Both the position numbers and the translations under genes were made by a program. Source: an uncultured Candidatus Thioglobus sp. (lineage in GTDB: Bacteria > Pseudomonadota > Gammaproteobacteria > PS1 > Pseudothioglobaceae). From it: DNA of 64,000 nucleotides. Location of the stretch: positions 62,001 through 126,000 of the forward strand of contig CAJJCX010000001.1 of NCBI GenBank assembly GCA_905182815.1, read 5' to 3'. The notes beneath the pieces are model-generated. The model worked only from the letters and a program-made list of their open reading frames with translations, was not told the origin of the DNA and searched no databases. Positions 1 through 64,000 of this stretch are shown here, piece after piece. Every line of letters starts with the position of its first letter. The stretch's first letter is position 1.

Positions 1-291
1 AACTTTCAATACCCAGATGAAAAAACTGAGGCACATATTATTTCTAAAGAGTCCGGCGTTGATCCAAAAATAGCATTGAAACTAGTCCAAATTGCTCAAA
101 GAGCTAGAAATCTTGTCGGCCATGGGCTGGATGAGGGAATATCTACTAGATTATGTATCTATGCAGGACAATTAATTGCTAACAAGGTTAATGAAAAGTC
201 TGCCTGTAAAATTGCAATGGTTAATCCTATTACGGATGACTTAGATATTGTCGACACTCTTAATGCTGCAATCGATACTTTTTTTGACTAA
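1..291 (+). CDS. cbbQ: CbbQ-type AAA+ ATPase, C-terminal end (partial)
   Basis: The reading frame is open from the first base, so the gene begins upstream of the window; about 96 C-terminal residues remain. The visible part matches the C-terminal domain of the CbbQ/NirQ/NorQ AAA+ family: an opening NFQYPDEKTEAH, a GLDEGISTR segment and a closing MVNPITDD segment. The Walker motifs lie upstream and cannot be seen. CbbQ forms a ring ATPase that, with CbbO, removes inhibitory sugar phosphates from RuBisCO in the cytoplasm. The stop lies 9 bases before cbbO, so the two are almost certainly one operon. The call rests mainly on this pairing; NorQ-type paralogues look similar. Confidence 0.85.
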   Translation, partial: NFQYPDEKTEAHIISKESGVDPKIALKLVQIAQRARNLVGHGLDEGISTRLCIYAGQLIANKVNEKSACKIAMVNPITDDLDIVDTLNAAIDTFFD

Positions 292-300
292 GGATTAGTA

Positions 301-2664
301 ATGAGTGCGGTTCAACTTTCCGATTTTGAACAAAAGTTTCGAGATTCCTCTGACATTCTTCATGATGCGCTTGCAGGGAGCTTTGTTGAAGCCTCTAAGG
401 TTATGTCCCCAAATGGACTTAAAGTCTATTTAGATGGTGCTGGTGCGCTTCATGCAATGGGTAAAGGTGAAGACATGGTTATCTCTTTCTTGGAAGAGAC
501 GCCTATGGTCGTTAGGGAGGTTGGTGAGTCCATAATTGGTGAGATTGTATTTTCAATTATGAAAATGTCTTCACAAACATCCTCTTCTGTCTTGGTGCTG
601 ATGATTGCAAGCCTTCCAAACGTTGCAAGGCGGATGAGTGACTTTGATTTATTAAAAGGCTACCTTAGGTTAATGGAGCGAATGATAGCTCTAGCCCCTA
701 GAGGTATGAGGCCAATGCTAAATAATATTGATCAGTTGACTAGTAAGCTTACTCTTGGCGGCCTAAGAAGATGGGTTCTTTATGGAGCTGAATCATTCAA
801 ACGAGATTTTAAAGCCCAAATCGCCTATTTTGAATTAAGTAGTGCAGAATCAATGCAAATACTTGAGCAGGAGAGGCGAGGAACGCTATTTATTGATAAT
901 CAAAGAAAGTTGCAGTTTTATCTTAGAGCGTTTTATAACCGTGATTTTTTTCTACGACCGACTTCAGGTGACTACGAAACTAAGAAAGGTCTAAGACCTT
1001 ATATTGAATATGGAGTTATGCATATTCCAGATGCTTATGATGACTATAAGCATGCTTCTGGAAGAATTGTCCCTGGTATAGATTGTTATAGGGCGGTTTG
1101 TGCTCATGCCGCAGCTCATATTATGGAAACTAGAGTGGCTTTTAAAGGGGATGACTTAAATCCTTTGCAAGTTGCATGCATTTCTCTAATAGAAGACTTA
1201 AGGGTTGAGCTTAATACATTAAAAAAATTTCCAGGTATGAAGAAAACTTGGATTGCGCTTCATCCTGAAGATGAGGACTTAAAAGATTTAAATCCTTTCA
1301 TAGTAGATCTGGTTGATTTCTCAAGGGCTGCATTAGATCAAAAATACACAGTAAAGCAGTCATTTAACAGTGATTTTCTTAAGTTATTTATTAAAAAAAT
1401 GACCAAAATGCCTGAATCATCAGCAATGAGCTATGAGTTGGGTATGAATTATTACGAGCTACTTAAGACTGAAACAGATGTGAAAATAAGCGCTTCCGCT
1501 CTTGTATCAACGCCAATTATATATAGAGATGATAATAGATATATTTGGGAGTACGAAGAGCTTGATTGGTTGTCAGAGGGCAATGATTATGTCCCTGTTA
1601 GTCAAAGACAGGTACGTAAAAATGTCAATATTATGGAGATGTATAACGAGCTTGATGTTGAAACCGCAGGTGATGATGCGCAGGAAATTTGGACTTTAGA
1701 GTCAGAGTACTTTCCTGATGAGCTCGATGGCGTAAGTATTAATGAAATTGAGGGTAAGGAGCCAGTAAGTGAGCCTTTTCATTACAATGAGTGGGATTAT
1801 CAGCTTCAGCTCTATCGGCCAAACTGGGCAACTCTGTATGAAAGACGTTTGAGAAAAGGGGATCCAGAGTTAATTAATAAAATTTTAAAAACTCACAAAC
1901 CTATTGCCAATCAACTTAAAAATGCGATTGATCGAATGCAGCCTCAAGGTCTCGTAAAACTCAAGAAGCAACAAGAAGGAAGTGAGCTTGATCTTGATGC
2001 ATGCGTAACAGCTTTAGCAGATATTAGATCTGGCATAACCCCATCTGACAGGATTTATGTAAAGAAAGTGCAGCATGTTAGAGATGTCTCTGTGAACTTA
2101 TTAATGGACTTATCTGAATCTACCAATGATATGGTTATTGGAAGTGATAAAACAATTTTGGAGCTAATGAAAGAGTCAACTTCATTACTTTCATGGGCAA
2201 TTGACAAGATTGGAGATAATTTAACTATTTCAGGGTTTGCATCGGATTCAAGACACGATGTTCAGTACTATCGCTTTAAGCCATTTCATTATAGTTTTAA
2301 TGATGAAGTAAAAGGCCGATTGGCTGGAATAAAAGGTGGCCTATCAACCAGAATGGGGGCTGCAATAAGGCACGCTGGGGTCGATTTATTGACTCAATCT
2401 TCAGCTAAGAAAATTCTTTTGATCTTAACGGATGGAGAGCCTGCAGATATTGACGTTGATGATCCACAGCATCTTCGTATGGATGCAAAAAAAGCGGTTG
2501 AAGAGTTACGAAGTCATGGAATTGTAACGTTCTGTATTAGTTTAGATCCTCACGCTGATGAATATGTTTCGAGAATTTTTGGTAAAAATCGTTTTATGGT
2601 AATTGATAATATTCAAAAATTACCTGAGAGACTTCCTCAATTGTTTATCTCATTAACTAAATGA
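301..2664 (+). CDS. cbbO: CbbO, von Willebrand factor A protein of the RuBisCO activase complex
   Basis: A 787-residue protein with a long alpha-helical N-terminal region and a C-terminal von Willebrand factor A domain from about residue 590. The metal-ion-dependent adhesion site is readable as D603-L-S-E-S (DxSxS), followed by a later ILTDGEPAD segment typical of vWA folds. In the family, CbbO is the adaptor that docks on RuBisCO while the CbbQ hexamer supplies ATP-driven remodelling. It follows cbbQ by 9 bases and overlaps the next small gene by an ATGA junction, so it is mid-operon. NorD proteins have the same architecture; the CbbO call fits an autotrophic SUP05-like host but no RuBisCO gene is in view. 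Confidence 0.85.
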   Translation: MSAVQLSDFEQKFRDSSDILHDALAGSFVEASKVMSPNGLKVYLDGAGALHAMGKGEDMVISFLEETPMVVREVGESIIGEIVFSIMKMSSQTSSSVLVLMIASLPNVARRMSDFDLLKGYLRLMERMIALAPRGMRPMLNNIDQLTSKLTLGGLRRWVLYGAESFKRDFKAQIAYFELSSAESMQILEQERRGTLFIDNQRKLQFYLRAFYNRDFFLRPTSGDYETKKGLRPYIEYGVMHIPDAYDDYKHASGRIVPGIDCYRAVCAHAAAHIMETRVAFKGDDLNPLQVACISLIEDLRVELNTLKKFPGMKKTWIALHPEDEDLKDLNPFIVDLVDFSRAALDQKYTVKQSFNSDFLKLFIKKMTKMPESSAMSYELGMNYYELLKTETDVKISASALVSTPIIYRDDNRYIWEYEELDWLSEGNDYVPVSQRQVRKNVNIMEMYNELDVETAGDDAQEIWTLESEYFPDELDGVSINEIEGKEPVSEPFHYNEWDYQLQLYRPNWATLYERRLRKGDPELINKILKTHKPIANQLKNAIDRMQPQGLVKLKKQQEGSELDLDACVTALADIRSGITPSDRIYVKKVQHVRDVSVNLLMDLSESTNDMVIGSDKTILELMKESTSLLSWAIDKIGDNLTISGFASDSRHDVQYYRFKPFHYSFNDEVKGRLAGIKGGLSTRMGAAIRHAGVDLLTQSSAKKILLILTDGEPADIDVDDPQHLRMDAKKAVEELRSHGIVTFCISLDPHADEYVSRIFGKNRFMVIDNIQKLPERLPQLFISLTK

Positions 2665-2921
2665 TGGTTGCTGAAGAAGACGATAATTTAATAGATTTTG
2701 ATCCAAAATATCCTTATATTTTGCCAGATGATTGGAAAGAAAAGAATTCCCCAAGTGTTTACGAAATATTAGCTACAACAAATACACTTAAAAGAATGTA
2801 TGCTGACAAAGTAAAAGAGATTGAAGAGGGCGTTACTAGTAATAAACTAGGAGAAGAAGCTTTAAGAAATATTGCTACAAATTATCAAACTATTAAGTCG
2901 CTCCTTTTTCAATCACGCTAG
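2661..2921 (+). CDS. Small acidic protein of unknown function, cbbO-coupled
   Basis: An 86-residue protein whose ATG overlaps the cbbO stop (ATGA), implying translational coupling. No signal peptide or membrane segment is visible. The N-terminal third is acidic and proline/aspartate-rich (FDPKYPYILPDDW), and the rest is predicted helical and charged. I do not recognise a family. Its position directly behind cbbO suggests a function linked to RuBisCO activation or a neighbouring process, but this is inference from position only. Confidence 0.6.
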   Translation: MMVAEEDDNLIDFDPKYPYILPDDWKEKNSPSVYEILATTNTLKRMYADKVKEIEEGVTSNKLGEEALRNIATNYQTIKSLLFQSR

Positions 2922-2933
2922 GATGAAAAAATT

Positions 2934-3467
2934 ATGAATCTAAGTCAGTTCAATGAAGAGATAAGAAGTTTAGATAAAGATTTTTTGCAATCGATACTAG
3001 ATGGCTCTGCGCTGTTGATGGTTGAAGACCAGTCATTGGGTCTGGGTAGTTCAAATGGTGCATTTGTAATTTTTTGGATTGAAGATGAGGTGTTTTCTTC
3101 AGTTGAAGATTTAAGAAGTTATTTGGCTGAAGAGGCTGAAGATCTTCACGCGAATTATTACAAACATAGCCCTATTAGTAAGGAATATTTCGAAGCTAAA
3201 TTATCTAGCTTAATGGATGAATACGGCCAGACTGCATTTGTATCTCAGCAAGGACGCATGCCAGAGAAAACCCTCATTAGTTCAAATGGTGATTTATTAG
3301 TCTTAACCGAAGAAGACTATACTTTTAAATATGGCTTATACTTAAACCTTGAAGATAATTTAAGCCCTAAAATTTCAGCCTTAAAGGCAAAAACTTGGCT
3401 TCAATCAGGCGCTGCATATAATGACTATATTGCTGTTAATGTTTTTCGATTTAGTTCAATTGAATAG
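2934..3467 (+). CDS. Acidic soluble protein of unknown function
   Basis: A 177-residue protein starting 12 bases after the preceding small gene, so probably the last gene of the cbbQ-cbbO transcript. It is rich in Asp/Glu, lacks a signal peptide or membrane helix, and has a mixed alpha/beta look with a short hydrophobic strand (GAFVIFWIEDE). I do not recognise any domain or motif. A sigma-70-like promoter for the next gene probably lies in the roughly 95-base AT-rich gap that follows. Confidence 0.6.
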   Translation: MNLSQFNEEIRSLDKDFLQSILDGSALLMVEDQSLGLGSSNGAFVIFWIEDEVFSSVEDLRSYLAEEAEDLHANYYKHSPISKEYFEAKLSSLMDEYGQTAFVSQQGRMPEKTLISSNGDLLVLTEEDYTFKYGLYLNLEDNLSPKISALKAKTWLQSGAAYNDYIAVNVFRFSSIE

Positions 3468-3563
3468 TTATTAAGTATATATTTTCATTTTTTTCAACCA
3501 ATTCTTTCTAAGAAGCTAGAAAGAAAAAGTAGTATAAAATTAAACGAAAATTATTATTTAGAC

Positions 3564-4871
3564 ATGACTCAGCATCAAAACTTTTTAAACTCTCTTATTC
3601 AGCGTATCCGTATGGGGCGTTCAAATAAGAAAGTATCCAGTCCTGAAAGTATCATCACGCTTTGCAATCAGTTAGTAAGTAAAAATGGAGAGGCAACATT
3701 ATTTTCTCTTGCAAAAATAATTTTGGAAGATTTTAATACTCTTTCAGAAGAGCAAAAAAAGTCATTTTTTTTACAGTTTCTTGATCAGTTTGGCGTCGAT
3801 CGGCCTACTCTCAAAAAAGCTCTCATTGAATTAAATATTGATGATGAAGGCCAGCTCAGGAAACTTCATCAATTAATTGAACCTAAGAGTCATGAGCTTC
3901 TTAGAAGGTTAAATCAAGTCCCAAATGGAACATCAGTGCTTTTAAAGATGAGAGAGTCATTGTTAGAGTGCATTAAAGCTTCCCCAGAGCTTAAATCACT
4001 TGATTCTGATTTTGTTCATTTATTTAAGTCTTGGTTTAATAGGGGGTTTTTAAGACTTGAGCGCATTGATTGGTCGACAAGTGCTAGAGTGTTGGAAAAA
4101 ATCATGCAGTACGAAGCTGTCCATGATATTTCAGATTGGGAGGATTTACAAAATAGGGTGGCTGCAGATGACAGAAGGTTATATGCTTTTTTTCACCCAG
4201 CACTTCCAGATGAGCCTCTTATTTTTATTGAGGTTGCATTGATGGACGATACGCCAAATTCAATTATGCCAATACTTGATACAAGCGTTAAACCAATTGA
4301 TCCTTTTAGCGCCACAACAGCAGTTTTTTATTCTATCTCTAATTGCCAGATGGGACTAAAGAGCGTTTCTTTCGGGAGTTTTTTGATTAAGCAAGTAGTC
4401 ACTGAAATTGAGAAGGAATTCAAACAAATCAAGCATTTTGTTACTCTCTCGCCTGTTCCTGGGCTGAAGAAATGGTCTAACAAAATTAACCTATTAGAAG
4501 ATAAAGATTTGCCTGAAAATATAATTAATGATATTAGCGAATGTTGTAAAGATAATAAGCCAAATCCTTTAGTATTGAATCGACTAACTTATTATTATTT
4601 AACTCAAGTTAAACGTAAAAATGGTCAAGCTATTAATCCAGTTGCTCATTTTCATCTTGGTAATGGCGCATCTCTTTATAAAATTCATACAGATGCAAAT
4701 GTTAATCAAAGTGCTCTAGATGATTCTTGGGGAGTGATGGTTAATTACTTATATGACCTAGAGTCAGTTGCTAAGAACCATGAAGACTATGCAAATCAAG
4801 AGCCGGTTGCAGTGTCACCAAAACTTACAAAATCTATTCAAAATAATAAGAAAAAAATCTTAGCCTATTGA
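3564..4871 (+). CDS. Malonyl-CoA decarboxylase
   Basis: A 435-residue cytoplasmic enzyme that converts malonyl-CoA to acetyl-CoA and CO2. The N-terminal half is the helical MCD domain; the C-terminal half is the GNAT-like catalytic domain. Family landmarks are seen: the GFLRLERIDW segment, the AVFYSISNCQMGL segment, the LSPVPG loop with the likely catalytic Ser296, and the FHLGNGA loop with the likely catalytic His364 (assigned by analogy to the Ser/His pair of the human enzyme). Its stop overlaps the convergent symporter stop by 7 bases. The role here could be malonate use or control of malonyl-CoA; no malonate:CoA ligase is adjacent. Confidence 0.9.
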   Translation: MTQHQNFLNSLIQRIRMGRSNKKVSSPESIITLCNQLVSKNGEATLFSLAKIILEDFNTLSEEQKKSFFLQFLDQFGVDRPTLKKALIELNIDDEGQLRKLHQLIEPKSHELLRRLNQVPNGTSVLLKMRESLLECIKASPELKSLDSDFVHLFKSWFNRGFLRLERIDWSTSARVLEKIMQYEAVHDISDWEDLQNRVAADDRRLYAFFHPALPDEPLIFIEVALMDDTPNSIMPILDTSVKPIDPFSATTAVFYSISNCQMGLKSVSFGSFLIKQVVTEIEKEFKQIKHFVTLSPVPGLKKWSNKINLLEDKDLPENIINDISECCKDNKPNPLVLNRLTYYYLTQVKRKNGQAINPVAHFHLGNGASLYKIHTDANVNQSALDDSWGVMVNYLYDLESVAKNHEDYANQEPVAVSPKLTKSIQNNKKKILAY

Positions 4872-6793
4872 TTTATTGATTCAATTTCTTTTTCAGGCTC
4901 AGTAGACATTCTTAATTTATTAGCTAAAAACCAAATTAATCCTACACCTAGTGCCCACCAAATAATTTGCCATGCCCAAATTGATGGCATTCCAAGCATC
5001 CAAGAATCATAACCAGCATTAGGTTTGCCAAAGGTGAAGTTTCCAAATATTGATCCTGGGCCAATAGCAAAAAACATCCATACCATTAATAAAAGCCCTC
5101 CAACTGGCTTAGACCAGCGATCATTAGAAGCTGTTACAGAGTGTTTTTGGAAAAATGAGTGAAATGTATCCCTATGTTGTTTGTCAGGATCTTGACTGGT
5201 CATTAAAGAGATAATTAAGCAGATTGAAATATTAAAAAACATACCCCATACAGCTGAATGAATTGTCCAGGGCCACACTCCCCAAGGTAGTCGTCCGCCA
5301 GTTATTTTCTGTCCTAATGTTTCAGTGAAGATAACTACAATAATTCCAATAATTACACCTGCAATTGCTGCATTTTTTGTAATCCATGGAAACCATGTGA
5401 CACCTAATAATGATGGCCAAAGTTGGAATGAGCAAGCAATTGCTAGACTTCCAAGAATGAGAGTGGCTTCCATCGAAAATGAAGCTAATAGCATTCCACA
5501 AAAGAACACTAACGCTGTAAGGAGTTTTGCAGCTTTAATTTGAGTTTTATAATCCGCATCTTTATTAAAATAATGAACATAAATATCTCGAGATAAAATA
5601 TTTCCAGTAGTAGACATAAATGCAGCTGCAGTGACTTGTAATGCTGCTATAGCACAGATAGCAAGGAAGCCAACCATCCATGGTGAAGTGCTTCCTACAA
5701 GTTTAATATAATGCATTACCAGTTCAGTATATTGCGCCTTAGATAGTTCTGGCAAATGCTGTGCAATTGCAAATCCTGCTTGATTAACCACACTATTTGC
5801 TCCTAGTAGATTTGCGCTTACTCCTTGTAGAGTGGAAAATAAAAACATGATAATACCAACACATGCTGCCGCGCCCCATATCTGATGAATTGAAAAGCCT
5901 TTGGTTGATTTACTGGTAAACCCAAGCATTGTGAATGTTGGTGAGGATTGAATTCCCATAACTGACATCATAAATGTAAGAGTCATAATTGCAGTCCATG
6001 GTCCTCCCTTTGGGGTTTCAATTCCTATGCCATCTGTAAATTGAATTACACCAGGAATTGCGAAGTATCCTGGGAAGTTTCCACCACCCATGCCTTTAGT
6101 TTTTCCAAGATGACTGGTTATATTTTTTGCAATGTTTGCTAAGCCTTGGTTTAATGAATCAAAGCCTCCAGCAAGATCAAGAGCAAATAAGCCCAAAATA
6201 ATCATTCCAAGGAAAAATAGTATAGTCTGCACTACTGAAATTTTTGCTATTGCTTGCATTCCACCCATGATTGAATATAAAAGAACAAATCCAGATAATG
6301 ACCACATAGCTACATTTCGTGAAAAAATACCATTAGTTAATTCACTTATTAGGAATCCTGAGGATCCAAAGAGTAATGCAGCAAATGGAATACCAAATAA
6401 AAGTGCAATACAAACTGAAATAACTCTTAGGGTGTCGTCTTTAAAGTATGCTGAAAGCATTTCACCAGATGTAGTAAATCTAAAACGCCTTCCAAGCATC
6501 CATTGTCTTTTGAGAAGAACAACTCCAGAAATTGCAACAGCTATGGCGAAAAATGAAGTATTTGCAAACTGAAATCCATCTCTAAAAATCAGTCCAGGAT
6601 GGGCAATAAAAGTCCATCCTGCAAAGGATATTCCTGTTGCTGCTATAGCAAATACCCATGGCGATAAACTTCGACCAGATAGGAAGTAGTCATCTGCAGA
6701 TGCTATTTGCTTTGAAGCTCGAACTCCCCAAAAAAAACAGTAAGACCAATAAAGGACTAAAAATATAAATATCCATGTTATTGCGCTAGTCAT
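4865..6793 (-). CDS. Sodium:solute symporter (SSS family)
   Basis: A 642-residue inner-membrane protein with about 13-14 hydrophobic helices. The N-terminal DDYFLSGRSLSPW motif and the following AATGISFAGWTF segment are classic for the SSS (SLC5-like) family, which couples sodium influx to uptake of small solutes such as acetate, proline or pantothenate. The substrate cannot be read from the sequence. It lies 48 bases downstream of the ABC permease gene on the same strand, so it may be the last gene of the transporter operon running from 12.6 kb, or it may serve malonate/acetate uptake with the convergent decarboxylase gene. Confidence 0.85.
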   Translation of the reverse strand: MTSAITWIFIFLVLYWSYCFFWGVRASKQIASADDYFLSGRSLSPWVFAIAATGISFAGWTFIAHPGLIFRDGFQFANTSFFAIAVAISGVVLLKRQWMLGRRFRFTTSGEMLSAYFKDDTLRVISVCIALLFGIPFAALLFGSSGFLISELTNGIFSRNVAMWSLSGFVLLYSIMGGMQAIAKISVVQTILFFLGMIILGLFALDLAGGFDSLNQGLANIAKNITSHLGKTKGMGGGNFPGYFAIPGVIQFTDGIGIETPKGGPWTAIMTLTFMMSVMGIQSSPTFTMLGFTSKSTKGFSIHQIWGAAACVGIIMFLFSTLQGVSANLLGANSVVNQAGFAIAQHLPELSKAQYTELVMHYIKLVGSTSPWMVGFLAICAIAALQVTAAAFMSTTGNILSRDIYVHYFNKDADYKTQIKAAKLLTALVFFCGMLLASFSMEATLILGSLAIACSFQLWPSLLGVTWFPWITKNAAIAGVIIGIIVVIFTETLGQKITGGRLPWGVWPWTIHSAVWGMFFNISICLIISLMTSQDPDKQHRDTFHSFFQKHSVTASNDRWSKPVGGLLLMVWMFFAIGPGSIFGNFTFGKPNAGYDSWMLGMPSIWAWQIIWWALGVGLIWFLANKLRMSTEPEKEIESINQ

Positions 6794-6841
6794 TTTATTT
6801 GTATCCTTGAATTATTTTTAGACATCATGATTAATTTATAT

Positions 6842-8257
6842 TTAAATTTGTGTTCTTATATGAGGTGATCTGGCATATAAAGCTACCATAGGGAGGATTA
6901 ACAGGCCAAAAACAAATTGTTGACCTTCGTAGCTTAATCCAATTCCTACTAAAAATGACGATAGAACTTGTAAAACAAGAACACCAATAACTGTAAATCC
7001 ATATCCTCCTTTTCCTCCAAGAAGTGAAGTACCTCCAACTACAACAGCAGCTATAGTTTGAAAAAGATAAGGACCACCAACGCCAACAAACCCACCACCA
7101 CTCCATCCTAAAAGTAAAATACCAGTTAGTGCAGAAACAAACCCCCCTATTGCAAATGCTCCTATCCAGTAAGCCCTCTCTGATATTGATAATCTTGCTG
7201 CAGCTGTCCGGTTTCCACCTACTGCATATAGGTTTCTTCCCCAAGTTGTATTTGATAGTGCGATAATCATAAGGATTGATGAAACAACCCAGATTACAAC
7301 AACAGGCGGGATGCTAATGCCAATAAAAGTTCCATTTGTTGCAGCTATATTAGACAACCACTTTGGCACAACACCAAAAACGCTTCCTCCAAAATCTGAA
7401 CCAATAGTTGTTAAGGCTTGAACGGCGCCAGTAACTACAAATCCAACACCCAGAGTTAAGATAAGTGCTTGACCTTGTATACGAAAACTTAATAAGCCAT
7501 TAACTATTCCAACACCTAATCCCATTAATAAAACAGCAACTATGCAGATCCATGGAGGAATTCCTAGCGTGATTAAATACATTAAGCCAATATTTGCAGC
7601 TCCAATTACAAAGCTGACTGATAAGTCTAATCCGCCTAGTAATACTACAAGAGTTTGTCCAATACATGCAAGCCCAAGGAATGATGCAAAAAGAAGCATT
7701 GATTTCAGATTCAAAGTTGAGATAAAGCCATCTACAATTAATGAACCCATAATAAAAAGTCCAATTAATACTGCTAATCCCATAAGCGCACTTTTATTAT
7801 TTTTCGCAACTGAGTTGGTGATGATTAATATTAAGAGAGTTAGAAAAAATACCACCAATGAAAGTATATTTTGCCATTGAAGAAAATCATCCATAGCAAA
7901 GGCAAGTCCAACAAATGCAATAATCATTGCTAATATGCCAATAATGGCACCCTTGTTACTCTTGATAAGGAAACTAAAGTAGCTTTCAGTAGACTCTTTA
8001 TCTTGGATTTCTATATTTTCTACTAATTGTAGATCTTCCTCTTCAAGGCCGTCAATGTATGTCCATCTTACTGAAAGGTGATGCCAGCCCCATAAGATTG
8101 AACCAAAGATTGCAACTGTATAAAGCATAACAAGTTGTGAGGGAGTGTTATCAATAAAACCTAAAACAGCACTGATAACTGAAACTATTAAAGCAACAAT
8201 AAAGCCCAGCCATTTATAAAATGAAAAGGCAGCTTTTCCCATTCTATTAATGCGCAT
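6842..8257 (-). CDS. Rbs/Xyl-type ABC importer permease with N-terminal extension
   Basis: A 471-residue membrane protein. The C-terminal ~310 residues are a BPD_transp_2 (RbsC/XylH-like) permease: the LLGGLDLSVSF motif, a GIVNGLLSF segment, and the VVVGGTSLLGGKGG loop that contacts the ATPase. The first ~160 residues add extra hydrophobic helices and an acidic cytoplasmic loop (EEEDLQLVENIE) that normal 320-340-residue permeases lack. It lies 34 bases downstream of the second, larger permease gene and 48 bases upstream of the symporter, so the order on this strand is ATPase, large permease, this permease, symporter. It probably forms a heterodimeric channel with the large permease. Confidence 0.85.
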   Translation of the reverse strand: MRINRMGKAAFSFYKWLGFIVALIVSVISAVLGFIDNTPSQLVMLYTVAIFGSILWGWHHLSVRWTYIDGLEEEDLQLVENIEIQDKESTESYFSFLIKSNKGAIIGILAMIIAFVGLAFAMDDFLQWQNILSLVVFFLTLLILIITNSVAKNNKSALMGLAVLIGLFIMGSLIVDGFISTLNLKSMLLFASFLGLACIGQTLVVLLGGLDLSVSFVIGAANIGLMYLITLGIPPWICIVAVLLMGLGVGIVNGLLSFRIQGQALILTLGVGFVVTGAVQALTTIGSDFGGSVFGVVPKWLSNIAATNGTFIGISIPPVVVIWVVSSILMIIALSNTTWGRNLYAVGGNRTAAARLSISERAYWIGAFAIGGFVSALTGILLLGWSGGGFVGVGGPYLFQTIAAVVVGGTSLLGGKGGYGFTVIGVLVLQVLSSFLVGIGLSYEGQQFVFGLLILPMVALYARSPHIRTQI

Positions 8258-8291
8258 TTTTAACCCAATTATTTTGAAATATTTTCATTAT

Positions 8292-10445
8292 TTATCCTTC
8301 CCATTTGCTTATTGCATCATCTTTATGATCGCCAATAATGTATGTGCTTATTATGTGCATTACATTTGGAGCAGAAATAATTGTGATTCCAATAATGACA
8401 ATGAGCTTCCATATTGGCACACCTATTGCATAAAATAAACTGCCCCAAGCTAGAACAGCAAAAGCAGCTATATACCAATATTTCCAAAAACTATTAAAAC
8501 TAGTTTCTCCCATAGCAATGCGTAAAAATACTTGTAATAAAACAATAATAATGGCAATGTAGGCAATTTCAGTAATCAGTGCCATTCCACTGGCATCAAC
8601 ATTCATCCTTATTGGTGCCGTATATTCGATAAATTTGGTCGGTAAACTTTCTACTCCAGTTGGAATAATTGGCATTGAATAGTTTGTTAATACTCCCATA
8701 TTTGGGTCAACTGAAACCACACTATTGCCTATAAAGAAGTACATAACAATTAAGAAAATAATAGATATTGCGCCAATAAAAATATTGTTGATATTTTTTA
8801 TTTTTGTATGAACTAAAGGTATGGTAATTGTGAAGAGAAGTGCTGAGACCATTAGTATTGCAAAAACTTCACCTGAGAAACTACTTGTTAAATATCCCTT
8901 ATCTGCATCTTGAAAAAATACAGCTCCAATTGCAATAACTGGAACAATAGCGATGCACATTATCATTGCTAAACGCTTGATACTAGTTTTTATTCCTGGA
9001 AGCATTGTCAGAATTATTAGTGATGACAATAGCACTACACCTACTAGACCGATTAATAGATATGTTGTCTTACTTAATGCATTAATAGAGAGGAATGATG
9101 AAGAGCTCGAGATTTCCTCCATGCTAAATATCATTATTGAATAATCAATCATAGCTGGTGAGAAAACTACTTCTGAAGTAGAATCAGGATTAAATATTAG
9201 ACCAAAAGCAGTAATTATTACAACAATCATAAGTCCAATCATTGGGCCGCTTATATGTTTAAAAGCAACTTTGATAATATAGGCAGTCAATGCCACCCCA
9301 ATAATTATAAGAAACATAATTGTTCCTGCTGACATAGTTTCCTGCTCAACAGCAGCTACAAATGCCTTATATCTTTTTACTCCAAATGATTTGTCCATCG
9401 ATACGCTTACCATTACCCCTAAGGAAACTATTCCCATTACTAAAAACACTAGGGATGGCGATAGTCCTCGAGCACGTTTTTGAAGAAATGGAATCGCAAT
9501 ACTAATTAATAATGAAACAACCAGCATAAGTCCATATGAGAAATCGGTAACGAAACTCTGCATTTTTCCAAAGTTAAAAGTTGAAAGTGCAAAGGTAATT
9601 AAAAATATATTTAGTGAACCTAGAAGGGCGCCAAATGCACTTCCTCGACCACCTGCTAAATTTGCTCCACCCAGGACAAGTGCAGTAACTGCCATTAGTG
9701 TGTAAGTTGTTCCCTGACTTGGATCACCAGAGCTAATTAGAGATGTAAATGTAATCGCAGCAAGTCCTGCATAAATACCGCCTATAACATGAGCGCCAAT
9801 ACGAACCATGTTTATATTAACTCCGCTTGTGTAAGTTGCTCGCTCATCAGAACCCATCATTTTTAAATTACCCCAGAAGGCTGTTTGAGCAAGCAAGTAC
9901 CATCCTGCTGTTGCAACTATTAATATTACTAAAACGGGAGAAAAAATAGTAGTGCCAGCTCCCCAGCTATACATCCAATCAGGCGCTAAGCCAGATGGTC
10001 GAGGCATAATTATGAGATTCAATCCAACAAGCGAGAGGTAGCCACTTAATGACACAATAATTGGCTGCACTCGAACAAATACAATTATTAAAGCCATTAG
10101 AACTTGATAAGCAATACCCACACCAATGGCGTATAAAAATATTGCAATTGGTGATTCAATTAAACCTAGCCCGATTAGCTGAATCATGCCAACATTGATA
10201 AATCCAATTAATGGCCCAATTGATAAATCAACTCCTGCTCTTCCAGCCATAACTATTACTGTTAATGCATAGGTTGCAAGTATTAGTGGAGCCACCACAA
10301 TTATTAAACCGCCAAATCCAGTACTTGAAACCATATATGGGCCTCTAATAACTGCAAATATAAGTAATAGGAAGAATATGACTATAGGAACTATAAGATA
10401 TGTACTAGCCCCAGAATTTGATTCTTGTTTTTTGATTAATTCCAT
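8292..10445 (-). CDS. Double-length ABC importer permease (RbsC-like N-half, unknown membrane C-half)
   Basis: A 717-residue membrane protein, about twice the usual length. Residues ~1-335 are an RbsC/XylH-like permease: AGRAGVDLSIGP, the GSDERATYTSGVN loop and ALVLGGANLAGGRG. Residues ~340-717 contain some eight to nine more hydrophobic helices separated by short loops, including a Ser-rich EEISSSSSF loop and a presumably exterior loop around NMGVLTNYSMPIIPTG; I do not recognise this half. The gene sits 42 bases downstream of the ATPase gene and 34 bases upstream of the other permease, indicating one operon. The frame is intact throughout, so the fusion is not a sequencing artefact of obvious kind. 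Confidence 0.8.
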   Translation of the reverse strand: MELIKKQESNSGASTYLIVPIVIFFLLLIFAVIRGPYMVSSTGFGGLIIVVAPLILATYALTVIVMAGRAGVDLSIGPLIGFINVGMIQLIGLGLIESPIAIFLYAIGVGIAYQVLMALIIVFVRVQPIIVSLSGYLSLVGLNLIIMPRPSGLAPDWMYSWGAGTTIFSPVLVILIVATAGWYLLAQTAFWGNLKMMGSDERATYTSGVNINMVRIGAHVIGGIYAGLAAITFTSLISSGDPSQGTTYTLMAVTALVLGGANLAGGRGSAFGALLGSLNIFLITFALSTFNFGKMQSFVTDFSYGLMLVVSLLISIAIPFLQKRARGLSPSLVFLVMGIVSLGVMVSVSMDKSFGVKRYKAFVAAVEQETMSAGTIMFLIIIGVALTAYIIKVAFKHISGPMIGLMIVVIITAFGLIFNPDSTSEVVFSPAMIDYSIMIFSMEEISSSSSFLSINALSKTTYLLIGLVGVVLLSSLIILTMLPGIKTSIKRLAMIMCIAIVPVIAIGAVFFQDADKGYLTSSFSGEVFAILMVSALLFTITIPLVHTKIKNINNIFIGAISIIFLIVMYFFIGNSVVSVDPNMGVLTNYSMPIIPTGVESLPTKFIEYTAPIRMNVDASGMALITEIAYIAIIIVLLQVFLRIAMGETSFNSFWKYWYIAAFAVLAWGSLFYAIGVPIWKLIVIIGITIISAPNVMHIISTYIIGDHKDDAISKWEG

Positions 10446-10487
10446 TATCGTTAAAAGTTCATTTTGTAATATTTATATTAAATTGTC

Positions 10488-12641
10488 CTATTCTTTAGAG
10501 AATAATTTTTCAAATTTTTCTAAATCTTCCTTACTATATTCCTGAGTATTTGACTTAACACTCTTATGATCTATATTATTAGAGGAGGTGATTTTTTGAC
10601 TACTTAAGCCTCTATCTAGCTCATTTTTATTTTCATTACTATCATCTTCAATTTCAAATTTTTTGAATAGCTCTTCGTCGGCTGCTGAGTAACCATCTAC
10701 TTTATTTGCCTGACCCAAAGTAATTTTTTGGTTAGGGTTTTTTTTGAATTTCATTAACTTTTCAAATTGATTTGAATCATCTTTAGAATATTCAAAAGAC
10801 TCGGTTAATTCCTTAGCTGTTTTCTTTTCAACTTTTTTGCCATCATTATTTTGATTTTCAGAAGAATTGATTATTGAATTAAAATTTTCTTCATCAGAAG
10901 GTGAGAAATCCTGCTTTGAAGATTTAGTTGAGGCTTCTGTTTTGATCTCATTTTTGAAATATTTACTTACGTTATATTCACTCATTTCATTCTCCATTTT
11001 TGTGTTTTCAGGATATTTTGAGTTCACCAACTCTTTATGCTCTATATCAGAGTTATCTTGATTTTGAATATGTCCAAACATTGATTCAAGAATTCCATCA
11101 GCATTAATTTTTTGATCTAAAAATGTTTCAAAAATGCTGCCATTGCGAAATACAATTACACGCGAACAAAACCCTATGAACTCTTCAAGTTCACTTGACA
11201 TGTAAATTACTGAATTTCCTTCATCCGCAAATTCTCTTAGTTGTTTGTAAAGATCTCTTTTAGTTTGTAAATCTATTCCACGAGCAGGATCTAATAAAAC
11301 CAAAGTCTTGGGATGGGTGGAAAAAGCACGTCCTAGCATTACTTTTTGTTGATTACCGCCACTTAAAGATGTAATCAAATTTTCTTTGGCGCCTGCTTTA
11401 ATAGCTAATCTCTCTACTTCCCAATCATAAATGTCATTTATTCCCCCCCATTCAATAAGGCGAACGCCGGGTATATTGGTATTTTTGTCGTACATAGAAA
11501 TTGCTAAATTTTCAACAATACTTAGATTTGGTAAAATTCCTTCTCTTTTTCGATCACCTGAAACAAATGCAATTCCAAATTTTTTTGCATCTGCAAGAGT
11601 GTTAATCGAAGAAAAATCAACACCATGGTTTGTGCTGACTTCAGCTACTCCTTCTGCAGCTGGTGCAATACCAGCTAATATTCGAACAAAGTCATCTTGA
11701 CCATGGCCATCTAGGCCAGTGATTCCAACTATTTCGCCTTTATTTAATTCAAAATTTGAAGAATCACTTGTTGGCCAAACCCTCATATTTTGAGTTCTGA
11801 GTGCTACTTGTGAGTGAGATGATTTGTGAGCATCTTGTTTAGTTGAGTCTTTGCTTTGATCTTTTCCTGTCATCAGTTGTAAAAGATTTTTTTCAGTAAT
11901 TTGACTTTTTTCTAAAACACCAACATCTTTCCCATCTCTCATAACTGTGCAACGATCACTGATTCTTACTAACTCTGCAATTCTATGAGTTACTATTATT
12001 ATTGCTGTCCCCTTATCACGTAGTTCTCTCATCTTATTAAAAAGACGCTCAGTTGAGTCGAAATCTAATGCAGCTGATGATTCATCTAAAATTAGTAAAT
12101 CTGGCTCACTTAGTAATCCTCTAGCGATGGTAATCCAGGCTTTAGTACTTAGTGGAAGATTTCCAGCTGGCATTAAGGGGTCGATATCTTCATCAGCTAA
12201 TTCACTTAATAAAATTCTAGCTTTATCTTGTTTATCTTTATCCGACATTGATTTTGAGAAAAAACCATCAATACCAATAAATAAGTTATCAACTATCGAT
12301 GCTTCATCTGCTACAAGAACCTCTTGAAATACCATTGAAACGCCTAAATCGCGAGATTCCTTTGGTGTGGATGGGTGATGGCCATTAATTGACACTTTCC
12401 CTGAATCAATTGGCAAGACACCCGCGAGCACCTTAGCTAATGTACTTTTCCCACAGCCATTTCCACCAATAATTGCATGGATTTCACCAAAATATCCAGT
12501 AAAGGACACATTATCAAGGGCTTTAGTTACCCCAAATGATTTGCTTACGTTTTTAACATGAAGCTCACCCGGAAATTTGGTTAGTATTTCTGGTAAATCT
12601 GAAGGATCATCTTCTACTGTCTTTTGCACTTGTTCGGCCAA
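10488..12641 (-). CDS. Duplicated-NBD sugar-type ABC ATPase with long acidic repeat tail
   Basis: A 717-residue cytoplasmic ATPase of the RbsA/XylG type. First domain: Walker A GGNGCGKSTL, a degenerate signature LPLSTKAWITIARG, Walker B LLILDESSAALD. Second domain: the Walker A position reads GLDGHGQDDF and lacks the GK[ST] core, while LSGGNQQKV and LVLLDPARGID remain. Normal family members end near residue 500; here a ~200-residue hydrophilic tail follows with four copies of [YF]-S-x-x-D-x-x-x-F-x-x-[LIF] at residues 579, 618, 651 and 702. It is the first gene of the minus-strand operon with two permeases. The tail may bind another cluster protein; that is inference. Confidence 0.85.
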   Translation of the reverse strand: MAEQVQKTVEDDPSDLPEILTKFPGELHVKNVSKSFGVTKALDNVSFTGYFGEIHAIIGGNGCGKSTLAKVLAGVLPIDSGKVSINGHHPSTPKESRDLGVSMVFQEVLVADEASIVDNLFIGIDGFFSKSMSDKDKQDKARILLSELADEDIDPLMPAGNLPLSTKAWITIARGLLSEPDLLILDESSAALDFDSTERLFNKMRELRDKGTAIIIVTHRIAELVRISDRCTVMRDGKDVGVLEKSQITEKNLLQLMTGKDQSKDSTKQDAHKSSHSQVALRTQNMRVWPTSDSSNFELNKGEIVGITGLDGHGQDDFVRILAGIAPAAEGVAEVSTNHGVDFSSINTLADAKKFGIAFVSGDRKREGILPNLSIVENLAISMYDKNTNIPGVRLIEWGGINDIYDWEVERLAIKAGAKENLITSLSGGNQQKVMLGRAFSTHPKTLVLLDPARGIDLQTKRDLYKQLREFADEGNSVIYMSSELEEFIGFCSRVIVFRNGSIFETFLDQKINADGILESMFGHIQNQDNSDIEHKELVNSKYPENTKMENEMSEYNVSKYFKNEIKTEASTKSSKQDFSPSDEENFNSIINSSENQNNDGKKVEKKTAKELTESFEYSKDDSNQFEKLMKFKKNPNQKITLGQANKVDGYSAADEELFKKFEIEDDSNENKNELDRGLSSQKITSSNNIDHKSVKSNTQEYSKEDLEKFEKLFSKE

Positions 12642-12939
12642 TTAAATACACCTCTAAATTGAAATAGGAGTCACTTCAGACTAATGGCTATGTATTTATT
12701 TAGAAATTTGTATATACAGAAATTCTATTTTAAAACATCCAAAAGTATAGGTGCAGTTTACTACTATCACATACCATAGTCAATAGTATGTATTAATTCT
12801 TATATTATTGGTAAAGTAATGTTTAATAATGTTACAATCATGAATAAAAATGATAGTTAGTATGTTTTTTTTAAAACTATTTTTTTTAACTTTCTTTGAT
12901 GTATTGTCATATTCTTGGGTTTATTAAGTAAATATAAAT
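12642..12939. promoter_or_regulatory. Divergent control region between two transporter operons
   Basis: This 298-base AT-rich region separates the minus-strand ATPase operon from the plus-strand permease-kinase operon, so both promoters must lie here. I see an inverted repeat ACATAC-N11-GTATGT at 12769-12791 and a further AGTATG at about 12858. No -35/-10 pair stands out enough to call. The repeat shares its CATACT/AGTATG core with sites upstream of the substrate-binding protein gene at 19.7 kb, so a common regulator such as the cluster's LuxR-type protein is possible. AT richness makes chance matches likely. Confidence 0.45.
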
Positions 12940-13953
12940 ATGAGTGAATTTTTTAATTATTTTTCAATACTCAAGAAATTCTTGTCCTCTTCATTTATTA
13001 AAGCAGGAGTATTGCCCTGGTTTCTTGGTGTAGCTCTAATTACTTTCTCATTTGCTAGTGATAATTTTTTAACTACACAAAATATTCTAGGCGTAGCACG
13101 ACATTCTTCAGATCTTATTCTTGTGGCTATGGCTCAGATGGTAGTTATGCTGACTGCAGGGTTGGATTTCTCTGTTGGTGTAATTCTTGCAATGACTTCT
13201 GTAGTTGCTTCGATGACAATGGTGGCTTTGTGGTCTGGATATGGTTCCGGCTGGGAGGCAATTTTTATAGGCTGCTTAGCAGGTCTTCTGGTTGGAGCGT
13301 TTATTGGCCTAGTCAATGGCCTTGGTGTTGCTTTTTTACGAGTACCTCCTTTCATAATGACTCTTGGCATGTCTTCAATTATATTTGGGTTAGCTCTTAC
13401 TATTACTGGAGGAATTCCAATCTATGGAATGCCCGAATCATTCACGAATATTTTTGGCTATGGCACGTTTCTAGGTATTTCGTTAACTATATGGATTACT
13501 CTATTTTTTATTATTTTGGTTTATATTTTTATTAATATGACAAAGATGGGGAGGTACTTTTATGCGATAGGAGGAAACATCAGAGCAGCAGAACTTTCTG
13601 GCATTAATGTTCGTATTTATATAGTGAGTGCTTATGTTTTTTCTGCAGTTATAACGAGTTTTGCGGCTTTATTGATTACTGCCAGACTGGAAACTGGAGA
13701 GCCTAACATTGGTGCAAGCTATCCATTGCTATCCATTGCTGCTTGTGCGATTGGAGGGGTAAGCCTTCTTGGTGGTGTTGGTAGAGTTCAGAATGTTGTT
13801 TTAGGGGCATTTTTTATTATCTTAATACAAAATGGAATGAACCTAATGAGAGTTGGTTCATACTTACAGATGGTTGTTATAGGTGTGTTGCTTATAGTAG
13901 CTATTAGTGCTGAGTATTTTAGGCAGCAAATGCTATCAACCCTAAAAAAATAG
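12940..13953 (+). CDS. Rbs-type ABC importer permease (standard length)
   Basis: A 337-residue inner-membrane permease of the BPD_transp_2 family with about 8-10 helices and normal family length. Landmarks are TAGLDFSVGVILAM, a GLVNGLGVAF segment, the GGNIRAAELSGIN cytoplasmic loop and the AIGGVSLLGGVGR loop. It has no SD-like sequence of note before its ATG. The kinase gene follows 84 bases downstream on the same strand. Its likely partners are the ATPase at 16.1 kb and the TorT-like protein at 17.7 kb, because the other ATPase already has two dedicated permeases in its own operon; this pairing is inference. Confidence 0.88.
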   Translation: MSEFFNYFSILKKFLSSSFIKAGVLPWFLGVALITFSFASDNFLTTQNILGVARHSSDLILVAMAQMVVMLTAGLDFSVGVILAMTSVVASMTMVALWSGYGSGWEAIFIGCLAGLLVGAFIGLVNGLGVAFLRVPPFIMTLGMSSIIFGLALTITGGIPIYGMPESFTNIFGYGTFLGISLTIWITLFFIILVYIFINMTKMGRYFYAIGGNIRAAELSGINVRIYIVSAYVFSAVITSFAALLITARLETGEPNIGASYPLLSIAACAIGGVSLLGGVGRVQNVVLGAFFIILIQNGMNLMRVGSYLQMVVIGVLLIVAISAEYFRQQMLSTLKK

Positions 13954-14037
13954 TGACCGAATAAGAATGATTTTTTATAATTCATTAAATTTGAATGTTT
14001 TCTTAGATTCTGAGATCTAAAAATTCACAATTAATAT

Positions 14038-16098
14038 ATGAAAAAAATTAAAAAAAATCTCTTTAATAGGTTATCTCTTAATCAAAAAATCTTAGCTTTA
14101 ATATTTATTGAAATTATTGCTTTTATTTCATTAATGCTAGTTGCTTTTTCGCAAATCTACACAGTTGGCAGCGAAACCAAACAAATGTCTTCTATCACAA
14201 TTCCATTAATCGAGTCCGTTCATAGAATTGATGATAGTGTTTATAGTCAAAGGCTTAGTCTCAATGAGCTCTATATAACGGTTACCCAAATCGTTAACCA
14301 AGATGGTGATAAAACAAGTTTTTATGATAAATATGTGCAGCTCTTAGGCGGTAAATCAATCCAGGATAAATTTTTATTAGCTAGTCAAAAATTGAAGGAG
14401 TCAATTGCTGATACTGAAGATTTTATTAGAAAAGTTAAAAATGACGAAGCTTCAAATAACGACATAATTGTAGATAATCAAGAGCAATTACTTCTAGAGC
14501 TCTATGAGCTGAGAGTAGTTTCTCAAAAATATAATCAAATAGTTGTAAGTAACTTATTCCTTGAAAATAATTTACAAATACTTACTCTAAATATCAAAAA
14601 CCTCAATGAAATTTTATCTACTGAAGAGTCTCTTGTTATTCAGGCAGAAAAAGTAAGTAAAGAATTAGAAAATGTTATTAATGACTCTAAAGAAAAAATA
14701 ATTTATGTTGAAAGAATCGCTATTAGTTATATAGTTATAACAACAATTATTTCTATTTTATTTGCTATATCAATGATTCTTCTTATTGTAAGGATGAATA
14801 TTTCAAAGCCTTTACAGTTACTTACTGACTCAATAAATAGATACACCCCGTTAAGAAAAGTGACAAGGTTAGAAGATGAGCAAAATATATTAGAAAGAGA
14901 GGATGAGCTTGGAAGAATGGGGCGAAGTTTTAACAGGCTGAAAGAGGACTTATGGGAGCAAGGAGTCGGACTTCAAAATGCTAAGGAAGATGCTGATAGA
15001 GCCAATAAAGCCAAATCACTATTTCTAGCTTCAGCTAGCCATGATTTACGTCAACCTTTAAATGCAATGCAGATGTACATAGCAGCGTTAAAATCTAAAG
15101 TTAAAGATGAAAAAATTCTTACAATTATTGAAGATATAAATTCAGTTTCAGCCTCAACTGCAAGACTTTTAAATGCTCTTTTAGATGTTTCTGAATTGGA
15201 GGTTGGAGCTATTAAGCCTCGATATGAAGACTTCTCAATTAATAATATTTTTACTAGTATTTTTCAATCATTCGCACCTTTAGCAAAAGATAAAAACTTA
15301 CAGTTTCGAATCGTTCCTTCTAGTATTACTGTTAGAAGTGATCCTGATTTATTGGAACGTATATTAGGTAATTATATGTCAAATGCCATTCGTTATACTG
15401 AAGCTGGATCTGTAATGATGGGATGCAGAAAGAGGGGCAATAAGGTTTCAATTGAAGTCTGGGATACGGGCTGTGGAATCTCAGAAGATCAAATGCCAAA
15501 TATTTTTGAGGACTTTTATCAGATTGAAAATAAAGAGCGAGATAGAAGCAAGGGGCTTGGTCTTGGTCTGGCTCTAGCGAAGCGTTTATCTCTAAGCCTT
15601 AACCATACAATAGATTGTAAATCTACTCTCGGAGGTGGCTCATGCTTTTCTGTATTAGTTGAAATTGGTGAAGCGAAGAATAGTGAAGTTCAACTTGAAG
15701 CTATTTCTAACATTATGGATTTAACTGGTGCTAGAATTTTGTTAGTTGAAGACGATATTGATGTCTTAAAAGCTTCAATTCAGTTAATGGAATCTTGGGG
15801 CTGTATTGTCGATTCTGGAAGAGACCTGGACGAAATCAAAAATATCATTAGGTCTCCAGATTACCTATTGCCAAACATTATTGTGGCTGACAATCGATTA
15901 CCAGGAGATGCTTCAGGTGTTGATGTAGTTAAACTAGTTCAGCAAGAGTTAGAGTCTGTAATTCCGAGCATAATAATAACTGGAGATGTAGAAAGGTCTC
16001 ATATACAAAGCATTAAAGAAAAAGGGCTGCCAGTGTTATTAAAACCAATTCAACCTGCAAAGTTTAGAGCTATTCTTTCACATTTGATTAACTCTTAG
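14038..16098 (+). CDS. Hybrid sensor histidine kinase with C-terminal receiver
   Basis: A 686-residue membrane kinase. TM1 is about residues 18-42, followed by a ~180-residue periplasmic helical sensor region, TM2 at about 226-252, then a HAMP-like linker and coiled coil. The HisKA domain carries the phospho-acceptor His335 in SHDLRQPLN; the ATPase domain shows NYMSNAIRY, WDTGCGIS and GLGLGLALAK. A receiver domain occupies the last ~120 residues with IVADNRLP (phospho-acceptor Asp) and LLKPIQP. The layout recalls TorS-like hybrid kinases but no Hpt domain follows. The TorT-like protein and the LuxR-type regulator nearby are the probable input and output partners. Confidence 0.88.
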   Translation: MKKIKKNLFNRLSLNQKILALIFIEIIAFISLMLVAFSQIYTVGSETKQMSSITIPLIESVHRIDDSVYSQRLSLNELYITVTQIVNQDGDKTSFYDKYVQLLGGKSIQDKFLLASQKLKESIADTEDFIRKVKNDEASNNDIIVDNQEQLLLELYELRVVSQKYNQIVVSNLFLENNLQILTLNIKNLNEILSTEESLVIQAEKVSKELENVINDSKEKIIYVERIAISYIVITTIISILFAISMILLIVRMNISKPLQLLTDSINRYTPLRKVTRLEDEQNILEREDELGRMGRSFNRLKEDLWEQGVGLQNAKEDADRANKAKSLFLASASHDLRQPLNAMQMYIAALKSKVKDEKILTIIEDINSVSASTARLLNALLDVSELEVGAIKPRYEDFSINNIFTSIFQSFAPLAKDKNLQFRIVPSSITVRSDPDLLERILGNYMSNAIRYTEAGSVMMGCRKRGNKVSIEVWDTGCGISEDQMPNIFEDFYQIENKERDRSKGLGLGLALAKRLSLSLNHTIDCKSTLGGGSCFSVLVEIGEAKNSEVQLEAISNIMDLTGARILLVEDDIDVLKASIQLMESWGCIVDSGRDLDEIKNIIRSPDYLLPNIIVADNRLPGDASGVDVVKLVQQELESVIPSIIITGDVERSHIQSIKEKGLPVLLKPIQPAKFRAILSHLINS

Positions 16099-16119
16099 CT
16101 CTCAATTTATTTTTAAAAG

Positions 16120-17661
16120 TTAGACTTTGATTTCAGTTTCTCTAGATTTCAAAAAATAGTTTTGGATTAGAAGTTCGCTTGACTCTTCAGAGTTTATTTC
16201 AGCACTTAAGCTGCCTTCATTAATAATATAGATTCTATGAGATAAGTTAACTAGTTCGGTTAAATCAGAAGAGATCATGAGAACTGCTCCTCCTGCATCA
16301 CAAAAGTCGCTTATCAGTTCATAAATTGACACGCGAGTACCAATATCTACTCCTATTGTTGGTTCATCAAGAATAAATAATTGAACGTCTCGAGCAAAAC
16401 TTTTAGCAAGCATTACTTTTTGTTGAGTACCACCAGATAGCTGCTCTATTTTATTTTCAATACCCTTATTGAAGTTTAATCGTTGCCCAATCTTTTCAAC
16501 AATATCTTTTTCGTTTTTTCTATTTACCATGAAGCCAGTTGAAAATTTTGGAAGCCCTAGTGATGGTAAAGAAATATTTTCTCTGATGTTGTGTTCCATT
16601 ACAAGTCCTTCAGCCCTTCTATCAGAGGGTACATAAAGCATTCCTCTATCAAGCATTGCTCTTGGACTAATGTCATTGATATTTTTAGAACTGTCATATA
16701 CAACATCATCTAAGTAAGTTATGTTGCCTGAATTAATTTTATTAATACCAAAGCATGCCCGACCAATTGCAGATTTTCCTGATCCAGCAAGTCCTGCAAG
16801 TCCAACTACCTCTCCAGCTCTTACATTGATTGATACATCCTTTAAGAAACTATCTGGAATGCTTAGGTTTTTTACATCTAATAGCGTCCTGCCAGGATGA
16901 CTTTTTATCTCAGGAAAAAAGTTTTTGATTTTTCGGCCAGTAGCAAGCTCAATTAATTTTTGCTCATCAATTTTAGAGACCTTATCAGTCTCAACTACTT
17001 TACCATCTTGAAGAATTGTTACGCGATTACATATTGTATAAATTTCTTTCATTCGGTGAGTGATATAAATTACACCAATGCCTTCTTCTTTTAAAATTTT
17101 AATCATTGAAAAAAGATGGTTTGTTTCATTTTCCGCCAAAGAAGCAGTTGGCTCATCAAGAATCATTATTGAGGGCCTTGTATGGAATGCTTTTGCAATC
17201 TCAACCATTCTTTTTTCGGCATGAGATAAGTTAATTATTTTTTCTTCAGGTTTAATAGAGAACTCGAGTCTATCCATGGTCTCACAAGCCATTTTATGCA
17301 ATTTTTTCTTGTTAAGAAATAGCCCTTTTGAAACATTAGAGCCTAGAAATAAATTTTCTTCAACAGTGAGTTGAGGAACTAATGAGAACTCTTGAAACAC
17401 TGCACTAATTCCAAGCTCTCTCGCATTATGGACAGAATGAATTTTTAATTCTTCATTGTTTAAAATAATTTTTCCACTTGTAGGCTGTAAATCACCAGTA
17501 ATAATTTTAATTAAAGTAGACTTTCCAGCTCCATTTGGACCAAAGATGGCATGAGCTTCACCAGGGTACAAATCAAAATTGACTTCATCCAATACAGAAG
17601 TTTCAAAAAATTGTTTTGATATATTATTAAGCTTTAATAGAGGTATTGATGATTGATTCAT
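16120..17661 (-). CDS. Rbs-type ABC importer ATPase (two NBDs)
   Basis: A 513-residue cytoplasmic ATPase of normal RbsA length. First domain: Walker A GPNGAGKSTLIK, signature-like LSHAEKRMVEIAKA, Walker B IMILDEPTASL. Second domain: Walker A GLAGSGKSAIG is intact, then LSGGTQQKVMLAKSF and LFILDEPTIGVD. Both nucleotide sites therefore look usable, unlike the other ATPase of the cluster. It is the third gene of the minus-strand operon regulator, TorT-like protein, ATPase, 32 bases after the TorT-like gene. The gene is convergent with the kinase gene, with only 21 bases between the stops. Confidence 0.9.
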   Translation of the reverse strand: MNQSSIPLLKLNNISKQFFETSVLDEVNFDLYPGEAHAIFGPNGAGKSTLIKIITGDLQPTSGKIILNNEELKIHSVHNARELGISAVFQEFSLVPQLTVEENLFLGSNVSKGLFLNKKKLHKMACETMDRLEFSIKPEEKIINLSHAEKRMVEIAKAFHTRPSIMILDEPTASLAENETNHLFSMIKILKEEGIGVIYITHRMKEIYTICNRVTILQDGKVVETDKVSKIDEQKLIELATGRKIKNFFPEIKSHPGRTLLDVKNLSIPDSFLKDVSINVRAGEVVGLAGLAGSGKSAIGRACFGINKINSGNITYLDDVVYDSSKNINDISPRAMLDRGMLYVPSDRRAEGLVMEHNIRENISLPSLGLPKFSTGFMVNRKNEKDIVEKIGQRLNFNKGIENKIEQLSGGTQQKVMLAKSFARDVQLFILDEPTIGVDIGTRVSIYELISDFCDAGGAVLMISSDLTELVNLSHRIYIINEGSLSAEINSEESSELLIQNYFLKSRETEIKV

Positions 17662-17693
17662 AATTTAGTTTTTTTAATTACTAAGATTATCTT

Positions 17694-18938
17694 TTAGTTT
17701 ACTGAAAAAACAGGAGACCACCCCTTAGGGGCTAGTGTTGTTGAGGAGTCAAACTTATTAAAATTTTTAGGTGTTACAATTAATATTGGTTGCTGTATGT
17801 GCTCTGTAATTCGACCCGTATTATATTCTGGGCGACCTCCTGTTGCCATTTCAATTCCCCCTAATAGCCTTACTGCCTGGTCAACGGCAATTCTGGCTTG
17901 AGAAATCATTTGATCTGATGGCGCCATTGAAATTAACCCTCGTTTTATAAAAAGATCAATACCAGGGGTATAGTATGTGGACACTAGTTTAATTTTGTTT
18001 TGAAGTTTTCTGGCTCTTAGGGCTCCTGCTGCAGCTTCAATTGTTGTTCCAGTCCCTACAATGTATTTAAATTCTGGCTCAGGCCCTGAAGCTAAGTTCT
18101 GAAGGGTCTCTTCAACCAACTGCAATTGGATTGATTTCCCTGTATCCCCCCAATTTGTTTCAAGTATTTTAATTTTTGATCCATTTAAAGCTTTTAAACA
18201 GCCTACGTTTGAGGCAATAGACCATCCTGCTCCAGGCGGTCCAGGGAACCAAACTATGTTGGTTTCATTCGGATTATCTATTTCTTGATCTAAAACCCAT
18301 TTGCATGAGGTATAACCCATATCGATAAAACTTTGTAAAGAGTTGGCATCAACAGCTGTATTTATTCCAGTAACAAGAACAACAACAGGAATTCCTTTTT
18401 CTCTTATTATTTCTATCTGTTTGGCGTTACCATTGCTTGAGATTGGTCCAATAATTAAAGCCTCTCCTCCGTTAGTAATACAATCATCGACTTGATTTAA
18501 TTGTGCGTCTAGATTTGTATATCCACCGGCTTCAAATAATGTGATTTTTTGACCTAGACGACGACCTTCAGTAATAATCCCATAGGCTACTCCAACCCAA
18601 TAAGAGTCTTTAAGGTGAGGGAATGAAACACATATGTGATGTTTATTATTAACTTGGTTTGGTTTTAAAGGAGCATAAATTTGAAGGGGAAGCGTTTCTA
18701 GAGAGTTTCTTTTATCTGTCCAGCAATCAACGTCACCGTCTGTACAAGAATAATTGAATACGTTTACGCTTTGAGACCAATAAGCACCTTCATTGGCCTG
18801 AGTGGGCGAAATATAACTTATTAAGAACAATAAAAAAAATAAAGACGCGCAAGGAAGTCTTGAATATTTTATGAATATATTTTTAAAATACTCTACTAAA
18901 AAGAAAATATAGTTGTCATTTTTAAAAATAGAACTCAA
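17694..18938 (-). CDS. TorT-like periplasmic binding protein
   Basis: A 414-residue type 1 periplasmic binding protein resembling TorT, the TMAO-sensing partner of TorS. A hydrophobic export segment (SLFFLLFLISYISP) ends near an ANEGA site about residue 49; the ~30 residues before it are unusually long for a signal peptide, so the true start may be later. Mature-domain landmarks are VSFPHLKDSYWVGVAYG, ALIIGPIS, IPVVVLVTGIN and YIVGTGTTIEAAAGA. It lies 11 bases after the response regulator gene and 32 before an ABC ATPase gene. It may therefore act as sensor ligand-binder, as transport receptor, or both. Confidence 0.8.
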   Translation of the reverse strand: MSSIFKNDNYIFFLVEYFKNIFIKYSRLPCASLFFLLFLISYISPTQANEGAYWSQSVNVFNYSCTDGDVDCWTDKRNSLETLPLQIYAPLKPNQVNNKHHICVSFPHLKDSYWVGVAYGIITEGRRLGQKITLFEAGGYTNLDAQLNQVDDCITNGGEALIIGPISSNGNAKQIEIIREKGIPVVVLVTGINTAVDANSLQSFIDMGYTSCKWVLDQEIDNPNETNIVWFPGPPGAGWSIASNVGCLKALNGSKIKILETNWGDTGKSIQLQLVEETLQNLASGPEPEFKYIVGTGTTIEAAAGALRARKLQNKIKLVSTYYTPGIDLFIKRGLISMAPSDQMISQARIAVDQAVRLLGGIEMATGGRPEYNTGRITEHIQQPILIVTPKNFNKFDSSTTLAPKGWSPVFSVN

Positions 18939-18949
18939 TAAACCTCCCT

Positions 18950-19642
18950 CTAGGTAATTAACTCCGAAACTTTTTGGATATTGGAATATTTAGCAACTGC
19001 TTCAGTTCTATTTTTAACATTGAGTTTTTTAAATATTGCTGATACGTGCATTTTAATTGTTGGAATAGTAAGACCCAATTCAGTTGCAATAGACTGGTTT
19101 GAGTTACCAACCTTTATAAGATTAAAGACTTCTTCTTGTCTCTTTGATAGGATGCTGGACTTTTTAATAATATTTGATACTGGTTGGGAGACATCATTCT
19201 TGATATCAATTCTTGATTGCAAGACATGCGGAGGAATGTAAACACCTCCAGCCAAGATAAGCTTAATAGCGCTAATAGTAATTTCTGGTAGGGAGGTTTT
19301 TGGAATGTAACCTGATGCTCCAGAAGAGATGGCCATATGAATGGAATCAAAATCTTCTTTAACAGAAACAATAACTATTGGGACGCCAGGATGCAAATTG
19401 ATAATATTGAGGATGCTTTTTTCTCCATCCATTCCAGGCATCATGAGATCTAGAAGCAATAAATCAATAGAAGACTTTTCTGAGAGAATTTTTATTGTTT
19501 CATCAAAACTATTAGTTTGAAATATATCTGAATTTGGTACAGCCATTTTTACAACTAATTCTAGCCCACCTCTGACTAATGCATGGTCATCCGCTATAAC
19601 GATTTGATGACGAATTGAATTATCTTGAACTTGATTTGGCAT
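18950..19642 (-). CDS. LuxR/NarL-type response regulator
   Basis: A 230-residue DNA-binding regulator. The N-terminal receiver has acidic residues Asp18/Asp19, phospho-acceptor Asp65 in LLLLDLMMPGMDG, a later Ser in SSGASGYIPK and the conserved Lys. The C-terminal LuxR helix-turn-helix reads LSKRQEEVFNLI and SIATELGLTIPTIKMHVSAI. It heads a minus-strand operon with the TorT-like and ATPase genes and is the likely output of the hybrid kinase at 14.0 kb. A perfect 8-base inverted repeat lies 37 bases upstream and may be its own operator. Typical TorR proteins are OmpR-type, so this is not an orthologous Tor system. Confidence 0.92.
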   Translation of the reverse strand: MPNQVQDNSIRHQIVIADDHALVRGGLELVVKMAVPNSDIFQTNSFDETIKILSEKSSIDLLLLDLMMPGMDGEKSILNIINLHPGVPIVIVSVKEDFDSIHMAISSGASGYIPKTSLPEITISAIKLILAGGVYIPPHVLQSRIDIKNDVSQPVSNIIKKSSILSKRQEEVFNLIKVGNSNQSIATELGLTIPTIKMHVSAIFKKLNVKNRTEAVAKYSNIQKVSELIT

Positions 19643-19678
19643 ATTTATTTATTCTCTTAGTAATTGAATTTTAAAGCT

Positions 19679-19699
19679 TTAATGAGGCATTCTCATTAA
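19679..19699. promoter_or_regulatory. Perfect inverted repeat, candidate operator
   Basis: TTAATGAG-N5-CTCATTAA, a perfect 8+8-base inverted repeat with a GCATT centre, 37 bases upstream of the response regulator start. The size fits a site for a dimeric LuxR/NarL-type regulator. It could also form a small hairpin, but no U-run follows in either direction. Function is inferred from position and symmetry. Confidence 0.45.
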
Positions 19700-19798
19700 T
19701 TGTACATTATTTTACTGGTTAATAAGAATGCAGGGCTGCATACTTTAATCCCATATACATACTAATGTAATGTAATAAATAAAATATACATACTTTTG

Positions 19799-19826
19799 TT
19801 GACTAATATATACAATATGCTATACT
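19799..19826 (+). promoter_or_regulatory. Sigma-70 promoter for the periplasmic binding protein gene
   Basis: TTGACT (19799-19804), 16-base spacer, TATACT (19821-19826). This is close to consensus and would start transcription about 19833, leaving a ~108-base leader before the ATG at 19941. Just upstream, ATATACATACT occurs twice (19753-19763 and 19784-19794, 31 bases apart), possible activator or repressor sites. The strength fits an abundant binding protein. Confidence 0.6.
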
Positions 19827-19940
19827 CACATATACTTTAGACTATGTAAATTTGCTTTAAAAGCGTACCTAGCTTATAAATCAAAGTTTTTTAAAGTACA
19901 CAAAACAAGTAATGATACTTGTCAAAAAAAGGAGATAAAA

Positions 19941-21113
19941 ATGCAAAAATTTATAAAATTTACTTTAGCATGTTTTTTATCATTAGGATTTTCAACAATG
20001 ACTCTTGCTGGTCTAGATGAAATTCCAAAAAGTATTACTGATTCAGTGTATAACCCAGATCTAATGGATTCAATGCAGCCATTAGGTGAGAGTGCTTTTA
20101 GGGAATGGAAGAGTGACCGCTCTCCACCTTGGACAGTAGGTTATGCAAGTACTTATGCTGGAAATACTTGGCGTAAAGGCGCAATGGACCGGTTATTGAA
20201 TGAGATCAAGCCAAAATGGCAAGAGCTCGGACTACTTAATGATATTGTTGTTACACAGTCAAATCTAAAAGATGCTTTACAAATCCAGCAGATTAGACAG
20301 CTAGTTGATCAGGGCGTAGATGCAATTATTATTTGTTGCTCGAACCCGACAGCTCTTAATCAAGCTATTCAGTATGCATTTGATAGAGGCGTTCCCGTCT
20401 TTTCATTTACTGGATATACAACATCGCCACTTTCAGTCAGTTCATCAGTTAACTATCATCAGGCAGGATTTGATGTTGGTACATGGATGGCCGAAGAGAT
20501 TGGTGGAAAGGGTAATGTTCTTGTAGTAGAGGGTATTCCTGGCTATTCTGCTTCTGATTCTCAGAACCGTGGAGTTTTGGATGGTTTGTCTCAATATCCT
20601 GGAATTAAGGTTACTGGACAGATTGCCCATATGTGGACATCACAAGTTGGTCAAGCAGAAACACAAAAATGGTTAGCAACTCATCCTGGTCAGCTTGACG
20701 GTATGGCAGTTCAGTCTTCTGGTGAAACAGGAGTATTAGCTGCACTTCAGCAATCAGGTCGTGAGATGGTTCCATTATCAATTGGTGGTGAGTTAGGTGC
20801 TTTATGTTACTGGCGTAATAATCCAGATTACATAAGTGCGGCAATTCAAACATGGCCTCCGGGTGATGATGTTGAGCTTGGCTGGAACATCATGATGCGC
20901 ACATTGCAAGGTCAAGGTCCTAAGATTCAATCAATTTTAGTACCACCTCGCAAAATTACTTACTCTGATGTTGAGGCAATGATGGGTACTGATTGTGATA
21001 GAGGTTCTACTGGTTGGTACAATCCAGGGATAGATATTTGGGGTGGTAAAGACTATCTTGATAATTTCTTCCTGAGACCTGCGGATCCAGAGGCATACGA
21101 TCCAAATTCATAA
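19941..21113 (+). CDS. RbsB-like periplasmic substrate-binding protein
   Basis: A 390-residue periplasmic binding protein of the sugar-type (peripla_BP_4) family. A clear signal peptide (LACFLSLGFSTMTLAG) is followed by VGYASTYAGNTWRKGAMDRL, a VDAIIICCSNPTALNQAI segment and NVLVVEGIPGYSASD. A strong SD (AAGGAG) sits 6-7 bases before the ATG and a near-consensus promoter lies upstream. It probably feeds the transporter encoded at 6.8-12.6 kb, which lacks its own binding protein. A stable hairpin follows the stop, which would separate its high expression from the rhodopsin gene. Ligand unknown; the DMFase-like gene downstream hints at an amide. Confidence 0.88.
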   Translation: MQKFIKFTLACFLSLGFSTMTLAGLDEIPKSITDSVYNPDLMDSMQPLGESAFREWKSDRSPPWTVGYASTYAGNTWRKGAMDRLLNEIKPKWQELGLLNDIVVTQSNLKDALQIQQIRQLVDQGVDAIIICCSNPTALNQAIQYAFDRGVPVFSFTGYTTSPLSVSSSVNYHQAGFDVGTWMAEEIGGKGNVLVVEGIPGYSASDSQNRGVLDGLSQYPGIKVTGQIAHMWTSQVGQAETQKWLATHPGQLDGMAVQSSGETGVLAALQQSGREMVPLSIGGELGALCYWRNNPDYISAAIQTWPPGDDVELGWNIMMRTLQGQGPKIQSILVPPRKITYSDVEAMMGTDCDRGSTGWYNPGIDIWGGKDYLDNFFLRPADPEAYDPNS

Positions 21114-21131
21114 GTAAATAAACTTCATAAA

Positions 21132-21153
21132 GCCCAGAAACTTTTTTCTGGGC
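21132..21153 (+). terminator. Hairpin after the binding protein gene
   Basis: GCCCAGAAA-CTTT-TTTCTGGGC, a perfect 9-base stem. It is followed by CTTATGGATTTTAAG rather than a continuous T-run, so it may be a partial terminator or an mRNA-stabilising structure that keeps binding-protein message more abundant than the downstream rhodopsin-flotillin message. Confidence 0.6.
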
Positions 21154-21262
21154 CTTATGGATTTTAAGCTCGACATTTAGTTTTTAGAGTTATTAAAAAT
21201 ATTTTTTAAAATGAATTAAAGATTGAAGTAATAAAAATAGAATTTAAAACCAAGGATATTTT

Positions 21263-21970
21263 ATGAACAGCACATTATTACCAACAGACATTGTAGGAGG
21301 TACTTTTTGGCTCCTATCTATGGCAATGTTTGGTGCATCTATTTTCTTTCTTCTTGAAAGAACAAAGGTTGCTACTAAGTGGCATACAACTATGACATTA
21401 CTAGGTGTGGTAATGCTGGTTTCAGCAGTCTTCTACCACTATATTAAAACAATGTGGGTGGACACTGGTTCAGCACCAATTATTCTACGATATTTAGACT
21501 GGATACTCACACATACGATGCAAATTGTTTTGTTTTATGTCATCTTGTCTGCAGTTACAAAAGTTTCATCAGCTTTGTTTTGGAGATTATTAATTGGATC
21601 ATTAGTAATGGTGATCGGCGAATTTCTAGGGGCAGCTGGTTATATGAGCGCTACGTTAGGATTTATTATAGGAGTTGTGGGTTGGCTTTATATTCTCGGT
21701 GAACTGTATATGGGAGAAGCAGGACGTGCAAATTTAGAGAGTGGTAATGAAGCCACACATATGGCATTTAATGGCCTCAGATTAATTTTAACTATTGGAT
21801 GGGCAATTTACCCACTTGGTTATTTTATAAACAATCTTGGGGGCGGTATTGATGTGAATAGCTTAAATATTGTTTATAACTTAAGTGATTTTTTAAATAA
21901 AGTAATTTTTGGATTCGTAATTTATAAAGCTGCAATGAATGATACTCAGCTAGTAAATGAAAGCAATTAA
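21263..21970 (+). CDS. Divergent proteorhodopsin-like protein (flotillin-associated type)
   Basis: A 235-residue seven-helix membrane protein of the microbial rhodopsin family. The retinal-binding lysine is present (Lys213 in DFLNKVIFG). Helix C reads RYLDWILTHTMQIVLFY: Asp79 and Thr83 match the proteorhodopsin counterion and Thr101, but the proton-donor position (Glu108) is Leu90, giving D-T-L. Gln87 occupies the spectral-tuning position (Gln105 in blue forms), Thr85 replaces the usual proline, and His59 matches His75. There is no obvious signal peptide. The flotillin gene follows 43 bases later. This matches the flotillin-associated rhodopsins I recall from Pelagibacterales and Pseudothioglobus. 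Proton pumping is doubtful; sensory or structural roles are possible. Confidence 0.92.
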   Translation: MNSTLLPTDIVGGTFWLLSMAMFGASIFFLLERTKVATKWHTTMTLLGVVMLVSAVFYHYIKTMWVDTGSAPIILRYLDWILTHTMQIVLFYVILSAVTKVSSALFWRLLIGSLVMVIGEFLGAAGYMSATLGFIIGVVGWLYILGELYMGEAGRANLESGNEATHMAFNGLRLILTIGWAIYPLGYFINNLGGGIDVNSLNIVYNLSDFLNKVIFGFVIYKAAMNDTQLVNESN

Positions 21971-22013
21971 CTATGAAAAATAATACATACAAATTTTATA
22001 AGGAGAAATTATT

Positions 22014-24008
22014 ATGACTGGTGCAGATATTATTGCAGCCATTATTCTTACGGCATTAGCAATTGCAATTTTTGTATATTTGCTGCATTGGCTTTATCGC
22101 AGATCATCCAAAGAGGTTTCTTTTGTGAGAACTGGACTTAGAGGTGAAAAGGTTATATTAAGTGGGGGAGCATTTGTATTACCAATAATTCACAATATAA
22201 CTTCTGTTGGAATGCGAACATTGCGTATAGAAGTTAAGCGTGGTGGTGATAAATCATTTATTACTAAAAATAGAATGCGAGTTGAAATAATTGCAGAATT
22301 CTATGTACGCGTAACTCCATCAAAGGAGGCAGTATCAATTGCAGCGGGTACTTTAGGTAAGCGAACAATGGAGCCTGAAAGTTTAAGAGAATTAGTCCAA
22401 GGTAGATTTGTAGACGCACTAGGTATTGTTGCAGCACAAATGACAATGGAAGAAATACAGGAGAAGAGGGGCGAATATATAAAGGAAGTAAAGGTTATTG
22501 TTGCTGAATCTTTAAGTGCGACAGGACTAGAGCTTGAAGCCGTTTCTCTAACTAGTTTAGATCAAGCTGGACTAGAGGTATTTAACCCATCTAACGCGTT
22601 TGACGCGGAAGGTCTTACTCAGCTTACAGAGCAAATTGAAGCAGGAAAGAAAAAGCGTAATGATATTGAGCAAGATACAACAATAAGAATTAGAGCAAAA
22701 AATCTGGAAGCCGAGCAGAAAGCTCTGGAAATTGATCAACAAAGAGAGTTTTCAAGGTTATCACAGGAGCGTGAAATTGCCAAACAACGAGATAGAGAGC
22801 GTACTGATATGGCTATTGAAACCTCAACACAGCAGCGCTTAGCTGAAGAATCCAGAATCCAGTCTGAAGAGGATATTGAAAAAGCACGTATTCAACAACA
22901 AGATACAATTGAAGTTGAGCGTTCATTGAGGGAGCATGAGCTAACACTTCAGATTGAAGAGCGAAAAAGATTAAGAAACGAAATTGAAAGACAAACTGAA
23001 ACTGACATTAAGCAAAAAAATCTTGAGGCTGAAATTAGAGCATTAGATATTCAAAAAGAAAATGAGTTTGCAAGACTTCAACAGGAAGAAGATATTGCTT
23101 CTCAAAGGGCAAAACAGAAAACTGAAGTTCTTAAGGTTGAGTCTGAGCAATATATAGAATCTGAACAGGCCCAAATAAAAGCAAACGAAGAAGTTAAAAA
23201 GATGGAAATAGATCAAAAGAGATCTCTTGAAATCTCTCGAATTAATAATGATCAATTGTCTCAAGCTTCTGAAATACAAAAGAGAAAAAATCTTGAGATT
23301 GAAGAGAAAGATCGTGAGCTTGAAATTATAGCCAAAACTGTAGAAGTATTAAAGGCAGTAGAAAATAAAGAACATATTAGGGCTCAAGTTGTTGTCGCAG
23401 AGGAGCAGGTTCAATCAGCACAGGAGGTTGAAGTTGCAGAGCGACAAAAGAAGCTTCAGATAATTAATGCTGAAAAAGAGGGTGAGAGTGAAGCAATACA
23501 AATTACCACCCTTGCTAGAGCTGAAAAAGAAGCAGCACAGGAGCAAGAGCAAACTGATAAATATGCTTCCCTTGCAAGTAAGCTTCGATATGAAGTAGAT
23601 GCAGCAGGAAATTTGATGCTAAATGAGGCTGAAAATGCTCGAAGTGATGAAAGTCGTCAAAGCGATCTAAGAATGGAGATTGCTAAGAATCTTGACTCAA
23701 TTATTCGTGAAGCTGTTAAGCCAATGGAAAATATTGATGACATAAAAATTTATGAACTTAATGGAATGCCTGGCTTCAATTCAAATAGTTCCAATGGAGA
23801 TTTTGTTGGACCAGTAAATGGAGGCGGAAATTTTTCTGAAAATGTAGTAAATTCCGCGTTACGTTATCGCGCACAGGCTCCTTTTGTTGACAATCTTCTT
23901 GATGAAATTGGAATGTCATCTAAAGAGATAAGCAATATTAAAAACATTCTTGGGGATTATAAGAAGGATGAAAAAAAAGGCGACGATATAGAAGGCGATA
24001 AAGCCTAA
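22014..24008 (+). CDS. Flotillin/YqiK-like SPFH protein with duplicated coiled coil
   Basis: A 664-residue membrane-anchored protein. One N-terminal helix (residues ~5-25) is followed by a band-7/SPFH domain (~30-205) and a very long Glu/Arg-rich coiled coil. Two ~105-residue units, starting near residues 212 and 317, share KNLEAE..AL.I and EF.RLQ.E..IA.QR, evidence of an internal duplication. The C-terminal part carries a DDIKIYELNGMPG segment typical of flotillins. Flotillins scaffold membrane microdomains. It has a strong SD (AAGGAG) and lies between rhodopsin and the DMFase-like gene. The duplication would lengthen the rod that projects from the membrane; its partners are unknown. Confidence 0.92.
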   Translation: MTGADIIAAIILTALAIAIFVYLLHWLYRRSSKEVSFVRTGLRGEKVILSGGAFVLPIIHNITSVGMRTLRIEVKRGGDKSFITKNRMRVEIIAEFYVRVTPSKEAVSIAAGTLGKRTMEPESLRELVQGRFVDALGIVAAQMTMEEIQEKRGEYIKEVKVIVAESLSATGLELEAVSLTSLDQAGLEVFNPSNAFDAEGLTQLTEQIEAGKKKRNDIEQDTTIRIRAKNLEAEQKALEIDQQREFSRLSQEREIAKQRDRERTDMAIETSTQQRLAEESRIQSEEDIEKARIQQQDTIEVERSLREHELTLQIEERKRLRNEIERQTETDIKQKNLEAEIRALDIQKENEFARLQQEEDIASQRAKQKTEVLKVESEQYIESEQAQIKANEEVKKMEIDQKRSLEISRINNDQLSQASEIQKRKNLEIEEKDRELEIIAKTVEVLKAVENKEHIRAQVVVAEEQVQSAQEVEVAERQKKLQIINAEKEGESEAIQITTLARAEKEAAQEQEQTDKYASLASKLRYEVDAAGNLMLNEAENARSDESRQSDLRMEIAKNLDSIIREAVKPMENIDDIKIYELNGMPGFNSNSSNGDFVGPVNGGGNFSENVVNSALRYRAQAPFVDNLLDEIGMSSKEISNIKNILGDYKKDEKKGDDIEGDKA

Positions 24009-24048
24009 AAAGTTTAACTTTAAATTAATAAAAAATTAAGGAAATATT

Positions 24049-26427
24049 ATGTTGAGAATTACTGGTTATAGCGACAAATACTCTGTTTGTCCTGGAGATA
24101 ACATACAATTTTATATTAACTCTGAAGATAGTGAAGTTTACGAAACACAAATAGTCCGATTAATACATGGTGATACTAACCCTGACGGTCCTGGATACAA
24201 AGAAGAAGAAATTCAGGCTGAATGTAATAAAAATTATCCAGGAAAAAATCAAAAAATACATGGTGGCTCTTATGTGATCGTCCCTCAAGATGAGCGTCTT
24301 AATTTAGAAAGCTTTACACTTCAGTGTTATATATTTCCAACAACACCTGTTGTTGGTCTTGGTACTCCACAAAAAGGCCGCCAGGGCGTTTTAACTAAAT
24401 GGGTTGAAGAAACTAAAAGTGGCTATGGGTTGTTTATAGACGAGCATAATTGTTTGTCTGTCGAAATAGGCGATGGCAGTGGCCAGATTATGAAGCTTTC
24501 AAGTGATAAAAAACTTTTAAGGAAGGTTTGGTATCTTGCAGCAGTTAGTTATGATGCGCGCACAGGTAAAGTTACGTTATTTCAAGAACCTGTTGTAACA
24601 TCAACTAATGGCGGATTAGGCCAAGGCTTATTAAATCCAGCAGAAGAAACTACTGCTGTGGTGGAGTCTATTAATAGTATAAAGCCAGGTATCAATGATG
24701 CCCCTTTTCTAATGGCAGCAAGTACAAAATATCAGAGGTCAGGAAGACATATTTCTGGAGGACATTTTAAAGAGGTGTTGGAGCCTATAGAATTGCCAGA
24801 GCAAGTTCATACATATAACGGAAAAATAGATCGCCCAAGACTCTCAAGGAGAGCTTTAACTAGGTCTGAAATAGAATCTTTGGCACGTGGTTACCAGGGT
24901 TGTAAGGCAGAATTACGTAACGACGTTGTTGGAGCTTGGGATTTTCATGCGAATATAACTACAAACATCGCCTCAACTTGCATAATTGATACGTCGCCTT
25001 CTATGTTAAATGGTGTCATTATTAATATGCCTGTTAGGGCTATGACAGGCTTTAACTGGACTGGAGATGAAATTGTTTATCATCATAAGCCTGAAGAGTA
25101 TGGTGCAATTCATTTTCATGACGATGATATAGATGACGCACGTTGGGAAGTTGATTTTGAACTTAAAATTCCTGATGGCTTAAAAAGTGGTATTTATGCT
25201 GCTCGCTTAAGGATTGGTGGTGAAGACTCTCCAGAAACAGAAGATTATATTCCTTTTGTTGTTCGTCCTCCAAAAGGAAAGACTACTTCAAAATTGGCTT
25301 TTATTTTGCCTACAAATTCATACTTAGCATATTCAAATGATAATCTTTGTACCAACTGTGTTGTGGCTGAGTTATTAGCTGGAAAGGTTCCTGTAATGAC
25401 TGCAGCTGATCTATATTTAAATGAGCATAGAGAATATGGACTTTCTACTTATTCACTTCATTCAGATGGAAGTGGCGTTTGCTACTCATCAAGACTTAGA
25501 CCAATTTTAAATATGCGCCCTAAATATCGTCATTGGCTCTCTCCGTCTTTATGGCAGCTTAATGGTGATCTTCATCTTGTTGACTGGCTTGAAGAAAAAA
25601 ACTTTGATTTTGATATTCATACTGATGAAGACTTGCATCGAGAAGGAGTTGGGTTATTAAATAAATATCAAACTGTACTTACTGGAAGTCATCCAGAATA
25701 TACTTCAGAAAAAATGTTTTCTGCTTATGAAAAATATCAACAAGATGGTGGTCGATGGATTTATTTAGGTGCAAATGGTTTCTACTGGTGTAGTGAGTAT
25801 CATCCTGATAATTCTAATATTATTGAAGTTCGTAAAGGAGAGGCTGGAACTAGAGCTTGGACAGCAAATCCTGGGGAATATAATAATGCTTTTGATGGAA
25901 AATATGGAGGCATGTGGCGCGCTCGAGGAAGAATTCCAAGTAAGCTTTGTGGACTCACTTTTACGGCTTATGGTTTTGATGTTTCATCCTACTATGTTAG
26001 AGATAAGGATAGTGAAAGACCAGAGACAGCTTGGATAATGGAAGGGGTAGGGAATGGTGAAAAAATCGGTGATTTTGGGCTTGTTGGCGGTGGGGCTGCA
26101 GGTGTAGAGTTGGATCGGTATGACATTGAATTCGGAACTCCACATGATTCATATTTATTAGCGCATTCAGTTGGACATACCAATTTAATGTTGCAAGTTA
26201 ATGAAGAGATTCACTTTTCTGTTCGTGGGTATCACGGAAGTGGTACTGAGAATCCTATGGTTCGAGCTGATATGGTATTTTATAAAACACCAAATGATGG
26301 TGGAGTTTTTGCTCCAGGATCTTTGTCGTGGTGTGGAAGTCTTTCGCATAATAATTACAATAATAATGTTTCTCGTATTACAGAAAATGCAATAAGAGGA
26401 TTTTTAAAAGATGGACCTTTGCCTTAA
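24049..26427 (+). CDS. N,N-dimethylformamidase-like large subunit
   Basis: A 792-residue cytoplasmic enzyme resembling DMFase large subunit, which hydrolyses dimethylformamide to dimethylamine and formate. An N-terminal domain is followed by a LamG/concanavalin-like region (~75-280) and the C-terminal amidohydrolase domain. The reported two-Tyr-one-Glu iron site of the Paracoccus enzyme has plausible counterparts: Tyr425 or Tyr428 (TNSYLAYSND), Tyr468 (LSTYSLH) and Glu550 with His548 (TGSHPEYTS); the spacings agree within one to two residues. No signal peptide. Two small-subunit-like genes follow within the same operon. The real substrate may be another N-substituted amide. Confidence 0.85.
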   Translation: MLRITGYSDKYSVCPGDNIQFYINSEDSEVYETQIVRLIHGDTNPDGPGYKEEEIQAECNKNYPGKNQKIHGGSYVIVPQDERLNLESFTLQCYIFPTTPVVGLGTPQKGRQGVLTKWVEETKSGYGLFIDEHNCLSVEIGDGSGQIMKLSSDKKLLRKVWYLAAVSYDARTGKVTLFQEPVVTSTNGGLGQGLLNPAEETTAVVESINSIKPGINDAPFLMAASTKYQRSGRHISGGHFKEVLEPIELPEQVHTYNGKIDRPRLSRRALTRSEIESLARGYQGCKAELRNDVVGAWDFHANITTNIASTCIIDTSPSMLNGVIINMPVRAMTGFNWTGDEIVYHHKPEEYGAIHFHDDDIDDARWEVDFELKIPDGLKSGIYAARLRIGGEDSPETEDYIPFVVRPPKGKTTSKLAFILPTNSYLAYSNDNLCTNCVVAELLAGKVPVMTAADLYLNEHREYGLSTYSLHSDGSGVCYSSRLRPILNMRPKYRHWLSPSLWQLNGDLHLVDWLEEKNFDFDIHTDEDLHREGVGLLNKYQTVLTGSHPEYTSEKMFSAYEKYQQDGGRWIYLGANGFYWCSEYHPDNSNIIEVRKGEAGTRAWTANPGEYNNAFDGKYGGMWRARGRIPSKLCGLTFTAYGFDVSSYYVRDKDSERPETAWIMEGVGNGEKIGDFGLVGGGAAGVELDRYDIEFGTPHDSYLLAHSVGHTNLMLQVNEEIHFSVRGYHGSGTENPMVRADMVFYKTPNDGGVFAPGSLSWCGSLSHNNYNNNVSRITENAIRGFLKDGPLP

Positions 26428-26453
26428 TAATATAGATAAGGAGTTATATTAAA

Positions 26454-26822
26454 ATGATTACTAATAAACACCCTAATATGATGGATCCACCTGTTGGTAA
26501 GTCAGTTGTTGGAACAAGCACTGAGCCTCTTAATGAATTAGAGAAAAGAGTAATTAGCCCTCTAGATGAGGATAAAGTTAATGATTTGTCAGAATATTTA
26601 TTTACACTTAATAATAGACACATTGGGCCAATTGCAGGTGCTTATGTTGCAGTTTGCATTGTTGAAGGAAAAGAGTGGTGTGTTGGCCAGTTGAATGCAG
26701 ATCGAGCAAAGCCATTAATACTTTTTGAAGATAAGATCTTTAACACCCCTGAAGGCGCCCAAATTGAGGCAGGACGATTAAAAGAGGAGCGAGGAGAGTC
26801 AGTGCCTTGTCGCAACCATTAA
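26454..26822 (+). CDS. DMFase small-subunit-like protein, copy 1
   Basis: A 122-residue soluble protein 26 bases after the large subunit with a good SD (AAGGAG). The core GPIAGAYVAVCI resembles APMAGKYVTVCI in the next gene, and the two align through a following beta-rich segment, so they are tandem paralogues. The DMFase small subunit is about 130 residues, so size and position fit. The N-terminal ~40 residues look disordered. I assign it mainly from context. Confidence 0.65.
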   Translation: MITNKHPNMMDPPVGKSVVGTSTEPLNELEKRVISPLDEDKVNDLSEYLFTLNNRHIGPIAGAYVAVCIVEGKEWCVGQLNADRAKPLILFEDKIFNTPEGAQIEAGRLKEERGESVPCRNH

Positions 26823-26842
26823 TTACAAAATAGGAATATATT

Positions 26843-27250
26843 ATGACAAATAAAGAAAAAGGTGTAATTGCAAACGAATCTTATGCTGAGACAGATGATT
26901 ATATTACGAGGACTTATGTAATGCCTCTTTTGTTTGATGATGAATCACGCAGAAAATTGATTTCAGAGCACAGAAATAGTCCTGTTGGAACTGCTCCATC
27001 AAATGGAAGGGCCGCGATCGAACATAGTCATGATCTTAGAAAAGTTCTTGATAAATTACGAAGAGCGCCAATGGCTGGCAAATATGTTACTGTTTGTATT
27101 CGTATGTTTGAAAAATATAAGATAGGAATTGTTTCAGGAATTCGTGGTGTTCCAGTTGATATACAAGAAGAAATATATTCTTCAGAAGAAGCCTGTGAGC
27201 ATGCAATTTTTTTAAAAAGAATTGCTAATTTAATGAATCACTACGGTTAG
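26843..27250 (+). CDS. DMFase small-subunit-like protein, copy 2
   Basis: A 135-residue soluble protein 20 bases after copy 1. It has an N-terminal helical charged part and a C-terminal APMAGKYVTVCI core followed by EEIYSSEEACEHAIFLKRI, parallel to the core of copy 1. Its length is closer to the known ~130-residue small subunit. It closes the rhodopsin-flotillin-DMFase operon; a structured intergenic region follows. Whether both copies join one complex or serve as alternatives cannot be told. Confidence 0.65.
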   Translation: MTNKEKGVIANESYAETDDYITRTYVMPLLFDDESRRKLISEHRNSPVGTAPSNGRAAIEHSHDLRKVLDKLRRAPMAGKYVTVCIRMFEKYKIGIVSGIRGVPVDIQEEIYSSEEACEHAIFLKRIANLMNHYG

Positions 27251-27258
27251 GTTTTGGT

Positions 27259-27362
27259 TTCTTGTAATCGTCTCTCTTTTTAATATACTATTTTTAATTA
27301 CAGTAATGATCTTACTGAATAGTCGCTTTCTCCTGCAGAAATATTAACTACGATTACAAGAA
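27259..27362. repeat. Nested inverted repeats downstream of the DMFase-like operon
   Basis: A perfect 13-base inverted repeat (TTCTTGTAATCGT at 27259-27271 and ACGATTACAAGAA at 27350-27362) flanks 78 bases that contain a second hairpin, CAGTAA-N5-TTACTG at 27301-27317. There is no T-run at the outer stem. It could be a structured RNA, an operon-end processing site or the remnant of a small mobile element; nothing else is recognisable in the 157-base gap. Confidence 0.5.
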
Positions 27363-27407
27363 TCACCAATTCAAAGCTTCAATCAAGCTAGAGTATTACA
27401 AAGCCAA

Positions 27408-28098
27408 TTAATTCAATAGGTTGTATGCCAAGCTCACAACGCTAAACAGCACTATCTGGTGAGTCAGATAGATAATTAGAGCATGCTTTCCGATTACTTC
27501 AAGCCAATTTAATCGAAAAATAAATATTTTCTGATAATAGGGATTGTGCCCTAGATAAATTCCAATAAAGACAAAAGATAGCCACGGGAATAGAGGGTAA
27601 TAATCAACACTACCAAGCGGTAAGTAAGGTTCAAGGAAAGTATGAAATAAAACTAAGGTTAGGTTGATCAAAAATCGCACCAATAAGAATTAATGCAGCA
27701 ATTAGCAAGGAGGTCTTAGGAAGATTTACAAAAGAAATTGCTATGATAGTAGAAAACCAAATTAAATGAAGGATTCCAAAATAGACCCATCCATCAGGAA
27801 ACATTACATAAGTTCCAGCTGAAACAAAAAGAGCAGCAATTCCTAAATATAATAAGCGTTTAAGGAATTTTTTAAATTTAATGCCTTTGCTATGAGCAAT
27901 AACCAAGCTAATTCCAACAGCGCTCAAGAAAAGAAAAACAATTAAGCAGCGCCATGCTATTCCAGCCCAATGAGTAAATAATGGAATATCAGAAAAGCCA
28001 AAAGAATTGAGATCATAGATAAAGTGAAAGGCAATCATCATAATGATTGCAATGCCGCGCATTAAATCAAGTGCTGAATCTCTTGTATTGATCATCAA
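27408..28098 (-). pseudogene. DUF1624 (HGSNAT-like) membrane protein, frameshifted
   Basis: Two overlapping minus-strand frames make up one ~230-residue membrane protein. The N-terminal frame starts at 28098 (RDSALDLMRGIAIIMMI, HFIYDL) and the C-terminal frame continues from about 27670 (PLFPWLSFVFIGIYLG, HALIIYLTHQ). These are landmarks of the DUF1624/heparan-alpha-glucosaminide acetyltransferase-like family. A single indel between about 27640 and 27670 separates them. The second frame has only a TTG as possible start, so independent translation is unlikely. It may be a true pseudogene or a sequence error. Mog is encoded immediately upstream on the same strand. Confidence 0.75.
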
Positions 28099-28104
28099 AT
28101 AAAT

Positions 28105-28635
28105 TTACTCAAACACTTGAGAGACATAATTTTTATCGATTGTTATGACGGACTCATCAAGGAGCTCAAGACATTTCGGTACAGCTAAAAAAACTGCTCC
28201 AAGACATACAGAAATTGCGACTGGCTTGCCAGGAAGATTGATAATTAAGCTATTACCTCGAGTGCCTGCGATTTGCCGTGAAAGAATTGCTGTAGGAACG
28301 GTCCTAAGTGAAACAATCCTCATTTGCTCTGCAAATCCATCAAAGATTCTTTCACAAACTTCTTTAGTAGCCTCGGGCGTTACGTCTCGAGTAGTTGGAC
28401 CAGTTCCGCCTGTTGTAAGAATTAAATTACAACCAAGACTGTCACTCATCTCTTTGAGAGTTTTCTCTATTAAAGGCTGCTCATCTTCAATTATTTTTGA
28501 AACTACCTCATATGGGCTAGTTACTGCTTTTGATATCCATTCCTGCATGGCAGGTCCACTAATATCTTCATAGATTCCACGTGCAGCTCTATCAGAAATA
28601 GTAAGGAATCCAATTTTAATTTTAGAATCGGTCAT
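28105..28635 (-). CDS. mog: Molybdopterin adenylyltransferase
   Basis: A 176-residue enzyme that adenylates molybdopterin before molybdate insertion by MoeA. Family motifs are LTTGGTGPTTRDVTPEAT (the MPT-binding loop) and SRQIAGTRGNSLIINLPGKP. The length matches Mog/MogA; MoaB is a close paralogue, but the SRQIAGTRG segment and absence of another copy favour Mog. It is the last gene of the minus-strand run moeA, moaC, moaA, moaD, mog and starts 8 bases after moaD. Confidence 0.88.
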   Translation of the reverse strand: MTDSKIKIGFLTISDRAARGIYEDISGPAMQEWISKAVTSPYEVVSKIIEDEQPLIEKTLKEMSDSLGCNLILTTGGTGPTTRDVTPEATKEVCERIFDGFAEQMRIVSLRTVPTAILSRQIAGTRGNSLIINLPGKPVAISVCLGAVFLAVPKCLELLDESVITIDKNYVSQVFE

Positions 28636-28643
28636 ATAATCTT

Positions 28644-28880
28644 CTAGCCTCCAGTAACGGGCGGGAAAAAAGCCACCTCATCATCTTCTTTAACAATGGT
28701 ATCTGACGCCGCCATTTCTTGATTAACAGCGCACAAAATGTTATTTGGAAAGTGTTCACTCCCGTGTTTTTCAATAAGTTTTTGTTTGATAAAAGATATT
28801 GAAACTGGCGCGTCAAAGTTCATCAAGTCATGACTTGTCTTTAAGTTTTCTTTTAGAGAAGCAAAGTAGATAATTTTCAT
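28644..28880 (-). CDS. moaD: Molybdopterin synthase sulfur carrier subunit
   Basis: A 78-residue ubiquitin-fold protein ending in the essential Gly-Gly (PPVTGG), which is thiocarboxylated and donates sulfur to precursor Z within the MoaD-MoaE complex. The start overlaps the moaA stop by 4 bases (ATGA type), and mog follows closely. MoaE is encoded about 3.4 kb away at 32.3-32.7 kb. Confidence 0.92.
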   Translation of the reverse strand: MKIIYFASLKENLKTSHDLMNFDAPVSISFIKQKLIEKHGSEHFPNNILCAVNQEMAASDTIVKEDDEVAFFPPVTGG

Positions 28881-29872
28881 CCACCAATCTCCACCATTTG
28901 ACTACTACTAATATTATCAATTACGGAGTCAAAGAAATGTTTTTCTGGTTTTTTTGTTATGGCGTCAACGATTAATTGCTTAATTTCTGTATCAGTCATT
29001 CCTGATCTTAGGGCATCACGAAGTGATACTGAGTCTTTTTGACCAAGGCATAAAATTAGCTCACCTTTAGCCGTTAATCTGACGCGGTTGCAGCTACTAC
29101 AAAAATTATTAGACACAGCTGATATTGTAGCTACACTGGTGTTGGTGCCTTTAATGTGAAGAGCTTTCGCTGGTCCATCAGTTTGCTGGGCTTTCTTGGA
29201 TTCAAGTTTACTTCCAAACCTTTTAAAGACTCTTTCAAGAATATCTTTTTCACTGTAGTGTCTATCGACTGCTTCTATGCCAGCAAGCCCAATAGGCATG
29301 GTTTCAATAAAACGAATATCAATTCCTCGACCAATAGCAAAATCTATCATGGACTCAATTTCATCATCATTAACACCCTTCATGACGACCATATTAAGTT
29401 TGATAGGACTCATTCCTGCAGATATCGCCGCATCAATTCCTTTTATAACTGTTGCCAAGTCACCGTCCCTCGTAATTTCTTTAAAGCGCTCTGGGATAAG
29501 AGAGTCAATTGAAATATTGGCTCTATTAACGCCATTAGCCTTTAACTTGGCTGCTAGTGGCGGTAGAAGATGCGCGTTAGTTGAGAGCGGAATATCATTA
29601 AGCCCAGGGATATCTCCAAGCATTTTAGTTAGCTCAAGAATATCTTTTCGTAGCAGGGGCTCTCCGCCAGTAAGGCGCACCTTTGTAACTCCTAGCTCTG
29701 AAAATAAACGAACAATTTTTGCAGTCTCCTCAAAAGAGAGGACCTGAGATCTTTTAGTGTGGGTTTGGTGATCCTCATCTCTACAATAATGGCATCTATA
29801 GTTACAGTGGTCTGTAACTGAGACCCTTAGATAAGTGATTTCTCGATTGTATGGATCAATTAGCTTGTTCAT
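28877..29872 (-). CDS. moaA: GTP 3',8-cyclase
   Basis: A 331-residue radical SAM enzyme that starts Moco synthesis from GTP. The N-terminal cluster site is readable in [14 protein letters not shown] (CxxxCxxC), followed by LTGGEPLLR. The second [4Fe-4S] site is in [12 protein letters not shown] and ILCLGQ, and the protein ends in the conserved Gly-Gly. The ATG overlaps the moaC stop by 4 bases, showing translational coupling. Length is normal. Confidence 0.96.
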
Positions 29873-30348
29873 TTTGGTAATATCCAGTGCCCAGACTTGC
29901 CGCCTTTCTTTTCTAAAAGCTGGACATTATCAATGAGCATGAAGCGATCGACCGCCTTGCACATATCATAAACGGTAAGAGCGGCAATACTGGCAGCAGT
30001 TAGCGCTTCCATTTCAACACCAGTCTTGCCAGTTAGTTTTGCTGTAGCAATAATATCAATGCAGTTATTTTGAGTATTAGGAGTAAGCTCTACGCTCACT
30101 TTAGATAGCATTAGTGGATGACAAAGTGGGATTAGATCTGAGCATTTTTTTGCAGCTTGAATCCCAGCAACCCTAGCAACAGCAAGGACATCACCTTTTT
30201 TATGGGAGCCAGAGACAATTAAGTCAAGCGTTTCAGCTTTCATTACTACTCGCGCGCAAGCCTTAGCTTCGCGTGCAGTCTCATTTTTATCGGAAACATC
30301 TACCATTTGCGCTTCACCATTTGCGTTGATGTGGGTTAATTTACTCAT
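29869..30348 (-). CDS. moaC: Cyclic pyranopterin monophosphate synthase
   Basis: A 159-residue enzyme that completes cyclic pyranopterin formation after MoaA. Landmarks are [12 protein letters not shown] and [14 protein letters not shown], and the DMCKAVDR segment near the C-terminus. Overlaps its neighbours moeA and moaA by 4 bases each, so it is inside a tightly coupled operon. Confidence 0.96.
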
Positions 30349-31607
30349 CTTGTTAATTCACTCATTGAGTAGTAGTTGAGTATAGTCCCAGTTTCAAAGG
30401 TTGTATTTTCAGGTATCTCAATAATTCCATCAGCCCAAACAACCGAGCTCATAACATCTGAACCTTGTTTTGGGAAGAGATTCGCTAAAGGAGTCTCCGT
30501 TGAATGGTCAATACGAACGCGCGCATATTCACGCCTAGGCTTAGCACGTTTGCAGTCAAAGTTTGTTTTCACCTTTAAAATTTTAGATTCATAGTTACTG
30601 TTTCCTTGCATTTTTTTTATAAATGGCAATGAAAAAATACAAAAAGTTACGAAGCTTGATACTGGGTTTCCTGGCAGCCCAATAAATGGAGTCTGCTTAA
30701 CTTTACCATAAGCCAAAGGTTTTCCAGGTTTCATTCGAATTTTCCAAAGATTTAACTCTCCAAGTTTTTCAACAGCAGGTTTAACGTGATCTTCTTCGCC
30801 TACTGAGACCCCGCCAGTTGTCATAATTAAATCACACTGACTCTCAAGTGCTTCAAGTGCTTCACAGGTTGCGTCCAACTTGTCCTCTATATTTCCAAGG
30901 TTTATTACATCACATCCAACCTGCTTGAGAAGCGCTACAAGAGCGTAACGATTAGAGTTGTAAATTTTTCCAGGTGTCAAAGGGTTTCCAGGCTCAACCA
31001 ATTCATCACCTGTAAAAAAAACACCTACTTTAATTTTTTTAAAAACGACCAGTTCACCAACACCAACTGAGGCGGCTAAAGAAATATCTTGAGGCTTGAT
31101 TTGCCTTCCTGAGCTAAGAATAACGTTATCTTTAAGGATGTCGTTCCCAGTGGGGCGAATATTCTCATTTAAATTAATAGCTCTTTTAACTGTTATCTGA
31201 GATTTATCCTCAGAGAGAGTGCATTCTTCCTGCATTACAACCGTATTAGCTCCATTTGGAATTGGAGCGCCAGTAAATATTCTGGCAGCGTTGCCTATCT
31301 TTAAGTCATTTCCAGTTGAGCCTGCAGCAATTCTATCGACAACATCAAAGCTTAAGTTTTCTTGTGCTACTTGGGTGTCATTAAGTGCAATAGTGTAGCC
31401 ATCCATTGCGCTATTATCAAAACCTGGAACGTTTATTGTTGAATGTATATCGCTTGCTAAAATTCTACCGAGTGAGTCATCCAAAGAAACAGCTTCTGTC
31501 ATTGCTGTAACACTAGCAGAGTCAATTAGAAAGGACAAAGCATCATCTGCACTCATCAGTGAATCACTAAACATTGCTGAGCTTGAGTTAGTGCTTTGAC
31601 TATTCAT
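30345..31607 (-). CDS. moeA: Molybdopterin molybdenumtransferase
   Basis: A 420-residue enzyme that inserts molybdate into adenylated molybdopterin. Motifs: [11 protein letters not shown] near residue 65, the [18 protein letters not shown] segment, [21 protein letters not shown] and [11 protein letters not shown]. First gene of the minus-strand Moco operon, divergent from mobA with 93 bases between starts that must hold both promoters. The ~25 N-terminal Ser/Asn-rich residues before the conserved domain look non-conserved. Confidence 0.95.
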
Positions 31608-31700
31608 TAGGTTCTATGGATTTAATATTCATACGGTATATTATACAATTGTAAGTAAATTTTCTAATTAAAAATAACTTGAAAAAAGCACAAGCATTAA

Positions 31701-32279
31701 GTGAATAAAATATCAAAAAATGAGATTTCAGCTGTCATCTTAGCTGGGGGTATGGGCTCAAGAATGGGCGGAAAAGATAAGGGGCTCATTGAGTTTCGAA
31801 ACCTTCCATTAATTTCATATGCAGCCAGTGTTGCTAAGGATAGGGTAAGTCAAATATTTATAAGTGCAAATAGAAGTTTAGAGGATTATTCTAAATATGG
31901 AAAAGTAATAGAAGACGACTTAGAAGGCTATCAGGGCCCGCTAGCTGGAATTTCTAAAGCTTTAAAAGTCTGTACTTCTAATTATTTGTTAGTTCTCCCC
32001 TGTGACAGTCCAATGATTGATGTGACCTTAATCGATTCTCTTATTGAGAGAATGGAGTCTAGTGAGTGTGATATTTGTGTTGCTCATGACGGGCAAAGAA
32101 TGCACGCAACCTTTGCGCTTATGAAATCAAATCTTAATGAAAGTCTTGATCAATTTTTAGCAGAAGGGGGTCGTAAAATGGCTCTCTGGTATCGTCAGCA
32201 GCAAACTGAAAGAGTTAATGTCTCAAGTCATTTAGAGCTGTTAACTAATTTAAACAGTCCAGAAGACTTTAATATTTAA
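31701..32279 (+). CDS. mobA: Molybdenum cofactor guanylyltransferase
   Basis: A 192-residue nucleotidyltransferase that attaches GMP to Moco, forming the MGD cofactor used by the DMSO-reductase family, which includes formate dehydrogenases, TMAO reductases and nitrate reductases. The signature LAGGMGSRMGGKDKGL is near the start; YQGPLAGI and LPCDSPMI follow. A GTG start is used. The gene is divergent from moeA and its stop overlaps the moaE stop. Its presence means the host needs MGD-type enzymes, not only Mo-MPT ones. Confidence 0.92.
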   Translation: MNKISKNEISAVILAGGMGSRMGGKDKGLIEFRNLPLISYAASVAKDRVSQIFISANRSLEDYSKYGKVIEDDLEGYQGPLAGISKALKVCTSNYLLVLPCDSPMIDVTLIDSLIERMESSECDICVAHDGQRMHATFALMKSNLNESLDQFLAEGGRKMALWYRQQQTERVNVSSHLELLTNLNSPEDFNI

Positions 32280-32728
32280 GATTTCCAGCGTTTTTTTTGC
32301 TTTTCATCTTTGGTTCTCGCACCAACCCACTCTTCATTATTTTCTGTTACTTCTTTTTTCCAAAAAGGGGCATCAGTTTTAAGGAAATCCATAATGAAAT
32401 TACATGAGTCAAAAGCTTCTTGACGATGCTTACTAGTTGTTATAACCAAAACTATTTGATCGTTAACATCAAGAGTTCCAATGCGGTGAATAATCGTGAC
32501 ATTTTCAATTTCCCATTTATCTCTTGCCTTTTTAACAATTGATTCTAAAGATTTTTCAGTCATCCCTGGGTAGTGCTCAAGAGTCATAGAGCTAAGCGAT
32601 TTCGGTTGAAGGTCTCTAACTGTTCCAACAAAACTTACAACAGCGCCAATACTAGAGTTATTGGCCTTAGCAAGCTTAACTTCAGTGGTTAAGTCGAAGT
32701 CATCGGGTTGAATGAGAATTTTATCCAT
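32276..32728 (-). CDS. moaE: Molybdopterin synthase catalytic subunit
   Basis: A 150-residue protein that, with MoaD, converts cyclic pyranopterin to molybdopterin. Motifs: GAVVSFVGTVRD near the N-terminus, the LEHYPGM segment, VTIIHRIG, and TSKHRQEAFDSC with the catalytic-region KTDAPFWKKE. It is separated from moaD by the mobA-moeA divergence and is expressed from its own promoter in the 60-base gap before the YczE-like gene. Confidence 0.94.
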   Translation of the reverse strand: MDKILIQPDDFDLTTEVKLAKANNSSIGAVVSFVGTVRDLQPKSLSSMTLEHYPGMTEKSLESIVKKARDKWEIENVTIIHRIGTLDVNDQIVLVITTSKHRQEAFDSCNFIMDFLKTDAPFWKKEVTENNEEWVGARTKDEKQKKRWKS

Positions 32729-32788
32729 TCTTTGATTTTATCTTTATTAAGATTATTACTGGAATTAAATATTTAAAAATGACTCAAA

Positions 32789-33484
32789 CTAGTTTTGCTT
32801 TGATAATTTTCCTACAAGAGTTATTCCTAGTGCAACTGATGGCCCAATTCCAAGTGCAAACAATGCCGTTCCAAGCCCAACAACCTCACCCAATAATTTG
32901 TCAATGTTATTAAGGAGGCAGAGAGAGCCAACTACTACTACGCTGATTTCAATCGTTGTTCGAATTGAATATATTGGCATATTAGTTATTCTTTGTAAGC
33001 CAATCATTAATCCATCCCTGGGTCCGGCGCCTAAGTTTGAAATCAAATAAAACCCACTCCCAAGTCCAATAACAAGAATACCAATAATGACCTGTAAAAC
33101 CTGCATTGGATACGCTTCAGGATATGGCAAGTAATAAACTGAAAACTCAATTGTTAGTGCTATTATGAAGGCATTGAGAATTGTTCCCATCCCAGGTTTT
33201 TGTTTAAGCGGAATCCACATGAATAACACAAATATGCTGATAACAAAAGTAGAGAAGCCAATTGACCAATCAGTAAGGTTTGAAATCCCTTGGGCTAATA
33301 CAGTGTATGGGCCAACACCAGCACCACTGGTTATTAAAAGACTTTCTCCAAGACCAAATAAAAATAATCCAAATACTAAAAATATAAAAGTTAGTGGCTT
33401 AGGCTTAAGATTAAACGAGTCTTCAGAGCTCCAAGCAACTTTAGGAATTGTTTTAATAGTAAAGGTCTCAGAAAAAAGTTTCAT
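32789..33484 (-). CDS. YczE/YitT-like membrane protein
   Basis: A 231-residue inner-membrane protein with about 5-6 helices. The repeated glycine-rich segments GAGVGPYTVLAQGIS and NLGAGPRDGLMIGLQ are characteristic of the YczE/YyaS/YitT family; the biochemical function is unknown. It has a ~30-residue cytoplasmic N-terminus before the first helix. It stands alone, 60 bases upstream of moaE on the same strand, divergent from the PhyH gene. Confidence 0.75.
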   Translation of the reverse strand: MKLFSETFTIKTIPKVAWSSEDSFNLKPKPLTFIFLVFGLFLFGLGESLLITSGAGVGPYTVLAQGISNLTDWSIGFSTFVISIFVLFMWIPLKQKPGMGTILNAFIIALTIEFSVYYLPYPEAYPMQVLQVIIGILVIGLGSGFYLISNLGAGPRDGLMIGLQRITNMPIYSIRTTIEISVVVVGSLCLLNNIDKLLGEVVGLGTALFALGIGPSVALGITLVGKLSKQN

Positions 33485-33651
33485 GGATCATTGAGGCTGT
33501 AAAAAATTACAGTAATAATACAGTTGTTTATGCCAACTCTAGTGCTGTGTATTAATTATTATATTTATCTTCTAAGTTTCAAGTTTTAATGATTATCATA
33601 GGTTTATTGAAAATGAACTCATAAATTATCAATACTAACCAGCCAATCCTC

Positions 33652-34449
33652 ATGAAAACACTTCTTACTCAATCAGAAATACAAGACTTTAAAGATGATG
33701 GTGTTGTGGTTCTTAGGGGCGTTTTTAATGAGTGGATTGATACTTTATCTAAGGGAGCTGACTTTCATATTAAGAATCCAAGCGAAGGTGCATTGGTACA
33801 TAAAGGAAAAGATTTTCAAGGTAAGTTTTTGGAGGACTTTTGTAATTGGCAGAGGATTCCAGAGTATAAAGACTTTGTATTGAATTCACCCCTTGCTTCA
33901 ATTGCAGCAGACTTAATGGAGTCAAAATCAGCGCAATTTTTTCATGACCACTTTTTTTATAAAGAGGCGCTCTCAGGAGCCCCTACTCCTTGGCATCAAG
34001 ACCTTCCTTATTACTGCGTTTCAGGACATCAAACGGTCAGTTTTTGGCTGCCTCTTGAGTCAAGAAAGAAGAGTGTTTCATTGAGATCACTGGCAGGAAG
34101 TCATCATTTAAATAAAGAGATTCGGCCAACAAGCTGGGCGAACAATGAGAGCTTTTATGAAGATAATAACGCTTTTATGGATATGCCAAATACTGATAAT
34201 GGTGATTTTGAAATCAAGCAATGGGAAACTGAGCCAGGTGATGTTGTTGCCTTTAACTTTAAGACAATACACGGTGCAAATGCTAATAAGGTGGATGATG
34301 TCAGCCGCACTCTTTCGTTTCGTTTGCTCGGGGATGATGTGGTTTATCGTAATAGACCAGGGCGAACTTCACCTAATTTTCCGGGTATTAACCAGAAAGA
34401 TGGTGAGCGATTGAGGGAGGACTGGTTCCCTATTATTTGGGGTAATTAA
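33652..34449 (+). CDS. Phytanoyl-CoA dioxygenase (PhyH) family oxygenase
   Basis: A 265-residue Fe(II)/2-oxoglutarate-dependent oxygenase. The metal triad is readable: His115-x-Asp117 (WHQDLPY) and His207 (KTIHGANA), with an Arg in SRTLSFRLL likely to bind 2-oxoglutarate. Family members hydroxylate or demethylate small substrates such as ectoine or phosphonates; the substrate here is unknown. The TauE/SafE permease gene starts 4 bases after its stop, so the two are co-transcribed, suggesting the product or substrate is a sulfonate-like anion or that the pair is coupled; this is inference. Confidence 0.85.
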   Translation: MKTLLTQSEIQDFKDDGVVVLRGVFNEWIDTLSKGADFHIKNPSEGALVHKGKDFQGKFLEDFCNWQRIPEYKDFVLNSPLASIAADLMESKSAQFFHDHFFYKEALSGAPTPWHQDLPYYCVSGHQTVSFWLPLESRKKSVSLRSLAGSHHLNKEIRPTSWANNESFYEDNNAFMDMPNTDNGDFEIKQWETEPGDVVAFNFKTIHGANANKVDDVSRTLSFRLLGDDVVYRNRPGRTSPNFPGINQKDGERLREDWFPIIWGN

Positions 34450-34453
34450 GATT

Positions 34454-35215
34454 ATGGATTTAGCAAATTACTCTTTGGAGATTCTAACTTTTTTATTTTT
34501 CGTTGCCATGATTGCAGGATTTCTTGATACCTTGGTTGGGGGAGGCGGTTTGTTAGCAGTGCCTGCATTACTATTAAGTGGGATTCCGCCTATCTACGTC
34601 CTGGGAACAAATAAATTTCAAGGTAGTATGGGCACTGGAGTTGCAACACTCCTACTTTTTCGTAAAAAAAAGCTGAATTGGAGTGCTATTAAGTATTTAA
34701 TGTTAGTGTCTTTTATTGGCTCGGTAATAGGCGGGGTTATAGTTCAGTTTATTGACACCAAGGCGCTCTCTTTTGCAATACCAATAGTGCTGGTATTTAT
34801 TTCAATTTATTTTATTATCTCACCTAAGCCTAAAAAAACCTCGAAGAGCTCGGCATCCAGCAAAAGTTTTGATAAATATGCTGTTCCAGCAGTTGGTTTT
34901 TACGATGGCATGTTTGGACCTGGCGCTGGATCTTTTTTTGTAATGACAGCAGTTATGCTTAAAAAACTTGAAATTATTCAAGCAACAATTCTAGCAAAGC
35001 CATTAAATTTTGCATCAAACATTGCCGGATTTATAGTTTTCTTTAGTTTTGGCCATATAGCCTTTTTAATTGGCCTGGTAATGATGGCAGGACAATTAAT
35101 AGGTGCTTTTTTTGGAACCCATTATTTATTGAAGGCTAACCCACTTGTTATTCGGTTTTTAATTGTCATTATGTCAATTTCAATGCTTGCTCGGTATTTG
35201 TATTCTCTTGTTTAG
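34454..35215 (+). CDS. TauE/SafE family anion permease
   Basis: A 253-residue membrane protein with about 7-8 helices and the family signature FLDTLVGGGGLLAVPALL near the N-terminus and a second, half-repeat signature (FYDGMFGPGAGSFFV) in the middle. Members export sulfite or sulfoacetate, or move organic anions. It is 4 bases behind the PhyH gene. In a sulfur-oxidising host it could handle sulfite, but the operon partner points to an organic substrate; unresolved. Confidence 0.88.
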   Translation: MDLANYSLEILTFLFFVAMIAGFLDTLVGGGGLLAVPALLLSGIPPIYVLGTNKFQGSMGTGVATLLLFRKKKLNWSAIKYLMLVSFIGSVIGGVIVQFIDTKALSFAIPIVLVFISIYFIISPKPKKTSKSSASSKSFDKYAVPAVGFYDGMFGPGAGSFFVMTAVMLKKLEIIQATILAKPLNFASNIAGFIVFFSFGHIAFLIGLVMMAGQLIGAFFGTHYLLKANPLVIRFLIVIMSISMLARYLYSLV

Positions 35216-35302
35216 CATTAATGCTGTCAAAAATAAGATTCTCTTAAGCGTATCATTTGCTCAATCTACTGATTAAGGTAATATTTTTCAATATTAAAAA
35301 TT

Positions 35303-36700
35303 ATGGAATACAGAATAGAAACAGATTTTTTAGGTGAAATGAAAATACCTTTTGATGCTTATTACGGAATCCATACTAAGCGCGCTGTTGAAAATTTTCC
35401 TATAGCGGATGTTGCGATTTCAGTTTATCCAAATATAGTTATAGCCTATGCAATGGTCAAGCTTGCTTGCGCTCGAGCAAATAATAAATTGGGCCTATTA
35501 GAGGATGAAATTTTTGAGCCTATAGTCAGCGCTTGTGAGAGAATTATTAATGGTGAATTTCATGATCAGTTTATTGTGGAGATAATCCAGGGAGGCGCCG
35601 GCACTTCAACAAATATGAATGCAAATGAAGTCATTGCTAATGTTGCACTAGAAATGATAGGGAAAGAGAAGGGTGATTACGAGTCCATCTCCCCGCTTAT
35701 GCATGTAAATATGTCACAGTCAACGAATGACACTTATCCTACTGCCTTGCTGGTTGGATTTTTAAAAGAATATGACCCTTTATTGGAGGCAATTAAAGCC
35801 CTCTCTGATTCTTTTCATGCCAAAGGCATTGAATTTTCTGGGGTCATTAAAATGGGGCGAACACAACTTCAAGATGCTGTGCCAATGAGCCTTGGTCAGG
35901 AATTTACTGCTTTTGGTAATACTTTGTTAGATGACATTAAAAGGCTTAATGAAATGTCACAATTATTTTTAGAGGTTAATTTAGGTGCTACCGCTATTGG
36001 AACTGGAATTAATAGCCATTTAGATTATCCAAAAATAGCAGTAGAGGCTTTGGCAGAATTATCTGGACTGCCTTTAGTACTGGCTCCAAACCCAATTGCT
36101 GCAACCTCTGATACTAGTGCCTTTGTGTCATTCTCATCTGTTTTAAAGCGAGTAGCTATAAAGCTTTCAAAAATATCTAATGACTTAAGATTGTTATCAT
36201 CAGGCCCAATTGCTGGGTTTAACGAAATCAATCTTCCCGCCGTGCAAGCTGGATCATCAATTATGCCTGGGAAAGTTAATCCTGTTATTCCTGAGGCTGT
36301 TAATCAAACTGCTTTTCAAGTAATTGGAAATGATTTAGTAATTACTTTGGCAGCTGAAGCTGGTCAAATGCAGCTCAATGCTTTTGAGCCTGTTTTAGCC
36401 GTAAATATATTACGCTCATTACGCTATATGACAAATGCGATGGTTATGCTAAGGACAAAGTGTGTGGACGGAATTACAGCTAACGTTGAAGTTTGTGCAA
36501 GATATGTTGAACAAAGTCCTGGGATAGCAACATTTTTTACGCCTCATTTAGGCTATAAAGAGTCAGCTCGTATTGCCAAAAAAGCTCTAAAAGATGGAAT
36601 GACTGTTCGAGAAATTATTATTCAAGAGGGGCTTATGACGGAAGAGCAAGTGAATGAAGTTTTGCATGTGGACAATCTTACAAAGCCTAATATTCGTTGA
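35303..36700 (+). CDS. aspA: Aspartate ammonia-lyase
   Basis: A 465-residue cytoplasmic enzyme that converts aspartate to fumarate and ammonia. Landmarks: YYGIHTKRAVENF, GGAGTSTNMNANEV, the SQSTNDTYPTA segment and the superfamily signature GSSIMPGKVNP with the flexible-loop Ser. The N-terminal ETDFLGEM is typical of aspartase rather than fumarase C. It stands alone with its own 87-base upstream region. Length is normal. Confidence 0.94.
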   Translation: MEYRIETDFLGEMKIPFDAYYGIHTKRAVENFPIADVAISVYPNIVIAYAMVKLACARANNKLGLLEDEIFEPIVSACERIINGEFHDQFIVEIIQGGAGTSTNMNANEVIANVALEMIGKEKGDYESISPLMHVNMSQSTNDTYPTALLVGFLKEYDPLLEAIKALSDSFHAKGIEFSGVIKMGRTQLQDAVPMSLGQEFTAFGNTLLDDIKRLNEMSQLFLEVNLGATAIGTGINSHLDYPKIAVEALAELSGLPLVLAPNPIAATSDTSAFVSFSSVLKRVAIKLSKISNDLRLLSSGPIAGFNEINLPAVQAGSSIMPGKVNPVIPEAVNQTAFQVIGNDLVITLAAEAGQMQLNAFEPVLAVNILRSLRYMTNAMVMLRTKCVDGITANVEVCARYVEQSPGIATFFTPHLGYKESARIAKKALKDGMTVREIIIQEGLMTEEQVNEVLHVDNLTKPNIR

Positions 36701-36740
36701 GTTATTGAAGCTTAAGGGACCAAACTTTAAAGACTTTAAG

Positions 36741-37306
36741 TTAACCAAGTTTAAATGGTGGGTACTGATCTGTTGTTAATAAAAATGCGTAAGCATTTAC
36801 TCTTAATGACCAGCGCAAGAAGCCTTCAACAAAATCAAATATGCCTCTAGGATATCTTCCTGTGAATAGAATAGCAAACCAAGCAAAAATAGTACAAAAA
36901 ACAACAGCAATGAACATAAATACTAAAGCGATGAAGTGTGGGATAGCCAGAAACCATTTGACAAGTGGCATCCATCTATTTAGTCTTTCTTAGTGTCTGG
37001 ATAAGGTATATCAACTTGTACTGCTTGTTCATCCTCTGTTGAAGGATATTCATCCCTCATTAACAACCCATAGGCAGCAATTCTATAGATAAATTTAGTA
37101 ATACCGACATTCCAATCAAACCACCACTTTGGGTATTTTTCTCTAAAGAGGATCATCAAAGCTATTGCAATGGAAAATGCTTCAGCAGGAGCTATCAGAG
37201 CAAGAATCAGAATAATTGGTATGATTAATACTAATCTAAAAAGAGCCGTTAATTTATTAGATTTTTCTGAGTATTCAATCTTTAGGTTTACTGGGTATTG
37301 CTTCAT
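36741..37306 (-). pseudogene. DUF4389 membrane protein, frameshifted
   Basis: One DUF4389 protein of ~189 residues split by an indel near 36975. The N-terminal frame (MKQYPVNLKIEYSEK onward, two helices) ends at DTKKD; the C-terminal frame resumes with LNRWMPLVKWFLAIPHF, GRYPRGIFDFVEGFLRWS and QYPPFKLG, exactly as in intact family members. I chose the ATG at 37306 because AGGATT precedes it; a TTG further upstream is less likely. Function unknown. It follows the XRE regulator gene, also frameshifted, in the same direction. Confidence 0.8.
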
Positions 37307-37325
37307 TTTTAATCCTCTTAGAAAA

Positions 37326-37545
37326 TTATTTACCAATATAAAAAACTTCTTGTATCTCTTTGTTGAATGCTAATGCAATTTTGAACGCCAACTCCAGAGG
37401 ATGGTGTGTACTTGTACTTCTCAATTGCAACAACTGTTTGCCTGGAAATACCAACCAAATCAGCAAGTTCTTGTTGTGTCATCTCGTTATTATTAAACCT
37501 GAGTCTTCTTACAGTATTCTCAATATGAATTTTTTTCTTAGCCAT
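37326..37545 (-). pseudogene. Small XRE-type transcription regulator, frameshifted near the C-terminus
   Basis: The N-terminal ~50 residues are a helix-turn-helix of the small XRE family (MTQQELADLVGISRQTVVAIEKYKY). The annotated frame then runs into unrelated sequence. Dropping one base in CCATCCTCTGG near 37400 restores PSLELAFKIALAFNKEIQEVFYI, the normal end of the family, with a stop at 37326-37328. The repaired protein has ~72 residues. Such regulators usually pair with small membrane proteins, as here (37555-37976). The indel is either a recent mutation or a sequence error. Confidence 0.85.
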
Positions 37546-37554
37546 TGTAAATAA

Positions 37555-37758
37555 CTATTTATAGAGATATATTTTCAAAAAAGTACTACAGATGCTTGCT
37601 AAGAACACTGACAAAGTTATAGCAATTATTCCAAAGTTTATAGGTAGGTTAAACCACCCTAATAGAGCAAGAATAATTACAAGGGAGATACCAAATATGA
37701 CATTACTTAATCTCAAAGCATAGAACTCAATCATATTGTCCCTTTCATCTATCGACAT
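37555..37758 (-). CDS. Small two-helix membrane protein
   Basis: A 67-residue protein with two hydrophobic segments (residues ~16-38 and ~40-62). It lies 9 bases upstream of the XRE regulator gene on the same strand and is probably its operon partner. No family is recognised with confidence. Small regulator plus small membrane protein pairs of this kind are common and often act in stress or metabolite responses. Confidence 0.65.
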   Translation of the reverse strand: MSIDERDNMIEFYALRLSNVIFGISLVIILALLGWFNLPINFGIIAITLSVFLASICSTFLKIYLYK

Positions 37759-37772
37759 TTTTTTCTTAGCTC

Positions 37773-37976
37773 TTAGTAATGATTGCTGAAACTATGTGGA
37801 TAAGCTATGGCAGAAAAGATAGCTGCAAGTATGATATTCCAATGCCTTGAACAAGCACTTGAGTAATTGAAGCGATACTCATATTAGCGGCTGCATTTAA
37901 TTTAGAGTACATCCAAGATAATTGCTATTGCTGCTGCGATTATTTCGGTTAAAGTATTTCTAATTTTTATATTCAT
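37773..37976 (-). pseudogene. Remnant of a small membrane protein, two indels
   Basis: Reading the minus strand from an ATG at 37976 gives NIKIRNTLTEIIAAAIAII, then the frame breaks. A second frame continues with KLNAAANMSIASITQVLVQGIGI, and a third with ILAAIFSAIAYPHSFSNHY and a stop at 37773. Joined, these give a ~68-residue hydrophobic protein. It would be the first gene of the operon that continues with the 67-residue membrane protein and XRE regulator. Short length makes the reconstruction less certain. Confidence 0.5.
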
Positions 37977-38009
37977 ATCTATATTTATAAGTTATTTAAT
38001 ATGTAAATT

Positions 38010-38046
38010 ATAACATACTTAATGTAATGTATAACATACTTTATGT
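38010..38046. promoter_or_regulatory. Tandem operator-like repeats
   Basis: ATAACATACTTAATGT (38010-38025) and ATAACATACTTTATGT (38031-38046) are direct repeats spaced 21 bases apart, two helical turns, upstream of the minus-strand membrane protein/XRE operon. Each contains the imperfect dyad ACAT...ATGT. They are good candidates for binding sites of the adjacent XRE regulator. Confidence 0.5.
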
Positions 38047-38076
38047 CAATAATATAATACATAGTTGAGGACGAGC

Positions 38077-39120
38077 TTACTTTAATTTATGAGGAATAAT
38101 AAAATTTGTATGAAAATGCTTCCATTCATAGCGCTCAGGGTAATGACGTCTATAATCTTCAAACTTTGAACTGTCTTTGAGAACTTCATGGTCATCAAAG
38201 AATGAGTATATTGAGTTGAGTGTTTCATGAAGAGAGCTTTCATTAATGGCTCTTATTTCAGGGTTAATCAGCGACTCAATTTCTTTATTAAATGGAGCTT
38301 TTGTAAAGCTACATAACTCTTTATAAATCATAAAACTACCCATAAATTTTGCATCTATTGAGTGCCCTGCAATGTGAGGTGTCGCCCAGTATGCGTTACT
38401 TTGCAGTTTATTATTAATATTGGGCTCGTTTTCCCAGCAGTCTATTATATTTTCTTTTGTTTTGGTCTTTTCCCATAGGCTTTCATCGATTATGCCTCCT
38501 CGAGCTGCATTGATTAATATCGTATCTTCTTTAATGAGGTTAAAGTTTTGACTTCCAAGAAGGTTATGAGTTGGGTGGGCCCCTGAAAATGTTAGAGGCG
38601 TATGGAAAGTTACAATATCAGCACTTAGCGCAACATCAAGGTCAACAAACTTATTGTTTCCTTCATTAGCCTCACGGATGGGATCATTAAGAAGAGTCGT
38701 TATCCCAAGTTGCTTTGCTTTAAAGTCTAGCCTAGAACCAACATTTCCAACACCAATTATTCCAAGCGTTTTGGTTGATAAATCAAAGCTATGATCATTC
38801 GCTAGATTGGAAAGAGCACTAATGACATACTCAGTTACTGCATTGGCATTACAGCCCTGGGCAGATACAAATGAAATAGCATTTTCTTTTAAATAATTTT
38901 CATCAACATGATCAAGCCCAGCTACTGTCGAGCCAACAAACCTGACTTTAGTTCCGTCAAGGAGCTGTTTGTTGACTTTGGTTCTTGATCTGACAATAAG
39001 TATCTCGCAATCTAATAAACTCTCTCGGGTAATTAGCCTACCTGGAAGGGTGGTAATTTCACCAAAACCAGAGAAGATTTCTTTGTAACCCCATACTGCA
39101 TCATCAATCATTAGCTTCAT
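38077..39120 (-). CDS. pdxB: Erythronate-4-phosphate dehydrogenase
   Basis: A ~347-residue NAD-dependent 2-hydroxyacid dehydrogenase that acts second in the DXP-dependent pyridoxal phosphate pathway. Landmarks: ILIVRSRTKVN, FVGSTVAGLDHVD, SAQGCNANAVTEYV, the nucleotide-binding GIIGVGNVGSRL, and the catalytic segment NAARGGIID followed by TPHIAGHS. A PdxB-type C-terminal dimerisation domain follows. I chose the ATG at 39120 (MKLMIDDAVWG); an upstream in-frame TTG overlaps the ung stop. Likely co-transcribed with ung. Confidence 0.92.
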   Translation of the reverse strand: MKLMIDDAVWGYKEIFSGFGEITTLPGRLITRESLLDCEILIVRSRTKVNKQLLDGTKVRFVGSTVAGLDHVDENYLKENAISFVSAQGCNANAVTEYVISALSNLANDHSFDLSTKTLGIIGVGNVGSRLDFKAKQLGITTLLNDPIREANEGNNKFVDLDVALSADIVTFHTPLTFSGAHPTHNLLGSQNFNLIKEDTILINAARGGIIDESLWEKTKTKENIIDCWENEPNINNKLQSNAYWATPHIAGHSIDAKFMGSFMIYKELCSFTKAPFNKEIESLINPEIRAINESSLHETLNSIYSFFDDHEVLKDSSKFEDYRRHYPERYEWKHFHTNFIIPHKLK

Positions 39121-39134
39121 GGGCAATGCTCCAA

Positions 39135-39787
39135 TCAATAGGCTTCTTGATTCGTTGACTTAAGGTAACTGTTTGTTTTAGAGAAATGCTTAGAGCCAAA
39201 GAAGCCTTTATAAGCTGAAAAGGGAGAAGGGTGAGGGGCGCTAAGTATCAGATGTTTATTGCTGTCAATTAATTCAGATTTCTTGTTTGCATAAGCGCCC
39301 CATAAAATAAACACTAAATTATTTTTATGACTACTTAAAATTTGAATGACTTTGTCTGTAAAGTTTTCCCAGCCCTGGTTGGCATGCGAAGCAGGGCTAT
39401 TTTTCTCGACTGTAAGAACGCTATTAAGAAGAAGTACGCCTTGGTTAGCCCACGAAACTAAATTTCCATGCTCAGGTTTAGAGAAACTCACATCATCACT
39501 TTGAAGCTCCTTAAAGATATTTCTAAGTGACGGCGGAATAACAATACCTTTTGGAACTGAAAAGCTTAAGCCTTCTGCCTGACCTTCTCCATGATAAGGG
39601 TCTTGTCCTAGTATGATTACTTTGGTTTTTTCAAAGCTTGAATACTCCAGTGCTTTGAACCAAGAGTCTTGGGCGGGTAGATATTTAAATTCATTTTTGA
39701 TTGAAGATAAGAATCTAAAGCAATGAAATATTGCTTTTCTTTTTCAGGATTTAAATAATCTGACCAGCCACTTTTAAAATGGGTCAT
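39135..39787 (-). pseudogene. ung: Uracil-DNA glycosylase, frameshifted
   Basis: Family 1 UDG split by one indel near 39680. The N-terminal frame (MTHFKSGWSDYLN to NIYPP) begins at 39787; the next frame carries the catalytic GQDPYHG motif, LSFSVPKGI, LLLNSVLTVE, and the HPSPFSAYKGFFGS substrate loop. Repaired length is ~217 residues, normal for Ung. All active-site motifs survive, so a sequence error at ACCCGCCCAAG is likelier than decay. pdxB follows immediately on the same strand. Confidence 0.88.
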
Positions 39788-39837
39788 AATGTTTGATGAT
39801 TAACTAATATGACTCTCTATTATATCAAGGAATAAAT

Positions 39838-40494
39838 ATGACAGACTGGCACAGTAGATGGGAGAGCAATAAAATCGGTTGGCACGCAGACCAAGTTAAC
39901 CAGAATTTGATTGATTATTTTTCAAAGCTCGACTTAGTCGATGGTGATAAGATTTTTGTGCCACTTTGTGGTAAGAGTGTTGACATGTTCTATCTATTAA
40001 AAAGAGGTCTCAGAGTTGTCGGCGTAGAGATGAGTGAGATTGCTGTTGAGCAGTTTTTTAGCGAGAATAAATTAGAATACTCTGTTGCCAAAGTTGATGA
40101 TTTAATACTTTATGAGGGTGATGGAATTCAAATATTCTGTGGTGACTTTTTCACGTTAAAAGCAAACCACTTAGTTGACGTTAAAGCAGTTTATGATCGT
40201 GCATCACTTATTGCCTTAGATAAGGCGTTAAGACAGAAATATGTTAATCATTTAAATGATATAATATTAAATGATGTAAGGGTGTTATTGTTAACTTTAA
40301 ACTATCCTCAACATCAATGGGTTGGCCCGCCTTATGCTGTAAGTAAGTTGGAGGTTGACTCACTTTATGGTGGTTCGTTTCAATGTCAAGAACTTCAAAA
40401 TATTAGTGATATTGAAAATGAGCCAATGTTCCTACTTCAAGGAGTAGATTTTGTTGAAAAAGCAGTATATTGTCTGCAAAAAGTGAGAATGTAA
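39838..40494 (+). CDS. tpm: Thiopurine S-methyltransferase family protein
   Basis: A 218-residue SAM-dependent methyltransferase. Landmarks: WHSRWESNKIGWH at the N-terminus, the FVPLCGKSVDMFYL SAM loop, VVGVEMSEIAVEQFF and YDRASLIAL. Bacterial TPMTs methylate selenium, tellurium or sulfur compounds; the natural substrate is unclear. The stop overlaps the ATG of the cold-shock protein gene (TAATG), so the two are coupled. Confidence 0.92.
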   Translation: MTDWHSRWESNKIGWHADQVNQNLIDYFSKLDLVDGDKIFVPLCGKSVDMFYLLKRGLRVVGVEMSEIAVEQFFSENKLEYSVAKVDDLILYEGDGIQIFCGDFFTLKANHLVDVKAVYDRASLIALDKALRQKYVNHLNDIILNDVRVLLLTLNYPQHQWVGPPYAVSKLEVDSLYGGSFQCQELQNISDIENEPMFLLQGVDFVEKAVYCLQKVRM

Positions 40495-40799
40495 TGGCTA
40501 AAAAAATGACGGGCATAGTGGCCCAATTTGGTACAAAAGGTTATGGATTTATTACGGGAGACGATAATGAAAAGTATTTCGTTCACCAGAAAAATGTTTT
40601 TAATAAATCACGTTTAAGAAGTGATACTAGAGTTAAATTTAAAGTTGAAAACTCTGATAAAGGTTTAGTTGCTATTGATGTCAAGTTAGAGAAGGTTGCT
40701 CAAGAGTCAGAGCCTTTAACTGACAATGATATTAAAGCAATGTTTGGCGTCTTATTGGTTTTTCAGTTGATTATTGCTTACTTTGTTTTTATTGCTTAA
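40494..40799 (+). CDS. Cold-shock domain protein with C-terminal membrane helix
   Basis: A 101-residue protein. Residues ~5-65 form a cold-shock/OB-fold domain with GYGFITGDD (RNP1-like) and YFVHQKNV (RNP2-like). Residues ~80-100 form one hydrophobic helix (GVLLVFQLIIAYFVFI), so the nucleic-acid-binding domain appears membrane-tethered. I chose the ATG at 40494, overlapping the tpm stop; longer upstream starts would read through tpm. Related CSD-membrane fusions (DUF1294) exist but have more helices. Confidence 0.8.
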   Translation: MAKKMTGIVAQFGTKGYGFITGDDNEKYFVHQKNVFNKSRLRSDTRVKFKVENSDKGLVAIDVKLEKVAQESEPLTDNDIKAMFGVLLVFQLIIAYFVFIA

Positions 40800-41408
40800 A
40801 TGAAAAAACTGTTTGTCCTAAGTTTGTTAGTTGTAATTTCTGTTTCTGGGTGTTTTTCAACGCCTGCTAGAGAAGTTACTAACATCTGTAATTTGCTTGA
40901 TGAGAAGGTTAGTTGGTATCGAGCAGCTAAGCTCAGTGAGGAGAAATGGAAAGTGCCGATGCATTTGCAGATGGCAATCATTCATCAAGAGTCTCGCTTT
41001 GCTTCAAAAGCGAAACCACCACGAAATAAAATTTTTGGAATCATACCTGGCGCAAGGCCAACAGATTCATTTGGCTATACCCAGGCTAAAAAAGCGACTT
41101 GGGACTGGTATCAACTTAAAACTGGCAACAAGACTGCTAAAAGAGATGATTTTGCTGATGCGATTGATTTTGTTGGCTGGTATGCTAATCAGTCTTCATT
41201 ACGCTCTAAGATAAGTAAGACAGATGCATATCGCCAGTATCTTGCATACCATGAGGGTCATGGCGGCTTTAATAAGAAAAGCTATGAAAGTAAAGCCTGG
41301 CTGATTGATATCGCAAAAAAAGTTGAAAGTAAATCTAACACCTACAAGACTCAGCTTTCTCAGTGCAGAGATGAGCTCGATAGTAATAGAATATGGACGC
41401 TTTTCTAG
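40800..41408 (+). CDS. Lytic-transglycosylase-like lipoprotein
   Basis: A 202-residue lipoprotein: signal peptide ending in the lipobox VSGC (Cys18). The mature part has an SLT/lysozyme-like fold with the likely catalytic Glu in IIHQESRFAS, and DSFGYTQAKKATWDWY and AYHEGHGGF segments seen in this family. It would act on peptidoglycan from the outer membrane. The ATG follows the cold-shock gene stop directly. A small 6-base hairpin (CACATT-GCT-AATGTG, 41411-41425) follows the stop, without a T-run. Confidence 0.85.
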   Translation: MKKLFVLSLLVVISVSGCFSTPAREVTNICNLLDEKVSWYRAAKLSEEKWKVPMHLQMAIIHQESRFASKAKPPRNKIFGIIPGARPTDSFGYTQAKKATWDWYQLKTGNKTAKRDDFADAIDFVGWYANQSSLRSKISKTDAYRQYLAYHEGHGGFNKKSYESKAWLIDIAKKVESKSNTYKTQLSQCRDELDSNRIWTLF

Positions 41409-41519
41409 ATCACATTGCTAATGTGGTTTAATCCGTTAAAATCCCTTCGCTTACTTAATCTAATAGAAGAGATTCATCAGACGCACTAGATCGAATAAAA
41501 GACAAGTAAAGTTAATTTA

Positions 41520-43237
41520 TTAAATTTGCTGCTGGTTAAGCTTTGCGTATTCCCCAGAGGCTTTAATAAGGTCTTTATGAGAGCCTTGCTCAATAATCTC
41601 ACCCTCCTTTAAAACGATAATACGATCTGCATTTTGAATTGTACTTAATCGATGAGCAATAATGATTGTGGTTCGTCCTTTCTGCATTTTAGTGATTGCT
41701 GACTGAACAAGTTTTTCAGTTGCAGAGTCGAGCGCTGAGGTTGCCTCATCAAGAATTAAAATAGCACTGTCTTTTGCAATTGCCCTAGCAATGGAAAGTC
41801 TTTGGCGCTGACCGCCTGATAGGGTTACGCCATCTTCACCTATGTCAGAGTCAAATTTATTATCTAGTTTTTCAATGAACTCAATTGAATTGGATACATT
41901 TGCTGCATTAATAATTGAATCCATAGGCATCTTATCTTTCTGTCCAAAGGCAATATTACCACTAATAGTGTCATTAAATAGTCGTACATTTTGATCGACA
42001 AAAGAAAAATTTGATCTGAAAGATTCTAAGATCAAAGCTATTAATATCTTTCATTATTTATAGAAATTTTTCCATCTGTTGGGCTATAAAAGCGAGTTAA
42101 TAGATTAACCAAAGTTGTCTTTCCACTTCCTGTGGAGCCAACGAGTGCAACTGTCTCACCTTGCTTAATACTTAGAGTGATATTTTTTAATGAGGGTTTA
42201 TTGTTGTCATAAGAGAAACTTACATTATCAAAATAAATATCTCCAGTTGCTTGATCCATTTTTTTACTACCAATATTAGACTCAGCTTTTTCATCAATTA
42301 AATTAAAAACACTTACTCCAGCTATCATTGCTTGTTGTAAGGGTTTGTTAATATTGATAAGAGTCTTGGCAGGTTTAATTAGCATACCCATTGCAGTAAA
42401 GTAAGCTAAAAAATCACCTGCAGTCATCATTAGGTAGGTTGATGATAAATAAACAACACAGCCTAAAGCTAGTCCAATTAAAGCGTTTACTATCGAAGTA
42501 TTAAGACCACTGCCATATCAACTTTAAATCTTTGCTGGCGAATTGTATTAATAATATTAAAAAATTTATTTTGCTCACTAGCTTGGGCGTTATATATTTT
42601 AATTAGGTCATTTCCTGAAATATTTTCATCAAGAAGATGTGTCATTTTCCCCATTGATTCTTGAACTTTTTTTGAACCTTTTCTGATTCTAGCGGTAGAT
42701 AGCTTTACTGCAAAATATACAAGCGGAAGAAGGATTAAAAGAGTAAGGCTTAGTAGAGAATTTTTATAGAATAGATAAGCTGTTAATATTACAACAGTAA
42801 ATGAAGACTTTATAAATTCTAGCCAAATAGTTGATGCTGCAGCAGAGATTTGCTCAACATCAAAGGTTAACTTAGAAAGTGTCTCTCCTGTTGTATTTTA
42901 TCAAAGTAAGCTCTTTGGAAGTTTAAGAAGTTTTTCAAACATATTCAACTCTAAGGTCTAATATTACTTTGTTAGAAATCCAAGAGCTTGCACTAATTGA
43001 TATCAAGGCGAATATAGAGCTCATTGCAATAACAATGAATAGAATTAATGAGTATGAAAATGCAGCATCACTAGAGCGATTAGAAGAGAATAATGTGTCA
43101 ACTATTTGGCCCGTAATTTCAGGTATTGAGGTCTCCAATACCGTAGCAAAAACCATCATTATTGAAGTAAAGACAAGTTTTCCAATATGATCTTTTAAGT
43201 ATGGAAAGAGTCTCTTTACAAATTGTCTATAACCCAT
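41520..43237 (-). pseudogene. MsbA-like ABC exporter, multiply frameshifted
   Basis: The pieces of one ~570-residue exporter lie in several frames: the N-terminal membrane part (43237 to ~42935), the middle membrane part in other frames (42900-42430), the Walker A part (ALVGSTGSGKTTLVN) to ~42041, and LSGGQRQRLSIARA with ILDEATSALDS to 41520. At least four single-base indels separate them, two of them within KSYFDKNTTGE alone. Such half-transporters (transmembrane domain plus ATPase) flip lipid A or other lipids. An msbA gene is usually essential, so either another copy exists or the sequence is faulty here. Confidence 0.85.
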
Positions 43238-43310
43238 CGTGATTTGTTTGTTTGGATGTGCCCATATTCTACCTAATTTTGTGTATCATAACTATTTCAA
43301 ACTTTGTTAG

Positions 43311-44951
<1,641 letters not shown>

Positions 44952-44998
44952 GTTTTATTTGTATTAAACATTGTTAATCGTTATTAAAATCTTGTCCA

Positions 44999-46237
44999 AT
45001 GCTAAAAACTGATGTAGTTATTTTGGGTGGAGGAGTAATAGGCTTATCCATTGCCCTAAAGATGCTAAATGCTGGCAGAGAGGTAATTCTTTTAGATCCT
45101 GAAGAGCCAGGAACGGGAACCTCTTACGGTAACGCTGGAACAATAGCTGAATATGCGGTTCTACCTATTGGCTCTCCTGAAATTATAAAAAAAATACCAT
45201 CTTTATTGTTTAATAAAAATAGCCCTATTTCTATAAAGCGCTCTGAAATTCTCTCATTAGCACCATGGCTGATTAGATTTTTGTACCAATCCATGCCCAA
45301 GCAAGCTGCTAAAAACGCCCAGGCAATTACAGATCTTTTGGCAAATTCACGACTTCGTTGGGAAGAGCTTGCAGATCAGATAAATGGCAAATCTTTATTA
45401 AATAGGAATGGCAATATCTACTTATATAAAACAGATTCTTCCTATGAATCTGGCTTGAAGGATATTAATAATCGGAAGAAGTATGGTTTAAATGCCGAAA
45501 TGTTAAACCCATCAGAGCTCAATAAGCTAGAGCCAAATTTGAATTTTTCTGAGGGTGGTGCATCTTATTTCCCAGATGGAGCTTATATGAGCGACCCTGG
45601 AAAAATGACAAAACTATTGTTAGATGCAAGTGTTAAAAAAGGATGTCAGGTTATTAAGAAAGCAGCCAATAGAATTGAGAGGACTAGTGAAGGGGTTAAG
45701 GTAACTTTAGCAGATAAATCAGAAGTTATATCCAAACATCTAGTCATAGCGGCTGGTGCATACTCCAAGAAATTTGCAAAACAGGCTGGGGACAATATTC
45801 CTTTAGATGCTGAGCGTGGATACCATGTTGAATATGACATGAAAGATCCATTATTAAATAGACCTTGTTGCTCTGCAGAGAGCGGTTTTTATATGTCTCC
45901 AATGACTGGAAGATTAAGAGTTGTTGGTACTGTTGAGCTTGGAGGGCTCAGTCCAGAAATCTCTAGGCATAGAGTAAACCACTTAGAAAAAGGAGCTTTA
46001 AGTTTTTTTCCAGACCTAGGAAAACCAAGTAGGGAATGGCTGGGTTTTCGTCCATCAATTCCAGATAGTAAGCCAGTTATTTCTCAATCTAGTAAAGGTA
46101 ATGATATTATTTATGCCTTTGGACATGGTCATATTGGGCTAACTTTGGCGCCAGTTACCGCAGAAATTGTTGAGTCGATTATTACCAAGTCTAAGCCCCC
46201 AATTCCAATTTCTGAATTCTCAGTCCAAAGGTTCTGA
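44999..46237 (+). CDS. FAD-dependent amino-acid dehydrogenase (DadA-like)
   Basis: A 412-residue DAO-family flavoprotein. The N-terminal Rossmann motif is VVILGGGVIGLSIALKM, followed by the DadA-like GTSYGNAGTIAEY segment. The C-terminal part has the AFGHGHIGLTLAPVT motif that closes the FAD site. Likely oxidises D-amino acids or related amines at the membrane; the exact substrate is not determined. It follows pyrG by 47 bases and is convergent with der. Confidence 0.85.
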   Translation: MLKTDVVILGGGVIGLSIALKMLNAGREVILLDPEEPGTGTSYGNAGTIAEYAVLPIGSPEIIKKIPSLLFNKNSPISIKRSEILSLAPWLIRFLYQSMPKQAAKNAQAITDLLANSRLRWEELADQINGKSLLNRNGNIYLYKTDSSYESGLKDINNRKKYGLNAEMLNPSELNKLEPNLNFSEGGASYFPDGAYMSDPGKMTKLLLDASVKKGCQVIKKAANRIERTSEGVKVTLADKSEVISKHLVIAAGAYSKKFAKQAGDNIPLDAERGYHVEYDMKDPLLNRPCCSAESGFYMSPMTGRLRVVGTVELGGLSPEISRHRVNHLEKGALSFFPDLGKPSREWLGFRPSIPDSKPVISQSSKGNDIIYAFGHGHIGLTLAPVTAEIVESIITKSKPPIPISEFSVQRF

Positions 46238-46273
46238 TAATAATCACACCTTTAACTTTGTTACATTTCAAGT

Positions 46274-47665
46274 TTATTTCTTTTTAACGAATCTCATTAG
46301 GCGTTTCTTTTTTTGGACTTGTCGGGCTGAAAGAATATTCTTCCTATCTTTAAATGGATTTTCACCACTCTTATACTGGATTTTTACAGGTGTATTTGTA
46401 AGCTTTAAAGATGTAATAAAGAAATTCTTTAAAAAACGTTCATAGCTACTCGGAACACTATCAACATGATTGCCATGAAAGGTAAAAGTTGGTGGAAAAA
46501 CATCTGATTGATTTACAAACTTTAATCTAAGTCGTCTGCCAGCAACAGGGGGAGGAGAGTGGGCTTTATTAGCCTGTTCTAGAATTCTATTAAGTTGTGA
46601 AGTTGGGTGTCTGCCTCCAGCATGCTCAAAAGATCTTTTAATGGGTCCAAATAATTTTCCAACACCAGATCCATGAAGGGCTGAAATATAATGAACTGAG
46701 GCATAGTTTATAAATGAAAGCTTAATATCAAGTTTTCTTTTTACTTCGCTTTTTTGATAATCATCCAAACCATCCCACTTATTAATTACTATTAAAAGTG
46801 CACGACCTTTGTCTGCTATCATTCCTAAAAGAGTAGCATCTTGTTCAGTCACGCCTTCGTGAGCATCTAAAACTAGAACCACAACATGTGAATCTTCAAT
46901 GGCATCTTTAGCTTTAATAATACTAAAAATTTCAACTTTATGGCTGACACTTCTTTTGCGCCTTATTCCAGCTGTATCAATTAAGGTGTACTGCTGACCT
47001 TCTCGCTCAAAAGGGATAAAAATCGAGTCACGAGTTGTTCCAGGAAGGTCAACCGCCATAACCCTTTCTTCACCCAATATACGGTTTATGAGTGTTGATT
47101 TACCAACATTAGGTCTGCCCAAAACAGCTACTGCAATTCCCTTAACTTCTGGGATTATGTCTTCTGTTGCAGCGGGAAGAAGAGGAATCGTTTTTTCAAT
47201 GAGATCTGGAATTCCTTGATTATGCTCAGCTGATATAAGGCAAGGATCCCCTAGTCCGAGTTCATAAAATTCTGCAGCTGAACTTTTATTTAACCCTTCG
47301 GCCTTATTGCATACTAAGATAATATTTTTGCGGAGTTTTCTCAGCTGAGAAGCAATATCTAGATCAAGAGAAGTAACGCCATCTTTATTGCTGACAATAA
47401 AATAGATTACATCAGACTCATTAAGCGCATTGAGTACTTGAGCATGTATCCCAGAATCAATAACTGATTCTTCGTGTGTCATACCGCCAGTATCAACAAT
47501 TGTGCAATGAATGTCATCTTCAAGCTCGATATTCACGTATTGACGATCACGCGTTAAACCTTCAAAATCAGAAACAAGCGCCTGACGAGACTTGCTAAGA
47601 CGATTAAATAGTGTCGACTTGCCTACATTAGGCCTGCCAACCAATGAGATGATGGGGTAGCTCAC
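46274..47665 (-). CDS. der: Ribosome-associated GTPase Der (EngA)
   Basis: A 463-residue protein with two tandem GTPase domains, needed for 50S ribosome assembly. G1 motifs: GRPNVGKSTLFNR and GRPNVGKSTLINR; G3: DTGG and DTAG; G4: NKAE and NKWD. A KH-like domain follows, with a basic tail (QKKKRLMRFVKKK). Normal length. It is the third gene of hisS, yfgM, der; bamB, which sits between yfgM and der in many gammaproteobacteria, is missing here. Confidence 0.96.
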   Translation of the reverse strand: MSYPIISLVGRPNVGKSTLFNRLSKSRQALVSDFEGLTRDRQYVNIELEDDIHCTIVDTGGMTHEESVIDSGIHAQVLNALNESDVIYFIVSNKDGVTSLDLDIASQLRKLRKNIILVCNKAEGLNKSSAAEFYELGLGDPCLISAEHNQGIPDLIEKTIPLLPAATEDIIPEVKGIAVAVLGRPNVGKSTLINRILGEERVMAVDLPGTTRDSIFIPFEREGQQYTLIDTAGIRRKRSVSHKVEIFSIIKAKDAIEDSHVVVLVLDAHEGVTEQDATLLGMIADKGRALLIVINKWDGLDDYQKSEVKRKLDIKLSFINYASVHYISALHGSGVGKLFGPIKRSFEHAGGRHPTSQLNRILEQANKAHSPPPVAGRRLRLKFVNQSDVFPPTFTFHGNHVDSVPSSYERFLKNFFITSLKLTNTPVKIQYKSGENPFKDRKNILSARQVQKKKRLMRFVKKK

Positions 47666-47685
47666 AATTTTCTAAAAAATTTATA

Positions 47686-48303
47686 TTAATTCAGATCGTC
47701 TAACTTAATCTGAATTAGTTGGGTAAGGCTTGAGTTAGCAGTAATATTTTCGATTGCAAGGCTGTAGTATTTTTTAGCTTCTTCTTTGTTGCTAAGATCT
47801 AAATAAATATCACCAGTAAGATTGTAAAATAGACCAGAAAATCCTTCCCCAGCATCAACATCAAGAATTGCAAGTGCTTCATTATGTTCACCAAGCTGCA
47901 AGTGAAGTGAGGCTGATCTTAAAATAGCAGTTGAAGCTATAACAACATTTTCACGACTTATTAAAGGCTTTAGAGCGTCTAGAGCAAGAGCATAATTACC
48001 AGCTTCAAATAAATATTTAGCCATTAAGAACGTTGCTTGATCAGCATAACTGCTTGAAGAGTGATCCTTAATAAGCTTATCGTAAGCCCCAATATTAGTG
48101 GAATCTGAAGCATAACTTAAATATAAAGTTCTAGCATTCAAAGCCTGACTATCTTGATAATCACCATATGAATTCCAGCCAAATACTCCTGCAAGACCAA
48201 GAACTGCTCCACCAATAATTTGCTTACCGTTACTATTCCACCATTTTTTAATTTTGTCGACTTGTTCTTCTTCCGTGTCGCTAATTTCTATAAAATTTTT
48301 CAT
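47686..48303 (-). CDS. YfgM-like tetratricopeptide membrane protein
   Basis: A 205-residue protein: a cytoplasmic N-terminus (DTEEEQVDKIKKWWN), one helix at about residues 30-48 (GAVLGLAGVFGW), and a periplasmic TPR-like domain. This is the arrangement of YfgM, an ancillary component of the SecYEG translocon that links to periplasmic chaperones. The gene lies between hisS (4-base overlap) and der, the standard location for yfgM. Confidence 0.88.
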   Translation of the reverse strand: MKNFIEISDTEEEQVDKIKKWWNSNGKQIIGGAVLGLAGVFGWNSYGDYQDSQALNARTLYLSYASDSTNIGAYDKLIKDHSSSSYADQATFLMAKYLFEAGNYALALDALKPLISRENVVIASTAILRSASLHLQLGEHNEALAILDVDAGEGFSGLFYNLTGDIYLDLSNKEEAKKYYSLAIENITANSSLTQLIQIKLDDLN

Positions 48304-49565
48304 AATATCTCCTGAAGATGCTGAATGATACCCTCAAGCTTAATCGATTGCTGGACTCCTTGGCCTTTTAAGGGCTTAATACTTAACTGATTATTTGATA
48401 ACTCCTCTTCTCCAAGAATTAAAGCAAAGTCAGCATTAGACTTATCTGCTTTTTTCATTTGGCTTTTCAAGCTCCCCATGCTTAAGTCATTACTAAGTGT
48501 AATGTTAGGGAGTGCCTGAAGAATTTTTTTGGACAGCTTCATTGACTCAATCTGCGCTTTATCACCTAGGGTAACAAAATAGAGTTGACATCTCTTGATA
48601 ACAATCTGACTTTTTTTGTCTTGAATTAGAAGAGCTATTCTCTCTAAGCCCATTGCAAAGCCAATTGCTGGTGTAGGACTACCACCCATTTTTTCAACTA
48701 AACCATCATATCTCCCACCACCACAAATAGTGCCTTGTGACCCTAAATCGTTTGAAATCCACTCAAATACAGTTTGATTGTAGTAGTCTAATCCCCTTAC
48801 AAGTTTTGGGTTAACCTCATAAGGAATATCTAGATTATCTAAATAGGTTTTTAAAATAGTAAAGTGCTCTTTAGATTCATCATCTAAATGATCAATCATT
48901 TTGGGGGCATTTGAAATTAATAACTCAAGGTCTTTATTCTTACTATCCAAAATTCTTAAAGGATTTGTTTTTAATCGACGCAAACTATCTTCATCCAGTT
49001 GGCTTATATTTTCATTAAAAAAGGCTGTAAGAATATTTCTATAAGCAGATCGACTTTCTTTTGAACCTAGTGAATTAATTTCTAATCTTGCATTGATTCC
49101 AAGAGATTTCCAGAGTGAATCTGTAATAGATATTAATTCAGCATCAATTTTGGCATCAGAAGCTCCAAAAACTTCTGCCCCTACTTGGTGGAATTGTCGG
49201 TATCTTCCCTTTTGAGGTCTTTCATGCCTAAACATTGGGCCATTATAAAAAACCTTTTGTATTCCTTCGCGCGGCAAATTATGCTCAATCATCATTCTAA
49301 CTACGCTAGCTGTGCCTTCAGGCCTTAAAGTTAAAGAGTTACCATTATTGTCTTCCCATGTGTACATCTCTTTTTCTACAATGTCTGTCACTTCTCCAAT
49401 TGCACGAGAAAAAGTTTCAGTACTTTCAACAATTGGAGTGCGGCAATATTTATAGCCGTAAGAGATAAGGAGATTACTAATAGTTTCATCCAAAGAACTC
49501 CAAAGGGTGGAGTCTGCTGGCAACAGATCATTCATTCCTCGAATGGCTTGGATTTTATTTGACAT
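48300..49565 (-). CDS. hisS: Histidyl-tRNA synthetase
   Basis: A 421-residue class II synthetase. Motif 2 is readable around FRHERPQKGRYRQFHQ, the histidine motifs as LVRGLDYYNQTVFEW and the GGRYDGL loop, and motif 3 as GFAMGLERI. The C-terminal anticodon-binding domain (~325-421) is complete. First gene of the hisS-yfgM-der operon. Confidence 0.97.
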   Translation of the reverse strand: MSNKIQAIRGMNDLLPADSTLWSSLDETISNLLISYGYKYCRTPIVESTETFSRAIGEVTDIVEKEMYTWEDNNGNSLTLRPEGTASVVRMMIEHNLPREGIQKVFYNGPMFRHERPQKGRYRQFHQVGAEVFGASDAKIDAELISITDSLWKSLGINARLEINSLGSKESRSAYRNILTAFFNENISQLDEDSLRRLKTNPLRILDSKNKDLELLISNAPKMIDHLDDESKEHFTILKTYLDNLDIPYEVNPKLVRGLDYYNQTVFEWISNDLGSQGTICGGGRYDGLVEKMGGSPTPAIGFAMGLERIALLIQDKKSQIVIKRCQLYFVTLGDKAQIESMKLSKKILQALPNITLSNDLSMGSLKSQMKKADKSNADFALILGEEELSNNQLSIKPLKGQGVQQSIKLEGIIQHLQEIL

Positions 49566-49651
49566 CAGTAAACTTTAAATAATAATAATTCGTATTTTAC
49601 CAATTAAATCTCATGGTGAGTTTAAGCAATAATTAAGTTCTATTTAAAATG

Positions 49652-50554
49652 CTATAAATTTTTAATTCCACTTGGGACATGACCAGTAGAAACATACTGA
49701 GATGCTGAGTCACAATGCTGCTGCTGATCATCAAAAAAAATATCTGCTCCAAACTCTCTTAGAAAGACACCTTTTTCAAGACCACCAAGAAAAAATGACT
49801 CATCTATGCGTATCCCCCATTCTCTCATGGTGTGAATAACTCTTTTATGCGCTGGGGCCGATCTTGCAGTAACTAATGCAGTTCTTATAGGATTATTTTC
49901 TTCAGGAAATGTTGATTGAATTTTTTGTAAAGAGACCAGAAAAGATTTAAATGGACCAGCTTTTAGTTTAATTTTTTCAGACAGGACTTCATTTTCATGA
50001 AAAGCTTCAAGACCCTTCTCTTGAAATATTTTTTCAGATTCATCCGAAAAAATAACGGCATCCCCGTCAAAGGCAATTCTGAGTTGTGAGGGATGACTAT
50101 GGTTTGATTTTGACTCAATAATTGATGCAGCTGCATAGCCTGACTTTAAAGCTTTTTGAACATCATTATAGTTACTAGACAGAAACAAGTCCGCTTCAAA
50201 GGCGCCAACAAAAGGGTGGGTACTTTCACCACGAGTAAACGCTGCTCTTGAAATATTTAAACCATAATGCTCGATTGAGTTAAAAATTCTTAGGCCTGTA
50301 TCAGCACTATTTCTTGAAAGTAAGATGACATCAATTGGCGTTGTTTTACTATTTAATTTAAGTAATTTTTTAACCAAAGTAAACCCTACGCCTGGTTCAA
50401 GAACTACTTGCTCATTTTCTTGTTGGTGTTTTGCGTATGCCTTGATGCCTTCATTTTTAAAAATTTGGTGTGAGTAATCAAGATTAAACAATGCCCTTGA
50501 GGAGATTGCAATGACTAATTTCGTGCTTTCAGTTTTTATTTGCTTTTTGACCAT
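49652..50554 (-). CDS. Cytosolic 5'-nucleotidase family protein (NT5C1-like)
   Basis: A 300-residue HAD-like protein of the 5'-nucleotidase family (PF06189 type). Landmarks: VIAISSRALFNLD, the VILLSRNSADTGLRIF segment, AFTRGESTHPF and RIAFDGDAVIFSDESE with the HAD Asp pair, then FFLGGLEKG and DIFFDDQ. It likely dephosphorylates nucleoside monophosphates. The start overlaps the DUF1249 gene stop, so they share an operon with cpdA. Confidence 0.85.
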   Translation of the reverse strand: MVKKQIKTESTKLVIAISSRALFNLDYSHQIFKNEGIKAYAKHQQENEQVVLEPGVGFTLVKKLLKLNSKTTPIDVILLSRNSADTGLRIFNSIEHYGLNISRAAFTRGESTHPFVGAFEADLFLSSNYNDVQKALKSGYAAASIIESKSNHSHPSQLRIAFDGDAVIFSDESEKIFQEKGLEAFHENEVLSEKIKLKAGPFKSFLVSLQKIQSTFPEENNPIRTALVTARSAPAHKRVIHTMREWGIRIDESFFLGGLEKGVFLREFGADIFFDDQQQHCDSASQYVSTGHVPSGIKNL

Positions 50555-51000
50555 TCAGCACCATTGTACCTTTCCAAACAATAATCTAGCCACCTTAGCA
50601 TGAAGAGATTAAGCTCTAATTGAAAGGCTAAATCACTACAGTCAGTAATTAAAGGATGAGAGTCATTAATTCTTGTTTCTTTGCAGATTGAGGTAACCTC
50701 TAAAAGTCTTGCATCAAAATAAATCTTGAAACAAATATCTGGCCGATTAATAATTACCTCTTGAGACTTAATCTTGTGAGTTAATGTATATGTACCAGTA
50801 TACGGGGCCTTATCATGACAAAGTAAAAACAGGTCATTAGATGGTTTTTTTATTCCAACAAAGTCATCCTTAATAGAAGGTAGAAGAGGTATAAGTCTAG
50901 AAATTTTTTTAAAGTTAAGTTCAAAAATGTCAGATATATTTGAGTAAGTTACTTTTTTTTGGTTATAAATTAATTTATTTAGTATTTGATCGTTTGTCAT
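50536..51000 (-). CDS. yqiB: DUF1249 (YqiB-like) protein
   Basis: A ~154-residue soluble protein of the DUF1249/YqiB family, of unknown function. The family-typical end LFMLRWLDYCLERY and the middle segment RPDICFKIYFDARLLEV are seen. I chose ATG at 51000, which overlaps the cpdA stop (ATGA). The yqiB-cpdA neighbourhood is the same as in Escherichia coli, which supports the call. Confidence 0.85.
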   Translation of the reverse strand: MTNDQILNKLIYNQKKVTYSNISDIFELNFKKISRLIPLLPSIKDDFVGIKKPSNDLFLLCHDKAPYTGTYTLTHKIKSQEVIINRPDICFKIYFDARLLEVTSICKETRINDSHPLITDCSDLAFQLELNLFMLRWLDYCLERYNGAEWSKSK

Positions 51001-51698
51001 AGCCACACTGTCTCACAATTAATCTCACCTTTATCACTCAAATTGAAGTGGTTATAGCCAATCATTTCAGGACCATTAAATTGAAGAGTAGTCGATGGAC
51101 ATGAAAAGAGTTTTACATTATTCCTATTAAATTCAGAGCTTTGATGAGCGTGACCCCAAATAACTGCCTTAATTTTACTAAACTTATCTATAGTATGAAA
51201 AAAATCATCTGAATTTTCTAAGGATTTTTTATCATCCCAATCACTTTCCATAGAAATTGGTGGATGATGAAGGCAAAGAACAATAAATTTTTTAGTTGAA
51301 GATAAAATTTTTTTAGTTAGTAATTCAAGTTTTGCTTTATTTAAAAAACCACTAGTTTTATTTTCTTGAACAGAATCTATAGAAATTATTTCCCAATCAG
51401 CAATTGTTAGTTTTGGTAAATAATGCTCACTAAATGCTGAGGATAAATTTAATTTATTATCATGATTTCCGGGGAGAATAAATAGATTATCACTGATTGG
51501 CTGGATTATGTCTTTAAGTGTTGAGTAGGAAGAGGCAGTTCCATTATGAGCCAAGTCACCACTAATTATTAGTGCGTTATAATTTCTATTAGAAATACTT
51601 TTGACTATAGTGCTAAGATTTTTTTGAGAGTCAGTACCCCATACATTTTTTTCATCATCTATGTGACAATCACTGATTTGAATAAAGGAGTAGTTCAT
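50997..51698 (-). CDS. cpdA: 3',5'-cyclic AMP phosphodiesterase CpdA-like
   Basis: A 233-residue calcineurin-like phosphoesterase. Dinuclear metal motifs in order: ISDCHID, SGDLAHNG, LPGNHDNK, LCLHHPP and WGHAHQS. Length is a little short of E. coli CpdA (275). Neighbouring yqiB supports the assignment over other class III phosphodiesterases. Lies 33 bases downstream of dnaB on the same strand. Confidence 0.88.
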   Translation of the reverse strand: MNYSFIQISDCHIDDEKNVWGTDSQKNLSTIVKSISNRNYNALIISGDLAHNGTASSYSTLKDIIQPISDNLFILPGNHDNKLNLSSAFSEHYLPKLTIADWEIISIDSVQENKTSGFLNKAKLELLTKKILSSTKKFIVLCLHHPPISMESDWDDKKSLENSDDFFHTIDKFSKIKAVIWGHAHQSSEFNRNNVKLFSCPSTTLQFNGPEMIGYNHFNLSDKGEINCETVWL

Positions 51699-51731
51699 GG
51701 AATCTAGTTTGAAAGGTTTTTTAAAGATGCT

Positions 51732-53174
51732 TTAGAAGTCGCCTTGATCAAAATTTGTCATATTTTTAACATAGGATGCGTCCATTTGATCATCACTTAC
51801 ACCCTGAAATCTATCTTCAAAAGCTAAATCTTCAAATTTAGAATACTGTCCTACAAAGGCTAGTTTTATATTACCAGTCGCACCATTTCTATGCTTCGCT
51901 ATTCTTAAGTCAGCCTTTCCCACTTCTTCTGGATTAGTATAAGCATCATCATGATAAACTTCATCACGATATATAAATCCAATAATATCAGCATCTTGCT
52001 CAATGGAGCCAGATTCACGTAAATCAGCCATTTGAGGTATTCTTCCTTTACCAGTTTTTGTGCGCGACTCTACACCTCGATTAAGCTGAGAGAGTGCAAT
52101 CACTGGAACATTAATTTCTTTAGCAAGTGCTTTTAATGAGCGTGAAATTTCTGAGATTTCTTGAACTCTATTTTCTGATTTTCCATGAACAGTCATTAAT
52201 TGTAAGTAATCTATCATGATCAAGCCAAGGTCAGGATATTTTCTTTTGAGTCTTCTACATTTTGCGCGAATTTCAGTTGGCGTGATTGAAGGCGTTTCAT
52301 CAATCAAAATTGTATTCTCTTCAAAGGCCCTTACTGCATGATTAAAGCTATTCCAATCAATTTCAGACATATCACCATCGCGTAACTTACTTGAGTCTAT
52401 TCGTCCAAAAGATGAAATCATCCTTATTACTAATTGTTCCATCGGCATCTCAAGACTAAAAACCGCAACAGGCGTTGAATTATGAATAGCTACATGCTCT
52501 ACAATATTCATTGATAGGGCTGTTTTACCCATACTTGGCCTTCCTGCAATAATAATAAGATCACCATTTTGAAGTCCTGATGTTAATTTGTCTAATTCAG
52601 AAAAACCCGTCTCAGTTCCCTTAAAGCCTTTCTTTTCTTGCATTTCATGAACGCGATTAACCACATCTTTGATAATATCTTTTACATTTGTAATTTCTTG
52701 TTTGTTACGACTTACCTGCTCTGCAATTTCAAAGATTTTTCTTTCAGATAAATCTAGTAAATTGTTTACTTCGATATCTTTTGGGTGGAAGGCAGTATCG
52801 GCAAGCTCTCTTCCAATCTTGATTAATTGTCTAAAGATTGAAAGCTCTCTTACATGCTTAGCATAAGCATCAATGTTTGAAACGCTTGGCGTGTTTTCTG
52901 CAATTTGAGCTAGATAAGCAAAACCTCCAATAGATTCCTCGTCATGTGTCTTAATAACCTGCTCTTTAACGGTAAGAATGTCTGCGGGTTTGTCATGCTC
53001 AAGAAGGATAACTATTGCGTCATAGATGATGCGATGAGAGGCTTGATAGAAGTCATCGGAGCTAATTATGTTAACTACATTATCCCAAGAATCATTATGC
53101 AATAAAAGACCACCCAGAACTGATTGCTCAGAGTCAATTGAATTTGGCGGTATTTTTGGGTTTTCAATATCCAT
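51732..53174 (-). CDS. dnaB: Replicative DNA helicase
   Basis: A 480-residue hexameric helicase. The N-terminal primase-interaction domain begins near SIDSEQSVLGGLLLHND; the RecA-like domain has Walker A GRPSMGKTALS and Walker B LIMIDYLQLM, and the ADLRESGSIEQDAD motif. No intein interrupts the gene. Transcribed in the same direction as rpsF-rpsR-rplI but behind a strong terminator. Confidence 0.96.
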   Translation of the reverse strand: MDIENPKIPPNSIDSEQSVLGGLLLHNDSWDNVVNIISSDDFYQASHRIIYDAIVILLEHDKPADILTVKEQVIKTHDEESIGGFAYLAQIAENTPSVSNIDAYAKHVRELSIFRQLIKIGRELADTAFHPKDIEVNNLLDLSERKIFEIAEQVSRNKQEITNVKDIIKDVVNRVHEMQEKKGFKGTETGFSELDKLTSGLQNGDLIIIAGRPSMGKTALSMNIVEHVAIHNSTPVAVFSLEMPMEQLVIRMISSFGRIDSSKLRDGDMSEIDWNSFNHAVRAFEENTILIDETPSITPTEIRAKCRRLKRKYPDLGLIMIDYLQLMTVHGKSENRVQEISEISRSLKALAKEINVPVIALSQLNRGVESRTKTGKGRIPQMADLRESGSIEQDADIIGFIYRDEVYHDDAYTNPEEVGKADLRIAKHRNGATGNIKLAFVGQYSKFEDLAFEDRFQGVSDDQMDASYVKNMTNFDQGDF

Positions 53175-53193
53175 TAGCGCAGTTTAGAAAAAT

Positions 53194-53218
53194 AAAAAGC
53201 CCTCAAAAAGGGCTTTTT
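53194..53218 (-). terminator. Rho-independent terminator of the rpsF-rpsR-rplI operon
   Basis: A perfect 10-base stem (AAAAAGCCCT / AGGGCTTTTT) with a 5-base loop. On the minus strand it is followed by an A/T tract with T-runs. It lies 32 bases after the rplI stop and just before dnaB, so it separates the ribosomal operon from dnaB; it is symmetrical and could work in both directions. Confidence 0.85.
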
Positions 53219-53249
53219 ATTTTAACTTACTTATGTGATTTGAATTAAC

Positions 53250-53705
53250 TTATTCTGCTTCGGTCGCAGCGATAACTATTACTTTAACTGTTACAACAAC
53301 TTCTGCATAAAGAGAAACTGTAACTTCATATTCACCTATATTTCTTATGGCTTCAGGCATATTAATGTCTCTTTTTTCAACCTCAAAGCCTTGTGCAAGA
53401 AGATTTTCAGCAATATCGGCCGGACTAACAGAGCCGTAAAGTTTTCCTTCTTCACCTGCATTCGCTGTAATTGTACATACAACATCTGACATGGCAGTTT
53501 CTTTTGATTGAGCATCTGTCATTGCTGCAAGTTCTTTAGCTTCAAGATCTGCACGTATTGTTTCAAAAGTAGCCATATTAGCTTTATTTGCTGGCTTAGC
53601 TTTTCCCTGAGGAATTAAATAGTTTCGGGCATATCCAGACTTAACGTTTGCAATATCACCAAGGCTACCTAATTTTTCATTTTTTTCTAATAAAATTACT
53701 TTCAT
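53250..53705 (-). CDS. rplI: 50S ribosomal protein L9
   Basis: A 151-residue protein with the L9 N-terminal signature GSLGDIANVKSGYARNYLIPQGKA, central connecting helix and C-terminal domain. The 3' end (EVVVTVKVIVIAATEAE) has a short acidic extension. Starts 8 bases after rpsR. Confidence 0.97.
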   Translation of the reverse strand: MKVILLEKNEKLGSLGDIANVKSGYARNYLIPQGKAKPANKANMATFETIRADLEAKELAAMTDAQSKETAMSDVVCTITANAGEEGKLYGSVSPADIAENLLAQGFEVEKRDINMPEAIRNIGEYEVTVSLYAEVVVTVKVIVIAATEAE

Positions 53706-53713
53706 GAGGCCTC

Positions 53714-53971
53714 CTATTTTTTGTGTTTATCAGTATATGGAATTAACGCCAAGAATCTAGCTCGTTTAATCGCAGTAGTAAGCTGTCTTTGGAATCTAGC
53801 GGTTGTGCCAGTTATTCTTGATGGAGTTATTTTTCCACTCTCGTCAATGTTTCTTAGTAAAGTTTCAACATCTTTATAATCGATTTCCTTAACACCAGCT
53901 TTTGTAAAACGACAAAAACGGTTGATAGGGATTTGAAATTTACGTCTTTTAGTTACTTGTTTTTTAGCCAT
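53714..53971 (-). CDS. rpsR: 30S ribosomal protein S18
   Basis: An 85-residue basic protein with the S18 signature [20 protein letters not shown]. It is about ten residues longer than E. coli S18, mainly at the N-terminus. Middle gene of rpsF, rpsR, rplI; starts 9 bases after rpsF. S18 binds S6 on the ribosome. Confidence 0.97.
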
Positions 53972-53980
53972 TACAATCTC

Positions 53981-54364
53981 CTATTTCTTGTCAGCAACAC
54001 GATCTTTGGTTTTGTCTTTACCATGATCTTTATCTTTGTCAGATTCTGTAACCATAACTGATGGTTCAGTGATAGCCTCTTTTTTAGAAATTATTAAGTT
54101 TCTAAGAATAGCATCATTGAATCGGAAGTTATAGTTCAATTTATCGAGAGTATCTTTGTCACACTCAATATTCATCATTAAATAATGTGCTTTATAGATT
54201 TTATCGATTGGGTAGGCGAGGTGTTTACGACCCCAGTCTTCATCTCTGTGAACCATGCCACCACCTGAAGTGATTAGTTCTTTGTATTTTTCAATCATTG
54301 TCGTTACCTGAGAGCTTTGATCAGGGTGGACAATGAGGGTTATTTCATAATGTCTCATTAACAT
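53981..54364 (-). CDS. rpsF: 30S ribosomal protein S6
   Basis: A 127-residue protein. Residues 3-95 are the S6 fold ([45 protein letters not shown]). The last ~30 residues are a charged Lys/Asp tail ([15 protein letters not shown]), comparable to the Glu-tail of E. coli S6. First gene of the operon, with its promoter and a leader hairpin just upstream. Confidence 0.97.
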
Positions 54365-54383
54365 CTCCTTATGGGTTAAAAAA

Positions 54384-54412
54384 AGCTTGCCAACGTAAGC
54401 TGATCAAGCAAG
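54384..54412 (-). promoter_or_regulatory. rpsF leader hairpin, possible autoregulatory element
   Basis: Read on the minus strand, the leader holds GCTTG...CAAGC (54385-54409) followed at once by seven T residues, a terminator-like shape just before the rpsF SD. An alternative pairing AGCTT/AAGCT (54384-54401) is mutually exclusive. S6:S18 complexes are known to repress their own operon in several bacteria, so this could be an attenuator; I could not match the published S6:S18 motif by eye. Confidence 0.45.
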
Positions 54413-54423
54413 GAAGGGGGTAT

Positions 54424-54451
54424 TTTATACTACTTAATCTATATTTATCAA
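54424..54451 (-). promoter_or_regulatory. Sigma-70 promoter of the rpsF operon
   Basis: On the minus strand: TTGATA (54451-54446), 16-base spacer, TATAAA (54429-54424). Transcription would begin about 54417, giving a ~53-base leader containing the hairpin above. Divergent from cutC. Confidence 0.6.
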
Positions 54452-54526
54452 TTATTTGTTGTTGTTATCGTATTATGTAGGCATTGAGATGAACTGTTTA
54501 AAATAACTCTATTTATATTTGACTAT

Positions 54527-55204
54527 ATGGAAACTAAACTGGAAGTTTGCATTGATAATTTAGCTGGTTTGGAGGCCTGTATTCAGGGCAATGCCGATAG
54601 AATAGAGCTTTGTAGCTCTCTAATTCATGGCGGACTAACTCCAGAAGTTAATTTAATGAAACATGCTTCACATGCTGAAATTCCTGTGCGTGTTATGGTT
54701 CGCCCAAAACGTGGTAATTTTCATTATTCATCCATAGATTTAAGACAAATGAAAAACGATATTGATATGGCTCGTTCTTTTGGCTTTGAAGGTGTTGTTT
54801 TTGGAGCTACGTTAGTCAATGGGGAGATTGACCAAACTTTTCTAGAGAAACTTGTCAAGCATGCTCTTGGATTAAAAAAAACTTTACATAGAGCTATTGA
54901 CACAGTAGCTGACCCAGTTGCAGCAGTAGACATTGCTACTAATTTAGGTTTTGATTGTATTCTATCCTCAGGAGGTTTTAAAACGGCTAATGAAGGTCTA
55001 TTAGTCCTCAATGATATGCAAAGAAGGGCTTTGGGTAAAATCGAAATTATGCCTGGCTCTGGTGTTAATCCAACAAATGCTCACAAGATTGCCAAGAGCT
55101 CTAACTTTAACTGGCTTCATTCATCTTGCTCGAGCTTACTCAAAAACAGTCCATTTACTGACGCTAATAAAATTATAAGTATAAAAAATGAAACCAATTA
55201 CTAG
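54527..55204 (+). CDS. cutC: CutC family protein
   Basis: A 225-residue TIM-barrel protein. Landmarks: LEVCIDNLAGLEACIQGNADRIELC, the GGLTPEVNLM segment, VMVRPKRGNF, GVVFGATLVNGEID, LHRAIDTVADP and ILSSGGFKTA. Once linked to copper homeostasis, its biochemical role is still unclear. It overlaps the mtgA start by 17 bases. Confidence 0.92.
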   Translation: METKLEVCIDNLAGLEACIQGNADRIELCSSLIHGGLTPEVNLMKHASHAEIPVRVMVRPKRGNFHYSSIDLRQMKNDIDMARSFGFEGVVFGATLVNGEIDQTFLEKLVKHALGLKKTLHRAIDTVADPVAAVDIATNLGFDCILSSGGFKTANEGLLVLNDMQRRALGKIEIMPGSGVNPTNAHKIAKSSNFNWLHSSCSSLLKNSPFTDANKIISIKNETNY

Positions 55205-55854
55205 TTCATGGATTAAACGAATACTTTTATTATGTTTGGTCATTTTTATTTCGTATGCTTTGTATTTAAATAGTTTAGTTAAGGCTGAATTTTCTTCAGA
55301 TATAGAATCAATAGAGGATGTAATTCAAGCTCAGTATTCTTTTGATGATTACCCTAAAGATTTAGTTAATATGCTTTTATTGGTTGAGGATCAATCATTT
55401 TTTAATCATCACGGTGTTGACTTTAAGGAAATATTAAGAGTTTTATATGGGTATTTATTCGATGAAAAAGAGCTTAGAGGCGCAAGCACAATAACCCAAC
55501 AGCTGATAAAAAATTCACTACTCTCAAGAGACCAAACATTAACAAGAAAAACTAAAGAGTCTTTGATGGCAATCTTATTAGAGCTGTCATATGACAAAAA
55601 ATTCATTCTTGAGAGATATATGAATACTGTATATTTAGCCCAACAAGGCTCCACTGCTTTTCATGGCTTTGCTAGTGGAAGCTTGTACTATTTTAACAAA
55701 GATGTAAGTAGTTTAAATTTAAAGGAAATGGCTACGCTTGTTGCCTTATTAAAAGGCCCTTCTTATTACAATCCTGCGAATTTTCCTGATCGCCTTAAAA
55801 GAGCGTGTTGAAATGATTTTGTCGATGCATAAAAACTATAAAAAAATAATTTGA
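55188..55854 (+). pseudogene. mtgA: Monofunctional peptidoglycan transglycosylase, frameshifted at the end
   Basis: A GT51 glycosyltransferase with one N-terminal membrane helix (residues ~8-28). Catalytic motifs are intact: EDQSFFNHHG, RGASTITQQL, RKTKESLMAI and the ILERYMNTVYL segment. The frame ends early at RLKRAC; dropping one A from the AAAA run at ~55798 continues as ERVEMILSMHKNYKK to a stop at 55852-55854, which overlaps the tsaB ATG. Repaired length is ~221 residues. Whether it is a true MtgA or a trimmed PBP1-type protein is not settled; there is no transpeptidase domain. Confidence 0.75.
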
Positions 55855-56512
55855 TGAATATACTTGCTATAGATACTTGCACTGAGGTGGCATCGGTTAC
55901 ATTATATTCTTCTGGAGTCAGGAACGAGTAGAGTGCTGACTAATGTTGACAAAAGCTCTGGACACATTCTTAAAGCTCTGTGACGAAGTTTTTCATGAGT
56001 CAGGAAGACAATTAAAAGAAATCGATTTAATTGCATATTCAAAAGGCCCAGGTGCTTTTACAGGCGTGAGAATGTGTATTGGCGTTGTGCAGGGGCTTTC
56101 GCTTTCTTGCAGTATTCCTACCATTGGTTTTTCAACACTTGAATTGTTAGGATTTAGGGCATCTAAAATACTTAAAAAAGAGAAAATTGCCATTGCGCTT
56201 GATGCTCGTATGGGAGAGGTTTACTGGGCAGTTTATGATCATGGTGCTATTAATAAAATGAAAATTTGTGGCCCTGAAGATGTTGATTGCTTAGGAGATG
56301 ATTTTGTGGGGGTAGGAACAGGATGGGCAGTTCATTATGATAAATTACATACAGCCTCTAATGTTGAGGTAACTGACCTTACTATATGCCCCGAGGCATC
56401 CGAATTGGTAGATTTGTCGATTCATGCAATTGAGTCGGGTCAAAACCCAACATTTGAACTCCCACAACCAATATATTTACGAAACAACGTCGCTCAAAAA
56501 TCATTAAAATAA
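55854..56512 (+). pseudogene. tsaB: tRNA threonylcarbamoyladenosine protein TsaB, frameshifted
   Basis: Starts MNILAIDTCTEVASVTLYSSG at 55854 (ATG overlapping the mtgA stop). The frame then shifts near 55915-55925 (SRVLTNVDKSSGHIL) and again near 55975 (LCDEVFHESG), after which a long frame runs to 56512 with the TsaB landmarks SKGPGAFTGVRM and LDARMGEVYWA. Repaired length is ~219 residues, normal. TsaB works with TsaD and TsaE in t6A tRNA modification and is essential in most bacteria, so sequence error is the likely cause. Confidence 0.88.
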
Positions 56513-56538
56513 AATCTTTTTTTTAGCTTTTTTTAGTT

Positions 56539-57276
56539 ATGTGGAAATGGATTCAAAGGCAGTCGTCTCCTAAAATTTTTTACCAAACCTGTTCCAACTT
56601 AACCCCTTGGTTTTTTTGGCCATTTATTGGTTTTTTAGTTATTGGTCTATACTGGGCGCTTATCGTTTCTCCTGCCGATTATCAACAAGGAGATGGCTAC
56701 AGAATTATTTTTATTCATGTACCTAGTGCGATTTTATCAATGATGGTTTATGCAATTATGGCTATTGCTGGAGGTATTGGACTTATCTGGCAGATTAAGA
56801 TGGCTGAAGTAGTTGCAAAGGTTTCAGCCCCTATTGGTGCTGCCTTTACAATTATTGCATTAGTGACAGGAGCTGTCTGGGGAAAGCCAATGTGGGGAGC
56901 TTGGTGGGTTTGGGATGCAAGGCTAACCTCAGAGCTTATCTTGCTTTTTTTATATTTGGCTTATATGTCTCTAAATAATGCGTTTGATAACCCACGAACT
57001 GCGGCTAAATCAAGCTCAATCCTAGCGTTAGTTGGTTTGGTAAATTTACCCATTATTCATTACTCAGTTAAATGGTGGAATACACTTCACCAGGGTTACT
57101 CAGTTGGTACTGGTGGTTTAAAAGATCCTGATATGCAAATTGCTCTAGCGCTAATGTTCGTTGCCTCTATATTCCTTTATGCATTATTAGTGGCTATTAA
57201 AGCTAAAACTGAGGTTTTAATTCGTGAGCAAAATTCGCGGTGGGTTCAAGAAGAAGTTACTGGAGCAGTCTCATGA
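56539..57276 (+). CDS. ccmC: Cytochrome c maturation heme-handling protein CcmC
   Basis: A 245-residue membrane protein with six helices. The periplasmic tryptophan-rich loop is readable as WGAWWVWDARLTSE, and the flanking loops carry histidines (FIHVPSAI, IIHYSVKWWNTLHQG). CcmC loads heme onto CcmE. It overlaps ccmD by an ATGA junction. In many gammaproteobacteria ccmA and ccmB precede it; here tsaB does. Confidence 0.94.
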   Translation: MWKWIQRQSSPKIFYQTCSNLTPWFFWPFIGFLVIGLYWALIVSPADYQQGDGYRIIFIHVPSAILSMMVYAIMAIAGGIGLIWQIKMAEVVAKVSAPIGAAFTIIALVTGAVWGKPMWGAWWVWDARLTSELILLFLYLAYMSLNNAFDNPRTAAKSSSILALVGLVNLPIIHYSVKWWNTLHQGYSVGTGGLKDPDMQIALALMFVASIFLYALLVAIKAKTEVLIREQNSRWVQEEVTGAVS

Positions 57277-57440
57277 CAATGGTAGAGTATTTTTCCTTTC
57301 TTCCTTATGGTAAATATGCATTTTATGTGTGGCTAGCATACGGCGTTTCTGCGATAACAGTTATTACTCTGTTCTTAAGTGCGAATAGGAATCATAAAAA
57401 AGCCTTAATCAATCTACAAAATAAGTATTCAAGAAAATAA
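57273..57440 (+). CDS. ccmD: Heme exporter subunit CcmD
   Basis: A ~55-residue protein with one membrane helix (residues ~15-36) and a basic cytoplasmic tail. The start MTMVEYFSFLPYGKYAFYVW is typical; ATG at 57273 overlaps the ccmC stop, and its own stop overlaps the ccmE start. CcmD stabilises the CcmC-CcmE complex. Confidence 0.85.
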   Translation: MTMVEYFSFLPYGKYAFYVWLAYGVSAITVITLFLSANRNHKKALINLQNKYSRK

Positions 57441-57898
57441 TGACTCGAAGACAAAACCGTATGCTTCTTGTTGCACTTCTTTTATTTGGCGTGTTTTCAG
57501 CTGGCTATTTAGGCATCAAAGCGTTTAATGAAAATCTTTTATATTTCTATACGCCAACTGATGTAGCTAATGGGAAGGCGCCAATTGGAAAAAGTTTTAG
57601 AGTGGGTGGGCTCGTTGAAAAAGATAGTGTTCAAAGACGAGGACATGATGGTAAGCTTTGTTGTGACAGATAATAATAAATCAATTGAAGTAAACTATGA
57701 AGGCATTCTGCCTGATCTTTTTAGAGAGGGGCAGGGGGTTGTTGCGAGTGGATCATTGACTTCAAAGTGCGTTAAAAATTGGTCTTGTAAGGATGCAAAT
57801 ATACATTTCTAGCAACAGATGTATTGGCTAAGCATGATGAAAACTATATGCCGCCTGAAGTTGCTGCGGCATTACAATCGATTGAGGCAAAAGAATGA
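57440..57898 (+). pseudogene. ccmE: Heme chaperone CcmE, frameshifted
   Basis: The N-terminal frame (membrane helix, then [10 protein letters not shown] and [14 protein letters not shown]) ends near 57673; a second frame carries [21 protein letters not shown]; a third carries [18 protein letters not shown] with the heme-binding His. Two one-base indels, near 57650 and 57770-57790, explain the breaks. Repaired length is ~152 residues, as expected. The core motifs are intact, which argues for sequence error. Confidence 0.88.
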
Positions 57899-58418
57899 AA
57901 AAACTAATTCCATTAATTGTATTTATTATTATTGCAGTGTTTTTGTTTTTGAGTCTTAACTCAAATCCAAGCAAACTGCCTTCACCACTTCTAGGAAAAA
58001 TGTTTCCTAGTCCATTCAGGGTAAAGATTTTTACACAGATGAGACTATTGAGGTTTCAGATCTACTTGCTAGTAATATGACTTTAGTAAATGTTTGGGCG
58101 TCATGGTGCACTACCTGTCGAAAAGAGCATCAAATGATTATGAATATAGCAAAAAACACAAACCTACAAATGATTGGTATTGACTACAAAGACACCAGGG
58201 AAAATGGTGCAAAGTATTTAGAAATTATGGGCAATCCTTTTGATGAAATTATATTTGATCCAACTGGTAAGATTGGAATGGATCTTGGAGTTTATGCAAC
58301 ACCTGAGACTTTCTTAGTTAATGAAGAAGGCGTTATTCTGTATAAGCATATTGGTGAAATTGACCAAAATGTTTGGGATGAAAAATTTGCTATTCACTTG
58401 AAATCCGTTGAAAGTTAA
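57895..58418 (+). pseudogene. ccmG: Thiol:disulfide interchange protein CcmG/DsbE, frameshifted
   Basis: The N-terminal frame gives a membrane anchor ([18 protein letters not shown]) and KLPSPLLGK; an indel near 58015 leads to KDFYTDETIEVSDLL, ASWCTTCRKEH (active-site CxxC) and GVYATPETFLVNEEG with the cis-Pro. Repaired length is ~174 residues. The start overlaps the ccmE stop (ATGA). ccmF, normally between E and G, is absent here. Confidence 0.85.
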
Positions 58419-58433
58419 AGTATTTTTATGAAA

Positions 58434-58450
58434 ATTGCATATTATGCAAT
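58434..58450. terminator. 17-base palindrome after ccmG, possible terminator
   Basis: ATTGCATA-T-TATGCAAT, a perfect palindrome 16 bases after the ccmG stop, followed by ATTTTATTTG. It could end the ccm transcript or be a regulatory site for the HU promoter ~30 bases further on. Confidence 0.45.
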
Positions 58451-58481
58451 ATTTTATTTGTATTTTATTGCTAGATATGGC

Positions 58482-58509
58482 TTGAGACAGGGGTTTAATG
58501 ATGTATAAT
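58482..58509 (+). promoter_or_regulatory. Sigma-70 promoter of the HU gene
   Basis: TTGAGA (58482-58487), 16-base spacer, TATAAT (58504-58509). Transcription would begin about 58516, 60 bases before the HU ATG. The perfect -10 fits a highly expressed gene. Confidence 0.65.
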
Positions 58510-58575
58510 CCATTTTGAACGCCATAATATATTTTGGTTTTTGTTAAATTTATAAACATATAAGGATTATGAACA

Positions 58576-58848
58576 ATGAATAAATCAGATTTAGTTTCAG
58601 CCATTGCTGACAACTCAGGTTTATCTAAGGCAGACGCAGCTCGCGCTTTAGATGCAACAACTAGCGCTATTACTGGTGCATTAGCAAAAGGCGATTCAGT
58701 TGCTATTACAGGTTTTGGTAGTTTTCTAGTTAGAGCGCGTGCAGCTCGAAGTGGCCGTAACCCACAAACAGGTGCTACGATTCAAATTAAAGCTTCAAAT
58801 GCTCCAGCATTTAAAGCAGGCAAATTATTAAAGGAATCTGTTAACTAG
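58576..58848 (+). CDS. hup: HU-type DNA-binding protein
   Basis: A 90-residue nucleoid protein of standard length. The signature GFGSFLVRARAARSGRNPQTG covers the DNA-binding arm, with the Pro that intercalates. IHF subunits are longer and have different arm sequence. It has its own near-consensus promoter and terminator, so it is a single-gene unit. Confidence 0.93.
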   Translation: MNKSDLVSAIADNSGLSKADAARALDATTSAITGALAKGDSVAITGFGSFLVRARAARSGRNPQTGATIQIKASNAPAFKAGKLLKESVN

Positions 58849-58870
58849 ATAGATTTTTGTCAGTATAATA

Positions 58871-58905
58871 TGCCCGATTCCTGAAGTGATTCGGGCATTT
58901 TTTTT
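58871..58905 (+). terminator. Rho-independent terminator of the HU gene
   Basis: TGCCCGA (58871-58877) pairs with TCGGGCA (58891-58897), extended by weaker inner pairs, and is followed by eight T residues. tRNA-Val begins right after the T-run, so the tRNAs either have their own promoter in this short region or depend on read-through. Confidence 0.85.
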
Positions 58906-58981
58906 GGGCGCTTAGCTCAGTTGGGAGAGCATCGCCCTTACAAGGCGAGGGTCACAAGTTCAAGTCTTGTAGCGCCCACCA
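58906..58981 (+). tRNA. tRNA-Val (anticodon UAC)
   Basis: A 76-base cloverleaf including encoded CCA. Acceptor GGGCGCT/AGCGCCC, D-arm AGCTCAG, anticodon loop CTTACAA, T-arm with GTTCAAGTC. Confidence 0.97.
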
Positions 58982-58988
58982 AAAAATT

Positions 58989-59065
58989 GGAGCGGTAGTT
59001 CAGTTGGTTAGAACGCCTGCCTGTCACGCAGGAGGTCGCGGGTTCGACCCCCGTCCGCTCCGCCA
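58989..59065 (+). tRNA. tRNA-Asp (anticodon GUC)
   Basis: A 77-base cloverleaf including encoded CCA. Acceptor GGAGCGG/CCGCTCC, anticodon loop CTGTCAC, discriminator G, T-arm GGTTCGACCC. It lies 7 bases after tRNA-Val, so both are likely cut from one transcript. Confidence 0.97.
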
Positions 59066-59148
59066 TTTTTAAATAGATTACAAGCTCTCATTGCTTTGAG
59101 TAAATTGTGTGAAAATGGCATTCATTAAAAATATAGATTCGAATTCCA

Positions 59149-60510
59149 ATGAATGTTGATCTAACTAAAGATAATGATGCGCTTAATGGCGAGATTTTCC
59201 CTACGTTCGTTAGGTATCTGATTCCTTCTGTTCTGGGCTTAATTGCCATGACATCTTCCTCATTGGTGGATGGCATTTTTATTGGAAACTATGTGGGCAT
59301 TACTGCTCTAGCTGCAGTTAATCTTATTATTCCAATAATTACTCTGCTATTCGGCGTTAGTATGATGATGTCGATTGGTGGCTCAGTTCGAGGTGGAAAG
59401 TATCTTGGTGAGGGAAATAAGACAGCTGCATCTTCAATTTTCAGTAAGTCACTAATTTTTATGACTCTCTATGGTATTGCATCTATTACTCTGACCCTAG
59501 TATTTGAAGAGCAGATATTTGCGAGTCTCGGTGCTACTAAAGAACTGTTCCCAGTGATGAGTGAGTATTACCGCATCATCATGCCATTTGTCATTTTCCA
59601 GTTGATTATTATCCCTCTGTATTTCTTTATCCGTTTGGATGGCTTACCTAATCTTGCCGCCATTGCGCTTGGAGTTGGCGCAGTAGTTAATATAGCACTC
59701 GACTATTTATTTATTGCAGTTTATGATTGGGGATTAACTGGCGCAGCGTGGGCAACAGGCATATCAGAAGTTCTATCGCTATTAGTTATTCTGTTTTATT
59801 TTTTCATGCCAGAGAGGACCTTAAGTTTTAGTTTTCGACAGAACAACTGGATGGAAGTATTCCAGGCAGCATACAACGGAATCTCTGAATTTATTAATGA
59901 AGTTTCTGGAGCTATTATTGCCTTTATTTTTAACTGGATGCTTATTCAGAGGGCTGGAGTTGACGGCGTTGCCGCGATTACTGTTGTAAATTATATGTTG
60001 ATGACAGGCTTTATGATGTTCTTTGCCATCGAGGACACAAGTCAGGTCATGATTTCTCAAAATTATGGAGCTCAAAATGCACAGCGCACTCGAGCCTTTC
60101 TTAAAACTGCTTGCGTTATAGTTGCCTTATTAAGTTTATTTTTTATAACTATATTGCTTACAGCAAGTGAGCCTTTGATTTATCTATTTGTTAATGAGAA
60201 GGATAGCGATCAGACTGTGGCATTGGCTTTGGAATTTGTGACTTATGTTTGGCCAATTTTTATTTTTGCTGGCTTTAATATGATGATAACTGGTTACTTA
60301 ACTGCTATTCATCTGCCTTTTCAGTCTGCGCTTTTAGCAATGAGTCGGGGATTGATTCTTCCGACTGGTCTTTTAATAATTTTTTATAGCTTACTATCTG
60401 ATTTTCGCTTTATTGCCGCTCTTTCAATCGCAGAAGGTGTTGCCTTTATCCTTGCTATAGCTCTATTTCTTCTATATAGTCCTCAAAAAGCAATCTCCAG
60501 AGCAAGATAA
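59149..60510 (+). CDS. MATE family efflux protein
   Basis: A 453-residue inner-membrane protein with about 12 helices. N-terminal half: SSLVDGIFIGNYVGITALAAVNL and a GGSVRGGKYLGEG loop; the second half begins near residue 235 with the pseudo-symmetrical VDGVAAITVVNYML and SQNYGAQN. These are MATE landmarks; the substrate (drug, organic cation or other) is unknown. A terminator overlaps its stop codon. Confidence 0.9.
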   Translation: MNVDLTKDNDALNGEIFPTFVRYLIPSVLGLIAMTSSSLVDGIFIGNYVGITALAAVNLIIPIITLLFGVSMMMSIGGSVRGGKYLGEGNKTAASSIFSKSLIFMTLYGIASITLTLVFEEQIFASLGATKELFPVMSEYYRIIMPFVIFQLIIIPLYFFIRLDGLPNLAAIALGVGAVVNIALDYLFIAVYDWGLTGAAWATGISEVLSLLVILFYFFMPERTLSFSFRQNNWMEVFQAAYNGISEFINEVSGAIIAFIFNWMLIQRAGVDGVAAITVVNYMLMTGFMMFFAIEDTSQVMISQNYGAQNAQRTRAFLKTACVIVALLSLFFITILLTASEPLIYLFVNEKDSDQTVALALEFVTYVWPIFIFAGFNMMITGYLTAIHLPFQSALLAMSRGLILPTGLLIIFYSLLSDFRFIAALSIAEGVAFILAIALFLLYSPQKAISRAR

Positions 60511-60530
60511 GGCCCAAAGATAGGGCCTTA
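60508..60530. terminator. Terminator at the end of the MATE gene
   Basis: TAAGGCCC-N7-GGGCCTTA, a perfect 8-base stem that includes the MATE stop codon, followed by TTTATA. Symmetrical, so it can also serve the convergent cupin gene. Confidence 0.75.
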
Positions 60531-60553
60531 TTTATAGGCTCTTTTTATAGCTG

Positions 60554-60922
60554 TTAATTGTTATCCCATACTGCGAATGACTTACCTTGGTTATTGAACT
60601 CATAGCCAATAAAAGGCTCGTCACTAATGACTTCACCATCATGGCCTGGAGCAATAGAATACGCATCACCCGCATTAACAATCATCTCGGTGCCATCATC
60701 ATGAGTAACACGCATACTTCCCTGAATACAAGCACCTAAATGACCTGCTTGGCAACTATCACCTCCAACATGAGGTTTAATACACTCCGACCACATCCAT
60801 CCTGGTTGAGCTGTTACTCTAATAGCTTTTACTGTTCCAAATTCAAGCACTTCTGCACGAGTCTTGTCTGGTGATATTAAATCATCAGGAGTATCAAAAG
60901 ATTTTCTAACTAAGTTCGCCAT
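60554..60922 (-). CDS. Cupin-fold protein
   Basis: A 122-residue soluble single-domain cupin. The metal-site histidines are not in the standard HxH pattern: there is a KPHVGGDSCQAGHLGACI segment in motif 1 and GDAYSIAPGHDGEV in motif 2, so a metal site involving His and Cys is possible but unproved. It has an SD (AGGAG) close to the ATG. Function unknown; the closest look-alikes are stand-alone cupins of unknown role. Confidence 0.8.
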   Translation of the reverse strand: MANLVRKSFDTPDDLISPDKTRAEVLEFGTVKAIRVTAQPGWMWSECIKPHVGGDSCQAGHLGACIQGSMRVTHDDGTEMIVNAGDAYSIAPGHDGEVISDEPFIGYEFNNQGKSFAVWDNN

Positions 60923-61084
60923 AAAACTTCTCCTTTTATTTTTAAAGAAATTTAATTATAGCTCAAAATTAATCCTACCTCATATATCAGAGAGACTTTA
61001 TTCAGATTTGTTTCAGTAAAATCTTTATCTAAATAACTCCTAATCTTCATCTATCCTTTGTATGTTCCATTTAGAATAATCACT

Positions 61085-61858
61085 ATGAAAAATAAACTAC
61101 TCTTATTATTGTCTTCTCTAATACTCTCATTCAGCGCTTATGGTGAGTGGACAACTGTACTGCCAGGTAATAATTCCTCTTTATATATCGACTTTGAAAC
61201 ACTGGAAGAGCGAGAAGGCTTCATTTATTGGCTTTATATGGATTCATGGACTGATGGGAGTGCCAAATCTAATGCTCAGGGTGATTGTAATTTAAAGGGG
61301 TTTAAAGTTAATAAACGAGTTAATTTTTCAATGCCTATGGGAGAGGGTGAAGGTATTGAAAATAATATGGTTAGTTCTTGGGAATACTATGAGCCAAACA
61401 CTGGTTATGAAATCTTATTAAATTTCATATGTCAAATGTCAAAGCTAAATCCTGAAGAACAAGCAATTCGTATTGAGGCGTTAACAAAAAGAAATGAAGA
61501 GTTTGAAAGACAAAGGAACGGGCTTAATAAAGATTCTGAAGTAGAACAAAGCTCATCTCAAATGAGTACTTTAAAGTCACCCTACATTAAGAGTGTTGAA
61601 GCAAATATTAAACAATTTTGGCGCTATGAAGGTGCAGAAGACAGTTGGAGTTGTGATGTGCTAATTAATCAAGCTGAGAATGGCGCTGTAGAGAGCGTAA
61701 AAATTCTAGGGTGTGCTTTACCTGCAATGTCAAAAAGCAATGCACAAGCATTTGGGGCGTCCATCAGAAGAGCAGTCTTCAAATCATCGCCTCTTCCACT
61801 TCCTCTAGATGAGGGAGCATTTGATAGAGAGATTGTATTTAAATTTAATGTTAAATAA
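61085..61858 (+). CDS. Exported protein: surface-adhesin E-like domain plus TolA/TonB-like C-terminal domain
   Basis: A 257-residue exported protein. I chose ATG at 61085 because it starts a clean signal peptide (LLLLLSSLILSFSAYG) with cleavage after residue ~20. Residues ~22-130 resemble the surface-adhesin protein E domain (WTTVLPGNNSSLYIDF, SWEYY). A charged linker follows, and residues ~175-257 look like a TolA C-terminal/TonB-like domain (IKQFWRYEGA...WSCDVLIN, REIVFKFN). It probably resides in the periplasm or at the outer membrane. The combination is unusual. Confidence 0.65.
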   Translation: MKNKLLLLLSSLILSFSAYGEWTTVLPGNNSSLYIDFETLEEREGFIYWLYMDSWTDGSAKSNAQGDCNLKGFKVNKRVNFSMPMGEGEGIENNMVSSWEYYEPNTGYEILLNFICQMSKLNPEEQAIRIEALTKRNEEFERQRNGLNKDSEVEQSSSQMSTLKSPYIKSVEANIKQFWRYEGAEDSWSCDVLINQAENGAVESVKILGCALPAMSKSNAQAFGASIRRAVFKSSPLPLPLDEGAFDREIVFKFNVK

Positions 61859-61921
61859 TCTTTAAACGCTTATTCATCCAAGTGAAAGTAAGCTTCTCAT
61901 TCGTTTGTCTGAACTGGTTTA

Positions 61922-62467
61922 TTAAGTTAGTTTAGGCTTGGTTAGGAAAGTTTTTAAGGCAAGTATTATTCCAACAAGGATGATCAACCAAGTCAGGCCT
62001 GACATTGTCAATTTAAATATGTTGAGTCCGGAGCCCAATGAAACCAATGTTTCAGATATTGCGCCTGAAATTGAATAAGTTTTTAACATCAATAATTCAA
62101 GAAAATTCTCAGACCAATCGGCGATCATACCAAGGACAGTAGGAGCTACTAATAATAGACGCTTGCTTTTAAAGAAATACACAATCCAAGAGCCAAACAT
62201 CGCAGTACTAACAACGGCAAAAATTACGTCCCAAAACTTAAGGAATTGGCTATAGCAAAAAAGTTGAGCCTGGTCCCTTGCCTGAAAAAAACCTTGAACC
62301 ATCTCTATATTATAATTAGCAAGACCAAGTGATTTTATCCCAATATCTATGCTGAAGCAGCTACTTAGAGGCACCCAAACAAATGATATGTACAAGATAA
62401 ATACTAAAGTAAATCCTATAGCAAAATATAGATTTTTGTGATTCTTTGGATTAATTATTTTGTTCAT
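61922..62467 (-). CDS. Membrane protein of unknown function
   Basis: A 181-residue protein with about four hydrophobic helices (near residues 13-32, 80-100, 105-125 and 150-172) and a Cys-containing extracytoplasmic loop. I do not recognise a family. Single gene; the upstream region is shared divergently with the 77-residue membrane gene. Confidence 0.65.
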   Translation of the reverse strand: MNKIINPKNHKNLYFAIGFTLVFILYISFVWVPLSSCFSIDIGIKSLGLANYNIEMVQGFFQARDQAQLFCYSQFLKFWDVIFAVVSTAMFGSWIVYFFKSKRLLLVAPTVLGMIADWSENFLELLMLKTYSISGAISETLVSLGSGLNIFKLTMSGLTWLIILVGIILALKTFLTKPKLT

Positions 62468-62618
62468 ATTCTTACCTATTAATGAGAATAGTTAATGTCA
62501 GCGCTCAATCTGACTTAAGACAAATATACGCTATAACAATCTCAAATTTTTAATTTTTAGACACTATCAGAGGACATTAATCTGAGTAATCAACAATAAC
62601 TTATTTCTCAAAAATTAA

Positions 62619-62637
62619 ACTAAATTTTAAATTTAGT
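62619..62637. promoter_or_regulatory. 19-base perfect palindrome, candidate operator
   Basis: ACTAAATTT-T-AAATTTAGT, just upstream of a TATAAT (62649-62654) that may be the -10 of the following small membrane gene. The position overlaps where a -35 would lie, consistent with repressor binding. AT-rich composition lowers the weight of the evidence. Confidence 0.4.
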
Positions 62638-62680
62638 CCAAGTTGGCATATAATCCTATTTTTTTCTAGGAAAGACTTGA

Positions 62681-62914
62681 GTGATGCGATTTGCTAAATA
62701 TGAACAACAGTTGAAGTGGCTAGCATTATTCCTAGGCATCCTCAGTACAATTGCAATTATCAATGACTTGTATCCTTACACAATGTTTATTGGACTTCCT
62801 TTTTGCTTAATCTGGGTTTACTGTGCTTGGCTTCATACTGAAAAACAACTGAAATGGATTAATATAATCTTTACTGGGCTTTATACATACGGCATAGCTA
62901 ATTATTATTTCTAG
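62681..62914 (+). CDS. Small two-helix membrane protein
   Basis: A 77-residue protein with hydrophobic helices at about residues 12-28 and 34-50 and a third hydrophobic stretch near the C-terminus. No family recognised. A TATAAT lies 27 bases upstream, so it may be expressed with a very short leader. Followed by a convergent terminator. Confidence 0.55.
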   Translation: MMRFAKYEQQLKWLALFLGILSTIAIINDLYPYTMFIGLPFCLIWVYCAWLHTEKQLKWINIIFTGLYTYGIANYYF

Positions 62915-62922
62915 CATTAACA

Positions 62923-62955
62923 AATTTCCCCCTAGCTATAAGTTAGAGGGAAATT
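62923..62955. terminator. Bidirectional terminator hairpin
   Basis: AATTTCCC...GGGAAATT with further pairing (CTA/TAG) around a small loop. It lies between two convergent genes, 9 bases after the small membrane gene stop and 22 bases from the oxidoreductase stop. Confidence 0.65.
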
Positions 62956-62976
62956 CGATTTTAACTGGGCTTAAAC

Positions 62977-63984
62977 TTATTCTACTATCTTCACAATAAC
63001 TTTCCCTTTGGCGCGGCCTGTTGATAGATACTCAAGCGCTTGGATGCTACTCTTAAAATCATACGTTTTGTCTATCACTGGCTTGATTGAGCCAGACTCA
63101 TATAATTGTGCTATCTTTTTCAGCTGAGTGCCACTCGATGACATGAATAGAAACCGATACATTGCGTTCATTTTTGCAGCCGCCTTGGTAACTTTTCTAG
63201 CTTGGAAAGCTAAAATTAAACGTACAAACTTGTTTAGGCCAAACTGTTTTGCAGTAATGCTATCAAGAGCTCCTGATATAGATACTACCCGACCACCATC
63301 TTTTAAAACTTTAAATGCATTAAGTGTGTGTTCGCCTCCTAAAGTATCAAACACAACATCAAACTTAGCACCTTCATCAAGGTAGTTGTGTTTGGTGTAA
63401 TCGATAACCTTATCTGCGCCTAAATCCTTCACCAATTTAACATTTTTAGTGCTTGTGGTAGAGGTCACATTTGCCCCTAGATGTTTTGCAAGTTGAATGG
63501 CAATAGTGCCAACTCCTCCAGATCCAGCGTGTATTAAAATATTTTCTCCAGAGGATAGTTTTGCCACATCTACAAGCGCCTGATATGAGGTAAGACCAGC
63601 CAAAGGTATACTGGCGGATTCATCAAAGCTAAGATTTGAAGGAATGAGGGCAGCGTCGTTGTCATTTGAAATCACATACTCTGCCATAGTTCCAACAAAG
63701 TCCTCTGCTATTCTTGAATATACTTTATCTCCAGCTTTGAAGTTTTTTACATTTTTCCCGACTTTTTCAACAATACCGCTGACATCTCTTCCAATGCCCT
63801 TAGGAAATTGTATCTTTCCCATAGCCTTAAAGTCACCTCTAAGAATCTTATAATCAATTGGATTAAAGCTCGCAGAATGAGTTTTAATAAGTATTTGATT
63901 TTTACCAAAATTAGGAATAGGAACTTCTTGCACCTTTAAGCTTGTGCCTGCATCGCCATATTTTGTCATCATTAGTGATTTCAT
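62977..63984 (-). CDS. Zinc-independent MDR-family NADP oxidoreductase (quinone reductase-like)
   Basis: A 335-residue medium-chain dehydrogenase/reductase. N-terminal GroES-like domain with FNPIDYKILRGDF and GRDVSGIVEKVG; nucleotide site IHAGSGGVGTIAIQLAKHLGA. The structural and catalytic zinc cysteines of alcohol dehydrogenases are missing, so it fits the zeta-crystallin/quinone oxidoreductase branch. Substrate unknown. The start is 16 bases from the end of the window. Confidence 0.9.
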   Translation of the reverse strand: MKSLMMTKYGDAGTSLKVQEVPIPNFGKNQILIKTHSASFNPIDYKILRGDFKAMGKIQFPKGIGRDVSGIVEKVGKNVKNFKAGDKVYSRIAEDFVGTMAEYVISNDNDAALIPSNLSFDESASIPLAGLTSYQALVDVAKLSSGENILIHAGSGGVGTIAIQLAKHLGANVTSTTSTKNVKLVKDLGADKVIDYTKHNYLDEGAKFDVVFDTLGGEHTLNAFKVLKDGGRVVSISGALDSITAKQFGLNKFVRLILAFQARKVTKAAAKMNAMYRFLFMSSSGTQLKKIAQLYESGSIKPVIDKTYDFKSSIQALEYLSTGRAKGKVIVKIVE

Positions 63985-64000
63985 TTTTTATACCCTTATG

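Follow-up and report, generated by a model that had tools for sequence, protein, structure and literature searches.

A flotillin-associated rhodopsin of Candidatus Thioglobus and its probably plugged retinal pocket

The rhodopsin-like gene considered here raises the question of whether its product still works with light, or serves the membrane in some other way. It lies in a 64,000-nucleotide stretch of a contig from an uncultured Candidatus Thioglobus species, hereafter the window. In 2023 flotillin-associated rhodopsins (FArhodopsins, FARs) were described as second rhodopsins adjoining a flotillin gene, with a DTT type in Pelagibacterales, a DNI type in HIMB59 and a DTL type in Pseudothioglobus; the main text of that study confines marine FARs to three streamlined taxa (Haro-Moreno 2023, PMC10308929). 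The family is plentiful in dimly lit ocean waters.

The gene and its family

The open reading frame has exactly the boundaries given in the original prediction. It is intact over 235 amino acids, and its antisense reading is interrupted by stops throughout. The gene and its nearest features are:

19941..21113, + strand: substrate-binding protein of the periplasmic sugar type, a conserved FAR-cluster member
21126..21159, no strand: 15-bp hairpin between the binding-protein gene and the rhodopsin gene
21263..21970, + strand: FArhodopsin gene, 235 aa (D-T-L, Q87, H84, T85, E120, F57, K213)
22014..24008, + strand: flotillin gene, 664 aa (SPFH/Band_7 and Flot domains, N-terminal hydrophobic segment)
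24049..26427, + strand: N,N-dimethylformamidase large-subunit-like protein (DMFA2_C), conserved in FAR clusters
26454..26822, + strand: small conserved FAR-cluster protein without a Pfam family
26843..27250, + strand: small conserved FAR-cluster protein without a Pfam family, which ends the tight run

The protein matched the Pfam family PF01036 (E=5e-32) with a score of 111.6 bits, where 24.6 would have sufficed, so the rhodopsin match is beyond chance. On this match, and on a predicted model that matches proteorhodopsins, it is a type-1 rhodopsin of the proteorhodopsin family. Its motif is D79-T83-L90 in place of DTE, and its short N-terminus has no leader peptide, residue 8 aligning with residue 27 of the blue proteorhodopsin BPR (4kly).

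The best solved match is the flotillin-associated rhodopsin PsFAR (PDB 9r21, E=2e-133), which is ~85% identical over 230 residues and shares H84, Q87, K213, E120 and Phe57; the AlphaFold model of the window FAR has the same fold (Z 32.7). PsFAR comes from another species and differs in having Ser85 where the window protein has Thr85, and Met90 where it has Leu90. The published Pseudothioglobus FArhodopsins resemble the window protein in the D-T-L motif, the flotillin and the short N-terminus, and their cluster likewise contains a dimethylformamidase, a symporter, a LuxR regulator and a hybrid kinase (Haro-Moreno 2023, PMC10308929). They accompany a separate proteorhodopsin; the one in the genome of the window is split by a frameshift in this assembly.

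In a maximum-likelihood tree of 62 rhodopsins, the window FAR falls inside a 22-row FAR clade (support 100/99) and outside the 40 D-T-E proteorhodopsins, among them those of its own genus. PsFAR groups with the Thioglobus relative L008. The tree was midpoint-rooted, and the direction of change depends on that root. The original prediction had pointed to FArhodopsins and had proposed this phylogeny, naming a place within the pump clade as evidence to the contrary. The protein does not place there, and the tree, the 9r21 match and the published description (PMC10308929) carry the link down to the Pseudothioglobus D-T-L subtype. The gene is almost certainly a FArhodopsin of that type, and it is an ordinary member of a known, poorly understood family.

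Orthologues with 84-88% identity are present in four other genomes of the genus. One orthologue (L009/L025) has a D-S-L motif through a change of Thr83 to Ser. A FAR 78% identical to that of the window, with Pro85 and His57 kept, was found in a gammaproteobacterial MAG of 5.4 Mb (L027, Chromatiales bacterium Ww634); a binning error is possible in that case. A search of plasmids for FARs returned distant rhodopsins only, at <=39% identity. Values of dN/dS for the FAR against its orthologues are about 0.03-0.06, equal to those of flotillin and of the genus's proteorhodopsins. From these values it is concluded that the protein is retained; it is kept by strong purifying selection.

The retinal pocket

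Around D85, T89, T90, L93, D96 and K216 of bacteriorhodopsin (BR) the alignment has no gaps. His84 is the equivalent of BR Thr90, Gln87 of Leu93, Leu90 of Asp96 and Glu120 of Gly122. Thr90 and Gly122 of BR contact the retinal. Asp79, Thr83, His84, Thr85, Gln87, Leu90 and Lys213, on which the original prediction was built, are all present in the frame under this mapping. Glu120 and Phe57, which it overlooked, are no less important than Leu90, and Glu120 is the most telling residue of the window FAR.

Position 84 is Val in all 40 proteorhodopsins and His or Phe in all 16 marine FARs. Position 120 is Gly in all 40 proteorhodopsins and Glu or Gln in 13 of the 16 marine FARs; the other three, all D-N-I types, combine Gly120 with Trp137, at a position that is Gly in 40 of 40 proteorhodopsins and in the remaining marine FARs. 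Every marine FAR (16/16) has a bulky residue at 84, and either position 120 holds a filler or position 137 a Trp; the SAR11 DTT proteins additionally carry Trp116, Phe180 and His184. The proton-donor position is Glu in 40 of 40 proteorhodopsins and Leu, Thr, Ile or Val in FARs (Leu90 in the window), while position 87 is Leu or Gln in all 40 proteorhodopsins. Ala124 of the window FAR stands where proteorhodopsins carry Glu.

The summed pocket volume was not significantly above a random-position null (P=0.37 in the subgroup of the window FAR; the other subgroups gave 0.11 and 0.065), so the claim is limited to specific replacements and does not extend to a general increase in bulk. The case for a plugged pocket is drawn from these specific sites, from a deposited mutant and from the published failure of DTT proteins to bind retinal. 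The mutant, 9r23, is the H84V/E120G double mutant of PsFAR, for which the depositors chose precisely the two plug sites; DTT-T FARs expressed in E. coli gave neither pigment nor pH change (literature). As far as the sequence can tell, the pocket sites of the window FAR are probably plugged and light harvesting is unlikely. The original prediction, which doubted efficient pumping and allowed for a failure to bind retinal, agrees with the DTT results and with the plugged pocket.

Among the D-N-I FARs (L036-L060 compared with L031-L035), one lineage has changed from Glu120 and Gly137 to Gly120 and Trp137, with Gln87 changed to Leu. This is apparently a compensating swap; it is perfect in the full redundant set, yet represents a single evolutionary event. 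A view of H84 and E120 as a pair resembling the channelrhodopsin 'DC gate' was dropped, since E120 aligns with BR G122, not with D115.

The chemistry around the Schiff base has been kept. All marine FARs of the set retain the lysine that would bind retinal, the two Asp counterions, Arg76, Tyr58 and Trp80, and K213, D79, D209, R76 and Y183 are invariant across all its FARs. Such retention would be unexpected if the protein had no contact with retinal at all, and the kept lysine site speaks most strongly against the view that every carbonyl or carboxylate ligand has been lost.

In the window's genus, Phe57 replaces the proteorhodopsin His75, and the His75-Asp97 acceptor pair is absent from the window FAR. 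Pro85 was lost in the same lineage; the nearest relatives outside the genus, L026 and L027, retain Pro85 and His57. The missing helix-C proline had been part of the original prediction. It is confirmed for the window FAR but does not carry beyond the genus, Pro85 being kept in two close relatives with His84 and in all other FARs.

The proton-pumping proteorhodopsins Med12 (4jq6), HOT75 BPR (4kly) and PsPR (9r22) share with the window FAR the fold (Z about 30), the Schiff-base lysine, the motif Asp and Thr and the counterion complex. In contrast, the window FAR is only ~40-49% identical to them, lacks the Glu donor, the Val and Gly pocket sites and His75, belongs to another clade, and has the flotillin neighbour that they do not. 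The closeness of the alignment is greatest between the light-driven pump 9r22 and the genus's own proteorhodopsins, which match well. The window model also superposes, at Z 30.6, on 8cnk, a retinal-free proteoopsin with decanoate, in which the proteorhodopsin fold is stable without retinal and carries a fatty acid on the lysine (PMC11322631). 8cnk differs in being a normal pump that lacks its cofactor, and a fatty acid in the FAR would be an analogy only.

Flotillin, the uptake cluster and the supply of retinal

The flotillin gene starts 43 nt 3' of the FAR on the same strand, with an AAGGAG-type ribosome site, and its product matches PF15975 and PF01145; it is the sole flotillin match in the genome. 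The FAR, the flotillin, the dimethylformamidase-like protein and two small proteins form a tight + strand run with gaps of 43, 40, 26 and 20 nt. The hairpin ahead of the FAR is probably a terminator, in which case the run would start its own transcript. Promoter-like sites were no commoner than in shuffles, and no Rfam RNA element was found in 19000-28000. One SAR11 FAR is co-transcribed with flotillin (literature).

A flotillin gene lies 18-79 nt downstream in 62 of 62 FAR loci and in 0 of 32 proteorhodopsin loci with enough flank, both sets being partly redundant with many near-identical loci. The distance matrices of FAR and flotillin are correlated over 17 loci (r=0.96). From this adjacency and co-inheritance, and from these only, we infer that the FAR interacts with flotillin. 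One MAG (G203) carries both a D-N-I and a D-T-T FAR (L091, L092), each with its own flotillin, on different contigs; contamination is possible.

The remaining features of the FAR region lie upstream:

4865..6793, - strand: sodium:solute symporter, conserved in FAR clusters
6842..8257, - strand: second ABC permease (BPD_transp_2)
8292..10445, - strand: ABC permease (BPD_transp_2), 717 aa, with ~400 aa of extra hydrophobic C-terminal part
10488..12641, - strand: CUT2-type ABC ATPase with a C-terminal extension of ~190 aa
14038..16098, + strand: listed part of the FAR region
18950..19642, - strand: LuxR-type response regulator of the Pseudothioglobus-type FAR cluster

The window contains the conserved FAR cluster (dimethylformamidase, symporter and translocator), together with the LuxR regulator and hybrid histidine kinase found in Pseudothioglobus, the kinase 5 kb from the FAR. 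Two permeases lie upstream of the FAR in SAR11, in the DNI types, in one gammaproteobacterial MAG and in an alphaproteobacterial order discussed below, and beyond them come the ATPase and, in most cases, the binding protein that belong to a single importer of the CUT2 ABC type. Counterparts of the window's long permease are found directly upstream in the FAR operon of other taxa, where the ATPase too sits directly in the operon; the second permease adjoins the FAR in SAR11, the DNI types and the large-genome alphaproteobacteria. Whereas the ABC genes of SAR11 and DNI-type loci stand directly ahead of the rhodopsin, the window's ATPase and permease genes are on the opposite strand, 8-15 kb upstream. 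The importer, with its oversized subunits (6842-12641, - strand in the window), is conserved alongside FAR and flotillin across classes. AlphaFold gave no interpretable model of the long permease 8292-10445 (pLDDT 39). Distance correlations between FAR and permease were set aside as unreliable: several loci are too short to include the orthologous permease, so that a paralogue becomes the best match. Next to the symporter are genes for a protein with a VWA domain and for malonyl-CoA decarboxylase (301-2664 and 3564-4871).

The retinal-forming enzyme Blh (PF15461) was found in none of 29 genomes of the window's genus, including two that are single contigs at 99%; a control run of the profile on genomes of SAR11 and related bacteria gave the expected matches. 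Neither an RPE65-like oxygenase nor a phytoene synthase was found in the ten genomes of the genus tested, and the controls matched. By its gene content the genus appears unable to make retinal by known routes, and since many of its genomes carry a proteorhodopsin, the retinal would be scavenged or made by an unknown route. Scavenging of retinal by a proteoopsin has been proposed (PMC11322631). The genome's own D-T-E proteorhodopsin, of the Leu (green) type (C1:353963-354692, also delimited as C1:353990-354680; L030:8964-9693), is split by a frameshift just past the helix-C motif, and its counterparts in relatives are intact; the frameshift is either an assembly error or a real loss.

Possible functions and an open-pocket lineage

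The reading we favour, and hold to be moderately probable, is that of a non-pumping and probably retinal-blind opsin, which would act as a membrane partner of the co-transcribed flotillin beside an ABC and amide uptake cluster. The proteorhodopsin fold has lost its proton donor (Leu90) and, in the window's genus, the His75 and helix-C Pro elements as well. His84 on helix C and Glu120 on helix D would fill the room that the polyene chain and ring of retinal need. The Schiff-base lysine and counterions (K213, D79, D209, R76) survive. Retinal would most likely be unbound or very poorly held, and no pumping would follow. Made from one transcript, the FAR would join flotillin in a membrane microdomain, probably as a pentamer, where it would be a structural subunit that handles lipids or would carry some slimmer ligand on Lys213, and the pair would probably serve the neighbouring ABC, symporter and amidase uptake cluster. 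Both the biochemical role and the retinal blindness of this particular FAR are what we infer.

It is rather unlikely that scavenged retinal is bound in a distorted pocket, and that the protein is a slow photocycling blue-light sensor or a modulator of proteorhodopsin, and not a pump. The invariant K213, D79, D209, R76 and Y183 and the blue-type Gln87 would suit such a protein, the cluster encodes a LuxR regulator as well as a hybrid histidine kinase, and a genus with proteorhodopsins and no known retinal routes must scavenge, as has been proposed for a proteoopsin. However, His84 and Glu120 occupy retinal-contact sites (BR T90 and G122), the DTT relatives were uncoloured in E. coli, and retinal clashed in published AlphaFold models (Haro-Moreno 2023, PMC10308929). 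The neighbours of the FAR are a binding protein and flotillin, with no adjoining transducer gene, and the sensory option of the original prediction found no positive support.

A retinal-independent phospholipid scramblase, supporting bilayer remodelling in flotillin microdomains, is distinctly unlikely. It is suggested by analogy with actinorhodopsin, a pentameric opsin that scrambles lipids without retinal, as do opsins of all domains (PMC12805836). Actinorhodopsin thus offers a retinal-independent membrane role like that proposed for the FAR, but unlike the proposed FAR it also binds retinal (PMC12805836). The five chains in 9r21 fit such an activity, and the partnership with flotillin suggests membrane organization; yet the ordinary proteorhodopsins of the same cells could scramble too, which leaves the FAR-specific changes unexplained.

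Very little probability attaches to a slowly cycling proton pump that binds retinal, in which Leu at the donor site would do no more than slow reprotonation. Loss of the carboxylate donor alone is no proof of a non-pump, as a SAR11 D-T-Q rhodopsin from 770 m pumped protons in E. coli (literature), and the window FAR has an intact acceptor Asp and counterion complex. Against it, the window FAR lies outside the pump clade, its pocket sites are replaced, Phe57 stands at the His75 position of green proteorhodopsin (GPR), the helix-C Pro is absent, and a separate D-T-E gene is present in the genome. A decaying pseudogene, which the loss of several conserved functional residues might suggest, was rejected as next to impossible on the substitution pattern and dN/dS (about 0.05), the frame being intact in all orthologues and the operon conserved.

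For the favoured membrane partner of flotillin, an origin is suggested by a lineage with larger genomes. A flotillin-linked rhodopsin of the FAR clade was present in 3 of 385 alphaproteobacterial genomes, and in 6 of 11 within their order (~4.0-4.5 Mb). These FARs (L062-L064, L109-L111, L120-L122) have V84, A120, Pro85, K213, W141G and a D-T-V/I/T motif. In the order's genomes that carry it, the FAR is the only rhodopsin, with no proteorhodopsin, and the same ABC importer adjoins it. Blh was not found in the three genomes of the order tested; RPE65-like oxygenases and phytoene synthase family proteins are present.

We put forward, tentatively and at slightly less than an even chance, that the pairing of flotillin and rhodopsin preceded the loss of retinal. 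The pocket, open in the alphaproteobacterial order, would later have been plugged in the marine FARs, and the opsins would have been selected, as membrane partners of flotillin, for a filled cavity and a kept lysine site. Plugging would have occurred at the same places within the marine clade: His or Phe at 84 with Glu or Gln at 120, and Trp137 in the one lineage where position 120 reverted to Gly.

The new comparative points are this open-pocket FAR-flotillin lineage and a host genus without known carotenoid and retinal synthesis genes. Two to three positions can now be named at which all marine FARs of the set, and none of its proteorhodopsins, have the retinal cavity filled. In the large-genome lineage, flotillin-linked, open-pocketed and without a proteorhodopsin paralogue, the original function of FARs might be testable. 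If FARs are retinal-blind partners of flotillin, a textbook family of light-driven pumps would have become a raft component at least once.
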